Shown: piece after piece, positions 1 to 64,000 of the stretch
Layout of the letters: each line of letters opens with the position of its first letter
Numbering within the stretch: position 1 is the stretch's first letter
Assembly: GCF_030142075.1 (NCBI RefSeq)
Contig: NZ_CP126241.1
Location: 1,054,001-1,118,000, forward strand
Origin: Arthrobacter sp. zg-Y20
GTDB taxonomy: Bacteria; Actinomycetota; Actinomycetes; Actinomycetales; Micrococcaceae
Direction of reading: 5' to 3'
Length of the DNA: 64,000 nucleotides
Notes under the pieces: generated by a model
The model's database searches: none
Told to the model about the DNA's origin: nothing
What the model saw: the letters and a program-made list of their open reading frames with translations, nothing else
Position numbers and translations under genes: made by a program

Positions 1-99
1 GGTTTCGAGCAGGACTACGAGCTGCTGGATGATCCCGCAGCCCCGCGCGAAGATCCGGCGCCCCGGACCGGGGCTATCAGGCCTCCAACCGCTTCGTAA
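1..99 (+). CDS. C-terminal fragment of an unidentified protein, possibly LCP family
   Basis: An open frame runs in from the left edge and ends at TAA 97-99, giving about 32 residues rich in Asp, Pro and Arg. No domain can be recognised in so short a tail. Its stop lies inside the 3' end of the convergent TIGR03089 gene (23-base overlap). In many actinobacteria the neighbour of TIGR03089 is a LytR-CpsA-Psr wall-polymer transferase, so that identity is inferred from gene order only. Confidence 0.45.
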   Translation, partial: GFEQDYELLDDPAAPREDPAPRTGAIRPPTAS

Positions 100-805
100 C
101 CCGCTCCGAGGCCAGGACCTTCTCGCCCGGATCAACGCCTTCGCCGGTGAGGACCAGCGCGCCGCCGGAAGCCCAGGTCTGCAGGGCGGCCTCAAGCACC
201 AGCGGGAGGTCCGCGGAGGCTGCCAGAAGGACGCCGGGTGTTCCGGCGGGTTCGCCGCCGGCAGGCAGTGCACTGTAGGGGACCGTTCCCTGCAGCAGGG
301 CTGCCGACGTGCCGCCGTGGACCTCCAGTGCAGGCACTGAGGCGTCCGGCGCCGGCCCCTCGATGTAGGTATCAGCATACGAACGTACCTCCGCGGCATA
401 GTCGACGACGCCGGGGGCCAGGTCTGCCGGGTAGGCCAGGTCAAGGGCGCCCAGCGCCACCGCCACCACGGTCCCCGGGCCCGTGGACTGCGCCGAGGCG
501 GTAACCGTGACATCAGCTGCCGCGGAGCTGCCCTCGGGATCCCACACCACCGTGCAGCCGGTCTGCCAGCCGGCCAGGACCCAGACCAGGGTCTTCCAAT
601 GAACGGGCAAATCGAGCCGCAGCCTCAGCCCGGGTTCGGCGTCGAGTTCGTCCACGAGGAAGTTGGCGGTCTTGGCAACCCAGTTGTCCAGCACCTTCCC
701 CGACAGCTCGATCCGTTCCCCTCCGCGGCCGTACCAAATCAGGGCGGGGGAAGTGGCCTGCTGCGTGCGCAGGCCCGAAAGCAGGGCGGATGCCGGCGTG
801 CTCAT
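77..805 (-). CDS. TIGR03089 family protein
   Basis: A 242-residue protein of the actinobacterial TIGR03089 family, which resembles a fragment of the AMP-binding (acyl-adenylate) fold but lacks the usual adenylation P-loop. The biochemical role is unknown. The start is placed at ATG 805, about 9 bases after a GAAAGAGAG ribosome site; an in-frame TTG lies two codons upstream at 811 but is too close to that site. Low-complexity Ala, Gly and Pro content is normal for the genome. It points away from whiB2, leaving a shared intergenic region of about 330 bases. Confidence 0.85.
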   Translation of the reverse strand: MSTPASALLSGLRTQQATSPALIWYGRGGERIELSGKVLDNWVAKTANFLVDELDAEPGLRLRLDLPVHWKTLVWVLAGWQTGCTVVWDPEGSSAAADVTVTASAQSTGPGTVVAVALGALDLAYPADLAPGVVDYAAEVRSYADTYIEGPAPDASVPALEVHGGTSAALLQGTVPYSALPAGGEPAGTPGVLLAASADLPLVLEAALQTWASGGALVLTGEGVDPGEKVLASERVTKRLEA

Positions 806-1006
806 TATCAAGTGCTCTCTTTCGTAGGTCCTGCCGATCCGTGCGGTGCGGACCGGCTCCGGTGCGGTACCGGCGGGTGGCGCGGGAAATTCATTCCCAC
901 TGCCGCAGCGCTTCTGTAAAGTGCGACGCGCCCGGAAAATGGAGCAGATCCCGGGCGTGGCGTTCCTCGCATCCGCTCAATGAACTCTATAAGATGCCTG
1001 AACAGC

Positions 1007-1035
1007 TTGACGGAGTCGTATTACACGCGTGTAAT
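1007..1035 (+). promoter_or_regulatory. whiB2 promoter, sigma-A type
   Basis: TTGACG (1007-1012), a 17-base spacer and TGTAAT (1030-1035) form a near-consensus vegetative promoter, with transcription expected to start near 1042. The -10 box is the right half of a perfect palindrome, so a protein bound there would block the promoter. Confidence 0.75.
1020..1035. promoter_or_regulatory. Perfect 16-bp palindrome overlapping the whiB2 -10 box (candidate operator)
   Basis: ATTACACGCGTGTAAT reads identically on both strands and covers the whole -10 hexamer. AT-rich ends around a CG core fit a homodimer binding site. The cognate regulator is not identifiable from this window. Confidence 0.65.
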
Positions 1036-1136
1036 TAGGTATCGGATTTGTTCCAGCCACATGGAGGACCCGCAGGCCCAGTGCCTGCGGCTCCACCACA
1101 CAGCCGCCGCTGGGGCAGTAACACCGGGAGGACTCC

Positions 1137-1676
1137 ATGGGGCAAGCAGAAGAATCGCAGGACAGTACCGTCATTGCTGAGCAGGCCACCGCCAGCTACG
1201 GTTCACGGGGCGTCCCCGTTGACTGGTACGTGGATCCCGCTGATCCGGCTGCTGCCGAGCGGTACCGGCGGGATACTGCCGGTTCGATTGAGGACCAGGC
1301 CACTGCCTTCCTCGCTGCCCACCAGGCGCTGGCTGAAGCCCCGGAGGAAGAGGAAACCGTCCTCGACCCGCCGGTCTCATTGTTCCCCGCGGCACCTGAA
1401 ACCCGGCCCGTCTGGATCGGGCTTCCCGGCCTCGGCCAAGACTACGCGGACGAGGGCGAGCTTGGCTGGCAGGCGGACGCACTGTGCGCCCAGACCGATC
1501 CAGAGGCGTTCTTCCCCGAAAAGGGCGGGTCCACCCGCGACGCGAAGAAGGTCTGCGCCGCATGCAATGTCCGGTCACAGTGCCTGGAATACGCACTGGC
1601 CAACGATGAGCGGTTCGGCATCTGGGGCGGTCTGTCCGAGCGTGAACGCCGCCGGCTTCGGAAGCAGGCAGTCTAA
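1137..1676 (+). CDS. whiB2: WhiB-family iron-sulfur regulator (WhiB2/WhmD-like)
   Basis: A 179-residue protein whose last 85 residues are a complete Wbl domain: Cys in ALCAQTDPEAFFP, then the CAAC pair, a further Cys in QCLEYA, a GIWGG turn and a basic RERRRLRK tail that binds DNA. The four Cys would hold a redox-sensitive [4Fe-4S] cluster. WhiB2 orthologues control septation and cell division. The N-terminal extension of about 90 acidic residues makes it longer than typical Wbl proteins of 80-130 residues. The ATG follows GGGAGGACTCC, an excellent ribosome site. The gene precedes the giant glycosyltransferase, as in related actinobacteria. Confidence 0.93.
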   Translation: MGQAEESQDSTVIAEQATASYGSRGVPVDWYVDPADPAAAERYRRDTAGSIEDQATAFLAAHQALAEAPEEEETVLDPPVSLFPAAPETRPVWIGLPGLGQDYADEGELGWQADALCAQTDPEAFFPEKGGSTRDAKKVCAACNVRSQCLEYALANDERFGIWGGLSERERRRLRKQAV

Positions 1677-1705
1677 TTCTTTCGCACGTCCATGTTTGTG
1701 CTGTT

Positions 1706-4700
1706 GTGGTTTCGCACAACGGCGCCCGGTTCCTTCCCGAGACACTATCCGCACTGACGGCACAGAGCAGGCCGGCAGATTTCTGCATCGGCGTTGACGC
1801 CGGCTCCACCGATGCAAGCGCTTCCCTGCTGCAGCTGGGCCTCCCCGTGGGCAGCCCAGTCATCGCCGCTCCCGCGCGCGGCGGGTTCGGCGCCGCGGTG
1901 AAAGCAGGGCTGGCCGAGCTCCCCAAGCGGGGCGGGGCCGACCGTGATCCGGCCAGTGAATGGATCTGGCTGCTCCACGATGATTCAGCACCCGCCCCCG
2001 GGGCGCTGGAGGAACTGCTCCTGGCCGTGGAGCGGGCGCCGTCGGTCACAATTGCGGGCGCCAAGCAGGTGCATTGGGATAACGAACGCCGCCTCATGGA
2101 CGTGGGGATCAGCGTCAACCGCTGGGCCGAACGGCTCACCTTGATCGACGCCGACGAACTGGACCAGGGCCAATACGATTCGCGCAGCGATATCTTTGCC
2201 GTTAACTCGGCCGGTATGCTCATCCGCCGGGACGCCTGGGACCAACTGGGCGGATTCGACCCTGCCCTGCCCGGCAGCGGCGATGACATTGACCTTTGCT
2301 GGCGGAACAGGCTGGCCGGAAACCGCGTGGTGGTGGTTCCCGCCGCCGGAGTCCGCCATGCCGGCGACCGCCCCAACCCGGCGGCATCGGAAGCTGCCGC
2401 GCGCAGGGCCGAGATCTTCCTCCGGCTCAAGCACGCGCCGCTGTGGCAGGTGCCCTTCCTCGCCGTGGGGGCTGTCCTTGGCGGCATTGGCCGGTTCTTC
2501 CTGGGCATGCTGGCCAAGGATCCCGGATACGCCGCGGCGTCGCTGGTCACAAGCGTTGCCGCCGTCTGCCGCCCCTTGGATCTTTACCGTTCCCGCCGGC
2601 GTGCAGCCTCAACGAGGACACGCCCCCGCAACGCCGTGAACGCCCTGCGCAGCACCGGCAGGGAAGTGCGCGAACACCGCCGGACCCTGACCGAGGCACA
2701 TACCGGTCCAAACGGTCCAGGCGGGGAAGAATACGTCCCCTCCGGTGACGCCAGTGATGACTTTGCCGCCCTTGAAGGATCCGGCCGCAGCTGGGTCGGC
2801 CTCGGCGCTCTGGCCGGGGCCCTGCTGCTGGCCGCAGCTTCCCTCACGGGCCTGCACCGCCTGATTGGCGTACCAGCTGCTTCCGGCGGCGCCCTCCTGC
2901 CCTTGGGCCCGGGGGTGGCTGGAATATGGGATGCGGCCACCGGATGGTGGGCACAGGCGGGCTCCGGTTACCCCGCCCACGGAGATCCTTTCGGGTTTGT
3001 GCTGTCCCTGCTGGCCATGGCCGGATTCGGCAACGGGAACACCGCCGTGCTCGTCCTGCTGATGCTCGCCCTGCCCCTGGCCGGGCTGAGTGCCTGGTTC
3101 GCGGCAGGGGTCTTTACTCAACATCGCGGCCTGCGGTTCTGGGCAGCTGTCTTCTGGGCCGCCGTACCCGCGTTCCAAACGGCCCTGGGCAGCGGACGGC
3201 TGGGCAGCATGATCGCCCACATCCTGCTTCCACTCACGGTCCTCGCCATTGCGCGTGCGGTGGGTGCCGGCAAGCCGGCGCCTGGCGCCGGCGCCGGGCG
3301 GGCAGCGTCCTGGACGGCAGCTGCCGCCGCCGGGCTGCTCCTGGCGGTCCTTACCGCAGCTGCGCCGATTCTCTTTGTCCTTGCGGTGGCCGCGGTCCTG
3401 ATCCTGACGCTTGCCCTGCGCCGCCGTGCCCGGACCCTCTGGTGGTCCCTGCTCCCGCCTGCCGCGCTCCTGCTGCCGCAGGTACTGTCCGCCGCACCGG
3501 ACCATCTGCGCGCTGTCCTGGCGGACCCCGGAGTCCCGCTGGCCTTTGACCGTTCCGAACCGTGGCAGCAGCTGCTGGGTTACCCCGTGGCGTTTACCGT
3601 TGACGGCACCCTTTCCGGCCTGCTCCCGCAGGGTCCGTGGAACCTGGTCCTGGCACTGCTGATCGGCGCGCCCGTGGTGGTGCTGGCCGCTCTCGGACTG
3701 TTCCGGACGAGGACGGCCCGGCTCGCCCGGCTGGCCTGGATCCTGGCTGTCACCTCACTGGCGGTTAACGCCGCGGCGTCCTACTTGGGTACGGCCGCCA
3801 CTGCTGATTCCGTGGTCACCGCGTTCGCCGGCCCCCTGGTTTCAGCGACCGTGCTGCTGCTCCTGGGCGCCGCGCTGGCCTGCGCCGCGGATGTGCTGCC
3901 CGGTAGCCCCGCGCCGGTGCACGCGCGCCGGCCGCCGCGCAGCAGGCGTTCCCTTGCCGTGGTCCTCGGGCTTGTCCTGGCCGCCGGACCCGCCGCCAGC
4001 CTTGCCCTGTGGGCGGTCCCGCAGTTCACCGGCAATGGATTCCCCGGCACCGCCGCCAACGGCGGTCCAAACGACGCCGGCATCCTGCCGGGACTGGAAA
4101 CCGCCGTGCAGGGCGCCCCCGCACGAACCCTCCCAGCCACGGCAGCCGATGCCGGCTACGGAGACGCCCAGTCCCGCAGCCTGGTCCTGCACGCCGACGC
4201 CGACGGGAATGTCACCGCCGTCCTTATGCGCGGCGGAGGCACCACACTGGAACAGCTCTCCACCGTTTCTGCCGCCCGCGGACTGGAAGGCGTTCCCGGC
4301 ACGCCGGGCGCCGACGATCCGGCCACCGCGGACCTGCGCCGGGCCGTTGCGGTAATCACCGCCGGCACGGGAGTTGATCCGCGGGCTGAACTTGCCCGGC
4401 TCGGCGTGGCATTCGTGGTCCTGCAGGAGTCCGATACCGCAGCTGAGCTGCTGGCCGGCCGGATGGATTCCGTGCCCGGCCTGGCCGCCGTCGGCCAGAC
4501 CGGCGCGGGCTGGCTGTGGCGCGTGACCGAGCCGCTCAACGATGCCGGGACCGAAACACAGTCGGGGCTGGGTGCGCGGGTGCGGATCCTGAACGCCGAC
4601 GGCAGCACGGCAGCAGCTGTGCCCTCACATACTGAAGAGGTGCGCACCACCCTCGAGGCCGGTGTGCAGGGGCGCACACTTGTCCTGGCCGAACGCGCCG

Positions 4701-5116
4701 ATGACGGCTGGCAGGCCACCCTGGACGGCCGTCCACTTGCGGCAACGGAGGGGGGCTGGGAACAGGCTTTTGAACTTCCGGCCGACGGCGGGGAACTGGT
4801 TGTTGCCTACCGCTCGCCCTGGGAGCCCTGGGTCGAGGCCTTGCAGGTGCTGGTCATTGGCCTGACCGTGCTGCTGGCACTGCCTACTCCGGGTGCCGGC
4901 AGGACAATCCGGCTGCCGGGCAAACGCCACGCGGGTGCCGATGCTGCGGACAGCACCGCCGCGGGCAGCAGCGAAACGGATGCCGCCGGACCGGACGGGC
5001 CGGCCGCGGCCGCCCCCGCTGAAGTTCCGGCGCAGGACGGCGCTTCGCCTTCCCCTGTCCGCACCGGTGCCGGCAGCGGGCCCGAAAACCGGACCCGGGA
5101 GGGGAACCAGCCATGA
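1706..5116 (+). CDS. Giant membrane family-2 glycosyltransferase
   Basis: About 1136 residues. Residues 1-260 are a GT-A family-2 domain with the nucleotide-sugar HDDS motif (residues 91-94) and an acceptor-side GSGDDIDLCWR motif (191-200). Many hydrophobic segments follow between about residues 240 and 740, then an extracytoplasmic region, one more membrane span near residue 1050 and a disordered Ala/Pro tail. It probably adds sugars to an envelope polymer at the membrane. The listed GTG at 1706 falls inside the first beta strand (AVVVSHNG), so translation probably starts upstream; the only in-frame candidate before a stop is ATT 1676, which overlaps the whiB2 stop codon. The 3' end overlaps the next ATG by 4 bases (ATGA), so the two are coupled. 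Confidence 0.9.
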   Translation: MVSHNGARFLPETLSALTAQSRPADFCIGVDAGSTDASASLLQLGLPVGSPVIAAPARGGFGAAVKAGLAELPKRGGADRDPASEWIWLLHDDSAPAPGALEELLLAVERAPSVTIAGAKQVHWDNERRLMDVGISVNRWAERLTLIDADELDQGQYDSRSDIFAVNSAGMLIRRDAWDQLGGFDPALPGSGDDIDLCWRNRLAGNRVVVVPAAGVRHAGDRPNPAASEAAARRAEIFLRLKHAPLWQVPFLAVGAVLGGIGRFFLGMLAKDPGYAAASLVTSVAAVCRPLDLYRSRRRAASTRTRPRNAVNALRSTGREVREHRRTLTEAHTGPNGPGGEEYVPSGDASDDFAALEGSGRSWVGLGALAGALLLAAASLTGLHRLIGVPAASGGALLPLGPGVAGIWDAATGWWAQAGSGYPAHGDPFGFVLSLLAMAGFGNGNTAVLVLLMLALPLAGLSAWFAAGVFTQHRGLRFWAAVFWAAVPAFQTALGSGRLGSMIAHILLPLTVLAIARAVGAGKPAPGAGAGRAASWTAAAAAGLLLAVLTAAAPILFVLAVAAVLILTLALRRRARTLWWSLLPPAALLLPQVLSAAPDHLRAVLADPGVPLAFDRSEPWQQLLGYPVAFTVDGTLSGLLPQGPWNLVLALLIGAPVVVLAALGLFRTRTARLARLAWILAVTSLAVNAAASYLGTAATADSVVTAFAGPLVSATVLLLLGAALACAADVLPGSPAPVHARRPPRSRRSLAVVLGLVLAAGPAASLALWAVPQFTGNGFPGTAANGGPNDAGILPGLETAVQGAPARTLPATAADAGYGDAQSRSLVLHADADGNVTAVLMRGGGTTLEQLSTVSAARGLEGVPGTPGADDPATADLRRAVAVITAGTGVDPRAELARLGVAFVVLQESDTAAELLAGRMDSVPGLAAVGQTGAGWLWRVTEPLNDAGTETQSGLGARVRILNADGSTAAAVPSHTEEVRTTLEAGVQGRTLVLAERADDGWQATLDGRPLAATEGGWEQAFELPADGGELVVAYRSPWEPWVEALQVLVIGLTVLLALPTPGAGRTIRLPGKRHAGADAADSTAAGSSETDAAGPDGPAAAAPAEVPAQDGASPSPVRTGAGSGPENRTREGNQP

Positions 5117-6750
5117 GCGAAACGAAGTCCAGCCCTGAAGGCCAGCCCACCGCACGCGATCAGACCGTGAAGGAACGGCGGCGGAAGACCGCTCCCGCGC
5201 GGCCTTCCCGGGCACGGGCAGCGGGCCGCTGGTCCGGCGGAGTCCTGCTGCTGGCCTGTGCCGGAGCGTTTGTGGCCGGTTCCAGCCTGGCCGGTACCGG
5301 TACAGCCGGCCGCGCCGTGGACGTACCGTACGCGGAGGTGCCGGCCGGGCCGCTGACCGGGGTATGCCCGGAACCCCTGCGGCTGCTCTCGGGCAACGTG
5401 GCCGGCACCGATGCCGAATTCAGTGCCGAGTCCTCGTCCGCACGCAGCGTGGTTAACGCCGTCGTCCTTCCGGCAGCAGGCAACCCGCTGCCCGCCGCGT
5501 CTTTGGCGTCCGTCAAGGACGGCTCCGTACTGCTGCGCATGGGCGGAGGAACTCAGGTGCCGCTGGCCGGCACCCGGACTGCCGGCGTCGCCCGGGACCA
5601 GCAGGTCTCGGCGGCAACCGTACTCAGCGCCGATCCCAAGGGAGCCCTGCAGCCGACCGCCGGGGCAGCCATGACTTATGCCGCCACCGACGGCGACCTG
5701 TCCGGCCTGGCCGCCGCCAACTGCCAGCCACCGGCCAACGACCAGTGGCTGGTGGGTGCCCGGACAACTGTGGGGGCAACCGCCGTGCTGCAGCTGACCA
5801 ACGCCTCGCAGACGGCCGCGGCGGTGGACCTGGAACTTTACGGTCCGGCGGGTCCGCTGGACGGGCCCGGGACGCGCGGCATTTCCGTTGCTCCCGGGCA
5901 GACCCGTTCGGTGGTCCTGGCCGGGCTGGCCGCGAACCAGGAGGCGCTGGCGGTCCGGGTCCGCAGCTCCGGCGGGCCTGTCTCGGCAGTGATCTCGCAG
6001 AGCCTGCTGCGCGGCCTGACCCCGGGCGGGGTGGAACTGATCCAGCCGACAACGGCGCCGCGGCCCAACCAGGTGGTCGGCGGCGTCTTCATCCAAAACC
6101 CGGAGGCAACCCGAAAGCTCGCAGCCGTCGACGGGTACGCGTCCGTGACTCCCTCCCTGCAGGTGGCCGTGCCAGGGGCAACAGACGCCGTGGTCAACGT
6201 GCGCGTTTTCTCAGCGGCCGGCGAAGTGAACCTTGAAGGCGGGGGCAGTTACAACGCCGCAGCCGGGACGGTGACCAAGCTGCCGTTGGATTCGCTGCCC
6301 GAGGGAACCTACACGCTGGACATTTCCTCCGACGTTTCCGTGGTGGCGGCCGCCGTCGTCACCCGCGGCACCGATGCCGGTGCAGGCACCGACCTGGCCG
6401 TGGCCAGTGCAGGGGAGCGGGTCGGCAGCGAGCACCTGGCCGTGCTGGCCTCGGCCAACACGGTTCTGTCCTTCGCTGCCCCCGCGGGAGCCGCGGAGCT
6501 CAGCCTCGCCGCCGTATCGGCGGACGGGTCGCTGCAGGCGGAAAAGATCCTGCCGTTGTCCGCAGGGTCCACCACGGCGGTCCTTCCGGCCGATCTGGGC
6601 ACCTCGCCCGTCGCGGTCCTGGTCCGCGCCACCGGCGCACCGGTATACGGAGCGCAGGTGGTGACCGAAGGGGACAGGGGCCTCAGCGTGCTGGTCCTGC
6701 CCAAGGGCAATGCAGGCGCAAACAGGGTCCAGGTGGGCGTGGGGAACTAA
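5113..6750 (+). CDS. DUF5719 family secreted/membrane-anchored protein
   Basis: A 545-residue protein with a charged Arg/Lys N-terminus followed by a single hydrophobic segment near residues 36-58, consistent with a signal anchor. The rest is a beta-rich Ala/Gly/Val extracytoplasmic region of the DUF5719 type, with no catalytic motif visible. It is translationally coupled to the giant glycosyltransferase through an ATGA overlap, so the two probably act together in envelope-polymer assembly. This gene pair downstream of whiB2 is conserved in actinobacteria; the molecular role is unknown. Confidence 0.85.
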   Translation: MSETKSSPEGQPTARDQTVKERRRKTAPARPSRARAAGRWSGGVLLLACAGAFVAGSSLAGTGTAGRAVDVPYAEVPAGPLTGVCPEPLRLLSGNVAGTDAEFSAESSSARSVVNAVVLPAAGNPLPAASLASVKDGSVLLRMGGGTQVPLAGTRTAGVARDQQVSAATVLSADPKGALQPTAGAAMTYAATDGDLSGLAAANCQPPANDQWLVGARTTVGATAVLQLTNASQTAAAVDLELYGPAGPLDGPGTRGISVAPGQTRSVVLAGLAANQEALAVRVRSSGGPVSAVISQSLLRGLTPGGVELIQPTTAPRPNQVVGGVFIQNPEATRKLAAVDGYASVTPSLQVAVPGATDAVVNVRVFSAAGEVNLEGGGSYNAAAGTVTKLPLDSLPEGTYTLDISSDVSVVAAAVVTRGTDAGAGTDLAVASAGERVGSEHLAVLASANTVLSFAAPAGAAELSLAAVSADGSLQAEKILPLSAGSTTAVLPADLGTSPVAVLVRATGAPVYGAQVVTEGDRGLSVLVLPKGNAGANRVQVGVGN

Positions 6751-6760
6751 TCCGGCCGGG

Positions 6761-7273
6761 CTACAGCGGACGGAACCTGCCGTAGGCCGGATCCACGGTT
6801 TCCGGGTCCATGCCCATCAGCCCGGCAAGCTGTTCCACGATCACGTCATGGACCAGTTCGCTGACCGGAACCAGTCCCCGGGCCGAGGTTTCCACGGCGT
6901 GCCGGTAAATGGTGATGACCGCCGGGCGGCCGGGCGCGGACGCGGTGGCCGCGCCCAGCGGGATGGGTCCGCCCTCGCGGGCCAGATCCTCCAGCCGGGG
7001 AGGGATTTCCGTAACCACGAACTGGTAGCTCTGGATCCGCTCGCCCCACAGCCGTTCCAGGCGCTGTGCGGATTCCAGGACCCACTCGTCGAACCGCTCG
7101 GAGCGGGTACGTGCTCCGGCCAGATGCGGCGGAATCAGGTCCCCGCGCAGCCCGCGGCCGTGCCGGTTGCGGCGGCGCTGCCGGAAGGAGCGGACCCAGT
7201 AGCCGGACGAGGACACAGCAGCCGAACCCGACTCATCATCGAGGCTCACCCGCAGCGAAGATCCCATGGACAT
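6761..7273 (-). CDS. Metallopeptidase-family (zincin-like) protein with degenerate active site
   Basis: A 170-residue protein corresponding by position and sequence to the conserved actinobacterial metallopeptidase next to DUF3499. The N-terminal 50 residues are very basic (RQRRRNRHGR). The helix that should carry HExxH reads VHDVIVEQLAGLMG: His and Glu occur but not in HExxH spacing, so zinc peptidase activity is doubtful. The ATG at 7273 has no ribosome site but lies 6 bases after a TAGAGT -10 element, so the mRNA is probably leaderless. Confidence 0.8.
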   Translation of the reverse strand: MSMGSSLRVSLDDESGSAAVSSSGYWVRSFRQRRRNRHGRGLRGDLIPPHLAGARTRSERFDEWVLESAQRLERLWGERIQSYQFVVTEIPPRLEDLAREGGPIPLGAATASAPGRPAVITIYRHAVETSARGLVPVSELVHDVIVEQLAGLMGMDPETVDPAYGRFRPL

Positions 7274-7279
7274 GTAAGA

Positions 7280-7285
7280 ACTCTA
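7280..7285 (-). promoter_or_regulatory. -10 element (TAGAGT) of a leaderless promoter for the 6761-7273 gene
   Basis: TAGAGT on the minus strand matches TAnnnT and is 6 bases from the ATG at 7273, which puts the start codon at the 5' end of the transcript. Confidence 0.55.
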
Positions 7286-7408
7286 ACCGCTGCCCCCGGG
7301 TGCCGGGACCCCGTCGCCGGGGGCAATAACAGCGGGCATCCGGCCGCCGGCTGCTCCCCGGCCCCGTAGGGGCCCGGCGCGCCTGCACCGTCGTCGCCGG
7401 GGAGCGGG

Positions 7409-7414
7409 TAAAGT
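7409..7414 (+). promoter_or_regulatory. -10 element (TAAAGT) ahead of the DUF3499 gene
   Basis: TAAAGT lies 8 bases before the GTG at 7423; no purine-rich ribosome site fits between them, so a leaderless or nearly leaderless mRNA is likely. Confidence 0.5.
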
Positions 7415-7422
7415 GGTCCTCC

Positions 7423-7812
7423 GTGGAATCCTTACGTCAGTGCTCCAGATCAGCATGCCGCCAGCCGGCGGTTGCAACCCTGACATACGTCTACGCCGAT
7501 TCCACTGCAGTGCTGGGGCCGCTCGCAACGTACGCCGAGCCCCATTGTTACGATTTGTGTGCCGGCCATTCCGCCCGCCTCACCGCCCCCATGGGATGGG
7601 AGCTGGTCCGGCTGAACCTGGACGGACAGTCCCGGACACCGACCAGCGACGAACTGTCGGCCCTTGTGGACGCCGTACGGGAGCGGTTCGCCGAGACCCC
7701 GGCGGAGGACGACGATGAGCCCAAGCGCAGCGGCAAGCATGCGTTGGAGCCGCCCGCTGACGTCCCCGGGTCGCGCCGCGCGCACCTGCGGGTCCTGCGC
7801 GAACAGAACTAG
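7423..7812 (+). CDS. DUF3499 family protein
   Basis: A 129-residue protein with the family signature: an N-terminal CSRSAC Cys pair, the conserved VATLTYVYADSTAVLGPL strand-turn region, then HCYDLCAGHS with two further Cys and His, which together could form a small zinc knuckle. The C-terminal half is acidic and probably disordered. Function is unknown. It is divergent from the metallopeptidase-like gene, an arrangement conserved in actinobacteria (Rv3258c/Rv3259 in mycobacteria). The GTG start is supported by the -10 element directly upstream. Confidence 0.88.
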   Translation: MESLRQCSRSACRQPAVATLTYVYADSTAVLGPLATYAEPHCYDLCAGHSARLTAPMGWELVRLNLDGQSRTPTSDELSALVDAVRERFAETPAEDDDEPKRSGKHALEPPADVPGSRRAHLRVLREQN

Positions 7813-7834
7813 CTCCTGCGCCGGGGCCAGGGGT

Positions 7835-7840
7835 TAGGCT
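7835..7840 (+). promoter_or_regulatory. -10 element (TAGGCT) for the Trm112-ahcY transcript
   Basis: TAGGCT in the gap between DUF3499 and Trm112 matches TAnnnT; transcription should begin near 7847, at the start of the short reading frame described next. Confidence 0.5.
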
Positions 7841-7845
7841 TGGCT

Positions 7846-7890
7846 GTGATGCGCCGCCAGCCGCGGCACCTGACGTGTTCTGACTTGTGA
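7846..7890 (+). CDS. Possible leaderless leader peptide upstream of the Trm112 gene and ahcY
   Basis: A GTG at 7846 followed immediately by ATG 7849 opens a frame of 13-14 codons (MRRQPRHLTCSDL from the ATG) ending at TGA 7888-7890. The predicted transcription start falls on these codons. The TGA is embedded in the GAGGAAG ribosome site of the Trm112 gene, so ribosomes ending the small frame would influence initiation there. A single Cys codon is present. The layout resembles actinobacterial leaderless attenuator peptides, but translation is inferred and could be fortuitous. Confidence 0.35.
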   Translation: MMRRQPRHLTCSDL

Positions 7891-7904
7891 GGAAGTGCCG
7901 TCCC

Positions 7905-8111
7905 ATGGCCACACTATCTGCCGGACTGCTAACGGTCCTGCGTTGCCCCGTTACCGGTTCCCGCCTTGTGCAGGAGGGCGACGAACTGCTCTCCACTGCC
8001 CCTGACACCTCCGGGGCCCGGGTACGCTACCGGCTGGAGGAGGGCATTCCCGTGATGTTGAAGCCGTCCGCCACCGGCGGCACCGGTCCCGTTCCTGCAG
8101 CAACGGATTAG
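7905..8111 (+). CDS. Trm112 family protein
   Basis: A 68-residue protein with the Trm112/YcaR pattern: [15 protein letters not shown] near the N-terminus and [12 protein letters not shown] toward the C-terminus. Eukaryotic members activate methyltransferases; bacterial ones may do the same. Only one of the usual Cys is present, so zinc binding is unlikely. The ATG at 7905 follows GAGGAAG at 9 bases; the in-frame upstream GTG lies within that site and is rejected. It is 16 bases from ahcY and probably co-transcribed, which is notable because AhcY removes the by-product of methyltransferases. Confidence 0.85.
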
Positions 8112-8127
8112 GGGAGCGGGCGGAAGC

Positions 8128-9588
8128 ATGGATTTCAAAGTCGCCGACCTGTCCCTGGCAGAAGCTGGACGCCACCAGATCCGCCTGGCCGAACACGAGA
8201 TGCCCGGGCTGATGGCGCTGCGCCGCGAATACGGTCCCGGCCAGCCGCTGGCCGGAGCACGCATTGCAGGATCCCTGCACATGACGGTGCAGACCGCTGT
8301 GCTGATCGAGACCCTCACGGCCCTGGGGGCCGAAGTGCGCTGGGCGTCCTGCAACATCTTCTCCACCCAGGACGAAGCCGCCGCCGCAGTAGTGGTGGGG
8401 GAGGGTACCCCGGACAACCCGGCAGGGGTGCCGGTATTCGCCTGGAAGAACGAATCGCTTGAGGACTACTGGTGGACAGCGGAACAGATCCTCACCTGGC
8501 CAGAGGGCTCCGGCGGACCGAACATGATCCTGGACGACGGCGGTGACGCGACGCTGCTGCTGCACAAGGGAGTGGAGTTCGAAGCAGCCGGGTTCGTGCC
8601 GGAGAATCCGCAGGCGGACGATGACGGCTACTCCTACGAGTTCACGGTCATTTTGGACCGGCTGCGCCGCAGCCTCGCCGAGCACCCCGGCAAATGGACC
8701 GCAATCGCCAAGGGTATCCGCGGCGTCACCGAAGAAACCACCACCGGTGTCCTGCGGCTGTACCAGCTTGCAGCCGAAGGCAAACTGCTGTTCCCGGCCA
8801 TCAACGTCAACGACTCCGTCACCAAATCCAAGTTCGACAACAAGTACGGCATCCGGCACTCGCTGCCGGACGGGCTGAACCGGGCCACGGACACGCTGAT
8901 CGGCGGCAAGGTCGCCGTTGTCTGCGGCTACGGCGACGTCGGGAAAGGCGCCGCGGAAGCACTGCGCGGCCAGGGCGCGCGCGTCATCGTGACGGAAATC
9001 GACCCCATCTGCGCCCTGCAGGCGGCCATGGACGGCTACCAGGTGGCCCGGCTGGAATCCGTGCTGGACCAAGGCGACATCTTCATCACCACCACGGGCA
9101 ACAAGGACATCATCATGGCCCGGCACATGGCTGCCATGAAGCACCAGGCCATTGTGGGCAACGTGGGCCACTTCGACAACGAGATCGACATGGCCGGGCT
9201 GGCCCGGGTCCCGGGTATCCGCAAGGTCGAAATCAAGCCGCAGGTACATGAATGGGTCTTCGATGAAGGCACGGACGAACAGCGCAGCATCATCGTGCTC
9301 TCCGAAGGCCGGCTGCTGAACCTGGGCAACGCCACCGGCCACCCCTCGTTTGTGATGAGCAATTCCTTCGCCAACCAGACCATTGCCCAGGTTGAGCTCT
9401 TCACCCGCCACGGCGACGGGACCTATGCCAACCAGGTGTACGTGCTGCCCAAAGTCCTGGACGAGAAAGTGGCCCGCCTGCACCTGTCCGCCCTCGGCGT
9501 CGAGCTGACTGAGCTCACCAAAAGCCAGGCCGACTACCTGGGCGTGGATGTCGCAGGTCCCTTCAAACCGGACCATTACCGGTACTGA
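8128..9588 (+). CDS. ahcY: Adenosylhomocysteinase
   Basis: A 486-residue S-adenosyl-L-homocysteine hydrolase, which splits SAH into adenosine and homocysteine with bound NAD. The substrate domain begins at residue 1 ([10 protein letters not shown]); a Rossmann NAD-binding segment [18 protein letters not shown] lies near residues 268-285; the conserved C-terminal KPDHYRY is intact. Length is right for the long bacterial form. The ATG follows GGGGAGCGGGCGGAAGC. It relieves SAH inhibition of cellular methyltransferases and feeds methionine regeneration in the cytoplasm. Confidence 0.97.
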
Positions 9589-9612
9589 ACCGGAGCCGGT
9601 GACGGCCGGGGC

Positions 9613-10413
9613 CTAACGGCTGAACGGCGTCCGGTGCAGCCGTGCGGCCAGCACTGCAGCGGATCCGCGGGCCCGGTGCAGACGTACAAAGTCCCGATCC
9701 CGCCGCTCTCCGGTCACGGCCCGCAGGTACGCCTCGGGGTGGGTGCCCATGGGTGGCTGCGGCGACACGTAAGGCACCGTTTCCGCTGCCAGTTCGGCGG
9801 CAAGCGCGGTCCTGGCGGGCCCGGACATCCCGCCGGTCTGCGCCAGGAACCGGGAGATCCGGAAGGACAGGGGATCGGGGAGCCGGCCAAGGTCGGCCAA
9901 ACGCGCCCACCCGGCAAGTTCGGGCGGGGTCAGCACCGGAGGCGGTGCGGCGGCCGGGAGCCGCTCCTGCAAGGCATAGGTTCCGGCCAGCACGTCGCCG
10001 AGCCGTTTGGACTTGTCATTGAAGACGGCCACGAAAACCGCCAGGGCACCGGAGAGCGTATAGATTTCCAGCACGGCCGTGACCGACCGGATGATGGCGT
10101 GCCGGAACCGGACCGCACCGCCGTCGTCGCGCACTATGCGCAGCCCCAGGGCCAGCCGCCCCAGCGATTTGCCGCGGCTGGCCGCTTCGACGACGGCTGG
10201 AGCCACAACGAACACGAGCACCACGGACCCCACCAGAAGTGCCTGGAAGAGGGATTCATCCGCGTTGGCGGCAATCCCGCCGAGCGCCAGCACAAGGAGC
10301 ACAAATACCACGACGGAGGCGGCAACGTCGATGAGGGCACTAAGCATCCGGGGCGCGAAACCGGCAGGGCGGAGCTCCAGGACCACTGCCTCGCCGGTAA
10401 CAATGCTGCTCAC
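9613..10413 (-). CDS. RDD family membrane protein
   Basis: A 266-residue protein with an RDD domain in the first 150 residues: RPAGFAPRMLSALIDV at the start, two hydrophobic helices, then GKSLGRLALGLRIV and the closing SKRLGDVLAGTY. The C-terminal 110 residues are cytoplasmic, Ala/Pro/Arg-rich and of unknown role. The GTG at 10413 is chosen because GGAGGAGG lies 7 bases upstream; the longer frame to 10449 has no ribosome site. It is divergent from the SpoIIM-like gene and convergent with ahcY. Confidence 0.87.
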   Translation of the reverse strand: MSSIVTGEAVVLELRPAGFAPRMLSALIDVAASVVVFVLLVLALGGIAANADESLFQALLVGSVVLVFVVAPAVVEAASRGKSLGRLALGLRIVRDDGGAVRFRHAIIRSVTAVLEIYTLSGALAVFVAVFNDKSKRLGDVLAGTYALQERLPAAAPPPVLTPPELAGWARLADLGRLPDPLSFRISRFLAQTGGMSGPARTALAAELAAETVPYVSPQPPMGTHPEAYLRAVTGERRDRDFVRLHRARGSAAVLAARLHRTPFSR

Positions 10414-10462
10414 GCGTGTGCCTCCTCCAAAGCCGTTGGTGAGCTCCACTGTACCGACCCGC

Positions 10463-10468
10463 TAGGGT
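10463..10468 (+). promoter_or_regulatory. -10 element (TAGGGT) of a leaderless promoter for the SpoIIM-like gene
   Basis: TAGGGT is exactly 6 bases before the GTG at 10475, placing the start codon at the transcript 5' end. No ribosome site precedes the GTG. Confidence 0.6.
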
Positions 10469-10474
10469 GTACCC

Positions 10475-11461
10475 GTGGACCTGGATGCCTTCACCGCCGT
10501 GCACGGTGCCGATTGGATGCGCCTCGACGAGCTCACTGCCCGACGCCGCCTCAGCGGCCCCGAAGCGGATGAGCTCCTTCGGCTGTACCAGCGCGCTTCA
10601 ACACACCTGTCCATAGTGCGCTCCGTGGCCCCGGAAGGGCCTTTGTCCGCTGGGCTTTCGATGCGCCTGGCGAGGGCGCGTACGAAGTTCACCGGCAACC
10701 GCTCCGCCGCGCTCACGGACCTCTCACGCTTCTTCCTGTACTCCCTCCCTGCCGCGTTCTACCGGGTGCGCTGGCTCACCGCCGCCATCGGGGCAGCGTT
10801 TGTCCTGGTGGCCTGGCTGAGCGGGTGGTGGTCGCTTAACACCCCCGGAGTATTGGCAGCCATGGGCACGGAGGCTGAAATGCGCCAATACGCCGAAGAA
10901 GATTTCGTGGACTACTACAACCCGTCCGCCGGCTTCGCCGGAATGGTCTGGACCAACAACGCCTGGATCGCCCTCCAGTCGGTGGCCTTCGGCGTCACCG
11001 GAGTGTGGGTGCCGTGGATCCTCCTGCAAAACGCCGTGAATGTGGGGATGTCCGGCGCGTTGCTGGCGGCGCACGGGCGCCTGGATGTCTTTTTCACGTA
11101 CATCCTTCCGCACGGTTTTATGGAACTGACCGCCATCTTCATAGCCGGGGCCGCAGGACTGCGGATCTTCTGGGCCCTGGTTGCGCCGGGCCGGACGCCG
11201 CGCATGGCAGCGCTGGCCAGGGAAGGACGCTCCCTGATAACCGTGGGCCTTGGCCTCATCCTGGTGCTGTTTGTATCCGGGTTGGTGGAAGGGTTCGTGA
11301 CCCCAAGCCCGCTGCCTGCATGGCTGCGCCTTTCAATTGGGTTCCTGGTGTTCTGTGCTTACTGGGCTTACACCCTGATCCTGGGCGGCAGGGCCTACCG
11401 TGCCGGACACCGGGGGGACCTTGCCGCGCGCGACGCCGGCGCCGAGGCGCTGACTGCCTAA
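10475..11461 (+). CDS. Stage II sporulation protein M-like (DUF95) membrane protein
   Basis: A 328-residue protein of the SpoIIM/DUF95 type. An N-terminal cytoplasmic helical region (residues 1-90, with LDELTARRRLSGPEADEL) precedes about five membrane helices, starting near residue 102 (IGAAFVLVAWLSGWW). A conserved NNAWIALQSVAFGVTG segment follows a long extracytoplasmic loop. In non-sporulating actinobacteria it is paired with RDD proteins; the function is unknown. The GTG start is supported by the leaderless promoter geometry. It is not evidence of sporulation. Confidence 0.88.
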   Translation: MDLDAFTAVHGADWMRLDELTARRRLSGPEADELLRLYQRASTHLSIVRSVAPEGPLSAGLSMRLARARTKFTGNRSAALTDLSRFFLYSLPAAFYRVRWLTAAIGAAFVLVAWLSGWWSLNTPGVLAAMGTEAEMRQYAEEDFVDYYNPSAGFAGMVWTNNAWIALQSVAFGVTGVWVPWILLQNAVNVGMSGALLAAHGRLDVFFTYILPHGFMELTAIFIAGAAGLRIFWALVAPGRTPRMAALAREGRSLITVGLGLILVLFVSGLVEGFVTPSPLPAWLRLSIGFLVFCAYWAYTLILGGRAYRAGHRGDLAARDAGAEALTA

Positions 11462-11572
11462 GCTGCGGGCGGGGTGGCGTGCGCACACGACCCGCACTGT
11501 CCCGGTAGGGTCGAGGTAAGACCAGCGAGAACAGTTTCGGGTAGTGAAATCCGGGTAGTGAAAGAGGAAGCA

Positions 11573-13330
11573 GTGGCAAGCCAGGACGAAACCCCCACGG
11601 ATCGGCCAACGACACCGGGAGAGCCTCAGAACGGTGCCGCCGAATCCGCGCCTGCCGGGCCGGATAACCGCATCGGCTCCCGGTCCGGATCCCATTCGGC
11701 CCGGGCGGCCGGCGCGGCCGGACCTGCCTCCCTGCCGGGCCCGGACGAACACGCGGACTGGGATGCCGAATTCAACAGCCTTGCCGGATCTGCGGAATCC
11801 ACCGGAAGCGCCGGGGATGCCGGGGATGGCAGGGCTGCCGGGAAACGGGAAGACGCTTCGTCTCCGGCCGGACCCGACACAGAGCCGGCCGAGACGGGCC
11901 AACCGGACGCAGAGCATACTGAGGCCGGCCAACCGGACACCGGGCATGCTGAGGCCGGCACGCCGGACACCGAGCATGCTGAGGCCGGCACGCCGGACGC
12001 GGTATCGGCAGACACGGACTCGCCCGCAGCCGTCGTTCCCACCACCGCGCTTCCCGCCACCGCGCTTCCCGCCACCGCGCTTCCCGCCACCGAGCAGCGC
12101 CCCGTCACCGAGCAGCGCCCCGTCACCGAGCAGCGCCCCGACCCGGAGGCGTCGCCGTCGCCGCACGGGACGGAAACCGTCCCGGGCGGCCATCCGAGCT
12201 TGGCGCAGCGCAGTGAGCTCCCCATGCGCCGGGCCAGCACTCTTCCGGACCTGAGCGGCGTTGCCCGGGCCGGGGACCGGAAGGAAGGCACCGCAGACGC
12301 TGGCGAGCCGGTCGAAAGCGGTTCGCCCGTGTCCGGAGCAGCAGTGCCGGCCGCAGCCGTGTCTGCCGATCACCATCAGACGGACCGCAGCAGTGCCGAT
12401 ACCAACGGCCACGCCGACGACGCCCTCCCGAACAACGAAGATCCGGAGAACACGGACCGGAACCTCGCTGATACGGAGAACAATCACCCCGACGGCAGCG
12501 ATCCGGAGGACACTGACCGGGACCCGGCCGATCAGGACGGTGCCGCGGTGTCGCCGGAGCAAGTCGAGCGGCGGGCCAAGGAACGCGAAAAGGCAGCTGC
12601 CGGCAAGCCGGTGCTTGCCCGTGTACTGCAGGTGATGATCGCCGTGTTCTTCCCGGTCATGGTGCTCGCTGCGGCCATCCGAGCCGTTGCCACACCCTTG
12701 TTCCTGTGGGCCGAATACCACCGTCCGGGCTTCCCCGAGGACGCCTACGGCTTCTCACGGGATGACCGCATGACATATGGCTCATATGCCGTGGACTATC
12801 TTTCAAACCTGAGCGGGGCGCGGTATCTGGGCGACCTGGTGGGGGGCGGCGGGGAACCGCTGTACCTCGCCAGCGAGGTCAGCCACATGGCGGACGTCAA
12901 AACCGTGCTGACGGCCGCCTTCATGGCCGCGGCAGTGATGCTGCTGCTCAGCCTGGCCGCAGCCCTGTACCTCCGCCGCCGCAGCCCCGGCGGTATCCGG
13001 CGCTCGCTGTTCGCCGGCGCCCTGGTGACCCTGGCGCTGATGGCCGTGCTGGTGGTCCTCGCCGTCTTGGGCTGGGAACAGTTCTTCACACAGGTGCACA
13101 GCATCTTCTTTGCGAACGGCAACTGGACCTTCCGCCTGGACGACACACTGATCCGGCTGTTCCCGGCCCAGTTCTGGATGGACGCAGGAATTGTGATCGC
13201 CGCCTTGGTGATGCTGACATGCGCTGCAGTTCTCGCCTGCTGCTGGCCGACCAAAGCCCGCCGGGAACGCGTCCGCCAGGCACGCGAGGACGCCCGCCGC
13301 CGCTACGCAGAGTCGCTGAACGCGCTCTAG
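11573..13330 (+). CDS. TIGR01906-like membrane protein with long repetitive disordered N-terminus
   Basis: About 585 residues. Residues 1-345 are disordered, rich in Glu, Asp, Pro, Ala and Thr, and contain imperfect tandem repeats. The C-terminal 240 residues are a TIGR01906-type integral membrane domain with four hydrophobic helices and a loop (RPGFPEDAYGFSRDDRM) between helices 1 and 2. The function of the family is unknown. The GTG at 11573 follows AGAGGAAG; the frame remains open upstream to 11474 but without a ribosome site. Family members usually lack such a long acidic front, so the fusion or expansion is unusual. Confidence 0.82.
   Translation: MASQDETPTDRPTTPGEPQNGAAESAPAGPDNRIGSRSGSHSARAAGAAGPASLPGPDEHADWDAEFNSLAGSAESTGSAGDAGDGRAAGKREDASSPAGPDTEPAETGQPDAEHTEAGQPDTGHAEAGTPDTEHAEAGTPDAVSADTDSPAAVVPTTALPATALPATALPATEQRPVTEQRPVTEQRPDPEASPSPHGTETVPGGHPSLAQRSELPMRRASTLPDLSGVARAGDRKEGTADAGEPVESGSPVSGAAVPAAAVSADHHQTDRSSADTNGHADDALPNNEDPENTDRNLADTENNHPDGSDPEDTDRDPADQDGAAVSPEQVERRAKEREKAAAGKPVLARVLQVMIAVFFPVMVLAAAIRAVATPLFLWAEYHRPGFPEDAYGFSRDDRMTYGSYAVDYLSNLSGARYLGDLVGGGGEPLYLASEVSHMADVKTVLTAAFMAAAVMLLLSLAAALYLRRRSPGGIRRSLFAGALVTLALMAVLVVLAVLGWEQFFTQVHSIFFANGNWTFRLDDTLIRLFPAQFWMDAGIVIAALVMLTCAAVLACCWPTKARRERVRQAREDARRRYAESLNAL
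11882..12001 (+). repeat. Four imperfect 30-bp coding repeats
   Basis: Units at 11882, 11912, 11942 and 11972 encode variants of EHAEAGTPDT. The last two differ at only a few bases. The repeat keeps the frame and lies in the disordered part of the membrane protein. Confidence 0.85.
12044..12142 (+). repeat. Adjacent 15-bp (x3) and 18-bp (x3) in-frame tandem repeats
   Basis: ACCGCGCTTCCCGCC occurs three times (12044-12088), followed by three copies of an 18-base unit starting ACCGAGCAGCGCCCC (12089-12142). They encode TALPA and TEQRPV units. Near-identity suggests recent slippage expansion. Confidence 0.85.
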
Positions 13331-13362
13331 GCCCCGGCAGCTGACGCCGCACGGCACACAGA

Positions 13363-13397
13363 AAATCCCCCGGACCGCTGGACGGTACGGGGGATTT
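13363..13397. terminator. Bidirectional terminator hairpin between convergent genes
   Basis: AAATCCCCC (13363-13371) pairs with GGGGGATTT (13389-13397), with an inner ACCG/CGGT extension and a 5-base loop. A and T runs at the ends give both strands a terminator-like form. It separates the TIGR01906 gene from the acyl-CoA ligase. Confidence 0.8.
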
Positions 13398-13411
13398 CCT
13401 ATTGGCGGAGA

Positions 13412-15220
13412 CTACTTCGCGTACAGCTTCTCAACCTCGTCGGAGTAGTCGGCAATCACGGCGTTGCGGCGCAGCTTCAAGGTGGCCGTGAGGTGCCCGG
13501 ATTCCAAGGTGAAGTCCTTGGGCAGCACGGTGAACTTGCGGATCTGCTCAGCCCGGGAAACCGTCGCGTTGGCGGCGTCCACGGCCTCCTGCAGCATCTG
13601 CTGGACCCGGGGGTCGTCTCCGGCATTCCCGGTCGGCGCCCCGTTCTCCCGGCTCCAGGCCGCCAGGGCTTCGTCGTCGAGGGTAATCAGCGCCGAAACG
13701 AACGGCCTGCCCTCGCCCACCACAATGGCCTGGGAGACCAGCCGGTTCTCGCGGATCTTTTCCTCCAGCGGACCCGGAGCCACATTCTTCCCGCCGGCAG
13801 TGACCAGCAGGTCCTTCTTCCGGCCAGTGATGCGCAGGAACCCGTCGTCGTCCAGGACACCCACATCGCCGGTCTTGAACCACTCGCCCTCAAACGCGTC
13901 GGCGGTAGCCTCCGGGTTGCGGTGATAGCCCTTGAACACGACGGCGCCGCGGACCAGGACTTCGCCGTCGTCGGCAATCCGGATGGTGGTGCCCGGCATG
14001 GGCAGCCCCACCGAGCCCACCCGGGCGCGGGTGGCCTGGTTGACGCTGGCCGGGGCCGTGGTTTCGGTGAGGCCGTAGCCCTCCAGGACGGTCACGCCGC
14101 TGCCGCGGAAGAAATGGGCCAGCATGGGGCTCAGCGCGCTTGCGCCGGAAATGGCGAACTTGGCGTTGCCGCCCAGGACCGCACGGACCTTCGGGTAGAA
14201 CAGCCGTTCAAACAGCTTGTGCTTGAGGGTGAGCGCGACGGAGGGGCCGCGGCCGCCGCGGGCAGCGGAATCCACCGCCTCCGAGTAGGCAATGGCAGTG
14301 GCCGAGGCAGCGGCAAAAGCCTTGCCCTTGCCGGCCGCTTCGGCCGAAGCCTGGGCGCCGGTGTAGATCTTTTCGAAGATCCGCGGCACGGCCAGCAGGA
14401 ACGTCGGGGAGAAGGTCTTGAGGTCGCTCATCAGATCAGACGCGCTGCGGGAGTGGCCAACCTTCACGCCCGCGTGCAGGCAGCCCACCTGAACCGCGCG
14501 GGCCAGGACGTGGGCCAGGGGCAGGAACATCAAAGTGGTCGGGTTGGGGACCTTGAGCATCTCCGGCAGCACTTCAATCACGTTGACGCCGAAGAGGGCG
14601 AAGTTGCCGTGCGTGATTTCGCAGCCCTTGGGCCGTCCGGTGGTCCCGGACGTGTAGACCATGGACGCGGTGTCCTCGAGGTTCGCGGTGCTGCGCGCCG
14701 TTTCCAGGGTGTCGTCGCTGACACCGTGTCCGGCTGCGGCCAGGGCGGTGAGCGAATCGGCGCCGTCGCCGTCGTTCATCATCCACACGGCGAACTCGCC
14801 TTCCAACCCTGAAAGGGCTGACTGCACGACGGCGGCCTTCCGCTCATCTTCGACGAAGACGTGGCGGGCGCCGGAGTCGGCCAGGATCCACTCCACCTGG
14901 GACGGGGAGGACGTTTCATAAATCGGAATGGTCACTGCACCGGCAAACCAGTTGGCCATGTCGGCAACGGTCCACTCGTAGGAAGTCCGTGACATAACGG
15001 CCACGCTGTCGCCGGGGCGGACTCCGGAACCAATGAGCCCCTTTGCCAGGCGGGTTACTGCCGCCAGGAACTGTGCGGCGGTGATGTCTTCCCACTCACT
15101 GCCGTTCTTGACCGCGTACAGCACGCGGGCGGGGTCCTTCGCATGCATCTGGAGCAACAGATCCGTGACATTGGATTCTGCGGGAAGACTAACCAGGAGG
15201 TCAGTGGCGGATTCGCGCAC
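13412..15220 (-). CDS. Long-chain fatty acid-CoA ligase (FadD15-like)
   Basis: A 602-residue AMP-forming acyl-CoA synthetase. The P-loop YTSGTTGRPKG lies near residues 190-200, followed by the GYGLTET motif and the C-terminal hinge GRKKDLLVTAGGKN, all intact. It activates fatty acids to acyl-CoA for lipid synthesis or oxidation; the length and the lack of a membrane anchor fit the bacterial long-chain group. The GTG at 15220 follows AGAGAGGG. It lies 42 bases downstream of pmt on the same strand and may be co-transcribed with it. Confidence 0.93.
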   Translation of the reverse strand: MRESATDLLVSLPAESNVTDLLLQMHAKDPARVLYAVKNGSEWEDITAAQFLAAVTRLAKGLIGSGVRPGDSVAVMSRTSYEWTVADMANWFAGAVTIPIYETSSPSQVEWILADSGARHVFVEDERKAAVVQSALSGLEGEFAVWMMNDGDGADSLTALAAAGHGVSDDTLETARSTANLEDTASMVYTSGTTGRPKGCEITHGNFALFGVNVIEVLPEMLKVPNPTTLMFLPLAHVLARAVQVGCLHAGVKVGHSRSASDLMSDLKTFSPTFLLAVPRIFEKIYTGAQASAEAAGKGKAFAAASATAIAYSEAVDSAARGGRGPSVALTLKHKLFERLFYPKVRAVLGGNAKFAISGASALSPMLAHFFRGSGVTVLEGYGLTETTAPASVNQATRARVGSVGLPMPGTTIRIADDGEVLVRGAVVFKGYHRNPEATADAFEGEWFKTGDVGVLDDDGFLRITGRKKDLLVTAGGKNVAPGPLEEKIRENRLVSQAIVVGEGRPFVSALITLDDEALAAWSRENGAPTGNAGDDPRVQQMLQEAVDAANATVSRAEQIRKFTVLPKDFTLESGHLTATLKLRRNAVIADYSDEVEKLYAK

Positions 15221-15262
15221 TTAGCCCTCTCTTTCTGTGCCGGAGCACATGGATAACGAGAC

Positions 15263-16933
15263 TTAAATCCAGCTGGGCATCCACATGCGCAGCCGCCAGA
15301 CAGAATACGGGACGGTTTCGGCCGTCCAAACCGGCATGAAGAACGCCGAGAGGAGGAGGACCGCGGCTGCGAAGCAGCCGACCACCAGCAGACCCGTGCG
15401 CCGCCGCCGCGTGCTGTCGGTGCGCCGGCCCAGGACCAGACCGAGGACATAGACCAGGGCCAGCACCAGGAACGGTTCAAAGGACACAGCGTAGAAGAAA
15501 AATGTGGTCCGTTCAGGATAGGCGAACCAAGGCAGGTATCCAGCAGCCACTCCGGACAGCACCGCGCCGGCCCGCCAGTCGCGCCGGCCTGCCCAGTAGA
15601 ACAGCACCACCAGCAGCGACAGTGCCGCCGCCCACCAGATGAGCGGATTCCCCACGGACGTAACTGCGGACGAGCAGCTGTCCACCGTGCAGCCGCCCTC
15701 GCCGTTGGCGGAGGATTCGTAATAGAAGGAGGTTGGCCGGCCCATAAACAGCCAGGTCCAAGCGGACGCCGAGTAGCTGTGTTCGGAGGACAACCCGTTA
15801 TGGAAGGCGTACGCGCTGCGGTGGTACTCGGCCAGGGAGCGCAGCGACTGCGGCAGCCAGCTGAGGCCGTCGCCCGGGTTCTCCGCCGCCCACTGCCGGT
15901 TGTAGGCGTCATCGGATTGGAACCATCCGGTCCAGGCGGCCAGGTAGGTGAGCAGAGCAGCTGGAATAACGGTCAGGAAGGCCGGGACGCCGTCGCGCAG
16001 CAGCGCGCCCTTCCACCGCGTAATCCCGGCCAGCCGCCGGGCGTTCACGTCCCAGAGCACGGTCATCAGCCCGAACACGGCAACAAAGGCCAGGGCTGAC
16101 CATTTGGTGCCCACCGCCAGGCCCAGGCATACACCGGCAACAAGCCGCCAGGGCCGCCACAGCAGCCATGGCCCGTTCAGCCACGGCCCGCCCATCAGTT
16201 GACTGCCCGCGGCGCCCGGGAGCGCAGCGCCCGGGGGCGCGGCGCCCGGGGGCGCGGCCGCCCGGGACAAGGCGCGCGCCAGGCGCAGCCGCCCGTCCCG
16301 GCGGTCCAGCAGCAGGGCACCGAAGGCAGCCACTAGCCAGAAGGTCAGGAAAACATCCAGCAGCGAGGTTCGTGAATGGACCAGATGGTGGCCGTCCACG
16401 GCCAGCAACATTCCGGCGAGCCCGCCCAGGGTCGCCGAGCTGAACAGCCGGGCCGCAATCAGCCCCAGGAGCAGGACCGTCAGGGTCCCGGTCAGGGCCG
16501 CGCCGAACCGCCAGCCGAATCCGTTGTCCGCACCGAACAGCGCCATGCCCAGGGCGATCATCCACTTTCCAACAGGCGGATGCACCACATATTCCGGCCC
16601 GTCCAGCGGTGCGTGCGGGGTGCCGGCGTTAAACGCGTCGTTGGCGTCCTCGGGCCACTCCCGTTCATAACCGAACTGCAGCAGCGAGTAGGCGTCCTTG
16701 ACGTAATACGTCTCATCGAACACCAGCGAACCGGGTTCCCCGAGGCGGACGAAGCGCAGTACGCCGCCCAGGAGGGCCATCAGCAGCGGCAGGACCCAGC
16801 CGGCTCGGCCCAGCGGCACGGCCAGGGTACCCAGCAAGCGTTCCCGCAGTGCCTCGTAGGTCACTGCCCGTTGCGGGGATTCAAGCCGGGACAGTGCGTC
16901 GCGGCGGGTTCTCGGGGCAGCGGTGAGACTCAC
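15263..16933 (-). CDS. pmt: Polyprenyl-phosphate-mannose:protein O-mannosyltransferase (Pmt/GT39)
   Basis: About 556 residues with multiple membrane helices. The catalytic acidic pair occurs in the first external loop (FDETYYVKDAY), as in GT39 enzymes, and the PPVGKW motif follows. It transfers mannose from polyprenyl phosphate to secreted proteins. It is divergent from rsmI, as in mycobacteria (Rv1002c/Rv1003). GTG 16933 is preferred over GTG 16942 because it lies 7 bases after a TAGAGT -10 box that overlaps the upstream GTG. An internal loop carries a short GAAPP repeat not expected in the family. Confidence 0.92.
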   Translation of the reverse strand: MSLTAAPRTRRDALSRLESPQRAVTYEALRERLLGTLAVPLGRAGWVLPLLMALLGGVLRFVRLGEPGSLVFDETYYVKDAYSLLQFGYEREWPEDANDAFNAGTPHAPLDGPEYVVHPPVGKWMIALGMALFGADNGFGWRFGAALTGTLTVLLLGLIAARLFSSATLGGLAGMLLAVDGHHLVHSRTSLLDVFLTFWLVAAFGALLLDRRDGRLRLARALSRAAAPPGAAPPGAALPGAAGSQLMGGPWLNGPWLLWRPWRLVAGVCLGLAVGTKWSALAFVAVFGLMTVLWDVNARRLAGITRWKGALLRDGVPAFLTVIPAALLTYLAAWTGWFQSDDAYNRQWAAENPGDGLSWLPQSLRSLAEYHRSAYAFHNGLSSEHSYSASAWTWLFMGRPTSFYYESSANGEGGCTVDSCSSAVTSVGNPLIWWAAALSLLVVLFYWAGRRDWRAGAVLSGVAAGYLPWFAYPERTTFFFYAVSFEPFLVLALVYVLGLVLGRRTDSTRRRRTGLLVVGCFAAAVLLLSAFFMPVWTAETVPYSVWRLRMWMPSWI

Positions 16934-16940
16934 GCGCCCC

Positions 16941-16946
16941 ACTCTA
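16941..16946 (-). promoter_or_regulatory. -10 element (TAGAGT) of the pmt promoter
   Basis: The hexamer is 7 bases from GTG 16933 and itself overlaps the alternative GTG 16942, so it decides the pmt start. It is 12 bases from the opposing rsmI -10 element. Confidence 0.5.
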
Positions 16947-16958
16947 TAGCCTGTCGCG

Positions 16959-16964
16959 TAGGGT
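16959..16964 (+). promoter_or_regulatory. -10 element (TAGGGT) of the rsmI promoter
   Basis: TAGGGT stands 6 bases before GTG 16971, predicting a leaderless rsmI mRNA. The pmt and rsmI -10 elements are back to back, so the two polymerases must compete for overlapping upstream DNA. Confidence 0.55.
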
Positions 16965-16970
16965 TAGAGG

Positions 16971-17876
16971 GTGGACTCAAGCAAGATATCCGGCAGTACG
17001 GCGGACACAGATACAGGCAATGCGGACAAAGGCGGGGCAGGGTCCGGGCAAATTGTCCTGGCCGCAACTCCCATCGGGAACATGGGAGACGCAACCAACC
17101 GGTTGATCGGCCTGCTGGAAAGCGCCGACATCATCGCCGCGGAGGACACCCGGCGCCTGCACCGGCTGGTGAGCGCACTGGGCATCACGACGCGCGGGCG
17201 GATTATCAGTTACCACGAACACAACGAGGCGACCCGCACCGCAGACCTGCTGGAAATGGTCCGCAGCGGCAGCACGCTGCTGATGGTCACCGACGCCGGA
17301 ATGCCGGCCGTGTCCGACCCCGGGTTCCGGCTCGTGGAGGCTGCGGCGGCGGAAGGGCTGACGGTGACGGCTGCTCCGGGCCCGTCAGCGGTACTGACGG
17401 CGCTTGCCCTATCGGGACTGCCCACGGACCGCTTCTGCTTTGAGGGCTTCCTGCCGCGTAAGCCGGGGGAGCGCAGCACGCGGCTGGCCCAGCTCGCCGG
17501 CGAGCAGCGGACCATGGTCTTTTTCGAAGCACCGCACCGCCTGGAACCCATGCTGCGGGCACTTGATGCGGCCTTCGGCTCGGACCGCCGGGCCGCCATA
17601 GCCCGTGAACTGACCAAGCTCCATGAGCAGGTGCTGCGCGGACCCCTGCGTGAGCTGCTGGAATGGGCCGAGGCCGGAGACGTCCGCGGGGAAATCGCCG
17701 TCGTGGTGGAAGGCGCACCGGATGCCGCCCCCGAGCAGGCCGCGGACCACGTGGGCGCGGTGAACGGACTCGTAGAGCAGGGCATCCGGCTGAAGGACGC
17801 GGTTGCCGCCGTCGCCGAGGACGCCCGCATCAGCAAGCGGGAACTGTACTCTGCGGTGCTGGCAGCACGGAACTGA
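16971..17876 (+). CDS. rsmI: 16S rRNA 2'-O-ribose methyltransferase (C1402)
   Basis: A 301-residue RsmI. The tetrapyrrole-methylase fold starts at LAATPIGNMGD (residue 30), followed by EDTRRLHRL, SYHEHNE, TDAGMPAVSDPG and FEGFLPRK, all diagnostic. It methylates the ribose of C1402 of 16S rRNA with SAM, as a late step in small-subunit maturation. The first 22 residues are Ser/Asp/Gly-rich and absent from most relatives, but the GTG at 16971 agrees with the leaderless promoter. Confidence 0.95.
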   Translation: MDSSKISGSTADTDTGNADKGGAGSGQIVLAATPIGNMGDATNRLIGLLESADIIAAEDTRRLHRLVSALGITTRGRIISYHEHNEATRTADLLEMVRSGSTLLMVTDAGMPAVSDPGFRLVEAAAAEGLTVTAAPGPSAVLTALALSGLPTDRFCFEGFLPRKPGERSTRLAQLAGEQRTMVFFEAPHRLEPMLRALDAAFGSDRRAAIARELTKLHEQVLRGPLRELLEWAEAGDVRGEIAVVVEGAPDAAPEQAADHVGAVNGLVEQGIRLKDAVAAVAEDARISKRELYSAVLAARN

Positions 17877-18022
17877 CCAACCACGCGGCTGGGCAGATGC
17901 ACAGTGGTTCGGCCGGTGGCCAGTGCGCCTCCGCATTTACACGGCCGGGCCGGGAAGCCTACGGTGAAGGGAACTGCGGGCGCAGCGTCCGCAGTATCCG
18001 ATGAACTTTGGAGGCAATTCCC

Positions 18023-19504
18023 ATGGGTATTCCCGCAGACCGTGAAGCCGAACTCCTGGCGCAGGTCCCCACCGGCCTGTTGATCAACGGGCAGTGGCGG
18101 GACGCGTCGACAGGCAGCACGTTCGACGTCGAAGACCCCGCCACCGGCAAGACCCTGCTGAGCATCGCCGATGCCTCAGCCGAAGACGGCGCACTGGCCA
18201 TGGACGCCGCCGCCGCTGCGCAGGACGCTTGGGCACGAACCGCCCCGAGGGAACGCGGCGAGATCCTGCGCCGTGCCTTTGAGCTGGTCACCGAACGCAC
18301 CGAAGACTTCGCCCTGCTGATGACTTTGGAAATGGGCAAGCCGCTGGCCGAGTCCCGCGGTGAGGTGGCCTACGGCGCCGAATTCCTCCGCTGGTTCTCC
18401 GAGGAAGCGGTCCGGGTCTCCGGACGGTACAGCATGTCACCGGACGGGAAGTCCCGCCTGCTGGTGAACAAGAAACCGGTGGGACCGTGCCTGCTGATCA
18501 CGCCGTGGAACTTCCCGCTGGCCATGGCCACCCGCAAGATCGCCCCGGCCGTGGCTGCCGGCTGCACCATGGTGCTCAAGCCCGCCAAGCTTACTCCGCT
18601 GACTTCCGCCCTATTCGCCGCCGTCATGATGGAAGCGGGCCTGCCTGCAGGTGTGCTTAACGTTGTGCCGACCACCGCAGCAGGCGACGTGACGGGACCG
18701 ATCCTCAAGGATTCGCGGCTGCGCAAGGTGTCCTTCACCGGCTCCACTCCTGTGGGGCAGGGCCTGATCCGTGATGCAGCGCAGAACGTCCTGCGCACGT
18801 CCATGGAGCTGGGCGGCAACGCTCCGTTCATCGTGTTCGAAGACGCAGACCTGGACAAGGCGGTGGACGGTGCCCTGGCCGCCAAGCTGCGGAACATGGG
18901 CGAGGCCTGCACTGCAGCCAACCGCTTTATTGTCCAGGACACCGTGGCCGAGGAGTTCGCAGAGAAGTTCGCCGCCCGGGTGGGTGCCATGGCCACCGGC
19001 CGCGGCACCGAAGACGCCACCAAGATCGGGCCGCTGATCGATGCCAAGTCCCGTGACAAGGTGCACGGCCTGGTGACGGACGCGGTGGACGGCGGCGCCG
19101 TGGTGCTGGTGGGAGGCGAGCCCGTGGACGGTCCGGGCTACTTCTACCAGCCGACGGTCCTGAAGGACGTTGCGCCGGACGCACGGATCCTTCAGGAGGA
19201 AATCTTCGGGCCGGTTGCGCCTATTGTGACTTTCTCCACCGAAGATGAGGCAGTAGCCCTGGCCAACAACACCGAGTACGGATTGGTGTCCTATGTCTTT
19301 ACCAGTGACCTGAACCGCGGACTCCGGATCGGGGAAGAACTCGAATCGGGGATGCTTGGCCTTAACGCCGGCGTGGTATCCAACGCGGCAGCACCGTTTG
19401 GCGGGGTCAAGCAGTCGGGTCTGGGCCGCGAAGGCGGTGCCGAGGGCATCGAGGAATACCTCTACACGCAGTACATCGGCATAGCCGATCCCGCGCAGCG
19501 GTAA
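18023..19504 (+). CDS. gabD: NAD(P)-dependent succinate-semialdehyde dehydrogenase
   Basis: A 493-residue aldehyde dehydrogenase. The cofactor segment TPWNFPLAMATRK, the glycine motif FTGSTPVGQ, the catalytic Glu in MELGGNAP and the catalytic Cys in GEACTAANRF are all present, with a C-terminal FGGVKQSGLGREGG. It best fits succinate-semialdehyde dehydrogenase, which completes the GABA shunt to succinate, although exact substrate specificity cannot be proved. The ATG at 18023 lies 8 bases after TTTGGAGG; the earlier TTG at 18008 overlaps that site. Confidence 0.92.
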   Translation: MGIPADREAELLAQVPTGLLINGQWRDASTGSTFDVEDPATGKTLLSIADASAEDGALAMDAAAAAQDAWARTAPRERGEILRRAFELVTERTEDFALLMTLEMGKPLAESRGEVAYGAEFLRWFSEEAVRVSGRYSMSPDGKSRLLVNKKPVGPCLLITPWNFPLAMATRKIAPAVAAGCTMVLKPAKLTPLTSALFAAVMMEAGLPAGVLNVVPTTAAGDVTGPILKDSRLRKVSFTGSTPVGQGLIRDAAQNVLRTSMELGGNAPFIVFEDADLDKAVDGALAAKLRNMGEACTAANRFIVQDTVAEEFAEKFAARVGAMATGRGTEDATKIGPLIDAKSRDKVHGLVTDAVDGGAVVLVGGEPVDGPGYFYQPTVLKDVAPDARILQEEIFGPVAPIVTFSTEDEAVALANNTEYGLVSYVFTSDLNRGLRIGEELESGMLGLNAGVVSNAAAPFGGVKQSGLGREGGAEGIEEYLYTQYIGIADPAQR

Positions 19505-19512
19505 CGCCGGCT

Positions 19513-19566
19513 CAGCACGGTCCAGGGGCTTCTCCGCCGTCGGCGGGGAGGCCCCTGGCCGTGTTG
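19513..19566. terminator. Bidirectional terminator between gabD and the transglutaminase gene
   Basis: A 17-bp perfect stem (CCAGGGGC...GCCCCTGG, 19522-19538 with 19542-19558) has a 3-base loop and is extended by CAGCACGG/CCGTGTTG. It fills most of the gap between two convergent stops; there is no long T tract. Confidence 0.7.
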
Positions 19567-19570
19567 GAAG

Positions 19571-21928
19571 CTAACCGTGCCGGAAGCGGGTGGTTAGCGA
19601 CGGCGGCAGGAACCTGGCGTGGAGCCGGGTAAACAGGCGGGCGTTGGCGTGCAACGCGGCCCGCACCGAGTCCACATCAGCCCAATCCGCCGCCGGCCGG
19701 GCCGATACGGTCCCGCCTCCCGGCCGGACCCCGGAGTCCGCACGTGCGTAGGCTTCCTCTTCATAGGCCCGGCAGATCCGGGTCAAGGCGGCGTCGGCAG
19801 GCGGGGCAAAGCCGGCCTCATCGGACAGCCGCCGTGCGTAGGCCCGCGGCGTATCCGAAGGGTGACCCGGATACCCGTAGTCCAGGCCCAAATCGGCTAT
19901 TTCATCCCACGCCGGCCCGGAACGGGATCCGGAAGTTTTGCGCTTTGCTGTTCGGCGCCGGCGCAGTGCCCAGGGCGCCAGCGCGGCCGCGGCGGCCGCC
20001 AAAGCTGCCAGTACACCGCCGGTCCACGCCGTGCCCTGGGAAGCGTCCGGTTCCAGCACCGTTTCCGGTTCCAGCGGATCCTCACGCGGTACGGACGGAA
20101 CCGCGGGCTGGGCTCCGGGAACGCGGGGATCTTCATCCTCGCGCACGGACGCTCCGGTGGCGGGCCGTGCCTGCTGGGCATAGTCCGGAACCGACCCGCG
20201 GGACGGGGTGGGCTCGAACCGGACCCAGCCAGCACCTTCGAAGTACAGTTCCGGCCAGGCATGGGCATCCGTGGAATCCACTTCAAATTCGGTCAGCGCT
20301 TCGCCGTTGGGTCCGGTCCCGTCCGGAGTCTCCCCGGTGGACTGGCCGGGAGCGTAGCCCAGGGCCATCCGGCTCGGAATTCCCTCATACCTGGCCATAA
20401 CGGTCATGGCCGCCGCGAAGTGGATGCAGTACCCGGCCTTGCGGTCCAGGAACTCGGACAGGACATCCATCCCGTTCCCGTCGTAGCCGCCCTCCACTGG
20501 AGCATCCAGCGAGTAGGAGAACTGGGGGCCGCGCAGATAGCTCTGGATGGCCATTGCCTTGGTGTACGGCGAGGACGCATCTCCCACCGCGTCCCGGGCT
20601 GCCTCGCCGATCCGGGCGGGCAGGTCTTCCGGGAGGTCGGTGAACACCGGGTCTACCTCTGAGGTGTCCGCCGCCGGAACCGCGGCCAGCTGCTCCGGAG
20701 TGAGCTGCGCGGAAACGCTGAGGACCTGGTAGTCCTGCGCGCCGGAACTGTCCGAGCCGTCGTCGAGCACCGTCATGGTCTTCGGGTCCCAGCTCCAGGA
20801 CCCGTCCGCCCCGGAGATGCCCAGCGGGTAATAGGGGGCCAGGAGCCAGGGGCTGGCATAGGTCTTGCTGCTGATCCGCGTCACCACGGGTGTACCCGGT
20901 GTTCCCTCCGGGGAGCTGTACCCGGTGGTTCCAGCGGCCATCGCGGCTATTCCCTGGCGCCGCTCATCGGTCCGCAGATCCGGTGACCAGCGGCGGCCGG
21001 AGAAGTCCTCCAAGGTGGTTGAGCGCAGGTATACCGGTTCCTGCGAGGACGTGGCGTACGTGATCCGTCCTGCGGACTGCGGCTGGCGCAGGTCGTTGCC
21101 GAGTGTAACTATCGGGTTCAGGCCGGTGGTGTTGGACCAGAAGTTGAATTTTGAGCCTTCCGGAAACGCGCCGCCCGTAAAGCCGGGCAGCACTGCCGGA
21201 AGCAGCAGTGACAGGAGAAGCGCCGATGCCGAGACCGCGGCGCTCCGGCCCGCCCAGGCGCGCGGCATCGGAACTCCGGGTGCCTGCTGTTCCCGGCGCG
21301 ATCCGGCGGCGAGCAGCAGAAGGTATCCGGCGGCCGCCAACAGGAAGTACCAGGGCCCGATGCTCTCCGGTTTCAGCACTGCCGGGATCATCACCACGGC
21401 AAACAAGCCCAGGCCGGCGGTGGCCGGCATCCGCAGGGTGGCCGCCAGTGTATCCGCCAGGACTGCCACCAGCCCGACGCCGGCGCAGCATAGAAATACG
21501 ATGCCCGCCAGGGGCTGTACGGGGGTGACCTCGGTGATGATTACCGTACGCGCTTCCACCAGCAGAGCGTCCGCCCGGGCGAAAGCGGCCGGGCCCGGAA
21601 GGAATCCCAGCACTGCGGAGGAGGCGGCGAACAGCCAGGTCAGCGTCAAAACCAGTGCGGCAATACCGGCCAGCGGTACCAGGGGCAACGGCCATCCCAG
21701 CCGCCTGATGCCGGCAGTAGCGGCGAGCGGAAGGACTACAGCCAGGAACAGGGGAGGGAGCCAGGACCAGCCTTCGATGACCCCGTGGATGCTGAGCGAG
21801 GACAGCAGCACTGCCGCCGCCGTTGCCGCGCCCACGGGCAGGTTGGCGGACCCGCGGCGTACCGGGCGGCCTCCATGGGCGGACGGGGCCGGGCGGGCCT
21901 GCTGCGGGCGGGAGAGGAGCGTGGTCAT
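19571..21928 (-). CDS. TgpA-like membrane transglutaminase (DUF3488 plus transglutaminase core)
   Basis: A 785-residue protein. Six or so membrane helices lie in residues 25-240 (DUF3488/TgpA N-terminus). An extracytoplasmic transglutaminase-like domain follows, with catalytic Cys in AGYCIHFA, His in STDAHAWPE and an acidic residue in RFEPTPSRG. One more membrane span lies near residue 640 and a cytoplasmic DUF4129-like tail ends the protein. It may be a cysteine protease or crosslinking enzyme at the cell surface. Its start overlaps the end of the DUF58 gene by 4 bases, making it the last gene of the MoxR-DUF58-transglutaminase operon. Confidence 0.92.
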   Translation of the reverse strand: MTTLLSRPQQARPAPSAHGGRPVRRGSANLPVGAATAAAVLLSSLSIHGVIEGWSWLPPLFLAVVLPLAATAGIRRLGWPLPLVPLAGIAALVLTLTWLFAASSAVLGFLPGPAAFARADALLVEARTVIITEVTPVQPLAGIVFLCCAGVGLVAVLADTLAATLRMPATAGLGLFAVVMIPAVLKPESIGPWYFLLAAAGYLLLLAAGSRREQQAPGVPMPRAWAGRSAAVSASALLLSLLLPAVLPGFTGGAFPEGSKFNFWSNTTGLNPIVTLGNDLRQPQSAGRITYATSSQEPVYLRSTTLEDFSGRRWSPDLRTDERRQGIAAMAAGTTGYSSPEGTPGTPVVTRISSKTYASPWLLAPYYPLGISGADGSWSWDPKTMTVLDDGSDSSGAQDYQVLSVSAQLTPEQLAAVPAADTSEVDPVFTDLPEDLPARIGEAARDAVGDASSPYTKAMAIQSYLRGPQFSYSLDAPVEGGYDGNGMDVLSEFLDRKAGYCIHFAAAMTVMARYEGIPSRMALGYAPGQSTGETPDGTGPNGEALTEFEVDSTDAHAWPELYFEGAGWVRFEPTPSRGSVPDYAQQARPATGASVREDEDPRVPGAQPAVPSVPREDPLEPETVLEPDASQGTAWTGGVLAALAAAAAALAPWALRRRRTAKRKTSGSRSGPAWDEIADLGLDYGYPGHPSDTPRAYARRLSDEAGFAPPADAALTRICRAYEEEAYARADSGVRPGGGTVSARPAADWADVDSVRAALHANARLFTRLHARFLPPSLTTRFRHG

Positions 21929-23322
21929 TCGGAACCCCTTCCGACACCGGTGGACGGGGCGGAACGAACGGGACGGGCAGCGCTCCGAGCCGCAGCCGGA
22001 GAAGGCTCCGGAGTGTTGCCGGCGTGCAGGAGCGACCAGGCGGCCGGGACCGGGGTACCCGGGCCCACGGCAACCGTGCTCCAGCCGGCCTCGTGCAGGA
22101 TCCGTTGCGCCTGACGCTGTTCTGCCGGCCGGTCACTGACCATCAGCACCATGGGCTGCGCCGAATACCGGGCTGCAGGCGCGAGGGCTGCTGCCTCGGT
22201 GGCGCTGATCCTCCCGGCCACCACCAGCAGCGGGCCCGGAGAACGGCCAGCAGACAGGCCGTCGAGCAGCAGGTCCCCGAACGGGGCGGCCGGTGCGGGG
22301 CCGCCGGCAACCTGGGCCGGATCGGCCAGGCCCAGCGCGGCCAGGCCTTCGGCGAGGTCCTGCAGACCGTCGGCGCCGTGGAACAGGCGCTCGTCGGCGT
22401 CAACGGCCGACGGCGAGCGGGACAGCCCGGGCCGGAACAGCTCGTCGGTGAAGCGCACGGCGTATCCGGACTCGGCTAAAAATACGGCGCTGGAGATCAC
22501 GGCAGAGACGGCCCACTCAAAGGCTTCGGAGGTCAGCAGCCCGCCGTCGTCCACGCCAAAGGCACCAGGGGACCCGTAGGCGGGACGGCGCTGGTCAAGG
22601 AGGATGGAAGCAGTGGGTGCAGTGACGGGTTCTTCCTGACGGACCATCAGTTCGCCGTGCCGTGCCGTTGCCGCCCAATGCACGCGGCGCATAGGGTCTC
22701 CGTACCGGTATTCCCGGGTGGTCACGTCATCCTCGCTGGGGGTGCCGCGGCGCCTGCTGGGGGAAGACCCGTCCGTTCCCGCGGGCCCTACGATCGGCGC
22801 AGGGGGAAGGTCCCGGGGTGCGGGGGCAACAGCGAGCTGATTCGTTCCGCCCAGGGTGTGGACCGTCTTGGCCAGGCCGAAGGGGTCGAGGAATTCAGCG
22901 GTCACCGGGCCGATCGAGTACAAGCCCCGCCGGCCCGAGCGCAGACGGTACCGGTAACTTCCGGTTCCGGTTTCGGCCCCGCCCTCGGGGGGAAAGCGGA
23001 ACACCGGACTGGCACCGAAACGCAGCGGGAGTCCCTCCCGTATCAGTGACACCGATGCCGGCCGGCCCCGAATGGACAGGGTCACGGTGGCTGCCGTACC
23101 GGTTTCCACCAGCGGCGGGGCAAAGGACCGGTCAACCTGGAAGCCCGGTTTGACCAGGCGGAGCGTGGCAGCAGCGAGGAGAGGCAGGCAGATCAGGAGA
23201 ACAGCGAGGGCCAGCAAGTCCTCGCGCCCCAGGGCAGCAGCCCCCAACAGCGCCACGGCTCCGGCCGCGAGCAGGCCCCAGCCGCGCGGCGTGAAAAACC
23301 CCGTAAGGGAGGAGGGTGCCAT
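21925..23322 (-). CDS. DUF58 domain-containing protein
   Basis: About 465 residues. Two N-terminal hydrophobic helices (residues 10-55) are followed by a beta-rich region and the DUF58 signature YGDPMRRVHWAATARHGELMVR, then a von Willebrand A-like C-terminal part. DUF58 proteins accompany MoxR ATPases and are thought to be their clients or partners. ATG 23322 is preferred to the longer frame from 23421, whose first 33 residues look like untranslated leader; GAAAGG lies 6 bases upstream. Confidence 0.9.
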   Translation of the reverse strand: MAPSSLTGFFTPRGWGLLAAGAVALLGAAALGREDLLALAVLLICLPLLAAATLRLVKPGFQVDRSFAPPLVETGTAATVTLSIRGRPASVSLIREGLPLRFGASPVFRFPPEGGAETGTGSYRYRLRSGRRGLYSIGPVTAEFLDPFGLAKTVHTLGGTNQLAVAPAPRDLPPAPIVGPAGTDGSSPSRRRGTPSEDDVTTREYRYGDPMRRVHWAATARHGELMVRQEEPVTAPTASILLDQRRPAYGSPGAFGVDDGGLLTSEAFEWAVSAVISSAVFLAESGYAVRFTDELFRPGLSRSPSAVDADERLFHGADGLQDLAEGLAALGLADPAQVAGGPAPAAPFGDLLLDGLSAGRSPGPLLVVAGRISATEAAALAPAARYSAQPMVLMVSDRPAEQRQAQRILHEAGWSTVAVGPGTPVPAAWSLLHAGNTPEPSPAAARSAARPVRSAPSTGVGRGSE

Positions 23323-23365
23323 GGCGGCCTTTCGCTCGGGGTCCGGCGGGTGCCGGTACGGAAGA

Positions 23366-24439
23366 TCAGCGGCGGGAACGCTCCGCGCCGGCGGCCGTGC
23401 GGGGCACCGGGACCGAGGCAACTACCGAAGCTATGACGCTGGAAGCACTCTCCCCGGCGCCGGAGGCCTTGCGGTTGAGCAGGAGCCGGTGGGCCAGGAC
23501 GGGATCGGCCAGCGAGGCGACGTCGTCCGGGAGCACAAAATCCCTGCCCTCCAATGCGGCGAAGGCCTTGGCTGCGCGCAGGAGCTGGAGCAGCGACCGC
23601 GGGCTGGCACCCAGCCGGAGGTCCGGATGTCCGCGGGTGGCCCGGCCCAGCGCCACCGTGTAGTCCTTGACCGCCGTTGAAACATAGATGTCCTGCACCC
23701 GGGCGATCATGGCAGAGGCTTCCCGCATGCCGACCACTGGGGTAATGCTCTCCAGCGGTGAGCCGGACTGGTGGTTCTCCAGCATGTCCGCTTCGGACCG
23801 GGCATCCGGATAACCCAGTGAAATCCGTGCCATGAACCGGTCCCGCTGCGCTTCGGGCAGGGGATAGGTCCCCTCCATCTCAATGGGGTTCTGGGTGGCC
23901 ACCACCATAAAGGGAGCCGAGAGCCGGTGCGTGCCGCCGTCCACGCTGACCTGACGCTCCTCCATGCATTCGAGGAGGGCGGACTGGGTTTTGGCGGAAG
24001 CCCGGTTGATCTCGTCCGCAATCACGACATTGGCGAACACCGGTCCCTGCCGGAACTCGAACCGGTGGCTGTCCTGGTTGTAGATAGACACCCCGGTAAC
24101 GTCCGAGGGCAGCAGGTCCGGTGTGAACTGGATACGGCTGACGGTGCAGTCGATGGTGCGGGCGAGCGTCTTGGCGAGCATTGTCTTCCCGACGCCGGGA
24201 ACGTCTTCCAGCAACACATGCCCTTGGGCCAGCATGACGGTCAGGACAAGCCGGGCCGCTTCCTCCTTGCCATCGATCACCGTTCCGATGGCAGCCAGGA
24301 TCCCGTCCGCCGCTGAGCGGAAGGAATCGGGGGTGTAGGGCTCGGAATGAAGGGCAGTAGCCGTTCCCTGCCCGGATGCCGGCGGGCCGGAGGGGAAGGC
24401 GTTAAGGGACGCAGCGGCAGACGGGATTGGAGCGTCCAT
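23366..24439 (-). CDS. MoxR-family AAA+ ATPase
   Basis: A 357-residue AAA+ ATPase with Walker A PGVGKTMLAKTLA, Walker B VVIADEINRA, sensor 1 ATQNPIEMEGTYPLPEAQ and a C-terminal lid domain with GASPRS. It is the first gene of the minus-strand operon with DUF58 and the TgpA-like transglutaminase, a recurrent trio in which MoxR acts as a chaperone for envelope assembly. ATG 24439 follows GGAAGG at 6 bases; a longer frame to 24520 lacks a ribosome site. Confidence 0.93.
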   Translation of the reverse strand: MDAPIPSAAASLNAFPSGPPASGQGTATALHSEPYTPDSFRSAADGILAAIGTVIDGKEEAARLVLTVMLAQGHVLLEDVPGVGKTMLAKTLARTIDCTVSRIQFTPDLLPSDVTGVSIYNQDSHRFEFRQGPVFANVVIADEINRASAKTQSALLECMEERQVSVDGGTHRLSAPFMVVATQNPIEMEGTYPLPEAQRDRFMARISLGYPDARSEADMLENHQSGSPLESITPVVGMREASAMIARVQDIYVSTAVKDYTVALGRATRGHPDLRLGASPRSLLQLLRAAKAFAALEGRDFVLPDDVASLADPVLAHRLLLNRKASGAGESASSVIASVVASVPVPRTAAGAERSRR

Positions 24440-24591
24440 GGACACCTTCCATAGTCGGCGGTTGCAGCTGCAGCCCGATTGGTCCGCCCGGCGGCGAACG
24501 GCCGGGAGTCCGATCAGCAACCCCGTCGGGTGGCGCCCTGGCGCTGCAGCGGCGGAACTGCGAAAGCTCCCTCAGCTGGAACCTGCGCCAA

Positions 24592-24625
24592 TGACAGACC
24601 CATGACAGACCAGTGACCCGACCAG
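24592..24625. repeat. Three 11-bp direct repeats in the moxR/tatD divergent region
   Basis: TGACAGACC begins at 24592 and 24603, and a third, weaker copy (TGACCCGACC) begins at 24614. The phasing of 11 bases puts them on one helix face. An inverted ACAGAC lies at 24635-24640 in the tatD promoter. Candidate regulator-binding array. Confidence 0.55.
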
Positions 24626-24657
24626 CGGCACTTGTCTGTACAGCGTACTAGCTCACT

Positions 24658-24663
24658 TAGGCT
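24658..24663 (+). promoter_or_regulatory. -10 element (TAGGCT) of a leaderless tatD promoter
   Basis: TAGGCT lies 7 bases before ATG 24671 and there is no ribosome site, so tatD is probably translated from a leaderless mRNA. Confidence 0.5.
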
Positions 24664-24670
24664 TAAGAAC

Positions 24671-25603
24671 ATGAGTAATCGAAGCGGATATTTTCCCGGC
24701 ACCACACCGGAGGCCTACCTGCCCGGCGGTGCCGGGGCAGGGGCGCCGGGACGCAGCGGCAAGGGCTATCCGCCGGCACCCGAGCCCCTGCCCGTGCCGG
24801 TGATGGACAACCATACGCATTTCGACTTTGCAGGCGGGCCGGACGCCGGCCTTGCCGCTGCGCTTGCCGCGGCCCTGGACGCGGCGGAGGGGGCAGGGGT
24901 CAAAGGCGCCATCCAGGTGGGCACGGACCTGGCCTCCTCCCGTTTTACCGCAGCCGCCGTCGACGTCGATCCGCGGCTGCTGGGCGCGGTGGCAATCCAC
25001 CCGAACGATGCCCCGCTGCTGGCCGCCGAAGGTGCACTGGAACCGGCGCTCGAGGAGATTGAATTGCTCGCCGCGCACCCCCGCATCCGGGCCATAGGCG
25101 AAACCGGGCTGGACTACTTTCGCACGGGAGAGGAGGGCCTGGAACGCCAGCAGTACTCCTTCCGCCGGCACATCGACATCGCCAAGCGCCTCGGACTGGC
25201 CCTGCAGATCCACGACCGCGATGCCCACGCCGACGTGCTGCGGGTGCTGGCCGAAGAAGGAGCTCCGGAAACGGTGGTGTTCCATTGCTTCTCCGGAGAC
25301 GCGGAGCTGGCACGGACCTGCAGTGAGAACGGCTGGTATATGTCCTTTTCCGGCACACTGACCTTCCGCAATTCCGCCAACCTGCATGAAGCGCTCGCCG
25401 TCGCGGACCGGGACCTGCTGCTCGTGGAGACGGATGCCCCCTACCTCACCCCGCACCCGCACCGGGGCCGGCCCAACGCCAGCTATATGGTGCCGTACAC
25501 CGTGCGGTTTATGGCCGAACGGCTGGATGCTGATCTGGCCGAACTTGGGGCGCGGCTGGCCGCCAACACCGAGCGTGCCTACGGTTCGTGGGACGTCCGT
25601 TAG
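24671..25603 (+). CDS. tatD: TatD family metal-dependent hydrolase
   Basis: About 310 residues. Metal ligands appear in order: HTHFDF near residue 49, GETGLDYF, the QIHDRDAH helix, VFHCFSGD and ETDAPYLTPH. This is a TIM-barrel amidohydrolase with probable 3'-5' exonuclease activity in DNA repair or turnover. A Gly/Pro-rich N-terminal extension of about 45 residues precedes the barrel. ATG 24671 is chosen from the adjoining -10 box; the frame remains open upstream. It precedes rpfB, as in mycobacteria (Rv1008-Rv1009). Confidence 0.93.
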   Translation: MSNRSGYFPGTTPEAYLPGGAGAGAPGRSGKGYPPAPEPLPVPVMDNHTHFDFAGGPDAGLAAALAAALDAAEGAGVKGAIQVGTDLASSRFTAAAVDVDPRLLGAVAIHPNDAPLLAAEGALEPALEEIELLAAHPRIRAIGETGLDYFRTGEEGLERQQYSFRRHIDIAKRLGLALQIHDRDAHADVLRVLAEEGAPETVVFHCFSGDAELARTCSENGWYMSFSGTLTFRNSANLHEALAVADRDLLLVETDAPYLTPHPHRGRPNASYMVPYTVRFMAERLDADLAELGARLAANTERAYGSWDVR

Positions 25604-25880
25604 CTGCCGGGGGAGGTCCGCGGGGACTCCAGGCGCGGCAATGCGCCGGAACCTTCGGTTGCCCTCAGATCACGGTTCGGTTACGGTAGGGAGCTATTAG
25701 CCGGGGTCGGGGAAGGCATCCGGACTAGATCTGTATAAATTCGCAAGGCCGTGCTAGTGCTGCTTCCGCAGCTCCAGTGGGCCCTGCCCGCCATGCCTGC
25801 GCCGCGCGCGCTCCTGCTCCGCCGTCAGCCGGTGGGCGGGAACGCACGCCCGGTGCTTCAAGTCCCCGTGCCCGGATGCT
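25604..25880. other. rpfB upstream region
   Basis: There are 277 bases without a credible gene. GGAGGTCC and GGGACTCC make a weak hairpin after tatD. TATAAA at 25734-25739 could be a -10 box, although no matching -35 is seen. I looked for the c-di-AMP riboswitch found before some actinobacterial rpf genes and did not recognise its core. Confidence 0.5.
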
Positions 25881-27053
25881 GTGACAGTTTGGGAATTCGT
25901 GGCAAATTCACTCGCAAAGCGTGGGGTAAAGATCGTTGGCCAAGCGGCCGTGATGGTGTGCCTGGTCCTGGGGCTGGTTGCCTTTGTGGGTGCCACCAAG
26001 ACGGTGGTGCTCACCGTCGACGGCGACCGCCAGGAGGTACAGACCTTCGGCGGCACTGTGGCTGACGCGCTGGCCGCCGCCCACGTGGAGGTGAATCCCG
26101 CAGACCGGATCACTCCGGCACCTGCCAGTGCCCTTACAGAGGACACTGCCATTGAAATCACCCGCGCACGCGCAGTGGAGGTCACGGTGGACGGCAACGG
26201 AACCACTGTGCACACCACGGGGGAAACCGTCGCCGACCTTGTGTCAGAGCTGCGGGTCTCCACGAATTCGGCGGTTTCCGCTTCCTTGGACACTTCCCTG
26301 GAGGGCCTGGACGGGCGTATTTCCATCTCGACCCCCAAGACCGTCTTCTTGATCGTGGACGGCGCCACCCACCCGGTCAGCACAACTGCCGGGACGGTGC
26401 GCGATGTGCTGAAGGAAATAGGCGTCAGCCTGGGGACGGCCGACCGGGTGTCGGCGCCCCGCAGTGCAGCGCTTGTGGATGGCATGGGCCTGAAAGTGAC
26501 CCGTGTCGCTGCCGGGAAACAGGAAACCGTAACCGAGCCGGTGCCCTTTACCAGCAGCGAGGTGCCGAACGCGGACATAGTCGAGGGCGAGAAAAAGGTC
26601 ACCACGCCCGGCGTCGACGGCGAACGCACCAAGGTCTTTTCCGTAACGGTCGTGGACGGCCGGGAAGTCAGCCGGACGCTGGTCAGCGAAAACGTCACGC
26701 GTGAGCCGGTGGCGGAAGCGGTGGCAGTGGGTACCAAGAAGCGCGCTGCGGCGGAAACCGGCGCGCCTGCCGCAGGGGCGGCCGCCGGATCCGGGGAGGC
26801 ACCGTCTTCGGGCACCTGGGCTGCCTTGGCACAGTGCGAATCCGGCGGCAACTGGCACATCAACACCGGCAACGGCTATTCCGGCGGCCTTCAGTTCAGC
26901 TCCGCCAGTTGGTTGGGCGCCGGCGGAGGCGCCTACGCTCCGACGGCCGGCGAGGCCACGCCTGAACAGCAGATTGCGGTGGCGGAGAAGCTCCGCGCAA
27001 GCGGCGGATGGGGTCACTGGCCGTCCTGCGCCTCAAAGCTGGGCCTGCTCTAG
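25881..27053 (+). CDS. rpfB: Resuscitation-promoting factor RpfB
   Basis: About 390 residues. An N-terminal signal anchor (hydrophobic residues 22-40) precedes three DUF348 repeats: VVLTVDGDRQEVQTFGG, VEVTVDGNGTTVHTTG and VFLIVDGATHPVSTTAG. A G5 domain follows (near 210-285, EPVPFTSSEV), and the C-terminal 75 residues are a lysozyme-like Rpf domain with catalytic Glu in AQCESGGNW and the paired Cys ending in PSCASKLG. It cleaves peptidoglycan during resuscitation and growth. The GTG start has no obvious ribosome site. It is followed by a convergent regulator only 11 bases away rather than by rsmA. Confidence 0.95.
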   Translation: MTVWEFVANSLAKRGVKIVGQAAVMVCLVLGLVAFVGATKTVVLTVDGDRQEVQTFGGTVADALAAAHVEVNPADRITPAPASALTEDTAIEITRARAVEVTVDGNGTTVHTTGETVADLVSELRVSTNSAVSASLDTSLEGLDGRISISTPKTVFLIVDGATHPVSTTAGTVRDVLKEIGVSLGTADRVSAPRSAALVDGMGLKVTRVAAGKQETVTEPVPFTSSEVPNADIVEGEKKVTTPGVDGERTKVFSVTVVDGREVSRTLVSENVTREPVAEAVAVGTKKRAAAETGAPAAGAAAGSGEAPSSGTWAALAQCESGGNWHINTGNGYSGGLQFSSASWLGAGGGAYAPTAGEATPEQQIAVAEKLRASGGWGHWPSCASKLGLL

Positions 27054-27064
27054 GTCCCGGGGGC

Positions 27065-28285
27065 TTAGCGTGTGGTGATTTCGTGGGCCAGGGCGGCCGC
27101 GTGTGCGGCACGGTCGCCGGCCCCCACCGCACGGAAAGACTGCTCGCTGTCGGCCAGGTAAAGGGACCCGGCGTCGGTCGCCCCGGTCCGGGCCAGTGCC
27201 AGGCCCAGATGGAGGGCAACTTCCCCTGCTGCCTGGGGCGGAAGCTCCTCCCGGTGTGCGTACACCTCGGAGAGGATGTCCACCGCCTGTATGTGTTCCC
27301 CGTTGAGATCCAGCCATAGCCCGCGGCTGTGGATCAGCTCCAACTGCTCCGCCGCCGGCAGCCCCACCACTGCCATCCCCACCTCGGCGTGCTCTATGCA
27401 GGCCAGCGTCTCGGCATCGTGAATGCCTGCCGCCAGCCGCATGGCGGCAGTGGAACTGTTGAAGCGTGCCCACAGCTCGACGTCGGATCCCGGGAGCAGC
27501 AGGACGGCGGCGTTCCGGTGGTAACGGAGTGCGGTGCCGTAATCCCCCCGGCGGAAGGCGACATTGCCCACGGCCCACAACGCCCGGCCCCTGGCCTCCC
27601 GTGGAAGTCCCGTTTCCAAAAGAGGCAGCACCAGCGTGCGGCAGTATTCCCATGCCTCGTCGATCTGCCCGAATTCGGCCAGTGCGGACGAAAGTGCTTC
27701 GCAGGCCTCAAGGAACAGCAAGGCTCCGGGCGCGGAGCCCTGTACCGACCGGAGGGCGGCACGGGCATGGGCCACCGCTTCGCCGAGTTCACCCATGCCC
27801 TGATACGCGCGGGCGAGGAGGATTTCCGCCTGGGCACGCAGGCCGGGATGCTCGGCAGCCAACGGATGGCGGAGCAGTCCGGACGCTTTCCCGGCTGCTT
27901 CCCGGACCCGGTACATGGCCTGCAGGCACCGGGCAGCCAAATGGGTCATTGCCCACCAGGACTGCTGGTCCCCGGCGGCTGCTGCGGCGTCGGCGGCCCG
28001 GCCGGCCAGCACACATGCCCCGCCGTAGTCGCGTTCATCCAGGGCCTGCCACGCCGAGAGTTCCAGGAACAAAGCTCCGTCTTCGCACGTACCGGAAGCG
28101 GCTCCGCCGCGGCCGCTTTCCAACCGCCGGCTCAACAGGGCCGGCGCTCCGGGTGCCGGTTCGCGGCGTCCGGTTTCAAGCAGGGAAATGTCCCGTGCCC
28201 TGAAAGTGCCGTTGCCGAGCTGTGCCTGCGTCAGATGCCGTTCCAACCGCGCCGTGCGCAGCTTTTCGCCGAATGATTTGCCCAT
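27065..28285 (-). CDS. XRE-type helix-turn-helix regulator with TPR-like region
   Basis: About 406 residues. An N-terminal HTH (FGEKLRTARLERHLTQAQLG, then ARDISLLETGRREP) covers residues 3-45. The remainder is an array of Ala/Leu-rich helix pairs typical of tetratricopeptide repeats (LARAYQGMGELGEAVAHA, VGNVAFRRGDYGTALRYH). Such proteins often sense a peptide or partner protein through the TPRs. ATG 28285 is chosen because the HTH begins directly after it. It sits between rpfB and rsmA, genes normally adjacent, in opposite orientation, so it looks inserted. Confidence 0.85.
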   Translation of the reverse strand: MGKSFGEKLRTARLERHLTQAQLGNGTFRARDISLLETGRREPAPGAPALLSRRLESGRGGAASGTCEDGALFLELSAWQALDERDYGGACVLAGRAADAAAAAGDQQSWWAMTHLAARCLQAMYRVREAAGKASGLLRHPLAAEHPGLRAQAEILLARAYQGMGELGEAVAHARAALRSVQGSAPGALLFLEACEALSSALAEFGQIDEAWEYCRTLVLPLLETGLPREARGRALWAVGNVAFRRGDYGTALRYHRNAAVLLLPGSDVELWARFNSSTAAMRLAAGIHDAETLACIEHAEVGMAVVGLPAAEQLELIHSRGLWLDLNGEHIQAVDILSEVYAHREELPPQAAGEVALHLGLALARTGATDAGSLYLADSEQSFRAVGAGDRAAHAAALAHEITTR

Positions 28286-28509
28286 CGTTGTTCCGCCAAT
28301 CACCGGGTGCGACAGCCTGTAGGGCCCCGCCAGTGCGATCGATGCTAGCCCCCGGAGCCGGGCCGCGGCAGAGCATCCGTCGCTTCTCGAAGGCAAAGCG
28401 GCCAAGTGCCTTCCGGGGTGCCCCGGGTGCGGAAACCGGGCCGTCGTTCACCGGAAAGAGCCCCCTGCGGCACCCGGATGCCGGCTCCGGCGCGTACGCC
28501 CCGCTCGGC
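28286..28509. other. Divergent region between the XRE regulator and rsmA
   Basis: There are about 220 bases with no gene. The XRE-TPR gene starts on the left without a clear -10 element; the right end carries the rsmA promoter. Confidence 0.5.
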
Positions 28510-28515
28510 TAGTAT
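28510..28515 (+). promoter_or_regulatory. -10 element (TAGTAT) of a leaderless rsmA promoter
   Basis: TAGTAT is 6 bases from GTG 28522 and there is no ribosome site, which predicts a leaderless mRNA. Confidence 0.6.
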
Positions 28516-28521
28516 TACTGG

Positions 28522-29406
28522 GTGAGTGAATCCGAACCCGCCCCCCGTTCATCGGTCCCTGCGCTGCTTGGCGCCACGGATATCCGGGCGCTGGCGGAGG
28601 AACTGGGTGTCCGCCCCACCAAAACGCTGGGCCAGAACTTTGTCATTGACGGGAACACCATCCGCCGGATCGTGGCTGCCGCGGATATCCGGCCCGGTGA
28701 AACGGTGCTGGAGGTCGGACCGGGACTGGGGTCGCTGACCTTGGGACTGCTCGACGCCGCCGGGACGGTGGTGGCCGTGGAGATTGATCCGGTCCTTGCC
28801 GGCAAGCTGCCCGATACCGTGGCACGGCGGAGGCCTGAATCCGCCTCGAACCTGCACGTGGTGCTGGGAGACGGCATGCGGATCACCGAGTTGCCGGCTG
28901 AACCCACGGCACTCGTGGCGAACCTGCCCTACAACGTTGCCGTGCCCGTTGTGCTGCACCTGCTCGAACACTTCCCCTCCCTCCAGCACGGGCTGGTGAT
29001 GGTCCAGGACGAAGTGGCAGACCGGATGGCGGCCGCCCCCGGCTCCAAGACCTACGGTGTGCCCTCGGTCAAGGCCGCGTGGTACGCCACCATGCGCAAG
29101 GCCGGCGTCATCGGCATGAATGTCTTCTGGCCGGCGCCGAAGATCGCCTCGGGCCTGGTTGGGTTCACCCGGCACGAACCGCCGCAGACCCGCGCGAGCC
29201 GCGAAGAGGTCTTTGCCGTGATCGACGCAGCCTTCGCGCAGCGCCGCAAGACGCTGCGTGCCGCCCTTGCCGGCTGGGCAGGCAGCCCGGCCGAAGCAGA
29301 GAAGGCGTTGCGCGCCGCGGGCGTGGATCCGAGTGCCCGGGGCGAAGTCCTGGACATCGCGGCGTTCGCGCGTATTGCCGAGGCCGCGAAACCGCTGGTT
29401 GCCTGA
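28522..29406 (+). CDS. rsmA: 16S rRNA dimethyladenosine transferase (RsmA/KsgA)
   Basis: A 294-residue enzyme. [10 protein letters not shown] opens the SAM fold; [10 protein letters not shown] is motif I; VEID is the acidic loop; NLPYNVAVP is the catalytic NLPY motif. The C-terminal helical domain is complete. It dimethylates A1518 and A1519 of 16S rRNA. Its loss gives kasugamycin resistance in other bacteria. It is followed by ispE with a 19-base gap, the conserved order. Confidence 0.96.
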
Positions 29407-29425
29407 GGGAAGAGACGCAGAAAAC

Positions 29426-30394
29426 ATGAGCGCACCGGCTTCCGTCCGTGTCCGGACCCCCGGCAAGATCAACGTCTCCCTGAAGGTCGGCCCGCCGCGG
29501 GCGGACGGCTACCACGGCGTAGCCAGCTTGTACCTGGCCGTGTCCCTCTTCGAGGAAGTCACCGCTACGGAGCTGGCAGGCGATGAAATCCGGCTGACCG
29601 TCAGTGATCCCGACAACCGCGTGCCCGTGGCCGGCATTCCGCTGGACGGCAGCAACCTCGCCGCCCGGGCCGCCCGCGCAGTAGCAGCCCGGGCCGGCCG
29701 GGCCTCGGCCGGGGTACACCTGCACATTGCCAAGCGGGTCCCCGTGGCCGGCGGCATGGGCGGAGGGTCGGCCGATGCCGCTGCGGCCCTGGTGGCCTGC
29801 AACGAACTGTGGCAGGCCGGGCTGGGAACCGGTGAGCTTACGGAGCTGGCCGCGGGCCTCGGCGCGGATGTGCCGTTCGCCTTGATGGGCGGTGCTGCTG
29901 CCGGCCTGGGCGTGGGGGACCGGCTGACCCCGGTGCCCGCACCGCAGCCGCTGCACTGGGTCCTGGTGCCGGCTGCCTACGGTCTTTCCACCCCGCAGGT
30001 CTTTGCGGCCTTGGACGCGCTCCGGGCCGATGCCAAGGTTGCCGAACCCGCGGAGGTGGACCCGCGGATCCTGGGCGCCCTGGCTGCCGGGAACACTGCC
30101 GGCCTGGCCGGCGTTCTAGTCAATGACCTGCAACCCGCCGCACTGGAACTGGCACCCGGGCTGGAATCCGTCCTTGCGGCCGGTGCCGGCAACGGCGCCC
30201 TGGCCGGCATGGTCTCCGGTTCCGGCCCCACCCTAGCCTTCCTCGCATCCTCAGAGGCCCATGCGGCCGCACTGGCCGAGGCGCTGCGCGGCGGGGGCCA
30301 CGCAGCCATAGCCGTCTACGGACCGGCACCGGGCGCCGTTGTCCTGCCGGAACCGGACCCGGATTCCGCCGCAACACCCACGCACAGAAAGTAG
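29426..30394 (+). CDS. ispE: 4-diphosphocytidyl-2-C-methyl-D-erythritol kinase
   Basis: A 322-residue GHMP kinase of the non-mevalonate isoprenoid pathway, which phosphorylates CDP-methylerythritol with ATP. RTPGKINVSLKVG and DGYHGVASLY lie at the N-terminus, the ATP loop VPVAGGMGGGSADAAAAL near residues 105-122, and SGSGPTLAFL near 270. ATG 29426 follows GGGAAGAG; a much longer frame in the same phase starts inside rsmA and is rejected. It runs 6 bases short of the ABC-F gene. Confidence 0.96.
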   Translation: MSAPASVRVRTPGKINVSLKVGPPRADGYHGVASLYLAVSLFEEVTATELAGDEIRLTVSDPDNRVPVAGIPLDGSNLAARAARAVAARAGRASAGVHLHIAKRVPVAGGMGGGSADAAAALVACNELWQAGLGTGELTELAAGLGADVPFALMGGAAAGLGVGDRLTPVPAPQPLHWVLVPAAYGLSTPQVFAALDALRADAKVAEPAEVDPRILGALAAGNTAGLAGVLVNDLQPAALELAPGLESVLAAGAGNGALAGMVSGSGPTLAFLASSEAHAAALAEALRGGGHAAIAVYGPAPGAVVLPEPDPDSAATPTHRK

Positions 30395-30400
30395 TACCGA

Positions 30401-32278
<1,878 letters not shown>

Positions 32279-32345
32279 GGAACCCGGGCAACTCAGGCGC
32301 AAGCGGCTCAGCCCCAGCGGCTCTGGAGCACGCTCACGAGGGCGC

Positions 32346-33425
32346 TCAGCCCAGCAGGCGTGGCAGGATGTGTTCGGCCAGCAGCGGCGACAGGTCAGTG
32401 CGCTGCGCCGCGGCGGCCGGGGCCAGCCAGAGGATTTCCTCGATCTCCGCCGCGGCGGCCGGTTCGACGCCGGCCGGGACGGTCCACGCGAACAGCCCGG
32501 CGTCAATGAAGGTGTTTTCCTCGTTGGCGGCCGGGCCGTACCAGCGGCCAAGGTCCGTCAGGTCTGCCGGGGCGGCCTGCACCCCGAGTTCCTCGCCCAT
32601 TTCGCGGGCAGCGGCCTGCACGAAAGACTCCCCGGGCTCCAGCTTGCCGCCGGGCTGCATAAAGCGCGAGGTGCCGCGCTTGCGGACCAGGAGGATGCGG
32701 CCGTCGTCGTCGGAGACCAGTACGGCGGAAAGGCGGAGGACGGCGGGGGAGCTGTCCGCGCTGCCGGTGGAAGCGACGGACGGTGCCCCGCCCGCCATGC
32801 CCGTGAGCTGCGGTTCCTTCTGCAGGCCTGTCAGCCCGTTCCAGGCCAGATTGACCAGGTGCGCCGCCACCGTGGCTTTGTCGGGGGTGCGGGAATCCAG
32901 CCACCACTGGCCGGTCATGGCGACCATTCCCACCAGCATCTGCGCATACATGCCGCCCACTTCGGCGCTGAGGCCGCGGCTGCCGAACTCCTTGGACAAA
33001 ATGTGCTCCACGTCCCGGGCAATACGGGAGAGCAGGGTGGAGAAGGTGCCGTCCGGCTGCGACGGCGGGGCGTCCCGGGTGAGGATCCGGAAGCCGTCGG
33101 TGTGGTTCTCGATGTAGTCCAGCAGTGCGTAGGCGGCCCGCTCCAGCAGGACACGGGGGCCCGCGGACGCATTCAAGGACTCGGTAACGGCAACGAGCAG
33201 GCGGTTGAACTCGGCCTCCACCACTTCGGTGTAGAGACCCTCCTTTGACCCAAAATGTTCATAAACCACCGGTTTGGACACACCGGCCGCGGCCGCGATC
33301 TCCTCGATGGTTGCGCCGTCGAGTCCGCGCAGCGCAAAGAGGCTGCGTGCCACTTCGATCAGCTGGGCACGGCGCTGGACACCGGTCATACGCAGGCGTG
33401 TAACGCCGGCGGAAGTCTTTACCAC
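32346..33425 (-). CDS. TetR-type regulator fused to a C-terminal NUDIX hydrolase domain
   Basis: A 359-residue single frame. Residues 15-63 form a TetR HTH ([21 protein letters not shown]); residues 65-205 resemble a TetR ligand domain. After a Gly/Ser/Ala linker (208-228), residues 230-359 are a NUDIX domain with a perfect box G260-x5-E266-x7-R274-E275-M-G-E278-E279-L-G281-V. A stand-alone TetR beside glmU is conserved in actinobacteria (Rv1019), so the added hydrolase is the novelty. The protein may bind or hydrolyse a nucleotide signal. GTG 33425 follows a TAGACT element by 6 bases, implying a leaderless mRNA. Confidence 0.9.
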
Positions 33426-33431
33426 CGCTCC

Positions 33432-33437
33432 AGTCTA
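33432..33437 (-). promoter_or_regulatory. -10 element (TAGACT) of a leaderless tetR-nudix promoter
   Basis: The minus-strand TAGACT is 6 bases from GTG 33425 and supports that start over the internal ATG codons. Confidence 0.55.
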
Positions 33438-33496
33438 CCCATCCGCCGGCGGCGTCCTGCGGCCAACTCGCGAACGCATCGGCTCCCGTGGCAGAC

Positions 33497-33502
33497 TAAA
33501 CT
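33497..33502 (+). promoter_or_regulatory. -10 element (TAAACT) upstream of tRNA-Gln
   Basis: TAAACT is about 30 bases before the tRNA 5' end, a suitable distance for a tRNA precursor. Confidence 0.4.
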
Positions 33503-33531
33503 CTTGTGTGCGTGGCTAGCCAGGCACAAGA

Positions 33532-33603
33532 TCCGCCCTGGTGTAATGGCAGCACCCCGGCCTTTGGAGCCGTGGAGTATAGGTTCGAATCCTATGGGCG
33601 GAA
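33532..33603 (+). tRNA. tRNA-Gln (anticodon TTG)
   Basis: A 72-base cloverleaf. The acceptor TCCGCCC (33532-33538) pairs with GGGCGGA (33596-33602), followed by discriminator A. The anticodon stem CCGGC/GCCG encloses the loop CTTTGGA with anticodon TTG, reading CAA/CAG. The T loop is GGTTCGAATCC. CCA is not encoded and must be added. It lies directly before glmU, a common actinobacterial arrangement. Confidence 0.93.
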
Positions 33604-33687
33604 CACTGTGCGGCGTGCCTCCGGGATGTTCCCGGGGTTGCCGCGCTGTTGATACATACCGGCCGTACCACCAAGGAGCGCCATCTC

Positions 33688-35196
33688 GTGACCACCAACG
33701 ATGTCCGGACCAACGGGAATTCTGCGGAGGGTTTGGCTGCGGTTATTGTCCTTGCTGCCGGTTCCGGGACGCGGATGAAGTCCCGGACCCCGAAGATCCT
33801 CCACACCGTCGGCGGAATCTCGATGCTCGGCCACGCACTGTCAGCCGCCGAAGCGCTGCACCCGCGGTTCCTGGCCGTGGTTGTGCGCCACGAACGCGAC
33901 CTGGTTTCGGCCCATGCCGCCGAGCATGTACCGGACGCCGTGATTGTGGACCAGGACGATGTTCCCGGCACCGGCCGTGCGGTCCAGGTGGCCGTCTCCG
34001 CGCTGGATGCGGTCAGTGAGCTGGACGGCACGGTGGTGGTCACCTACGGTGACGCACCCCTGCTGGAAGCGGACACCCTCCGCCGCCTCGTAGCCGTGCA
34101 CGAAACGGACGGCAACGCCGTGACCGTGCTGACCGCCAAGCTGGCCGACCCCTCCGGCTACGGACGGGTGCTGCGCGCCGAAGACGGCACAGTCACCGGC
34201 ATCGTGGAACACAAGGATGCCACCGACGCACAGCGTGCAGTGAATGAGATCAACTCCGGCATCTACGCTTTCGACGCCGCCGCGCTGCGCCGCGCGCTGG
34301 AATCGGTCACCACGCAGAACTCCCAGGGTGAGATGTACCTGACCGATGTGCTGGCCATTGCCCGGGACGCCGGCGGCCGGATCGCGGCCATGGTGACGGA
34401 GGACCAGTGGCAGGTCGAAGGCGCCAACGACCGGGTCCAGCTCGCCGCCCTCAATGCCGAACATAACCGGCGCGTCCTGGAGCGGTGGATGCGGGCCGGC
34501 GTCAGCATTGCCGACCCGGCCACCACTTGGATAGATTCCACCGTCACCCTGGCCGAAGACGTCACCATCCTGCCCGGCACGCAGCTGCACGGAACCACCA
34601 GCGTTGCCCGGGACGCCGTCGTCGGTCCGGACTCCACCCTGACGAACGTCCAGGTGGGGGAGGGTGCCTCGGTGGTCCGCACGCACGGCAGTGATGCCGT
34701 CCTCGGTGCCGGAGCCGCCGTCGGGCCCTTCGCTTATCTGCGTCCGGGAACGGTGCTGGGCGCCAAGGGCAAAATCGGGACGTTCGTGGAAACCAAGAAC
34801 GCCAATATCGGTGCAGGTTCGAAGGTTCCGCACCTTTCCTATGTGGGTGATGCCACTATCGGCGAGCAGTCCAACATCGGCGCAGCTTCCGTTTTCGTCA
34901 ACTACGACGGCGTAAACAAGCACCACACGACCATCGGTTCGCACGTCCGGATGGGCAGCGACAACATGTATGTGGCTCCCGTCACGGTCGGCGACGGGGC
35001 GTACAGTGGAGCCGGAACGGTGGTCCGCAAGGACGTCCCGGCAGGTGCCCTGGCCATCAACGTCGCCCCGCAGCGCAACTTGGACGGCTGGGTCGCGGAA
35101 CACCGGGCCGGCACTGCCGCCGCCGACGCCGCCGCAGCGGCCCTTTCAGCTTCTTCCCCCACAGGTAACCCCACGCGAGAAAGCGACCACGAATGA
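33688..35196 (+). CDS. glmU: Bifunctional N-acetylglucosamine-1-phosphate uridyltransferase / glucosamine-1-phosphate acetyltransferase
   Basis: About 502 residues. The uridyltransferase half begins LAAGSGTRMKSRTPKILH and contains VTYGDAPLL. The C-terminal half is a left-handed beta-helix with hexapeptide repeats (GPFAYLRPGTVLG, IGTFVETKNANIG) and the acetyl-transfer region YDGVNKHHTTIG. It makes UDP-GlcNAc for peptidoglycan and surface glycans. GTG 33688 follows AAGGAG at 9 bases; the longer frame to 33649 has no ribosome site. The last codons overlap prs. Confidence 0.96.
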   Translation: MTTNDVRTNGNSAEGLAAVIVLAAGSGTRMKSRTPKILHTVGGISMLGHALSAAEALHPRFLAVVVRHERDLVSAHAAEHVPDAVIVDQDDVPGTGRAVQVAVSALDAVSELDGTVVVTYGDAPLLEADTLRRLVAVHETDGNAVTVLTAKLADPSGYGRVLRAEDGTVTGIVEHKDATDAQRAVNEINSGIYAFDAAALRRALESVTTQNSQGEMYLTDVLAIARDAGGRIAAMVTEDQWQVEGANDRVQLAALNAEHNRRVLERWMRAGVSIADPATTWIDSTVTLAEDVTILPGTQLHGTTSVARDAVVGPDSTLTNVQVGEGASVVRTHGSDAVLGAGAAVGPFAYLRPGTVLGAKGKIGTFVETKNANIGAGSKVPHLSYVGDATIGEQSNIGAASVFVNYDGVNKHHTTIGSHVRMGSDNMYVAPVTVGDGAYSGAGTVVRKDVPAGALAINVAPQRNLDGWVAEHRAGTAAADAAAAALSASSPTGNPTRESDHE

Positions 35197-36176
35197 GCAG
35201 CGAAATCACCTCCAAGGGTGAAAAGAAGCTCGTCCTTGCCACAGGACGTGCCCATCCAGAGCTGGCAGAGGAGATAGCACGCTGCCTGGATACGGAGCTG
35301 CTGCCGCTGGCCGCATACGACTTCGCGAACGGTGAGATCTACGTCCGTCCCAATGAAAGCGTCCGCGGCACCGATGCCTTCGTCATCCAGGCGCATCCGG
35401 CCCCGCTGAACAACTGGCTGATGGAACAGCTGATCATGATCGATGCGCTCAAGCGGGCTTCCGCCCAGCGCATCACCGTGGTTTCCCCGTTCTACCCGTA
35501 CGCCCGGCAGGACAAGAAGGGCCGCGGCCGCGAGCCCATCTCCGCACGCCTGATTGCCGATCTGTACAAGACCGCCGGCGCGGACCGGATCATGAGCGTT
35601 GACCTGCACACCGCGCAGATCCAGGGCTTCTTCGACGGCCCGGTGGACCACCTGATGGCCATCCCGCTGCTGGCCGATTACATCCGCACCCGGGTGGATG
35701 CCTCCAACGTCACGGTCGTATCCCCGGATACCGGCCGCGTCCGCGTGGCAGAGCAGTGGGCCGAACGCCTTGGCGGCGCGCCGCTGGCCTTCGTGCATAA
35801 GAGCCGCGACCTCACGGTGCCCAACCAAGCTGTGTCCAAGCAGGTTGTGGGCCAGATTGAAGGCCGCACCTGCGTGCTGATCGATGACATGATCGACACC
35901 GGCGGAACCATCGCCGGCGCCGTGCGCGTCCTGAAGGAAGCCGGCGCCAAGGACGTCATCATCGCAGCCACGCACGCGGTGCTGTCCGATCCCGCTTCCC
36001 GGACCCTGGCCGAATCCGGTGCCCGCGAAGTGGTGGTCACCAACACGCTGCCCATTCCGGCAGCCAAGCGGTTCGAGCAGCTGACGGTACTCTCGATTGC
36101 CCCGATGATCGCCCGGGCCATCCGGGAAGTCTTCGAAGACGGCTCGGTCACCAGCCTGTTCGACGGCAAGGTCTAA
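35193..36176 (+). CDS. prs: Ribose-phosphate pyrophosphokinase
   Basis: A 327-residue PRPP synthetase with RQDKKGRGREPISARL (ATP and flexible-loop region), the metal-binding SVDLHTAQIQGFF and the PRPP loop IDDMIDTGGTIAGA. It makes PRPP from ribose 5-phosphate and ATP for nucleotides, His, Trp and decaprenyl-phospho-arabinose. The ATG overlaps the glmU stop by 4 bases, so the two are coupled, as in other actinobacteria. Confidence 0.96.
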   Translation: MSSEITSKGEKKLVLATGRAHPELAEEIARCLDTELLPLAAYDFANGEIYVRPNESVRGTDAFVIQAHPAPLNNWLMEQLIMIDALKRASAQRITVVSPFYPYARQDKKGRGREPISARLIADLYKTAGADRIMSVDLHTAQIQGFFDGPVDHLMAIPLLADYIRTRVDASNVTVVSPDTGRVRVAEQWAERLGGAPLAFVHKSRDLTVPNQAVSKQVVGQIEGRTCVLIDDMIDTGGTIAGAVRVLKEAGAKDVIIAATHAVLSDPASRTLAESGAREVVVTNTLPIPAAKRFEQLTVLSIAPMIARAIREVFEDGSVTSLFDGKV

Positions 36177-36193
36177 GCGGATCCCTTTCCGCA

Positions 36194-36239
36194 CACAAGG
36201 GCGCCCGCCCGGACTTCGGTTCGGGCGGGCGTCCTTGTG
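36194..36239 (+). terminator. Strong hairpin after prs
   Basis: An 18-bp stem (36194-36211 with 36222-36239, one G-T pair) has a 10-base loop. No T run follows, so it may need Rho or act mainly as an mRNA-stabilising end. Confidence 0.65.
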
Positions 36240-36438
36240 CTGGTAGCATTAACCCCGATGCCTAGGCGAGGGAGCGGCCCGGAATGATCCGGGCGGACTC
36301 CGTTATCGACGGTGGCTGGCAACTTCTGGCCGTACACGGGACCGATCCGGTCCGTACGGTGCACTGTTCCGAAACCGGCGCCTACGCCCATGGAAAGCCG
36401 ACACGGCACCCACGGAACACCACTTACAGGAGTTAGCA
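36240..36438 (+). promoter_or_regulatory. rplY promoter and long structured leader
   Basis: TAGCAT (36244-36249) is a plausible -10 box. The leader of about 180 bases contains a short hairpin (GCCCGGA/TCCGGGC) and a 9-codon ATG frame at 36258-36287 just after the predicted transcription start. It ends in AGGAG before rplY. A role in autogenous control by L25 is possible but not shown. Confidence 0.4.
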
Positions 36439-37047
36439 ATGTCTGAGCAGAAGCTCGCAGGAACCACCCGCACCGATTTCGGCAAGGGTGCAGCCCGCAA
36501 GGCCCGCGCCGCCGGCCAGATCCCCGCAGTCATTTACGGACACGGTGCCGATGTCATGCACATCCTGCTGCCGGCCAAGGCCACCACGCTGGCTGTCCGC
36601 ACCTCCAACGCCCTGCTGGAGATCGACGTCGACGGCGAGTCCCACCTGGCCCTGGCCAAGGATATCCAGCGCGACCCGATCAAGCAGATCATCGAGCACA
36701 TCGACCTGCTGACCGTCCGCAAGGGCGAAAAGGTCGAGGTAGAGGTCAACGTCCACGTTGAAGGCGAACTGGCTCCCGGCACCGCTGTATACAACCAGGA
36801 AGCCAACACGGTCCTGGTTGCCGCAGATGCCACCTCGCTGCCGGAGACCATCGTGGTCAACATTGAAGGCCGCACCGCCGGCGAGCACATCTACGCCAAG
36901 GACCTGGAGCTGCCGGCCGGCGTCGAGCTGCTGCTGGATCCCGAAACCATGGTCATCAACGTTTCCGAGTCCACCGTCCAGGACCTGGGCACCCCGTCTG
37001 ACGAAGAGGTTGCCATTGCAGCCGCTGAAGTCGGCGCCGAAGCGTAA
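36439..37047 (+). CDS. rplY: 50S ribosomal protein L25 (Ctc form)
   Basis: A 202-residue long-form L25. The N-terminal 5S rRNA-binding domain has ARKARAAGQIPAVIYG; the central HIDLLTVRKGEKVEVEV and the C-terminal TL5/Ctc domain (NIEGRTAGEHIYAKDLELP) follow, with an acidic end. It binds 5S rRNA in the large subunit. ATG 36439 follows ACAGGAGTTAGCA. It is followed by pth, the order found in mycobacteria (Rv1015c-Rv1014c). Confidence 0.96.
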   Translation: MSEQKLAGTTRTDFGKGAARKARAAGQIPAVIYGHGADVMHILLPAKATTLAVRTSNALLEIDVDGESHLALAKDIQRDPIKQIIEHIDLLTVRKGEKVEVEVNVHVEGELAPGTAVYNQEANTVLVAADATSLPETIVVNIEGRTAGEHIYAKDLELPAGVELLLDPETMVINVSESTVQDLGTPSDEEVAIAAAEVGAEA

Positions 37048-37113
37048 CCCACTTCCGGGGCCTGCTCCCCGTAACGGAGCCGTCCGGTTCTCAGTGAAGG
37101 AGCAGTACCCGCA

Positions 37114-37701
37114 GTGAACAGCAACACCTGGCTTGTAGCCGGGCTCGGGAACCCCGGGCCCGGCTACAGCCGTAACCGGCACAATATCGGCAACATGGTC
37201 GTGGATGAACTCGCGTCGCGCATGGGCGGGAAGTTCAAGTCCCATAAAACCCGAGCCGCCGTCCTGGAGGGCAGGATCAGCCTGGGCGGCCCCCGGGTGG
37301 TCCTGGCCAAGCCACTGACCTATATGAATCTGTCCGGCGGACCGGTGTCCGCCCTGGCCCGGTTCTACGACATTGATCCCGGACATGTAGTCGCCGTCCA
37401 TGACGAAATCGACATCCCCTTCAATACGGTCAAGCTCAAGCTCGGCGGAGGCGAGGGCGGACACAACGGCCTGCGGGACATTAGCCGGGCCCTGGGCACC
37501 AAGGACTACCTGCGGGTACGCGTAGGCGTCGGGCGACCGCCGGGCCGGATGGATACCGCGGACTACGTGCTGAAGGACTTCTCCGGCGCCGAAGCCAAGG
37601 AACTGCCGTTCCTGGTGGGAGACGCCGCTGATGCGGTGGAAATGCTCCTGGCTGACGGGCTTCTCGCAGCCCAGCAGAAGTTCCACGGCGCTGTTTCCTA
37701 A
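37114..37701 (+). CDS. pth: Peptidyl-tRNA hydrolase
   Basis: A 195-residue Pth. GLGNPGPGYSRNRHNIG contains the catalytic His; KPLTYMNLSG and VVAVHDEIDIPF with the conserved Asp, and the GGEGGHNGLRDI motif, are all intact. It releases peptides from drop-off tRNAs. GTG 37114 follows AAGGAG. In relatives the next gene is usually mfd; here a terminator and an accessory region follow instead. Confidence 0.96.
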   Translation: MNSNTWLVAGLGNPGPGYSRNRHNIGNMVVDELASRMGGKFKSHKTRAAVLEGRISLGGPRVVLAKPLTYMNLSGGPVSALARFYDIDPGHVVAVHDEIDIPFNTVKLKLGGGEGGHNGLRDISRALGTKDYLRVRVGVGRPPGRMDTADYVLKDFSGAEAKELPFLVGDAADAVEMLLADGLLAAQQKFHGAVS

Positions 37702-38147
37702 GGGTTCCTTCCCATGGCGGCCCTAGGTAGCAGCGTCCTGGGATTGGGGTAGTTTTCCAGCGCCCCGGACCGGCCCGAACCATTGTTTCGCTTCCGGTGC
37801 CGGGCCTAAAATGGAAGCAGCCTTAAGGGCTCCCAATACGGGGCCGACGTCGGGAGGCCTCCGAGACTGGGCCACCCCCATCCCGGCGTCGGTCCCTTTT
37901 ACATGTGGCTTTTCCTCACGGCCACGGCCCTGCCGGTATGGGCCTGGGCAGGGTACACCTCGCGCCGCCCTGTCGCCATGGAATAAGCGCCTCGCGGACC
38001 TTCCCTGGTTCATGTCTTTGTATGTACTGGACGGGGTGGAGGGCCGCGCGTATGCTCGCCTCTACTGACCAGTAGCTACCGACAGCTGCAGTATTGGGGA
38101 CCATGGTCCGGGTACTGCGTGCGTTTTTGGGGGGCGTGGCTTGAGCG
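37702..38147 (+). other. Intergenic region between pth and the regulator array
   Basis: These 446 bases hold no convincing gene; short frames here lack ribosome sites and family resemblance. Seen here are a pth terminator, a CTACTG-AC-CAGTAG inverted repeat (38062-38075) and a perfect 12-base palindrome GGACCATGGTCC (38098-38109) just before the first LuxR-type gene. Confidence 0.6.
37840..37900 (+). terminator. Rho-independent terminator after pth
   Basis: A 16-bp stem (37840-37855 with 37881-37896, two G-T pairs) is followed by TTTT at 37897-37900. It ends the conserved glmU-pth block. Confidence 0.75.
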
Positions 38148-40757
38148 ATGAAGAATGCGTCGGCTGTTGACGATCTGGTTGGCCGTGCCGACGCCCTCGA
38201 CGCAATATGCACGGCGGTGGTCGAAGGCCGCGGAGCACTGGTCCTGGGCGGGGCGGGTTTCGGTAAGACTGCTGTCCTCAAAGCGGTTTCTGAGCGGCTG
38301 AGGGAAGACTTCCACACCCTGTACGTCAGGGGAACTCCGATTTCCTCGCATACCCCCTACGGCGCATTGGCGTTTCTGATCGGCGGGCTTCCCGAAGCAG
38401 CGGTCAGCAGCCCGTTGCAGCTGCTCCGCGAGCTGGACTCATCCCTGGCAGCGGGCTCGGGCGGCCGGCGGATACTCCTTGCCGTGGACAATGCAGACCG
38501 GCTGGACCGCTTCTCAAGCATGGTGCTTGCGCAACTGCTCCGCCGCGGCAGCGTAGCGGTGGTCGCAGCGGCATCCGCACATTGGGAGTCAGGGTTCGAA
38601 TTGATGGAGCTGTGGAGCGAAGGACTGTTGGCAAGGATAGCCCTGGAGCCATTGTCCGAGCGGCAGACCCGTCAGCTGATGCAGCAGATCCTCGGTGGCG
38701 CCGTCTCCTCCCTTGCCGCCGGTACCATGTGGCACGAAACAGAGGGCAGCCCCCGTTTCATCCGGCTCATGACCGAAGCACAGGTCCGCTCCGGCACCTT
38801 GGTGCGCCGGGGTCCCGTATGGGTCAGGACGGGTTCCTTTGTCCGCACCGGGGACGTGGGAGAAGTGGTGGACGCGATGCTGGACCGGCTGGCCCCGCAG
38901 GAACGCCGGCTCGTGGAGGTCCTGGCCCTTGCACGCAGCCTTCCCCTGCCCACCGTCCTCGAACTGGTGCCCGCCGGCGTTGTCGATTCCCTCGAGGAGC
39001 GCCAGCTGATCCGGGTCGAAGACGCCGGGGCCGCTGTGCGGTTTGCCGGCGGAAGTGTGGGCACAGTCATCGCAGCGACCATGCTTCCCGGGCGGCGGCG
39101 GGAGCTGTGGGATGACGTGTCCGTTTTGGTGGACCAGGGCAGCTTGGCTCCGCCGGAACTGGTTGCCTTTGTGGGTTGGGCCATCTCCTGTGGGGGATCT
39201 CCCGGCCGGGCCGCCGTCCTGCAGGCGGCGGCTGCAGCAGCAAACGGGCGGAGCGACCCGGCCACGGCACTGCTGCTGTCCCGAACGGCGGCCGGTGAAC
39301 GGACACAGGGGCTGGTCCTCGAAGAAGTCCGAGCGCTCCGGGCCACGGGGGACTTTGAGGGGGTGGTCCGTGCAGTCGGGGAGCACCGGCCGGACCCCGG
39401 GGACAGGGACAGCTACGTGCCGCTGATGACGGAGTACGCCTATGCACTGGCGCGGTTTAACGCGCCAGACCCGGATGCCGTACTGGCCGGCGTCCAAATC
39501 TCCGGACCGCCTCAGGGCGACGGGCCTGAAGCTGCTGCGGCGCTGGTTATTGCCCGCAGCGCACTGGAACTTGACAGCGGAAACGTATCGGCCGTGCCGG
39601 ACGGCTTGGCATCGCTGACCCGTGACCTGCGGTTGAGCCACGGCATCCGCACCCATGCCCGTGCCCTGCACGCCAACGCGCTTGCCCTGGCAGGCCGGGG
39701 CAGCGACGCGATGGCCGCCCTGGCCGCTATGGGCAGGCCTGCTGACTACGCGCCGGGTGCAGGCAGCGGGGGCGCCGGAAATGCGGAGGAAATATGTACC
39801 AGGGTATTCGACACGTACATCCTCGCCGGAGAACTCGAGCGCGGCGCGGAGTTCGTAAAGCTCTTCGACGACACCGGCGTCCGGCCGTCCTATCAGGGCA
39901 GCGCAGGCGAGCTGGCTGTATCGGTGCTCGCGGTATGGCAGGGGCAGGACGGCGCTGCGCGGGAGGCGCTCACCGGCGGTATCGGACAATTGGAAGTCCA
40001 CGATCCGCAGGAGATGCTCCCACTGGCCCGCACCCTCGCGGGCTACGTCCGTGTCCAGCAGGGCCGGGCGGCGGCAGGCACACCGCTCAATGCCGGGACA
40101 ACCCGGTTCCGGGAACCGTATTTCCGGGGGTTCCAGAGGAAGTACTTCGCGATCCTGGCGGAAGAACCGGACCCGGATAGCCGCTGCCGGTTGCTGCGCG
40201 AAGCGGCGGTTTCGGCCCTGGACACAGGGTGCGCCGCGCCCGCGCTGCTGTTCCTGTCAGCAGCAGTCCGGGCAAAAGACAAGGCCGCAGCCGGGCAAAT
40301 GCTGGAAACGGCCGACAGCTCGCAGGGCAGGTTCGCGGAATCGTTGTCGCTGTACGCAGCCGGCCTGCTCAAGGATGACCCGGCATTGCTGGTTGACGCG
40401 GCAAGGGGCTTTACCGCCCTGGGCCAGCACCTGCTGTGCCGGGACGCGGCCAGCGCCGCCTCGGAGCTGCTGGCTGCCGCCCCGGGAGGAGATGAACGCG
40501 GACTGGCCAGGACGGCCCGGGGCTTGGTGAACCTGAGCCTGCGGCGGATGAAGCACATCGGCGGGCGGGCAGAAACGCTGGCCGAATTAAGTGAATTTGA
40601 AGCAGATCTTGCGCATCGTGCCGTTACGATGGCCACCACCTCGCAAATAGCCCGGGAACTGAACCTGTCGCCTCGCACCATCGAGTGGCACCTGGGAAAG
40701 ATTTTTGCGAAGCTCCACGTCTCCGGACGCGCGGAGCTGGCCGAGGTACTGGCCTAG
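38148..40757 (+). CDS. Regulator 1 of array: P-loop ATPase with C-terminal LuxR HTH
   Basis: An 869-residue STAND-like ATPase regulator of the MalT/LAL type. Walker A is GGAGFGKT (34-41); a PYGAL segment follows near 70; Walker B is LLAVDNAD (110-117), with Asn after the acidic residue. A long helical sensor region leads to a LuxR HTH in the last 60 residues, recognition helix SPRTIEWHLGKIF, ending SGRAEL. ATP binding and an unknown ligand would control DNA binding. ATG 38148 lacks a strong ribosome site. It is 16 bases from regulator 2 and probably co-transcribed with it. Confidence 0.9.
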   Translation: MKNASAVDDLVGRADALDAICTAVVEGRGALVLGGAGFGKTAVLKAVSERLREDFHTLYVRGTPISSHTPYGALAFLIGGLPEAAVSSPLQLLRELDSSLAAGSGGRRILLAVDNADRLDRFSSMVLAQLLRRGSVAVVAAASAHWESGFELMELWSEGLLARIALEPLSERQTRQLMQQILGGAVSSLAAGTMWHETEGSPRFIRLMTEAQVRSGTLVRRGPVWVRTGSFVRTGDVGEVVDAMLDRLAPQERRLVEVLALARSLPLPTVLELVPAGVVDSLEERQLIRVEDAGAAVRFAGGSVGTVIAATMLPGRRRELWDDVSVLVDQGSLAPPELVAFVGWAISCGGSPGRAAVLQAAAAAANGRSDPATALLLSRTAAGERTQGLVLEEVRALRATGDFEGVVRAVGEHRPDPGDRDSYVPLMTEYAYALARFNAPDPDAVLAGVQISGPPQGDGPEAAAALVIARSALELDSGNVSAVPDGLASLTRDLRLSHGIRTHARALHANALALAGRGSDAMAALAAMGRPADYAPGAGSGGAGNAEEICTRVFDTYILAGELERGAEFVKLFDDTGVRPSYQGSAGELAVSVLAVWQGQDGAAREALTGGIGQLEVHDPQEMLPLARTLAGYVRVQQGRAAAGTPLNAGTTRFREPYFRGFQRKYFAILAEEPDPDSRCRLLREAAVSALDTGCAAPALLFLSAAVRAKDKAAAGQMLETADSSQGRFAESLSLYAAGLLKDDPALLVDAARGFTALGQHLLCRDAASAASELLAAAPGGDERGLARTARGLVNLSLRRMKHIGGRAETLAELSEFEADLAHRAVTMATTSQIARELNLSPRTIEWHLGKIFAKLHVSGRAELAEVLA

Positions 40758-40773
40758 GAACGGGGGATATCGC

Positions 40774-43464
40774 ATGATCGGGTTGAACCCGCGGGCACTG
40801 GCGGGCAGGGACGATGTCCTTTCCGGCGTGCTCGAAAGCCTTCGCCGTCCCGGCGGCCACGGGGCGGTCATTGCAGCCGAAGCGGGCCTGGGCAAGACCG
40901 CTGTGGCGGCGGCCGCCGCCCAAGAACTGGAAACCGCTATGCCCGTGCACTGGGTGTACGCCAGCCCCGCGTTGACCGCGGTGCCCTACGGAGCCCTGGC
41001 GGCGCTTTTACCCGACATTACTCCGGAGCAAACAGGATCGGCACTGGCCGTGATGCGCGCAATCATGGGCAAACTGGGCATTGGCGAGCACGCCGCAGAA
41101 CCGGCCGGCAGCCCGGCCGCCCCCCTGCTCATAGTGGACGACGCCCACGAGATGGACCAGCCGACCCTTGACCTGCTGTCCCAACTGCTCGACGCCGCAC
41201 AGATCAGGCTGCTGGTCCTTACCCGCACTTTCGCAGACGTTGCCGGGACCCTGCCGCACATGTGGGACGGCCAGCTCACCCGCCACCGGTTGCTTCCCCT
41301 CACCGAGGATGAGGTCCACACGCTGTGCGAGCAGGAACTTCCAGGGCAGGTTGCCACCACTGCATCCGTTGAGCTGTCCCGGCTCACCGGCGGTAACCCC
41401 GTGTACCTCCTCGCCTTGATCGAGGAGGCGATCCGGAGTGGTTTCCTGGTCCAGCGGCACGGTATCTGGGTGGTGTCCGAGGCCGAAGTGCCGGTGGGTG
41501 GCCGTGTGGCGGACTTGGTCAAGGGCCGGCTGAGGGCACTCGACCCGGAGGACCGCTCGGCGCTGGAAACGATCTGCCTTGCGGAACCGTTCGACCTGGC
41601 GGCAGCCTTCCGGTTGGGCATGCACCGCTCCATAGACCGGTTGGCCGCAGCTCTGTTGATCCAGGTATGCGGGGATGCGGGGAACGCGCAGTCGCTGCGT
41701 CCCCTGCACCCGATCTACGGGGAAGCAATACGGAAACTGGTCCCGGCAGCACGCAGTGCGCGCCTGCTGGGGAAGCTCGACGGCCAGGTGCCGGGAACCG
41801 GGGAGGAAAGCCTGCTGCGCTGGGTGGCTTGGTCCCTGTCCCTGGGAACCGAAGTCCCTGCGGCCGGGTTGCTGCGTGCGGCCGAAGCAGCGAATAACCG
41901 GTCCGACCCGCGGCTCGCCCTTCGGGCAGCATCTGCCGTGCCCGACGGCGGCACCCTGGTCCCGGCCCGGTTGCAGGAAGCGCGGGCACTTCTGCAGCTG
42001 GGTGAATATGAAGCTGCCGCAGCCGCAGCTAAGGGCACCCTCGAGGAAGCGCCGGACCTGCGCACAGCCAAGCAAGCGGTAGTGGTGCATGCCCAGCTGG
42101 CCATGCGGGCAGGCGGGGATAACGCATGGGTGCGGCCGCTTTCCGTTGCGTGGCGCCAGGCGATCGAACGTTTATCGGCGGTGGAGCCGCCAGGGGCTGT
42201 GGCGCGGGCCCGCGGCGGTCCGGAAATGCTCCTGGTGTTGGAAGCGGTCCGGGAGGGGGAATATGTCCGGGCCGAGTCCGAACTCGTGGACTTGCGGGCT
42301 CGGGCCGCGGAGGATGCCGAGGCCGTACTTTTCGTCGAAGCCCTCCTGGCGGAGGTGCTGGTGGCTACTGGCCGCGCTGCAACAGCCTTGACCCACAGCA
42401 GTGCGGCCATGGCGCTGCTGCAGCGGAAAGGCTCCGGCTTGCTTCCTTATTACCCGTTTGTACTGCACCGGCACCTCACCATCCTGGTCTGGCTTGGGCA
42501 GTGGGAAGAGGTGCATCGGTGCGTGGGGACCGCCGGCTCCGCGGCGCAGCGGTCGCTGCTGCATTCCGGCGGGATGGCTGATTTCGCGCTGGGACTGTGC
42601 AGCCTGCGCTCCAGCGCCATGGAAGACGCCGCACGGCATTTTGCGGCGGCGGTCGAGGAAGCAGAGGCAGCTAACGATCCCGAAGGCGTGCTTGCCCTCG
42701 CGCTTGGACTTGGCTCCTTTGCCGCAGCCAGCCTGGGCCAGCGCGAACAGGCGGGCAGGTTGCAGCAAGCGGCTGAACAGGTGCAGTCGCACGGTCCCCG
42801 GCAGTACCAGGTACTCGCCGCCGGCATCCTCAGCGCAGCAAAACTGGCCAAGGACTCGGACGACGCTGCCGCCCGGAGCCTGCGGGCGCAGGCCGCCGCC
42901 GCTCGGGAGTCCTCCTTCACCGCCATTGAATTCACCCTGCGCCACCTCGCCATGCGGCTGGGCGACTTTTCCGACGCAGGCCGGCTGCTGAAGATTACCG
43001 AAGGTTTCGAGGGACCGCAGGCGCCGGTGGTTAACCGAGTCGCCCGTGCCGTTCTGGACCAGGACGTTAACGCACTGGCGGCGCTGGCGACCAGCCGGGA
43101 ACCTGAAATGGACCTGCTGCTGGCCCGGCAGTGCACGCTCGAAGCGCTGCGGCTGGCACGGAAAGGTTCTGACCGTGCGGTTCTGAACCGCATCCAGCGG
43201 CTGGTCGGAAAACAGGGTGGGAACGGACATTCCTCCCTGCCCGGGTTGACCCGCAGGGAACACGATGTTGCCGAACTGGTTGCAGCTGGCTACCGCAACG
43301 CAGAGATAGCCGGCCAGCTGGATCTCTCCGTGCGGACCGTGGAAGGGCACATATACCGCACGTATGAAAAACTGGGGATCAGCCGGCGCGATGAGCTCAA
43401 AGCCAGGTTCCCGTCCTTGCGCAACCCCGCCGCGGGCTGGAAGCCGCCGCCGCGCGGCGAGTAG
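40774..43464 (+). CDS. Regulator 2 of array: P-loop ATPase with C-terminal LuxR HTH
   Basis: 896 residues. Walker A is AEAGLGKT (35-42), PYGAL follows near 71, and Walker B is LLIVDDAHEMD (118-128), the most canonical of the five. Helical repeats fill the middle. The HTH has the full LuxR form: LTRREHDVAELVAAGYRNAEI and recognition helix SVRTVEGHIYRTY. ATG 40774 follows GGGGGAT; a longer frame from 40705 overlaps regulator 1. It closes a two-gene unit and is followed by a terminator-like hairpin. Confidence 0.9.
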   Translation: MIGLNPRALAGRDDVLSGVLESLRRPGGHGAVIAAEAGLGKTAVAAAAAQELETAMPVHWVYASPALTAVPYGALAALLPDITPEQTGSALAVMRAIMGKLGIGEHAAEPAGSPAAPLLIVDDAHEMDQPTLDLLSQLLDAAQIRLLVLTRTFADVAGTLPHMWDGQLTRHRLLPLTEDEVHTLCEQELPGQVATTASVELSRLTGGNPVYLLALIEEAIRSGFLVQRHGIWVVSEAEVPVGGRVADLVKGRLRALDPEDRSALETICLAEPFDLAAAFRLGMHRSIDRLAAALLIQVCGDAGNAQSLRPLHPIYGEAIRKLVPAARSARLLGKLDGQVPGTGEESLLRWVAWSLSLGTEVPAAGLLRAAEAANNRSDPRLALRAASAVPDGGTLVPARLQEARALLQLGEYEAAAAAAKGTLEEAPDLRTAKQAVVVHAQLAMRAGGDNAWVRPLSVAWRQAIERLSAVEPPGAVARARGGPEMLLVLEAVREGEYVRAESELVDLRARAAEDAEAVLFVEALLAEVLVATGRAATALTHSSAAMALLQRKGSGLLPYYPFVLHRHLTILVWLGQWEEVHRCVGTAGSAAQRSLLHSGGMADFALGLCSLRSSAMEDAARHFAAAVEEAEAANDPEGVLALALGLGSFAAASLGQREQAGRLQQAAEQVQSHGPRQYQVLAAGILSAAKLAKDSDDAAARSLRAQAAAARESSFTAIEFTLRHLAMRLGDFSDAGRLLKITEGFEGPQAPVVNRVARAVLDQDVNALAALATSREPEMDLLLARQCTLEALRLARKGSDRAVLNRIQRLVGKQGGNGHSSLPGLTRREHDVAELVAAGYRNAEIAGQLDLSVRTVEGHIYRTYEKLGISRRDELKARFPSLRNPAAGWKPPPRGE

Positions 43465-43793
43465 TTTGCCAACCAAACACCAGTAGGTTTTACTCGGGCA
43501 AAGCGTTTCCGGGGTTCGTAGCGTTATGAGCGTTACTTGAGGTTCGAGGGTGCAGCGGTGCAATTCGAGGCTCTGAAGGTTTTCTCCGACGGGGGTTGTG
43601 GAGGATAACCGCAGGGCCCCGTGCAGCCGTACCCGGACTTCGGGTCCCACAAACGGAGCCGGCGGCGTCGATGCCCTCTGAGACCGGGGCGTCCCCCCAG
43701 CCGCCGCCGGCTCCTTCCCCCTAGCTGGTAGACAGCACCCGATATTCTGAGCGCACTGGTGCATGCAACCCGGTGGACAGATGGAGCCATTCG
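43465..43793 (+). other. Intergenic region between regulators 2 and 3
   Basis: These 329 bases contain no gene. They carry a direct repeat AGCGTTA (43520-43526 and 43529-43535), a long GC-rich hairpin (listed as terminator), and TATTCT (43743-43748), a possible -10 box for regulator 3. A TGGAG ribosome site precedes ATG 43794. Confidence 0.6.
43655..43714 (+). terminator. Terminator-like hairpin after regulator 2
   Basis: GGAGCCGGCGGCG (43655-43667) pairs perfectly with CGCCGCCGGCTCC (43702-43714). The 34-base loop is large and the tail is TTCCCCC, so it is probably Rho-assisted if it terminates. Confidence 0.55.
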
Positions 43794-46100
43794 ATGGATG
43801 TTGCCGGCCCAGGCCTGGCCCGCCCGAGCGACCAAAACCCCCTGTCCGCACCGGCACATCACCTCCAGCCGCCGCCCCTGGCACAGGTGCAAAGCAGTGC
43901 AGCCTCCGCACTGGATGCGCTCAATCAAGGCATGAGCGTGGTCATTTCCGGCGCTGACGGAACCGGTAAATCCACTGTGATGGCCCACATCCTTGGCGCA
44001 CTGGGCGGGGAATTTTCCGTGCTGCGCCTGCGGGGGGCCGCTGCCTGGTCAGGGAAACCGTTCGGCGGTCTGTTCTGGCTGCTCAGCGAGCTTCCGCCCG
44101 AAGCGTTGTCCAATCCGGTGTTTGTCCTGCAGTTCGTCCGCGGAGTGTTGGCGGAAAAAGCCGGGGGACGGCGCCTGGTACTGGCAATCGAGAACGCAGA
44201 GGACCTGGACGTGTCCACCACTGCCGTCCTCCTCCAGCTCTGCCGTGCCGGATACACCCTCATGCTGGCAACAGTCAGGGACTTCTCCGCGTGCCCGGAG
44301 GAGTTTGTACGCTGGTCGGCAGACGGCTCCGTCCACAAGGAAGACCTGTGCCCGCTGCCAACGGCCGGGACGCGGACCTTGCTGGAAGACTTGTCCGCCG
44401 GCCCGGTATCCAGCCGCTTGGTGGCGGAAGTCCAGCAACGGACCCGGGGGAATCCGCTGCTGGCCACGTTGTTCTTCCAGGAACAAGTGCAGGCCGCGAC
44501 GGTGCGCCGCCGCAGGGGTACCTGGGTCTGGACCGGAGCCGTGTCCTACGCGGGTGCCCTGGCCGAACGGGTGGAAACGGAAATCCGCGGCCTTTCCCCG
44601 GCCGAAAGGTATGCCGTGGATGTACTGGCGGTTTCCGGCGGGCTGCCCGCGCCCGTGATCCTGGAGGTTGCCGATCCGGCTGCCGTGGAGCGGTTGGAAG
44701 ACATGCTTCTGGCTGCTGCGGACTCGGGCCCGGTCCGGACGCTGCGTCTGAAGGACCCGCTGCTCGCTGGAGCTGCAGCAGCGCTGGTGCCGCACGGGCG
44801 GGCCAAAGAGATACGGTCCCGGGTGGCCGTCGCCGAGGCAACCTGCCGGATTCGCGGCGGTCCAAACGCTTTTCCCGAAGAGGCAGCGGCCCGGAACGCG
44901 GTCCGGGAAGCCGTGGAACTGTCCCGCAGCGGCCGCTGGGCTGAGGCTACCGAAGCGGCCCGGGCAGGCCTGGACCTGCTCCTTGAGGACAGCGTCCGGC
45001 GCAGGGACCTGCTTTCGGAATTGTTTTGCGTGTTCCTGCGGTGCGGCGAGCTGCGGCTGGCAGCGGACGTGCTGGCCCGGACCGAGGCGGGTACGGAGGG
45101 CGTTGAGCTGCCCGGCGGCAATGATTTGTGTGCGGGGATCGTGCAGGTGCTCGGGGGAAGGGCGGACAGGGCCCTCGATTATCTGCAGCGTTCCCTTGCC
45201 CAGCTCGAGGAAAACAGGACGCAGGACATAATCCCGCTGGCGAGCGCGGCCGCGGCCTACGCCTGTGTCCTGCTTGACGACGCCGAAGCTGCACGGGCCT
45301 ACCTGGCGGCGTCCCAGCCACCGGCGGAACAACAGGCAGCAGGTGCACGGGAACCCGACCTCCGGGACACCTGGCAAAGGGACTCAGCCGAGGGCCTCGC
45401 CGGTGCCTTGGGCCGGCTGTGCACCGTACGAGGCGTTCCGGACGGGTTCTTCGGGCCGGAGAGCGTTGATACCGGCAGTGTTGAAGAAGGCAGCGTTCAA
45501 GAAGGCAGCGTTCAAGAAGGCAGCGGTGAAACGGTGAATACCGGCAGCACGGCGGCTGCCGGCCAATCCGCGTTGCAGTTGCTGGTACTGGCCGTTTCAG
45601 CGTTTCAAGGAACCCCCGGCGCGGTTGAGGAGTTGAGGGCAGCGGCATCCGCGTGCAACGGCGCTGCTGCTGCCATGTATTCGGACCTGTCCGCCGGGCT
45701 CGCCGATTCAGACCGCCTCGGTATGCTCCGTGCGGCCCGGACTGCCTACAGCCTTGGCCACTACCTCCTGGCCCATGAAGCGGCGGGCCGGGCGGTGCGC
45801 CTGGCCCGGGCGCACGCCGACCGCACGGTGCTTCGCACTGCGCGGCGGATCGAAAACGCGAGCTTCAGGATGCTGCTGGCAGCCAACTCCGTTTCAGATC
45901 GGCTGCCGGAGCTGTCGGATTTTGAGCGCGCCCTCGCGGTGGGAGCCGCAGCGGGGGAGAGCAGCTCGGACCTGGCCGCACGGCTGCATCTCTCACCCCG
46001 CACCGTGGACTGGCACTTGGGCCGCATCTTCTCGAAACTCCGCGTTTCGGGACGGGCTGAACTGCGTGAATGCCTGGAGACGGAACGCGCGGAAGCCTAA
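43794..46100 (+). CDS. Regulator 3 of array: P-loop ATPase with C-terminal LuxR HTH
   Basis: 768 residues, the shortest member. Walker A is GADGTGKS (53-60); PFGGL follows near 89; the Walker B strand reads LVLAIENAED (128-137), so the usual Asp is Glu and the next position is Asn. A hydrophilic stretch near residues 560-580 carries a 15-base tandem repeat. The HTH recognition helix SPRTVDWHLGRIF and SGRAEL match regulator 1. ATG 43794 follows TGGAG; GTG 43773 is less likely. It stands alone between two intergenic regions. Confidence 0.88.
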   Translation: MDVAGPGLARPSDQNPLSAPAHHLQPPPLAQVQSSAASALDALNQGMSVVISGADGTGKSTVMAHILGALGGEFSVLRLRGAAAWSGKPFGGLFWLLSELPPEALSNPVFVLQFVRGVLAEKAGGRRLVLAIENAEDLDVSTTAVLLQLCRAGYTLMLATVRDFSACPEEFVRWSADGSVHKEDLCPLPTAGTRTLLEDLSAGPVSSRLVAEVQQRTRGNPLLATLFFQEQVQAATVRRRRGTWVWTGAVSYAGALAERVETEIRGLSPAERYAVDVLAVSGGLPAPVILEVADPAAVERLEDMLLAAADSGPVRTLRLKDPLLAGAAAALVPHGRAKEIRSRVAVAEATCRIRGGPNAFPEEAAARNAVREAVELSRSGRWAEATEAARAGLDLLLEDSVRRRDLLSELFCVFLRCGELRLAADVLARTEAGTEGVELPGGNDLCAGIVQVLGGRADRALDYLQRSLAQLEENRTQDIIPLASAAAAYACVLLDDAEAARAYLAASQPPAEQQAAGAREPDLRDTWQRDSAEGLAGALGRLCTVRGVPDGFFGPESVDTGSVEEGSVQEGSVQEGSGETVNTGSTAAAGQSALQLLVLAVSAFQGTPGAVEELRAAASACNGAAAAMYSDLSAGLADSDRLGMLRAARTAYSLGHYLLAHEAAGRAVRLARAHADRTVLRTARRIENASFRMLLAANSVSDRLPELSDFERALAVGAAAGESSSDLAARLHLSPRTVDWHLGRIFSKLRVSGRAELRECLETERAEA
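45474..45518 (+). repeat. 15-bp in-frame tandem repeat in regulator 3
   Basis: Units start at 45474, 45489 and 45504; the last two, GGCAGCGTTCAAGAA, are identical, and a partial fourth copy follows. They encode GSVQE. The length is a multiple of three, so copy-number change would alter only loop length. Confidence 0.85.
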
Positions 46101-46351
46101 CGCCGGGCCGCTATCCTCCCGTTTCTGCCCATACAGGTGGTGCGAAGAGCGCGAACACGTAGGCCGACACCTTTATGCGGCCGCATTTCCAAGTAACCAC
46201 GTAAGGCAACTAGGGGACGCTACTCGTGTACCGCTGCAGGCGTGTTCCTACTCTGGTGCGCAACAGTGGCGCAGGTGTTCGGCCCCTACGGCGGACGCCG
46301 GGCTTCAACTACTGGACAGCAGAACCTGAATCGACAGGAACGGGTCTCAAA
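46101..46351 (+). other. Intergenic region between regulators 3 and 4
   Basis: About 250 bases. A perfect palindrome ATGCGGCCGCAT lies at 46175-46186. The frame from GTG 46226 is open into regulator 4, but G+C at third positions falls to roughly half there, unlike the coding sequence, so it is treated as leader. Confidence 0.55.
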
Positions 46352-49114
46352 GTGCAGCCTCATGATGATCAGCCGACCTCCACCCGCCTTCACACCGGAC
46401 CTGTCCAGGGCCCGCCTCCCGACCCGGGTTCCGGCCTCCAGCCCCCGCCCGCCGTCGTCGGCAGGACCGCGGTGCTGGAGGAAATCCTGAAAGCACTCTC
46501 CGGGACCGCCCAGGGCACGGGCTGCGTTCTGGTGGGAGACACCGGCATCGGGAAGACAGCCGTGATGCAGCACGTGCTCCGGCACCTGCAGGATGAAATG
46601 TACGTTGTCCAGGTCCGCGGTTCCGAATTCGCCGGCCGGACCCCGTTCGGTGCCCTGACGTTCCTGCTCTCGGACCTGGAACCGGAACTGTCCACCCACC
46701 CTGTCATGATCCTGCGCGGCCTGACCCAGCTGGTCCGGGAACGTTCCGGTGGCCGGCCCGTGCTGCTCGCCGTGGACAACGCCGAGGACCTGGATGAATT
46801 CTCCGCCATGGTCCTGACCCAGATGGTGCTGAACCGCAGCGCCGGAATGCTTGTGGCCTTCCGCGACTTCAGTTCCGCTCCGGGCGAGTTCACGGGGCTG
46901 TGGCGCGACGGCATTCTGGCCCGCGTTGACCTGGAACCTCTGGACGTGCAGGAAGCCGCCGCCTACCTGGCCTCATTACTGGGCGGGGCCGTTTCCCGGG
47001 CGGCCGCGGCAGCGCTGTGCGGTTACGCCGGCGGCAATCCCCACCTGCTGGCACTGGCCCGGCACGATTTCGAGGACGCCGGAGCACTTAGGCATCACAA
47101 CGGCACCTGGATACTCGCCGATGGGGAGGAAATCCGGGGCGGCCGGGTTGCCGCCGCGGTCCTGGGTGTCCTCACCGGACTGAGCGCTGCACAGACACAG
47201 CTGCTGCAGCTGCTGGCCATGGCGGGGTCGCTGCCGCTGCCGGTGGCGCTGGGACAGCTGGACAGTACTGAACTTGACGAGCTCCAGGAACGCCGGCTGG
47301 TCAGCCTTGATGCCCGCCCTGTTCCCGATGTGCTGGTGAGCAACCCTGTGCTGGAGCGCTCCATCCGGGCCGGGCTGAGCACTTCGCGGAAGCGGTTGCT
47401 TTTTGAGGAGCTCGGCCCCTCGCTGAACTCCCTGGAAGGTTTTGTCCTTGATCCCGTAGTGCTTGCACGCTGGCTTGAGGACATCGGCGAAATCCCCGCA
47501 ACGGAGCTGGCGGTACGCGCAGCACGCAGGGCCACTGCGGCACAGGACCCCGCAACGGCAATCCGGCTGCTCACCGCGGCGGCCGGATCCGGTGACAGCG
47601 CCGGCGCCGTCGTCGAATTGGCCCGTGCGAGGACGGCGCAGGGCGAATACGGTGCAGCTTTGGGGGTCCTCGCCCGGTTCAGGGGCGGTGAGCAGGTGCC
47701 CTCCCGGGAAGAACGCGTCCGCCTCCTGCTGGCCGAAAGCAGGGTGCTGTGCATTGAGGCCACCGGCCTGCGGGACCCGCGCTCAACGGATGCCCCCGCC
47801 GAACCCGCCAGGATGCGCCACACCGACCTGTTCGCCCAGGCAGAGCAGGAAGCGGCGGGACTCGACCAGCACCTTGCCGGTACTGCCGAGTTGAGGCGTG
47901 AACTCGCCGCAGCCCGGGCGGAATGCCACTCCGCCCACGGACGGTTCCAGGAAAACATCGCCTACCTGGCCGAGCTCGACCGGCAGGACACGGGCGCGGA
48001 TCCGGAATTCGGTATCCAACGGGCAGCATTCCGCTGCGAAGCGTGGGGGATGACCAACCGGCAGGACGACGCCGTCGAACTGGCCGGGAAGGTGGAAAAG
48101 CTGCTGGAAAGTGCGCAGATCAGCCCGGGGACGCGGGCCAGGGTGGTGGGCCGGCTGCTGCACACGTATCTGCTGACGGGCGCCCTCCCGGCATGCGGGC
48201 GGCTGCTGGCCAGATCGGCTGCAGCCGGTATGGAAGGCAGCTACACGGAATTGGCAGAAGGTTTGCTGCATGCCTTCGCCGGACGGCCGGACGCCGCGCT
48301 CCCGGCGCTAACGGCCACGGTCAACCAGCTTGCCGTCACCGGACCGGCAGCATTCCTGCCGCTCGCCGCAGCAGCCGCAGCGTATTGCCACGCGGTGGAA
48401 GGCCATACGGAAACCGCGCGCCAGTACCTGCAGATGCAGCGTGCTGCAGCCGACGGCGGCCCCTGGGCCGTACGCCGGGGAGCCCGCCACTTCGCCGCCC
48501 TGGCCGAGGCTGCGCTGGGAGCGGAAACGGGCAGCACCCGGTTTTCCTCCCTCGCGGCCCAGGACCACCGCCGTGGTGCCTACGCCTACGAGCTGCTGGC
48601 CCGAATCACCGCCATGCGGCTGGGGGATGCTGAAAGCCTGGACGACGTTCTGGCCGTTGCCGCCAACCAGCAAGGGGACTTTGCCTCCCTTTGTGAAAGC
48701 TACGCCAAGGGTTTGGGCAACGCCGACGCGCAACTGCTCCTGCGGGCCTCGGAAATAGCATCCGGTTCCGGGCACGTGATGCTGGCTCGGGAAATTTCCG
48801 AACATGCGCTGGGTATCGCCTCCGGCGCCGGGGACCGGGCGACCGTCCGTTTCATCCACCGCAGCCGCCGGGTGGCAGCCCCGGATCCGGCCGCCGAGGC
48901 GGCCGACGAATTCCTCGGCGCGCTCACCGCCCGGGAACGCTCGATTGCGCGGAAGGCCGCGGCCGGCACCAGCAACAAGAAAATCGCCGAGGAACTGGGC
49001 ATATCCGTCCGGACGGTGGAAGGGCACCTGTATCAGGTGTACTCGAAACTCCATGTGGGCAGCAGGCGGGAACTGGCACGGACCATCGCGGAACAGTCAG
49101 GGGCAAAGAAATGA
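46352..49114 (+). CDS. Regulator 4 of array: P-loop ATPase with C-terminal LuxR HTH
   Basis: About 920 residues from GTG 46352 (chosen by codon bias; GTG 46226 would add 42 residues). A Pro-rich start precedes Walker A GDTGIGKT (62-69), PFGAL near 98 and Walker B LLAVDNAED (138-146). A helical region leads to an HTH with LTARERSIARKAAAGTSNKKI and recognition helix SVRTVEGHLYQVY. Its ATPase half resembles regulators 1 and 3, while its HTH resembles regulators 2 and 5. Its stop overlaps the ATG of regulator 5 by 4 bases. Confidence 0.88.
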   Translation: MQPHDDQPTSTRLHTGPVQGPPPDPGSGLQPPPAVVGRTAVLEEILKALSGTAQGTGCVLVGDTGIGKTAVMQHVLRHLQDEMYVVQVRGSEFAGRTPFGALTFLLSDLEPELSTHPVMILRGLTQLVRERSGGRPVLLAVDNAEDLDEFSAMVLTQMVLNRSAGMLVAFRDFSSAPGEFTGLWRDGILARVDLEPLDVQEAAAYLASLLGGAVSRAAAAALCGYAGGNPHLLALARHDFEDAGALRHHNGTWILADGEEIRGGRVAAAVLGVLTGLSAAQTQLLQLLAMAGSLPLPVALGQLDSTELDELQERRLVSLDARPVPDVLVSNPVLERSIRAGLSTSRKRLLFEELGPSLNSLEGFVLDPVVLARWLEDIGEIPATELAVRAARRATAAQDPATAIRLLTAAAGSGDSAGAVVELARARTAQGEYGAALGVLARFRGGEQVPSREERVRLLLAESRVLCIEATGLRDPRSTDAPAEPARMRHTDLFAQAEQEAAGLDQHLAGTAELRRELAAARAECHSAHGRFQENIAYLAELDRQDTGADPEFGIQRAAFRCEAWGMTNRQDDAVELAGKVEKLLESAQISPGTRARVVGRLLHTYLLTGALPACGRLLARSAAAGMEGSYTELAEGLLHAFAGRPDAALPALTATVNQLAVTGPAAFLPLAAAAAAYCHAVEGHTETARQYLQMQRAAADGGPWAVRRGARHFAALAEAALGAETGSTRFSSLAAQDHRRGAYAYELLARITAMRLGDAESLDDVLAVAANQQGDFASLCESYAKGLGNADAQLLLRASEIASGSGHVMLAREISEHALGIASGAGDRATVRFIHRSRRVAAPDPAAEAADEFLGALTARERSIARKAAAGTSNKKIAEELGISVRTVEGHLYQVYSKLHVGSRRELARTIAEQSGAKK

Positions 49115-51864
49115 CACTATGGGGGCACGACCGGCAGCTGTTTGGCCGCGAACGCGAACTAGCCGAAGTAACCAGCCGGCTGCTGGACCCGGGCCTGCGC
49201 GGGGTTCTCATTCTCGGTGCCGAGGGCATCGGAAAGTCTTCCCTGGCCGAACAGGCAGCGGACCGGCTCGCCTCAATCATGGCGCCCTACTACGTCTGCG
49301 GCAGCCCCGTGCTGTCCACCATGCAGTACGGCATCCTGTCCACCTATCTGGGATCGGCCACGGCGGCGGAGATGGAATCCCCGCTGTCAGTGCTGAGGAC
49401 CGTACGGGCGCATTTCCAGCGGCTGACTGAGACCAGCGGCATGCAGAGCCTGCTGGTCGTGGACAACGCCCAGCATATTGACGAGGCCAGTGCCCACCTG
49501 CTGACCCAGCTGGCCATGTCCGGTGAACTGCGTTTGATGGTGATTTCCCGGGCGCGGGCTCCCCGCATCCATGAGCTGCTGTCGCTCGCCCGTGACGGCC
49601 TGCTGGCCCGGATCGACCTGGGACCGTTGTCCCGGCAGGCGGTCCATGAGTTCTGCGTCAGCGTCCTCGGCGGCCCCCTCCTGCAAGCCTCCTCCACGCT
49701 GCTCAGCCGCATGTCCGGGGGCAACCCGCTCTATGTCAAGGAACTGCTTGGCCGCGCACAGCGGCAGCGCCGGCTGGTGGAGGCCAACGGGGCCTGGTTC
49801 CTCACCCAGGAACCGGACTGCGTCGACACCTCGCTGGTGGACCTGGTCAAAGGAATGCTTGCGGCACGGACCCCGGCAGAACGGAATGTGCTTGAGACGG
49901 TGGCTCTGGCAGGCCGGTTGCCGCGTGCGGTGGTCTCGGCGGTGGCCGACGACGAGGCGGTGCGCTCGCTGGTGATCGACGGACTCCTGGAGATTCTTCC
50001 CGACCGTGACGAGTCGGCGCATCTGGTGCAGCCCCTGCACGCAGAGATCATCCGCAGCTTGGTGCCGGTGGCACGCAGCGCGGAGATCCGTGCACGGGTG
50101 CTCGCCCGCTACACCCCGGTGTCAGGACCCGAACCGGACCACGAGACCGGCGCCGTCCTCCGCCGCACCGAGTGGGCGTTGGACTGCGGTGAACGCCTGG
50201 GGGCGGAAGAACTGCTGTCAGCCGCGCGGATGGCCAACGGTGCCGGCGACCCCGTCCGCGGGCAGCGCTTCGCCGCAGCGGTTCACGCTTTGCCGTTCCG
50301 AACCGCAGCCGAGGTGGAACTTGCTGTCGCCTGTGCCCAGCAAGGCAGCTACTCCTGGGCACGTGCCAGGCTGGAGGACCTGGCAGAAGGAATCCGGGAA
50401 GGCAGCGGCACGGGATGGGACCAGGACAGCCTGCACCGGGCTTCCTTCACCGGTGCGCTGCTGCTGCGCCAGACCAGCGGCCGGAGCACGGAACTTCCCC
50501 TGATGGCCGACCGGTGGTTGGCAGCTGCCGCGGAAGTAGCTTCGCGGCAAAGCGCAGGTGGCTCAGTGCCCGCACAGGTGCGTGCGGCTACGGAAGTCCT
50601 GCGTGTCGCGGCGCTGGTGATGGAAGGAGACTTCAGCCGGGCCCGGACGCAGCTTGCGGAACTGGTCAAGGAGGAGTCTCCAGCCCGCAGCCACGCGGAC
50701 GGAGAACGGCTGCTGGTAGCCCACGGTCTTTACGCTGAAGTTCTGGCCGCGTGCGGCGAAGTGGGTGCCGCCCTGAAACACGCCCTGTCCGCAGCGAATC
50801 TGCTCAACTCCGCCGACGGTAAACTGCAGAGCTATTCCGGTTTCGTTTTTGTGCGGCAGGCACAGTCCCTGCTTCATTCCGGGCGTTATGCCCAGTTGGA
50901 CCAGCTCCTGGCCAGGATGCACGCTGGTCCGCAGCACCTGCTGATCAGCTTGGGCGGGACCCTGGGAGTTTTTGAAGCGGCCCTTGAAATCCACCGGGGT
51001 CGGCTGCACGAAGGGCTGCGCCGGTTGCGGCCTGCCGTGGAAGCGCTGCGGGACAGGGACCCGGAGCTGCTGCTTCCCTATGCCCTGGGCCTGGCCGGCT
51101 ACGCATCCACCGTAGTTGCCGACGGCACTCCGGCAGCGGGCTTCGCCGCCCAGGTCGAAGGGTCCCGCTACCGGGGGCCGGTGCACCTTTGGCTGACCGC
51201 GCAGGCTTACGCGGCGGCAGCCGAAGCGTCCCAATCCACGGAGGGTCCTACTTCCGGGCACCTTGCGGTGCTCGCTGCGCAGGCACGGGAAGCAGGCTTG
51301 CGCAGCACCGAAAAGGACATCCTGGAGCTGTGCCTGGCGGTGGGCGATCTTGCCCAGGCGGGACGCCTTGCCGAGCTGACCGCCGACTTTGAAGGCGGCG
51401 AGGCGGAAGCCCTGCATGCGTACGCCGTAGCCGTCGCCTCGGGCAACCCGGACCGCATGGTGGCTGCGGCCGAAGATGCCATCCGCGCGCAGAAATACCT
51501 CGTGGCAGTGGAGAGCATTGGCCATGCCATCCGTTTCTACGGAAACCACGGCAATCTCCGGCGCCAGCGTGCCCTGATCCAGCAGCTGCGCCGGCGCAGG
51601 GAAGAACTGGCGGGCGTCACCGTCTCATATCTGAGCCCGTCCCTGCACCTGGTCCGCCTGACACGGCGGGAACACGAGATTGTGGAACTGCTGCTCTCCG
51701 GGGCAACCAGCAAGGACATTGCCGCCCACTTCACCCTCTCCCAGCGCACCGTGGAGGGGCACGTCTACCGCATCTACGTGAAGCTCGGGATTAGCCGCCG
51801 GGCGGATCTGGAGTCCGCCTACCGGGCGCTTGAGCCCGGGCACCGCAGCAGTTCGCTGCTGTAG
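49111..51864 (+). CDS. Regulator 5 of array: P-loop ATPase with C-terminal LuxR HTH
   Basis: 917 residues. The start is FGRERELAEV, then Walker A GAEGIGKS (36-43), QYGIL near 72 and Walker B LLVVDNAQHID (114-124). Many Ala-rich helix pairs follow. The LuxR domain has LTRREHEIVELLLSGATSKDI and recognition helix SQRTVEGHVYRIY. It is coupled to regulator 4 through an ATGA overlap. It is the member nearest the polysaccharide operon, 256 bases before the sugar transferase, and so the first candidate to control it. Confidence 0.9.
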   Translation: MTLWGHDRQLFGRERELAEVTSRLLDPGLRGVLILGAEGIGKSSLAEQAADRLASIMAPYYVCGSPVLSTMQYGILSTYLGSATAAEMESPLSVLRTVRAHFQRLTETSGMQSLLVVDNAQHIDEASAHLLTQLAMSGELRLMVISRARAPRIHELLSLARDGLLARIDLGPLSRQAVHEFCVSVLGGPLLQASSTLLSRMSGGNPLYVKELLGRAQRQRRLVEANGAWFLTQEPDCVDTSLVDLVKGMLAARTPAERNVLETVALAGRLPRAVVSAVADDEAVRSLVIDGLLEILPDRDESAHLVQPLHAEIIRSLVPVARSAEIRARVLARYTPVSGPEPDHETGAVLRRTEWALDCGERLGAEELLSAARMANGAGDPVRGQRFAAAVHALPFRTAAEVELAVACAQQGSYSWARARLEDLAEGIREGSGTGWDQDSLHRASFTGALLLRQTSGRSTELPLMADRWLAAAAEVASRQSAGGSVPAQVRAATEVLRVAALVMEGDFSRARTQLAELVKEESPARSHADGERLLVAHGLYAEVLAACGEVGAALKHALSAANLLNSADGKLQSYSGFVFVRQAQSLLHSGRYAQLDQLLARMHAGPQHLLISLGGTLGVFEAALEIHRGRLHEGLRRLRPAVEALRDRDPELLLPYALGLAGYASTVVADGTPAAGFAAQVEGSRYRGPVHLWLTAQAYAAAAEASQSTEGPTSGHLAVLAAQAREAGLRSTEKDILELCLAVGDLAQAGRLAELTADFEGGEAEALHAYAVAVASGNPDRMVAAAEDAIRAQKYLVAVESIGHAIRFYGNHGNLRRQRALIQQLRRRREELAGVTVSYLSPSLHLVRLTRREHEIVELLLSGATSKDIAAHFTLSQRTVEGHVYRIYVKLGISRRADLESAYRALEPGHRSSSLL

Positions 51865-52120
51865 GAAGTGCCTCCGCCACCAGCCTTTTCCGTCCTGACG
51901 GAACCGTGCCCGGTGGGGCTGCTGTTTCGGCTGTTAATACATACTTCCATCGTCTAAGAGTTTCGTCTCCCCAAGCTGAGTAGTGAGACCCAAAACAACG
52001 GCGTCAGACGTGCCGGGCCGGGTATGAGGTACTCGTGTCTGCCGCATTTGGCGCTCCTAGGCTGAGGCCAATCCAGTATTTCAAAGGTCTTAATTGCGGG
52101 TTGTTCTTGGGGGACGGAAG
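51865..52120 (+). promoter_or_regulatory. Upstream region of the polysaccharide operon
   Basis: A hairpin TTCCGT/ACGGAA (51888-51903) lies shortly after regulator 5. A relatively AT-rich stretch at 51930-51944 (GCTGTTAATACATAC) nearly repeats the sequence before glmU at 33645. No gene is seen. ATG 52121 is preceded by GGGGGACGGAAG. Confidence 0.45.
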
Positions 52121-53647
52121 ATGACGGCAGTACAGGAATCCGGGACTGAAGTTCTCCACGCACCCACCTTCACTTTCCCCAGCTTTACCACCCAGGGTGT
52201 GTTCGGCCGGGACGGCCACAGGCGAAGCGCAGCAGTGGCCTGGAGCCGGCGGTACTGCCGTATCCTTGCAGCCTCCGACGCCCTCGTGGTGGCGGCCTCG
52301 GTCCTGGCAGGACACCTCTGGCAATTCGGCGGGCAAACCCCGGCGGTCCGGATCGGACCCTTTTATGCCGGGGACCTCATGGTCTCGCTCCTTATCGGCT
52401 TGGCCTGGATGCTGGCCCTGCACGTGTACCGCAGCCGCGATGCCCGAATCACGGGTATCGGCACGGACGAGTACAAACGGGTAGTGAACGCCACCGTCAT
52501 GCTGGTCGGCAGCCTTGCCTTCGCCGCTGTGGTGTTCCAGGTGGACGTGGCCCGGGGATACTTCGGCCTGGTCTTCCCGGTCGGTGCCGTGGGACTGATC
52601 TGCACCCGGTGGCTCCTGAGAAGGTGGCTCAGCCGCAGGAGGCGCCAGGGATACTATCTGTCGAAGGTCGTGGTGCTGGGACGGCCGCGGGACGTGCGGT
52701 ACGTAGTGCACCAGATCAGCGGGAAGTCCGCCTACAAGGTGGTGGGCGTGGCCCTGAGCGGGAAACCCCGCAGCTTTTTCCAGGTGGACGGTGCGGTGCT
52801 GCCCGTGGTTTCGGACGAGGACTCCGTAGTTGGGGCGGTGGCAAGGGTGGGGGCAGACGCCGTCATAGTTGCCGGACCAACCAAGGGCGGCGGACAGTAT
52901 GTCCAGGAATTGGGCTGGGAACTGGAGGAATCGGCAACGGAGCTGATCCTGACAACCGGGCTGACCAGCGTTGCCGGGCCCCGGATCCATTCCCGGCCGG
53001 TGGAGGGCCTGCCGCTGATGCATGTGGAACTGCCCCAGTACTCCGGTGCCAGGCACGCACTCAAACGGGTTTTCGACATTGTCCTCTCCGCGGCGGCACT
53101 GATCATCCTGCTTCCGTTGATGGTCGTGCTCGGGCTGCTCGTCAAGCGGGACAGCCCCGGACCGGCGCTGTTCCGCCAGGAACGGGTAGGACGGGGCGGC
53201 AAAAAATTCCTCATGCTGAAGTTCCGTTCCATGGTTGAAACGGCTGAAGACGACTTGGTCGGCCTGCTGGACCGCAACGAGGGCGCTGGGCTGATGTTCA
53301 AGATCCGCAACGATCCGCGGATCACCCGGGTGGGGGCGTGGATGCGCCGCTACTCCCTCGATGAACTGCCGCAGTTCTGGAACGTCCTGATCGGGGATAT
53401 GTCCCTGGTGGGACCGCGTCCGCCGCTGCAGCGGGAAGTGGATGGCTACCGCAACCGTGTCCACCGCCGCCTCTACATCAAGCCGGGGATCACGGGCATG
53501 TGGCAAACCAACGGCCGGTCCAACCTCAGCTGGCGGGACAGTGTCCGGCTGGACCTGTACTACGTGGAGAACTGGTCACTCACCGGCGACCTGATCATCC
53601 TCTGGCGCACGGTTGTCCAGATGTTCAAACCTCTGGGGTCCTACTGA
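52121..53647 (+). CDS. Initiating polyprenyl-phosphate sugar-1-phosphate transferase (WcaJ/CpsE-like)
   Basis: About 508 residues. Four N-terminal membrane helices (residues 45-185) precede a nucleotide-binding-like domain ([14 protein letters not shown]). The C-terminal 200 residues form the sugar transferase core: a membrane helix, then [45 protein letters not shown] and GITGMWQ. It transfers a sugar phosphate from a UDP-sugar to undecaprenyl phosphate, the first step of a repeat-unit glycan. The frame from TTG 52094 is rejected because its front is the ribosome site. It is first in the operon. Confidence 0.94.
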
Positions 53648-53706
53648 TGGCCCCCGGGAGCTCAGTCCCCTCCATCCACTTCATCCACTCTGGGAAGGCG
53701 GCAACC

Positions 53707-54147
53707 ATGGCCATCCGCATAGGCTACGCCGCAGGCGCTTTCGACCTGTTCCACATAGGCCACCTCAACATCCTCCGCCATGCCAGGAGCCAGTGCGACT
53801 ACCTCATAGCCGGAGTGGTTTCCGATGAACTCTGCGAGGCCCGCAAGGGCCGGCCTCCGGTCATTCCGCTGACGGAGCGCCTCGAGATTGTCCGGGGACT
53901 GCAGTGTGTGGACCGGGCTGTCGCGGAGGTCCTGCCGGACAAAATGGATACCTGGCAGCAACTGCGCTTCAATGTTTTTTTCAAGGGCGATGACTGGCGG
54001 GGTACCCCGGCCGGAACGGCACTGGAGGAGTCCTTTGCCGCCGTCGGCGTGGAAGTCGTGTACTTCCCCTACACAGTCCAAACGTCCAGTACCCGGCTGC
54101 GCCGGAGCCTGGAAATCCTGGATGCCGCAGCCGGGGGGCGGCTGTGA
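53707..54147 (+). CDS. TagD-like cytidylyltransferase
   Basis: A 146-residue nucleotidyltransferase. GAFDLFHIGHLNIL contains the HxGH motif; RLEIVRGLQCVD, FFKGDDWRG and the C-terminal TVQTSSTRLRR follow the pattern of glycerol-3-phosphate cytidylyltransferases. It would couple CTP to an alcohol phosphate. ATG 53707 follows GGAAGG at 8 bases; ATG 53647, which overlaps the previous stop, would add 20 unusual residues. The actual substrate (glycerol phosphate or another polyol phosphate) is unknown. Confidence 0.9.
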   Translation: MAIRIGYAAGAFDLFHIGHLNILRHARSQCDYLIAGVVSDELCEARKGRPPVIPLTERLEIVRGLQCVDRAVAEVLPDKMDTWQQLRFNVFFKGDDWRGTPAGTALEESFAAVGVEVVYFPYTVQTSSTRLRRSLEILDAAAGGRL

Positions 54148-55325
54148 GGGGGCCGGCCCGGCAGGTGCAGCCCGGCCTGCGCATCGCAATGGTGGGGACC
54201 CGCGGGGTGCCGGCCCGCTACGGCGGATTCGAGACCTGCGTGGAGCAGGTGGGACAACGCCTTGCGGCACGCGGGCACGAGGTTACGGTCTACTGCCGTA
54301 CCGACAGCCAGACCGACACGTCCGAAACCGAGTACCTGGGGATGGAGCTGGTGTATCTGCCGGCACTCCACCGGCGCACCTTGGAGACCCTGACGCACAC
54401 CGGCCTCAGCGTGCTGCACCTGCTGCGGCACCGGCCCGATGCTGCCATAGTCTTCAACGCGGCCAACTCACCGTGGCTGCCGCTGCTGCGCACGGCACGC
54501 ATCCCGGTGGCCACGCATGTGGACGGGTTGGAGTGGAAGCGCGCCAAATGGGGGCCGGCGGGCCAGCGGTACTACCGGGGCGCAGAGGCACTGGCGGTGC
54601 GCTTTTCCGATGCCCTGATCGCCGACGCCCAAGGCATCCAGGACTACTACAGGGACAAGTTCGGCGCTGACAGCACCCTGCTGACGTACGGGGCTCCGGC
54701 GATCAGCGGCGCCGGCAGCCGGCGCCTGGCGGAGGTGGACCTTGTGCCGGGCCAATACCAGCTGGTGGTGGCCCGGATGGAACCGGAAAACCATGTCCAC
54801 CTGATTGTGGAGGGGTATGTGCACAGCGGGTCCGAGCTGCCGCTCGTTGTAGTGGGCAGCGCACCCTATTCCGAGCGCTACACCGCCGCCATCCGGCGCG
54901 CTGCCGACTCCCGGGTGCGTTTCCTGGGCGGTGTATGGGACCAGGAACTGCTGGACCAGCTGTACGCCAATGCCCGGGTCTATTGGCACGGGCATTCCGT
55001 AGGCGGAACCAACCCGTCCCTGCTGCGGGCCATGGGTGCCGGCACAGCGGTCAATGCATTCGACGTCGGCTTCAACCGCGAGGTCCTGGGCGATGCCGGA
55101 CGGTTCTTCCGGACGGCCGAAGACGTAGCCAAACTGGCGCTTGACGCTGAGGAATCGCCCGCAGCCATAGCCGAACGCGGCCTGGCGTCCACCCGTGAAG
55201 CAGCACGCTACGACTGGACGGAAGTATCCCGCGGATATGAACGCCTGGTGCAGGAACTTGCTGCCGGGGAAGGAGGGCCCCCGCGGCCCTCCCGGCGCCG
55301 CCGGAGGGGGGTGGCGGCATCGTGA
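54144..55325 (+). CDS. Family-1-type glycosyltransferase with DUF1972 N-terminus
   Basis: A 393-residue GT-B enzyme. The N-terminus IAMVGTRGVPARYGGFETCV is the DUF1972 signature found in rhamnosyl- or similar transferases. The C-terminal half contains GGVWDQELLDQLYANA and HGHSVGGTNPSLLRAMGAG, the donor-binding region. It probably adds a sugar to the lipid-linked repeat unit at the cytoplasmic face. GTG 54144 overlaps the cytidylyltransferase stop (GTGA), so translation is coupled. The sugar is unknown. Confidence 0.92.
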   Translation: MRGPARQVQPGLRIAMVGTRGVPARYGGFETCVEQVGQRLAARGHEVTVYCRTDSQTDTSETEYLGMELVYLPALHRRTLETLTHTGLSVLHLLRHRPDAAIVFNAANSPWLPLLRTARIPVATHVDGLEWKRAKWGPAGQRYYRGAEALAVRFSDALIADAQGIQDYYRDKFGADSTLLTYGAPAISGAGSRRLAEVDLVPGQYQLVVARMEPENHVHLIVEGYVHSGSELPLVVVGSAPYSERYTAAIRRAADSRVRFLGGVWDQELLDQLYANARVYWHGHSVGGTNPSLLRAMGAGTAVNAFDVGFNREVLGDAGRFFRTAEDVAKLALDAEESPAAIAERGLASTREAARYDWTEVSRGYERLVQELAAGEGGPPRPSRRRRRGVAAS

Positions 55326-56110
55326 CGCAGAGAACGCACGCGCCCGCCGCTCCCGCGCACCGGGCATCACCCCGGACCCCGGGATATGCAGCCACCGTGC
55401 ACTCCCTGGCGGCTGCCCAGAAACGGGCCGCGCCGGGAGCCCCGGCGTATTCGCTCTTTATCAACCGCCGGGCCGGACGCTACCTGGCCGCCGCGTGCCA
55501 CCTGCTGGGGATGACGCCCAATGCCGTGAGTGCGGTCAGCGCGGCGTTCACCTTCAGCGGCATCTTGATCCTGGCCCTGGCTGCACCGTCCTGGCTCAGC
55601 GCGGCCGGCATCTGCTTCTGCCTGGTCCTGGGCTACGCCTTCGATTCAGCGGACGGGCAGGTTGCACGGCTGCGCGGCGGAAGCTCACTGGCAGGGGAGT
55701 GGCTGGACCACGTCCTGGACAGCATCAAGCTCTCCTGCCTGCACCTGGCCGTGGCACTCTGGGCGTTCAGGCTCGACGGCGGCCCGGAGCAGGCCTGGCT
55801 GCTGGTTCCCCTGGGATTCACGGTGGTGGCCAATGTGTCCTTTTTCGCCATGATCCTGAACGACCAGTTGAAAACCGGCCACGCGCTTAGGGCCGGGCAA
55901 GCCGCCGCTGTGCGCACGGGAAACCTGCGCCGTTCGCTTGTACTGATCCCCACCGATTACGGCTTCCTTTGCCTGTTGTTCCTGCTCACCGCACTGCCGG
56001 AGGTTTTTGTGCCCGTCTACACCGCTGTCTTTATCCTCAACTTCCTGCACCTGGCGCTCGCCGCACCGAAATGGTTCCTGGACATGATCCGGCTGGAGGC
56101 ACGCTCATGA
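55322..56110 (+). CDS. CDP-alcohol phosphotransferase family membrane protein
   Basis: A 262-residue integral membrane protein. The complete family motif D-x2-DG-x2-AR-x8-G-x3-D-x3-D is present, starting in DSADGQVARL and ending in GEWLDHVLD. It would transfer a phospho-alcohol from a CDP-activated donor, or use CDP-diacylglycerol, to an acceptor alcohol. About six helices are visible; an 80-residue hydrophilic front precedes them. The GTG start overlaps the preceding stop by 4 bases. Finding it in one operon with a cytidylyltransferase suggests that the two make and use a CDP-alcohol. Confidence 0.92.
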   Translation: MTQRTHAPAAPAHRASPRTPGYAATVHSLAAAQKRAAPGAPAYSLFINRRAGRYLAAACHLLGMTPNAVSAVSAAFTFSGILILALAAPSWLSAAGICFCLVLGYAFDSADGQVARLRGGSSLAGEWLDHVLDSIKLSCLHLAVALWAFRLDGGPEQAWLLVPLGFTVVANVSFFAMILNDQLKTGHALRAGQAAAVRTGNLRRSLVLIPTDYGFLCLLFLLTALPEVFVPVYTAVFILNFLHLALAAPKWFLDMIRLEARS

Positions 56111-56853
56111 ACGGCTCGGATTCGGGCAGCGGCCCGCACGGTTCCTCCCGGCCGGAGGGGTCCGGGCACCGACGACGGCGTGTGGTGCTCGCGGTGGCAG
56201 TTGCCGCCGCAGTGGTCCTGGGCGTTTTCTTCGCGGCTAACGCCGTGCGCAATGACGGCGGCGTTCCCGCCGTGGCCGCATCCCGCGAGGCAACCACCCA
56301 GACACCGCGCGCGACGGCTGCCGAGTCGGGGCCGGCCGCCGAGCCCGCCCCGGCAGGAACGGCAGACCCGGGCACCGCAGCAACCCAGCCGGCACCCGGT
56401 GCCGAACCGGTTGCACCGGAAGACCCATCGCTGGCTGCCCAAGACCTGCCCGTGGCCGAACCCGTGGCCATTGACGGCGGATCCAGCGAGGCCGGGGGCC
56501 TGGACATACGGGTGGCGTCAATGGAAGCCGTGGAGGGTGAAGCCATCGGGATCGGCGAGATCGGCGGCCCGTCGGTCCGGTTCACTGTCAGCGTTGCCAA
56601 CGGCAGCAACGAACCGGTTGACCTCAGCAACGCCGTGCTCACTGTCGAAGCCGGACCGGACCGGCTGCCCTGCACCGAGCTCAGCGGCCCCGCGACGGCC
56701 GCCTTCCCGGTCCAAGCCAAACCGGGTGAGACGGTTACCGGGATTTTTGTCTTCCTGATTCCGGAGGAGAGCCGGAACGACGTCACGGTCTACCTGAACT
56801 ACTCGGTGGATGCCTCGGTGGCGGCCTTCCACGGAGCGGTCCCTGCGCCATGA
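56107..56853 (+). CDS. Membrane-anchored extracytoplasmic protein of unknown function
   Basis: 248 residues. A basic start (GHRRRRVVLAV) and one hydrophobic helix (residues 26-46) anchor it, with no lipobox. A low-complexity Ala/Pro/Thr/Glu linker of about 85 residues follows. The last 120 residues form a beta-rich domain (VRFTVSVANGSNEPVDLSN) similar in pattern to DUF4352-type immunoglobulin-like modules. It overlaps both neighbours by 4 bases, so it is produced with the pathway enzymes and probably acts at the surface. The function is unknown. Confidence 0.82.
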   Translation: MNGSDSGSGPHGSSRPEGSGHRRRRVVLAVAVAAAVVLGVFFAANAVRNDGGVPAVAASREATTQTPRATAAESGPAAEPAPAGTADPGTAATQPAPGAEPVAPEDPSLAAQDLPVAEPVAIDGGSSEAGGLDIRVASMEAVEGEAIGIGEIGGPSVRFTVSVANGSNEPVDLSNAVLTVEAGPDRLPCTELSGPATAAFPVQAKPGETVTGIFVFLIPEESRNDVTVYLNYSVDASVAAFHGAVPAP

Positions 56854-57764
56854 ACCAGACCTCGAAGCCGTTCCCGGGACGGGAACCCCGTGCCGCGGCT
56901 CTGCGCCGGATCGTCCGCAGCACCCGCCGCGCCGGACGCCATCTTCGGGCCCGGACTGAAACTCCGCTGCTGGCTATGCGGAATGCACGCTCCGGCGCCC
57001 CGGTGACCGGAACCGCCCCCGTAGTCGTATCGCTGACCTCTTACGGCCGCCGCCTGGAGACCGTGCACCTGGCCATCGAGTCCATCGGGCGGGGATCGGT
57101 CCGCCCCCGCCGGTTGCTGCTCTGGGTCGAGGACCCGCGGGTTGCTGCATCACCGCCGGCGGAACTTGCCCGGCTGCAGGCACGGGGACTGGAACTTCGG
57201 CTGAGCGAAGGCTACGGACCACACACCAAGTACTACCCATACGTTGCCTCCACCCCCAAGCACACGCTGCCTCTGGTCACCGCCGATGACGACATCATTT
57301 ATCCGAGGCACTGGCTGCATGCCCTGCTCCGCTCCTACGCGGCGTCGCCCGACGTCGTCAGCTGCCATTGGGCCAACCGAATGACGGTCACCGGCGGGGC
57401 AATCGGGCAGTACCGTTCCTGGGTGCCCAGCCGCACGGCTGACAAACGGCGCGACAGCCTGGCACTTGGGGTGTCCGGTGTCCTCTACCCGCCGCACATG
57501 CTGGACCGGTTGGCTTCGGCCGGAGCGTCCTTCCGCGATCTGAGCCCTACCGCGGACGACATATGGCTGCACTGGGTGGCCCTGCGCGGCGGCGTTCCCG
57601 TGCGGCAGGTTTCCCCGGTGCCGCGACACTTCCCGGTTATCCCGGGCAGCCAGGACACCCGTTTACTGTCCGTCAACGTGTCCCAGGGGCGCAATGACGA
57701 ATGGATCCGGGGTCTGTACACGGAGGAAGACATACGGATGATCGAGGGCGCCTATCAACCATGA
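56850..57764 (+). CDS. Glycosyltransferase (GT-A type)
   Basis: A 304-residue protein. A basic N-terminus precedes VVVSLTSYGRRLETVHLAIES, the first strand and loop of a GT-A fold, and TADDDIIYP provides a metal-binding DDD motif near residue 147. PTADDIWLHW near residue 232 resembles the acceptor or catalytic acidic region. There are no membrane segments. Its ATG overlaps the preceding stop (ATGA). It is the last of the six consecutive operon genes before a 126-base gap. The sugar donor is not identifiable. Confidence 0.85.
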   Translation: MNQTSKPFPGREPRAAALRRIVRSTRRAGRHLRARTETPLLAMRNARSGAPVTGTAPVVVSLTSYGRRLETVHLAIESIGRGSVRPRRLLLWVEDPRVAASPPAELARLQARGLELRLSEGYGPHTKYYPYVASTPKHTLPLVTADDDIIYPRHWLHALLRSYAASPDVVSCHWANRMTVTGGAIGQYRSWVPSRTADKRRDSLALGVSGVLYPPHMLDRLASAGASFRDLSPTADDIWLHWVALRGGVPVRQVSPVPRHFPVIPGSQDTRLLSVNVSQGRNDEWIRGLYTEEDIRMIEGAYQP

Positions 57765-57890
57765 CCGTGGTTCCACGAACGCGAGAAGAAGACGTTGCGC
57801 GGCCGGGGCCGGCCGCTGTCTTGGGCCGGAGACCGGTCCAGCTTCAACTGCTCCCGGGTGCATGGCACCCATCAACGGATGGACACCGTA

Positions 57891-60302
57891 ATGAACAGAA
57901 AGAAAGCAGCCGTGCATAGAAGCACGGAAACCACAGGCCCGGAACGCACCGTTCCGGGCTCCCGAACCAGGCAGGCCGGCCGCGGCCTGCGCCAGCTTGC
58001 GGCGCTCGCAGCAACCTGCGCCCTGACGGTTACGGCGCTCACTGCACTGGCCGGCGGTGCCAGCGCGGACACTGCACCGGTCAACCCCGCCGACCCGAAA
58101 ACACCGGTAACGGTATCCTCAGATCCGCTGCCCACCGCGCAGCTCGACGGCGTCGCCTGGCAACAGGTAGTGGTGGGCGACACCGTGTATGTGGCCGGCA
58201 AGTTCAGCAAGGCACGCCCGGCAGGTGCCGCCGCCGGAAGCCAGACCGTCAGCCGGAACAATGTCCTGGCGTATCGGCTCTCGACGGGAGAACTCCTGCC
58301 GTTTACCGCGAACCTGAACGGGCAGGCGCTGAGCATTGCTGCGTCCCCGGACGGATCACGGATCTACGTGGGCGGCGAATTCACCCAGGTGAACGGCACG
58401 GCCCGCTCACGGATCGTCGCGCTGAACGCGGCCGACGGTTCCGTGATCTCCAGCTTCAATCCGAAGGTCGGAGGCACGGTCCGTGCCATTGCCACTGCCG
58501 GGGATACGGTTTACGCGGGTGGAATCTTCAGTAACGTCGGCTCCGTTTCCCGCTCCAGGCTGGCAGCCTTCCGCGCCGGTGACGGCGCACTCCTGCCTTG
58601 GAATCCCAAGACGGACAACCGGGTTAACGCGCTGGTGGTGTCTCCCGACGGCCGCCAAGTGGTCATCGGCGGTGCCTTCAGTACGCTCAACGGCAGCTCC
58701 CGCCCCGGTTTCGGCTTGGGACGGGTGGACGCGGTTTCGGGCGCCAGCATGTCCCTGGGCGTGAACAACACCGTCCGCAACTCCGGAACCAATGCGGCCA
58801 TCCTCTCGCTTTCCTCCGACGGAACGAACTTCTACGGCACCGGTTACATCTACCGGGCATCCAACGGGACCGGTAACCTCGAGGGATCCTTCTCCGGCAA
58901 GTGGGGGGACGGCAACCTGCAGTGGGTGGAGGACTGCCACGGCGACACTTACGGCGTATGGGCCTCCTCCACCGCCGTCTACGTTGCCGGACATAATCAT
59001 GACTGCCGGAACTTCGGCGGATTCCCGGAAGTAAACCCGCGGGTTGAGCACCGGGCCGTGGCGTTCAGCAAAGCCGCCACGGGGGTTATGGCGAAGGACA
59101 CGCAGGGCTGGCCGTCCTTCACCGGGATTGCCTCTCCGAGCATGCTCAACTGGTTCCCCGACCTGGATACCGGCACAGCCAGCGGCCAGAGCCAGGGACC
59201 GTGGGCAGTGGCCGGAAACGAGCAGTATGTGACCATGGCGGGCGAGTTCCGCAACGTCAACAACAAACCGCAGCAGGGGCTGGTGCGGTTCGCCGTCCGG
59301 CAAGTTGCCCCCAATGCCGACGGCCCGCGGGTCAGCGGAGCCAAGTTCAACCCCACGCTGACGTATAAATCCGCAGGAACAGTCCAGGTGGACTGGAAGT
59401 CCAACTGGGACCGGGACAATGAGTCCCTGACCTATCAGGTGATCCGGGACAGCAACCCCACACCCGTGTACACCACTACGCAAACCTCGCGGTTCTACAA
59501 CCGGCCCAACCTGAGTTTCACTAACACCGGGCTTGCAGCGGGGGAGCACAGCTACCGCATTGTGGCCACGGATCCGTTGGGCAACACCGTCAAGAGTGAC
59601 ATCCTTCGGGTCAACGTGCCCGTAGGGGCGCCCGGCGGGCCAGCGCCCGAACCGGAGCCCCAGCCGCAGCCTGGTGCAGGGGCCTCGGATGACTTCGGAC
59701 GGACCGGCAGCGGCGGGTGGGGCACAGCCGCCACCGGCGGGGCCTGGACGCATACCGGCTCCGCCGGCCTGTGGTCGGTCGACGGGGCAGGAAAGATGTC
59801 CCTGAACAAGGCCGGACTCGGCCTGACCGCTCGGCTCAACCTGGCGCAGCAGGATTCCGTGGTCAGGGTGGACACTGCGCTGGACAAGGTACCCAACGGC
59901 GGCGGAGCGTTTCTGACCATTGCGGCCCGCAAGGCTGCCGCCGGTGAATACCAGGGTGTGGTCAAGGTTTCGGCGGCAGGGGCCGTAACCGTGGACCTGG
60001 TCCGGGTGGCCGGCGGAACCTCCACGAAGGTGGCCACCAAGACCGTACCCGGGCTGACGTACGCGGCGGGAAGCCAGTTGGCTGTTCGTTTCTCGGCAGT
60101 AGGGTCGGGGTCCACCGCGCTCGGTATTAAGGTCTGGCCGGCCGGCGGCTCCGAGCCGTCAGCATGGACAGTCACGGCAACGGACACCACTGCCGGGCTG
60201 CAGCAGCCCGGAACAGTTGCCCTGACGGGCTACATCTCAGGGAGCACCACCAACGTCCCTGTGACGGCAGCCTTTGACAACCTGCGGGTCACGGCCCAGT
60301 AG
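57891..60302 (+). CDS. Secreted beta-propeller, Fn3-like and LamG-like protein
   Basis: About 803 residues. A long basic start, a hydrophobic core (residues 41-56) and GGASADTA indicate a signal peptide. Residues 65-430 contain repeated blades (VYVGGEFTQVNGTARSRIV, VYAGGIFSNVGS, VVIGGAFSTLNG), as in delta-60 or propeller proteins. A Fn3-like segment lies near 495-580, a Pro-rich linker follows, then a concanavalin/LamG-like domain (DDFGRTGSGGWG to the end). There is no LPXTG anchor. ATG 57891 is chosen; ATG 57879 is also possible. It probably binds carbohydrate, perhaps the glycan made by the operon. Confidence 0.87.
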   Translation: MNRKKAAVHRSTETTGPERTVPGSRTRQAGRGLRQLAALAATCALTVTALTALAGGASADTAPVNPADPKTPVTVSSDPLPTAQLDGVAWQQVVVGDTVYVAGKFSKARPAGAAAGSQTVSRNNVLAYRLSTGELLPFTANLNGQALSIAASPDGSRIYVGGEFTQVNGTARSRIVALNAADGSVISSFNPKVGGTVRAIATAGDTVYAGGIFSNVGSVSRSRLAAFRAGDGALLPWNPKTDNRVNALVVSPDGRQVVIGGAFSTLNGSSRPGFGLGRVDAVSGASMSLGVNNTVRNSGTNAAILSLSSDGTNFYGTGYIYRASNGTGNLEGSFSGKWGDGNLQWVEDCHGDTYGVWASSTAVYVAGHNHDCRNFGGFPEVNPRVEHRAVAFSKAATGVMAKDTQGWPSFTGIASPSMLNWFPDLDTGTASGQSQGPWAVAGNEQYVTMAGEFRNVNNKPQQGLVRFAVRQVAPNADGPRVSGAKFNPTLTYKSAGTVQVDWKSNWDRDNESLTYQVIRDSNPTPVYTTTQTSRFYNRPNLSFTNTGLAAGEHSYRIVATDPLGNTVKSDILRVNVPVGAPGGPAPEPEPQPQPGAGASDDFGRTGSGGWGTAATGGAWTHTGSAGLWSVDGAGKMSLNKAGLGLTARLNLAQQDSVVRVDTALDKVPNGGGAFLTIAARKAAAGEYQGVVKVSAAGAVTVDLVRVAGGTSTKVATKTVPGLTYAAGSQLAVRFSAVGSGSTALGIKVWPAGGSEPSAWTVTATDTTAGLQQPGTVALTGYISGSTTNVPVTAAFDNLRVTAQ

Positions 60303-60348
60303 GGGTCCAGCCGCGGATCAAAACACGGATGGATAAGTGAAACCGGAA

Positions 60349-60380
60349 GCGGGACCGGCCCTGGAGCCGGTCCCGCTTTT
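60349..60380 (+). terminator. Rho-independent terminator
   Basis: A perfect 11-bp stem GCGGGACCGGC/GCCGGTCCCGC (60349-60359 with 60366-60376), a 6-base loop and TTTT (60377-60380). It ends the polysaccharide operon and separates it from convergent genes. Confidence 0.9.
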
Positions 60381-60381
60381 C

Positions 60382-60456
60382 GCTGTCCGCTTATGGCTGT
60401 CCGCTTATGGCTGCGCCTCTGGTCCCCTGCACGGGACTCAATTGGCACGGGACTCA
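60382..60456. repeat. Two short tandem duplications at the 3' end of the minus-strand GT2 gene
   Basis: GCTGTCCGCTTATG is tandemly duplicated (60382-60395 and 60396-60409), and GCACGGGACTCA occurs twice (60429-60440 and 60445-60456), the second copy carrying the stop codon of the GT2 gene. They look like small slippage duplications. Confidence 0.8.
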
Positions 60457-61461
60457 CTTGCGTTTGTACTCGCTGAAGACATAGCCGAAGGCACCCGTGA
60501 CCATACCCGCTCCCCGCGCCGCAGTCCGCAAACCCTTGGCATTGTGCGCCGGGGACCGCAGAAGCGCTCCGAGCAGCCACCGGGCTCCTCCTCCCGCGCA
60601 ACGCACCGTCCCCGGACCCAGCAGACGGATCCGAGTAGCGGCCCGGGCACCTGCGGTAGGGCTGGTGGCCAGCGCTACCCGCGAATGGCAATTGCCGCTT
60701 CGGAACGCCCGAAGCAACACCCACCGGCGCGTCAGCCGGGATGCGGGCACACGGTCCACAACCGCAGCCTCGTCGCACCACAGCATTTTTCCGCCCGCGC
60801 GGACCAGCTGCCGGGAGAACAGGGTGTCCGATCCGCCGCTGAGTCCGAAGCGTTCGTCGAATTCCAGGCCAAGGGGCCGGATCCGGTTCAGGTCCAGGAG
60901 CAGGTTGTTGGTTGCGGCCACGCTGAGGACGGAACCGGTAGCCAGCCGGCGCCGCCGGAAGAAGTCTCCGGCCGTGATCCATTCATCGGGTTGCACCTCG
61001 TACTCGGAGAGGACCGGACCGACCACGGCGGTTGCCCCGGACTCTTTTTGCAGGGCGGCCAGCCGGTCCAGCCATTGTTCCGAGGGCACTTCATCATCAT
61101 CGATAAAGGCCAGCAGATCCGCGACGGCGTAGGCCTCCCGGAGCGCACGGTTGCGGGCAGCGGCGATGCCCGGCCGGGGTTCGTGGACGTAGACCAGGTG
61201 TGAGTCGCCGGCGGCAGCTACGGTGGCGCGGGCACCGCCGTCGGGATCGTTGTCCACCACCAGTACCTGGGCTGGAACCGGCGCGCTGCGGGCCTGGGCA
61301 AGAAGCCGCGGCAGGGCGACGGCGAGGTCCTCCGGCCGCTTGTAGGTAAGGACCGCGATGATGAGCTGCGCCTGCAGCGTACCCAGCGGAGCGGGAACCG
61401 GGCCTGCCGCCGCCGGGGGATCAGGAACCCGGGGTTCGGCACCGGGAGCAGGTGTGGTCAT
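60454..61461 (-). CDS. Family-2 glycosyltransferase
   Basis: A 335-residue GT-A enzyme. IIAVLTYKRPEDLAVALP is the first strand, VDNDPDGG the nucleotide region, and FIDDDEVPSEQWL carries the DDD metal motif near residue 118. GLSGGSDTLFSRQLV matches the acceptor region. The C-terminal 60 residues are basic and hydrophobic and may lie on the membrane. ATG 61461 follows GAGGAGG at 8 bases. It overlaps the flippase stop, so the pair is co-translated. It probably builds the same glycan as the plus-strand operon; the sugar is unknown. Confidence 0.92.
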   Translation of the reverse strand: MTTPAPGAEPRVPDPPAAAGPVPAPLGTLQAQLIIAVLTYKRPEDLAVALPRLLAQARSAPVPAQVLVVDNDPDGGARATVAAAGDSHLVYVHEPRPGIAAARNRALREAYAVADLLAFIDDDEVPSEQWLDRLAALQKESGATAVVGPVLSEYEVQPDEWITAGDFFRRRRLATGSVLSVAATNNLLLDLNRIRPLGLEFDERFGLSGGSDTLFSRQLVRAGGKMLWCDEAAVVDRVPASRLTRRWVLLRAFRSGNCHSRVALATSPTAGARAATRIRLLGPGTVRCAGGGARWLLGALLRSPAHNAKGLRTAARGAGMVTGAFGYVFSEYKRK

Positions 61462-62975
61462 GCTTGGCCTCCTCGGACAGGTACTGGATTGCGTGGCCGC
61501 AACAGCCGGCGGAACAGCGGCAAAAGGAAACGCACGGTGCGGCGGTGGGCCAGGAACAGCACTCCGGCGGCGGTGCACACAAAGACCGCCAATCCCATCG
61601 ACAACTCGATGCCGGGTCCGGGCAGCACCCGCCCCAGCGTCAGGTACGCGGCGCTGCCCCAGAGGCTGGCGTGCACCGGGGGCCAGAGGATCCGCACCTG
61701 CGCCCCGATACCCACACCTGAGAGCCGGGACTGCAGGAACATCAGTACCGGCGTCAGGGCAAAACCGGCTGCTGTGTAACCCGCGGCCACTCCCATGAGG
61801 CCGAACTGGAGCCCGGCAGCAATACCGCCAAGCTGCGCAGCCGTGGCCAGCAGCTCGTAGCGGAGGTTCAGCCCGGCCTTGCCCAGCCCTTTCATCAGCG
61901 ACGGGGCAATGTAGAACACCGTTTCCCGGGCGCCCCCAATGGCCAGGACGCTCATCAGCGGTGCGGCGGCGAGCCATTCATCCCCAAGCAGCAGGTGCAC
62001 CAGGGCGGGAGCGGCACAGGCCACGAAGGCCATCAGCGGTATAACGCAGGCCGCCAGCAGCGACATGGCAGCCTGCAGCTGCGCGGCAACCTGCGCACGG
62101 TCCGCGGCAAGCCGGGAAAAGGCCGGAAACATCACCCTGTTGACGGTTTGTCCGATCAACTGGACCGGTACCACCAGCACACGGTAAGCCATGGCATACA
62201 GCGACAGGGAAGCGACGCCCAGTACCCGTCCCACGAGGATGTTGTCTGCGTTGCGGGAGAAGTAGGCCAGCCCGTTGGTGGCGAACACGCCGATGCTGAA
62301 ACCCAGCAGGGGCCGGACCTCGCCGAGGTGCAGGTTGGGTGCCGGGCCGCGGGTGCAGGCAAGGAGCACTCCGGCCGTGACCAGGTCGGTGAGCACCGTT
62401 TGGTAAAGCACGGCGAAGTAGCCGGCACCGGCAACAGCTGCGGCAATACCGGCGGCGCAGCCCATGACCGCGGCACCGACGTCGGCGGCAGCGATGCCCC
62501 GGAAGCGCAGGTCGCGGGAGAGCAGTGCCCGGGGAGTGATGCTCAGGGCCTTTAGCGGGAGGGCAAGGGTGATAAGCCGCAACAGCCCGGCCAGTCCGTC
62601 CACGTGGAAGAATCCGGCAATGGCAGGGGCACAGAACCAGGTCAGCGCGGCGACGGCGACGGCGAGAGCGATGTTCAGCGTGAAGGTGGCGCCGGCCGCG
62701 CGGCGGCTGAGGCGGGGGCGTTGGATCAGGGCGGAGGACAACCCCTGGTCCATCAGGAGCGTGGTGAATACGATGTAGAGGCTGGCGACGCTGATAACCC
62801 CGTAGCTTTCAGGTCCCAGCAGGCGTGCGAGGACGACTGCGGAGAGCATTTGGAAGCCCTGCTTGGACATGACCGCCAGCAGGCTCCAGCGAACACCGCT
62901 GGCTGAGCGCGCCCCCATGCGGCTTTCCCCGCCGGGACCTGCGCTGCCGTCACGTACGGCGTTTGAGTCCGCCAC
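61458..62975 (-). CDS. Polysaccharide flippase (Wzx-like, MOP superfamily)
   Basis: About 505 residues with 12-14 membrane helices. The N-terminal region GVRWSLLAVMSKQGFQMLSAVVLARLLGPESYGV is the usual MOP polysaccharide exporter start, and YFSRNADNILVGRVLG lies near the middle. It should flip lipid-linked repeat units across the membrane. GTG 62975 follows AAGGGGG at 7 bases; the frame runs on to 63170 but the extension overlaps the promoter region of the Wzz-like gene. It is divergent from that gene. Confidence 0.92.
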   Translation of the reverse strand: MADSNAVRDGSAGPGGESRMGARSASGVRWSLLAVMSKQGFQMLSAVVLARLLGPESYGVISVASLYIVFTTLLMDQGLSSALIQRPRLSRRAAGATFTLNIALAVAVAALTWFCAPAIAGFFHVDGLAGLLRLITLALPLKALSITPRALLSRDLRFRGIAAADVGAAVMGCAAGIAAAVAGAGYFAVLYQTVLTDLVTAGVLLACTRGPAPNLHLGEVRPLLGFSIGVFATNGLAYFSRNADNILVGRVLGVASLSLYAMAYRVLVVPVQLIGQTVNRVMFPAFSRLAADRAQVAAQLQAAMSLLAACVIPLMAFVACAAPALVHLLLGDEWLAAAPLMSVLAIGGARETVFYIAPSLMKGLGKAGLNLRYELLATAAQLGGIAAGLQFGLMGVAAGYTAAGFALTPVLMFLQSRLSGVGIGAQVRILWPPVHASLWGSAAYLTLGRVLPGPGIELSMGLAVFVCTAAGVLFLAHRRTVRFLLPLFRRLLRPRNPVPVRGGQA

Positions 62976-63228
62976 TGCGTTACCCCCTTGGCCGGAGCCC
63001 GGAGGCACACCGGCGGTGAATCCCCTGCCGGGAAGAGGATCCGGGCGGGGGGAGACCTGCATCGGAACGGAACAGTATGTGCTGGAGCGGGTGCCGTCCA
63101 GAGTGTTTTGCGCTGCCGGAAACGGTAAGTAATTGTTCGGAAAAGAGCAGTATTCAGGACCCCCAAACACGTACGGACGGCGTGGTACAAATTGCGGGAT
63201 TTCACTCGTCGAGGGATTGGGTCTCGCT
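62976..63228. promoter_or_regulatory. Divergent region between the flippase and Wzz-like genes
   Basis: These 253 bases contain no gene. Their base composition is less GC-rich near 63100-63160 than the flanking coding sequence, consistent with promoters for both directions; no clear -10 and -35 pair was assigned. Confidence 0.4.
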
Positions 63229-63873
63229 ATGAAACTTGTGGATTATGCACGTGCGTTGGTTCGGGGCTGGTGGGTGGTACTGCTGTGCCTGGCCCTTGGA
63301 TTGGGCGGGGGAATGATCGTCACGGCTCTGGTGCAGCCGTTGTATCAGAGCACCGTCACTTTTTATGTGGTGGCACCCAGCACCGAAAGGCAGAGTGCAC
63401 TCCAATCGGATGAACTGGTCCGCGGCAGGATCACCGCCTACGCCGCGTTGCTGACCAGTGAGCAGTTCATTGACCGGATAGTCAGTGCGAGCAGCGTTGA
63501 CCTGGACGCTGAGGTCGTCAAGAAAAGCATCACGGGGGTCGGAGACCCGGACACACTGACGTTGACTGTGAACGTCCGGGACCCGGAGCGGGAGACAACA
63601 GACGAGATCGCCACCCAGATTGCCGGCACGTTCGGCAACATGGTCAGTGACCTGGAAAGCGGAACATCCGCCGAAACGGTCCTGAACGTGGTGTCCGGCC
63701 CTTCCACCTCCGAGGAACCGGTCCGGCCGCGGCCGCTGGTGAATCTGGCCATCGGCGGGCTTTTGGGACTTTCGGCAGGCGTACTCCTGGTGGTGGCCCG
63801 CTCACGCGGCAGGGAGCACATGCCCGCGGCTCGGCAGACGACGCGGGAACAACCGGCAGATGTTGCACACTAG
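63229..63873 (+). CDS. Wzz/YveK-like polysaccharide chain-length or co-polymerase protein
   Basis: About 214 residues. A short basic start is followed by a membrane helix (WWVVLLCLALGLGGGMIV, residues 15-37), a periplasmic region beginning LVQPLYQSTVTFYV, and a second helix (LVNLAIGGLLGLSAGVLLVV) near 170-190. This two-helix arrangement is typical of Wzz and of capsule kinase adaptors. No kinase domain is attached. It likely sets chain length of the surface glycan. ATG 63229 follows GAGGGAT at 11 bases. Confidence 0.88.
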   Translation: MKLVDYARALVRGWWVVLLCLALGLGGGMIVTALVQPLYQSTVTFYVVAPSTERQSALQSDELVRGRITAYAALLTSEQFIDRIVSASSVDLDAEVVKKSITGVGDPDTLTLTVNVRDPERETTDEIATQIAGTFGNMVSDLESGTSAETVLNVVSGPSTSEEPVRPRPLVNLAIGGLLGLSAGVLLVVARSRGREHMPAARQTTREQPADVAH

Positions 63874-63913
63874 CTGTTTCACGCTGGGCATGCTGTGGCG
63901 GAAGGCGGCCTAG

Positions 63914-64000
63914 ATGCAGCTTCTTCCCTGGATCCTCATCTGCGTTGTGGCAGCCGTGGTGCTGCGCAGGCATCCTGCGGCAGCGGCGCTCGCCGTCGTG
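63914..64000 (+). CDS. N-terminal fragment of a membrane protein, possibly a polysaccharide polymerase or ligase
   Basis: ATG 63914 follows GGAAGG at 8 bases, and 29 codons run to the window edge, encoding a hydrophobic first helix (LLPWILICVVAAVVL) and a basic turn (RRHP). O-antigen ligase-like polymerases often follow Wzz genes, but the fragment is too short to identify. Confidence 0.55.
   Translation, partial: MQLLPWILICVVAAVVLRRHPAAAALAVV

Follow-up and report, generated by a model that had tools for sequence, protein, structure and literature searches.

STAND switching has been described for MalT in the available part of the source (PMC6468293), and the BldM-WhiI heterodimer of Streptomyces is a precedent for a regulator formed from two members of the same family (PMC4125116, as far as the accessible text goes). 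The first-pass annotation held that MalT/LAL regulators usually occur singly, which is too strong: in the portions of the sources available, published Streptomyces clusters hold more than one LAL, including NysRI with NysRIII and AmphRI with AmphRIII (PMC3282765), and GdmRI with GdmRII (PMC7105598).

The window, a stretch of 64,000 nucleotides from an Arthrobacter-type genome, encodes an array of LAL/STAND-type regulators that combine AAA_16 with a LuxR HTH. Five plus-strand ORFs were found within 38148-51864, as had been claimed, and each carries a GerE/LuxR HTH above the Pfam cut-off at its C terminus. AAA_16 matched the N terminus of all five in the Pfam search, with four matches above the cut-off and that of LAL3 below it (21.9 vs 32.6). 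LAL1 (38148..40757, with GerE and AAA_16) and LAL4 (46352..49114) are A-type regulators, and LAL2 (40774..43464) and LAL5 (49111..51864) are their respective B-type partners; the stop of LAL4 and the start of LAL5 overlap by 4 bases. LAL3 (43794..46100, with GerE) is an orphan A-type regulator that falls in a clade with LAL1; its middle is shortened by about 170 residues, with profile positions 388-560 left unmatched. The starts at 40774, 43794 and 46352 lie inside the longest ORFs and are probable, and the Pfam matches of LAL2 and LAL4 were obtained on the longer ORFs. The first-pass annotation had also read an intact Walker A, a P[YF]GxL-like segment and an acidic Walker B strand in every protein. 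The P-loop NTPase itself is borne out by AAA_16, but LAL2 has AEAGLGKT, in which Ala replaces the first Gly of the P-loop; LAL5 has QYGIL rather than P[YF]G; and LAL3 has AIENAEDLD, with Glu in place of the Walker B Asp. A GxP motif follows the NTPase in all five window proteins as GNP or GSP. For a TPR-like arm, the Pfam search of the five proteins returned a single weak TPR_19 match, in LAL4 (18.9 bits vs a cut-off of 25). The MalT equivalog NF003420 (cut-off 537) was not reached by LAL2, LAL4 or LAL5 (35.2, 24.6 and 24.5 bits, HTH only), and LAL1 and LAL3 were unlisted; scores of the array proteins against the AbsR2 equivalog NF050132 were 44-93 bits, under its cut-off of 850.

The array is far beyond chance, since its profile matched in 29 of 29 genus genomes and all 28 genomes examined in detail yielded five genes that each encode 700 aa or more, the frames being broken in the remaining one (G022). 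Phylogeny resolved it into two A-B pairs and an orphan A gene, [A1 B2][A3][A4 B5]. In a tree built from 107 LALs out of the 212 recovered, every position of the genus array formed a single clade, with first genes assigned to clade A and second genes to clade B. The mirror-tree correlation between A and B was r 0.84 (35 pairs, 17 genomes), a value reached by none of 2000 within-genome partner shuffles (mean 0.28, maximum 0.67). When a single genome was kept for the genus, r was 0.82 (21 pairs, 10 genomes), reached by 1 of 5000 shuffles. Tree and mirror trees thus bear out the originally suggested grouping of 1-2, 3 and 4-5, and the A-B pairs are, judging from these comparisons, co-inherited, although co-inheritance of neighbours is no proof of protein contact. 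The pairs are also asymmetric at Walker B, which is mostly D-N in A and D-D in B: outside the genus the second position is acidic in 34/35 B proteins and non-acidic in 29/37 A proteins. Within the genus this contrast is not strict, as LAL1 has D-D in 6/28 and LAL5 has D-N in 12/28 genomes.

The polysaccharide locus begins 256 bases past LAL5, as had been noted, with a gene for a WbaP-type sugar-phosphate transferase (52121..53647, plus strand; Pfam Bac_transf, 231.5 bits). The rest of the locus in the window (53707..63873) encodes a cytidylyltransferase, glycosyltransferases, a CDP-alcohol phosphatidyltransferase, a beta-propeller protein, Wzz and ORFs without a Pfam match. A candidate operator, CGAGTA-N5-TACTCG followed after 22 nt by a TAnnnT -10 element, precedes LAL3, LAL4 and WbaP at fixed spacing and is absent upstream of LAL1 (pth-LAL1 gaps). 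Motif and matrix scans placed it on the plus strand as CCAGTA-N5-TACTCG with TAGCGT before LAL3 (43480..43524), CTAGGG-N5-TACTCG with TACTCT before LAL4 (46210..46254) and CGGGTA-N5-TACTCG with TAGGCT before the glycan operon (52019..52063), each with the 22-nt spacer. With at most two mismatches, the window contained four matches vs 0.46 expected, these three and a fourth within LAL2. Because the palindrome lies about 31 bp ahead of the -10 element, its centre would fall at about -42 to -43, which is the usual position for class II activators.

Operator half-sites occurred at 6.74 per kb between LALs and 5.89 in LAL5-WbaP gaps, vs 1.33 in pth-LAL1 gaps and 1.36 in the control. With 34 LAL-LAL promoters as its training set, a matrix scored at least 10 in 15/22 LAL5-WbaP gaps, 0/24 pth-LAL1 gaps and 6/249 control gaps, the LAL5-WbaP test not being blind in that those sequences were viewed before the template was fixed. 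Each of the six control hits was located either downstream of WbaP or within the LAL2-LAL3 insert, and three of the 7/22 LAL5-WbaP gaps that scored under 10 resemble the operator by eye at a spacing of 23 nt. In other genera, a score of at least 5 was found in 16/69 LAL-flanking gaps vs 4/107 other gaps, and the two best of these four were WbaP promoters. The operator is not general: at 20 LAL loci that either lie outside the family or lack R1, the hairpin described below, the matrix matched none of 39 LAL-flanking gaps. The exact palindrome CRAGTA-N5-TACTYG had no match in the window genome, whose window sites have an altered left half. Across genomes it is not abundant (20 sites in 17/29 genomes; reversed control, 51), and its signal lies in position, with 12/20 sites in the gap directly after LAL5, 2 more at the same locus and 6 elsewhere. 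A loosely spaced box pattern gave 1 site in the whole genome vs 6 and 6 for the reversed control, and was dropped as the wrong motif.

The pairs, their co-inheritance, the A/B asymmetry and the common operator at fixed spacing are observed features of the array, which is read here, with confidence somewhat above even, as a putative ATP-dependent transcription cascade of matched heteromeric pairs. A signal sensed by the helical middles would lead the A and B subunits to assemble as a STAND platform, in which the A subunit, with its mostly D-N Walker B, would probably be slow to hydrolyse ATP, the B subunit being mostly D-D. The paired LuxR HTHs of A and B would then bind the palindrome. The distribution of the operator suggests an order that runs from LAL1/2 through LAL3 and LAL4/5 to the glycan operon: LAL1/2, whose promoter region lacks the operator, would be the input and would turn on the site-bearing LAL3 and LAL4/5, and together these regulators would turn on the WbaP-led operon. 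On the other hand, the array may be a set of regulators conserved in the pth-sufS interval and acting mainly on targets elsewhere, with the glycan locus no more than a frequent occupant of that hotspot. This explanation, considered unlikely, is consistent with the genus genomes inspected, in which pth adjoins the array and the cargo after WbaP is variable, and with an operator kept before sufS in G220 and G008. It is also favoured by LAL pairs that lie between pth and sufS with no glycan genes in between in other genera (G211, G220, G270 and G111), and by two genus genomes (G008 and G016) that retain all five regulators with no Bac_transf match anywhere in the genome. However, an operator with the same spacing precedes WbaP also in G210 and G046, where the gene has no LAL directly beside it, LAL pairs lie directly upstream of WbaP in 4/11 loci fetched outside the family (L220, L222, L225 and L226), and G001 has a second glycan cluster between LAL2 and LAL3. 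The earlier proposal of a mutually regulating switch for the polysaccharide locus therefore stands in part: the operator common to LAL3, LAL4 and WbaP supports a link of the regulators to that locus and to each other, and WbaP comes after the fifth regulator in 27/29 genus genomes, but the arrays without glycan genes, which were to count against it, do exist. Given these arrays and the pth-LAL-sufS pairs, the local glycan operon cannot be the only target of the array, and as a sole target it is ruled out.

The array locus also encodes R1, a 60-nt candidate hairpin RNA with strong covariation. Copy 1 lies between pth and LAL1 (37840..37896, plus strand; covariance model 64.3 bits; lone fold -40.2 kcal/mol, z -3.9), and copy 2 lies between the operator and LAL3 as a presumed leader (43655..43714, plus strand; 78.6 bits, z -4.5). 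Compensatory changes occur in 12/17 pairs of the stem, and 99.5% of cells are paired vs 27-52% in slid controls. A promoter-like TTGTTT-N18-TAAAAT was read by eye upstream of copy 1 (37783..37812, plus strand), where ATTGTT and then CCTA were found in 19/20 genus genomes inspected (GTTGTT in G014); generic sigma-70 and intrinsic-terminator scans of 37690-38160 reported neither this site nor the stem of copy 1. There are two copies of R1 in 28/29 genus genomes and three in one, always at the array locus. Covariance scans found R1 only within the family, and among 295 family genomes 148 had both R1 and the regulators, 29 the regulators only, 2 the RNA only and 116 neither. A search of window positions 37000-53000, including both copies, with 4227 Rfam models yielded no hit with an E value of 1 or lower, and R1 was thus rejected as a known riboswitch or sRNA. 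NusG-paralogue (LoaP/RfaH-type) antitermination at R1 was ruled out by the single NusG match per genome in 29/29 genomes.

R1 may act in trans or in cis as an antisense RNA whose apical loop YGAGACC and 3' bulge CCCCCA would pair with GGUCUC and UGGGGG at LAL and glycan ribosome-binding sites and so tune translation, a tentative reading of clearly less than even probability. A rival of similarly limited probability is that R1 is merely an unusually conserved intrinsic terminator or DNA hairpin (cruciform). The position of copy 1 after pth, with a stem that leads in the genus into CCCTTT or CCCTTA and in the four other-genus genomes inspected into longer T-runs, agrees with a terminator, but neither the invariant loop nor the invariant 3' bulge is needed by one, the two copies per genome both lie at the array locus, and copy 2 is poor in T-runs and usually sits between the operator promoter and the start codon. 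The operator precedes copy 2 in 17/20 genus gaps (10 of the 20 being training gaps) and in 8/8 other-genus gaps, so R1 would lie in the leader, although R1 precedes the operator in G006, G011 and G015, and 3 genus and 10 other-genus gaps with R1 have no operator over the threshold. The stem covariation is in keeping with antisense action, and UGGGGG, found in the window as TGGGGG before the WbaP start (52108..52113, plus strand), is the top-ranked 6-mer in array and WbaP start regions (25/146 vs 8/481, in 25 of 29 genomes), but it is weak in other genera (9/82 vs 14/391). GGUCUC, present as GGTCTC just before the LAL4 start (46343..46348, plus strand) and complementary to GAGACC of the loop, occurs in 15/25 LAL4 starts vs 6/171 core and 24/310 cargo starts in the same 25 genomes, and in 12/82 LAL starts vs 6/391 other starts in other genera, but ranked only 71st in the 6-mer test. 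These seed counts rest on orthologues and are not independent. LAL starts in loci without R1 carry UGGGGG in 0/35 and GGUCUC in 1/35 cases, a difference that points the expected way without reaching significance (p 0.06 and 0.10). Furthermore, duplex energies separate the targets poorly (for the loop seed, -12.6 at pth vs -12.8 at LAL4; for the bulge seed, -16.0 at the cargo gene GT1972), neither seed is present at LAL3 and LAL5 in most genomes, and no target is obvious for several R1 copies at other loci (L196, L197 and L199-L201).

Combined with the cascade, antisense action of R1 would give a two-layer circuit in Micrococcaceae, in which obligate STAND-LuxR heteromers with Walker B Asn and Asp, acting at an inverted repeat near -42.5, would activate each other and the glycan operon, and the array-encoded two-copy R1 would target regulator and glycan start codons by its loop and C-rich bulge; as a whole this circuit is rather improbable. 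Among the literature matches listed, the accessible text contained no LAL array tied to glycans, no R1-like RNA and no such two-layer circuit. In this locus soil bacteria provide naturally matched STAND pairs whose operator can be predicted, so that heteromeric STAND signalling is testable by reporters and deletions. The locus also holds an RNA motif that is backed by covariance, lacks an Rfam match and is closely tied to the regulators in the 295 family genomes. It gives a concrete and directly testable way into the control of variable surface glycans in Micrococcaceae.

The array proteins resemble MalT/LAL regulators in size, in the N-terminal P-loop NTPase and in the C-terminal LuxR HTH, but they score far below the MalT equivalog cut-off and occur in fixed A-B pairs with diverged Walker B motifs. 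MalT boxes are direct repeats, whereas the predicted operator of the array is an inverted repeat. The 6C RNA of Actinobacteria is a small RNA with C-rich unpaired segments, and R1 shares such a segment but differs in that its region matches no Rfam family. BldM and WhiI both carry LuxR-type HTHs, but are atypical response regulators rather than STAND ATPases. The Nys, Amph and Gdm regulators of Streptomyces resemble the array in that a single biosynthetic cluster contains at least two LALs. Those LALs serve antibiotics, whereas the array is, across a whole genus, a feature of the core locus with ties to surface glycans and R1.

Five plus-strand ORFs fill positions 38148-51864 of the window (G000:C1:1054001-1118000, in a genome of 3.53 Mb), confirming the five ATPase-LuxR regulators (LAL1 to LAL5) described in the first-pass annotation. 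All five proteins contained a C-terminal GerE/LuxR HTH above the Pfam cut-off and an N-terminal AAA_16 match (above the cut-off in four), and their best NCBIfam matches, AbsR2 and HTH entries, were all far under the cut-offs. Some motif details of that annotation required correction: LAL2 lacks the first P-loop glycine, the P[YF]GxL-like segment reads QYGIL in LAL5, and in LAL3 the Walker B Asp is replaced by Glu and the middle is shortened. LAL3 (43794-46100) resembles its clade, in which approximately 170 middle residues are lost and the Walker B Asp is often lost; it also contains a GSVQEGSVQEGS-type repeat, and other genus members, including G003, G006, and G014, have a full-length LAL3. 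The array is preceded by glmU-prs-rplY-pth and followed, at the stated distance of 256 bases, by a glycan locus that begins with WbaP and continues with genes encoding a cytidylyltransferase, glycosyltransferases, a CDP-alcohol transferase, and Wzz (Pfam). A sixth ATPase-LuxR gene was located on the minus strand apart from the array (G000:C1:1597371-1599851).

The five-protein profile matched all 29 genomes of the genus, some matches being located from the retrieved loci instead of the truncated match list. The loci were annotated using a home-made codon-usage gene caller (starts are approximate) and BLAST against window and own-downstream proteins. Excluding G022, whose frames were broken, 28/28 genomes yielded five LAL genes, each encoding at least 700 aa. 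LAL2 and LAL3 were 17-27 kb apart in G001, G004, G012, and G015, and a contig end falls between these genes in G023. The intervening stretch of G001 (18 ORFs, Pfam) contained Wzx-type, Wzy-type, aminotransferase, and glycosyltransferase genes; those of G004, G012, and G015 were compared by gene size and order only. Co-occurrence with glycan genes was frequent, though not universal. A Bac_transf match was detected in 27 of the 29 genomes, each with one copy (WbaP) directly 3' of LAL5, whereas G008 and G016 lacked the match and carried sufS at this position. The cargo 3' of WbaP differed widely between genus genomes. LAL matches occurred in 177/295 family genomes (three candidates scored per genome), and the layouts of approximately 25 inspected genomes ranged from LALs-WbaP to pth-LALs-sufS without glycan genes (G211, G220, G270, and G111). 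In 10/29 genus genomes (e.g., G003, G010, and G027), the opposite strand carries a second WbaP-type gene about 19-51 kb past the first one. A run of alternate-signal-peptide (TasA-like) genes with a SipW-type signal peptidase, named from BLAST and recall, lies about 9-13 kb into locus L068, in the pth-mfd interval beyond the window, and a TasA-like/SipW-type block is divergent from a LAL pair in G124.

The phylogeny of 107 of 212 LALs (seven genus-spanning genomes and all 72 from other genera) resolved one clade per array position (SH-aLRT 99-100). Positions 1, 3, and 4, the first genes of the units (A), fell into one half of the tree and positions 2 and 5, the second genes (B), into the other; ten first genes of other genera formed a further clade that joins the B half basally under a midpoint root used for drawing only. 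Sisters of positions 1 and 2 occurred as pairs in G104, G158, G183, and G088, and sisters of positions 4 and 5 in G124, G191, G286, G260, and G220, while position 3 was sister to position 1 and had no partner. Distances among A genes tracked the corresponding B-gene distances (r 0.84 for 35 pairs from 17 genomes), a value reached by 0/2000 within-genome partner shuffles; with a single genus genome, r was 0.82 and was reached by 1/5000. The second acidic residue of Walker B is the catalytic one. Outside the genus, this residue was acidic in 34/35 B genes and non-acidic in 29/37 A genes, with A comprising all genes outside the B clade. Within the genus, D-N was seen at position 4 and D-D at position 2 in 28/28 each, with exceptions at position 1 (D-D in 6/28) and position 5 (D-N in 12/28). 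The HTH residue following HLY was Arg in 91/91 B genes, with more variation among A genes. At loci L221, L223-L226, L228, and L229, outside the family, the A genes of LAL pairs are neighbored by two divergent genes encoding about 397-418 and 381-382 aa.

The LAL-LAL gaps were enriched, relative to control gaps of the same loci, in TACTCG, TACTCGTG, CACCAGTA, and other k-mers (26/29 genus genomes; G020, G022, and G027 left out). These k-mers recurred in the LAL5-WbaP gaps, where TACTCGTG was found in 15 genomes vs. 1.6 expected, and TACTCGTG was absent from the pth-LAL1 gaps of the same 26 genomes. Half-sites per kb amounted to 6.74 in LAL-LAL, 5.89 in LAL5-WbaP, 1.33 in pth-LAL1, and 1.36 in control gaps. 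Opposed half-sites preferred a start distance of 10 (21 cases; next best 6), resulting in a composite candidate operator, CGAGTA-N5-TACTCG with a 22-nt spacer and then TAnnnT, which in the window lies upstream of LAL3, LAL4, and WbaP. At two mismatches, the composite matched the window four times vs. 0.46 expected, the fourth match being inside LAL2; TACTCG-N22-TANNNT at one mismatch (4 vs. 1.5 expected) was not significant alone. The exact palindrome was scarce genome-wide (20 sites in 17/29 genomes vs. 51 for the reversed control), and 12 of the 20 sites lay in the gap directly 3' of LAL5. In the LAL5-WbaP gaps of G002, G011, G015, G018, G023, and G024, extra half-sites precede the operator by 41 or 51 bp, distances close to helical-turn multiples; the corresponding gap of the window has none.

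A matrix derived from 34 LAL-LAL promoters scored at least 10 in 15/22 LAL5-WbaP gaps, a test to be read knowing that the operator template was written after WbaP upstream sequences had been inspected, and in one of two LAL5-sufS gaps (G008). This score was reached in 0/24 pth-LAL1 gaps, 0/8 other LAL-edge gaps, and 6/249 control gaps of at least 60 bases, and the six control matches were all in glycan stretches, half of them 3' of WbaP and half within the LAL2-LAL3 insert. In other genera, scores of at least 5 were obtained in 16/69 LAL-flanking gaps vs. 4/107 others, two of the latter four being WbaP promoters. The matrix matched 0/39 LAL-flanking and 0/38 other gaps when applied to 19 loci from outside the family and to the family member G051, which lacks the hairpin R1 described below.

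A second element, a candidate hairpin RNA (R1), was noticed on reading the operator-bearing gaps. In 35 aligned examples, a GAGAC in the loop and a CCC within the 3' bulge were invariant, and the RNAalifold consensus comprised 17 pairs, in 12 of which both partners change. With the structure fixed, 99.5% of cells pair vs. 27-52% in slid versions; this pairing is partly built in because the alignment was selected by folding, and the double changes are less affected. The covariation score was reached by 0/500 shuffles and the number of pair types by 15/500. No Rfam match was obtained for the R1-bearing stretch of the window. The covariance model identified two copies per genome in 28 of the 29 members of the genus and three copies in G004. 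All 59 map to the array locus; those of the window are at 37840-37896 and 43655-43714. Copy 1 lies between pth and LAL1, and copy 2 lies in the LAL2-LAL3 gap in 12 genomes and 3' of LAL5 in 17. Where a gap contained both R1 and an over-threshold operator, the operator was ahead of R1 in 17/20 genus gaps (10 being training gaps) and 8/8 other-genus gaps, the reverse order occurring in G006, G011, and G015; R1 occurred without an over-threshold operator in three genus and 10 other-genus gaps.

R1 was detected in 150/295 family genomes, 148 with LALs and two without (G041 and G093), while 29 had LALs without R1 and 116 had neither, counts in which stricter filters were applied and phylogeny is uncontrolled. 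At the order level, 15/297 genomes contained R1, all from the same family as the window. One NusG match was found per genus genome. In 20 hand-picked, non-random stretches around further copies, the next gene was WbaP in seven; others were a cytidylyltransferase, three BTAD regulators, a polysaccharide deacetylase, and an MFS protein, and at L196, L197, and L199-L201 the adjacent gene was far off or on the opposite strand. In G088 and G158, where no LAL gene separates pth from sufS, copy 1 is retained in that interval. The three copies before BTAD-domain regulator genes (L193-L195, G046) were extra ones, 85-88 nt away, and several TCGAGCCTGTCGAGACC-like repeats unrelated to R1 were present in a prs-rplY gap (L140:16498-16907, G104).

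The start-region comparison (-60 to +15) covered 25/29 genus genomes. In starts of array and WbaP genes, TGGGGG, complementary to the bulge, showed the strongest enrichment of any 6-mer (25/146 vs. 8/481). GGTCTC, complementary to the loop, occurred in 15/25 LAL4, 6/23 WbaP, 24/310 cargo, and 6/171 core starts, and ranked just 71st among 6-mers overall. In other genera, GGTCTC was found in 12/82 LAL starts vs. 6/391 others (p 3e-6), and TGGGGG in 9/82 vs. 14/391 (p 0.009); LAL starts of 20 R1-less loci contained TGGGGG in 0/35 and GGTCTC in 1/35. The duplex energies are compatible with pairing but lack specificity, and antisense action of R1 on start regions is accordingly considered a lead.

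The proposed mutually regulating switch for the glycan locus is supported in form, because the shared operator links the LAL genes both to one another and to the glycan operon in the family, but not as a device for the neighboring glycan locus alone. On binding, signals, direction of control, and RNA action, we infer rather than observe. These comparative results describe a LAL system assembled from pairs, in which a shared predicted operator connects array and glycan operon within the family. The candidate RNA R1 is the least expected part of the locus.
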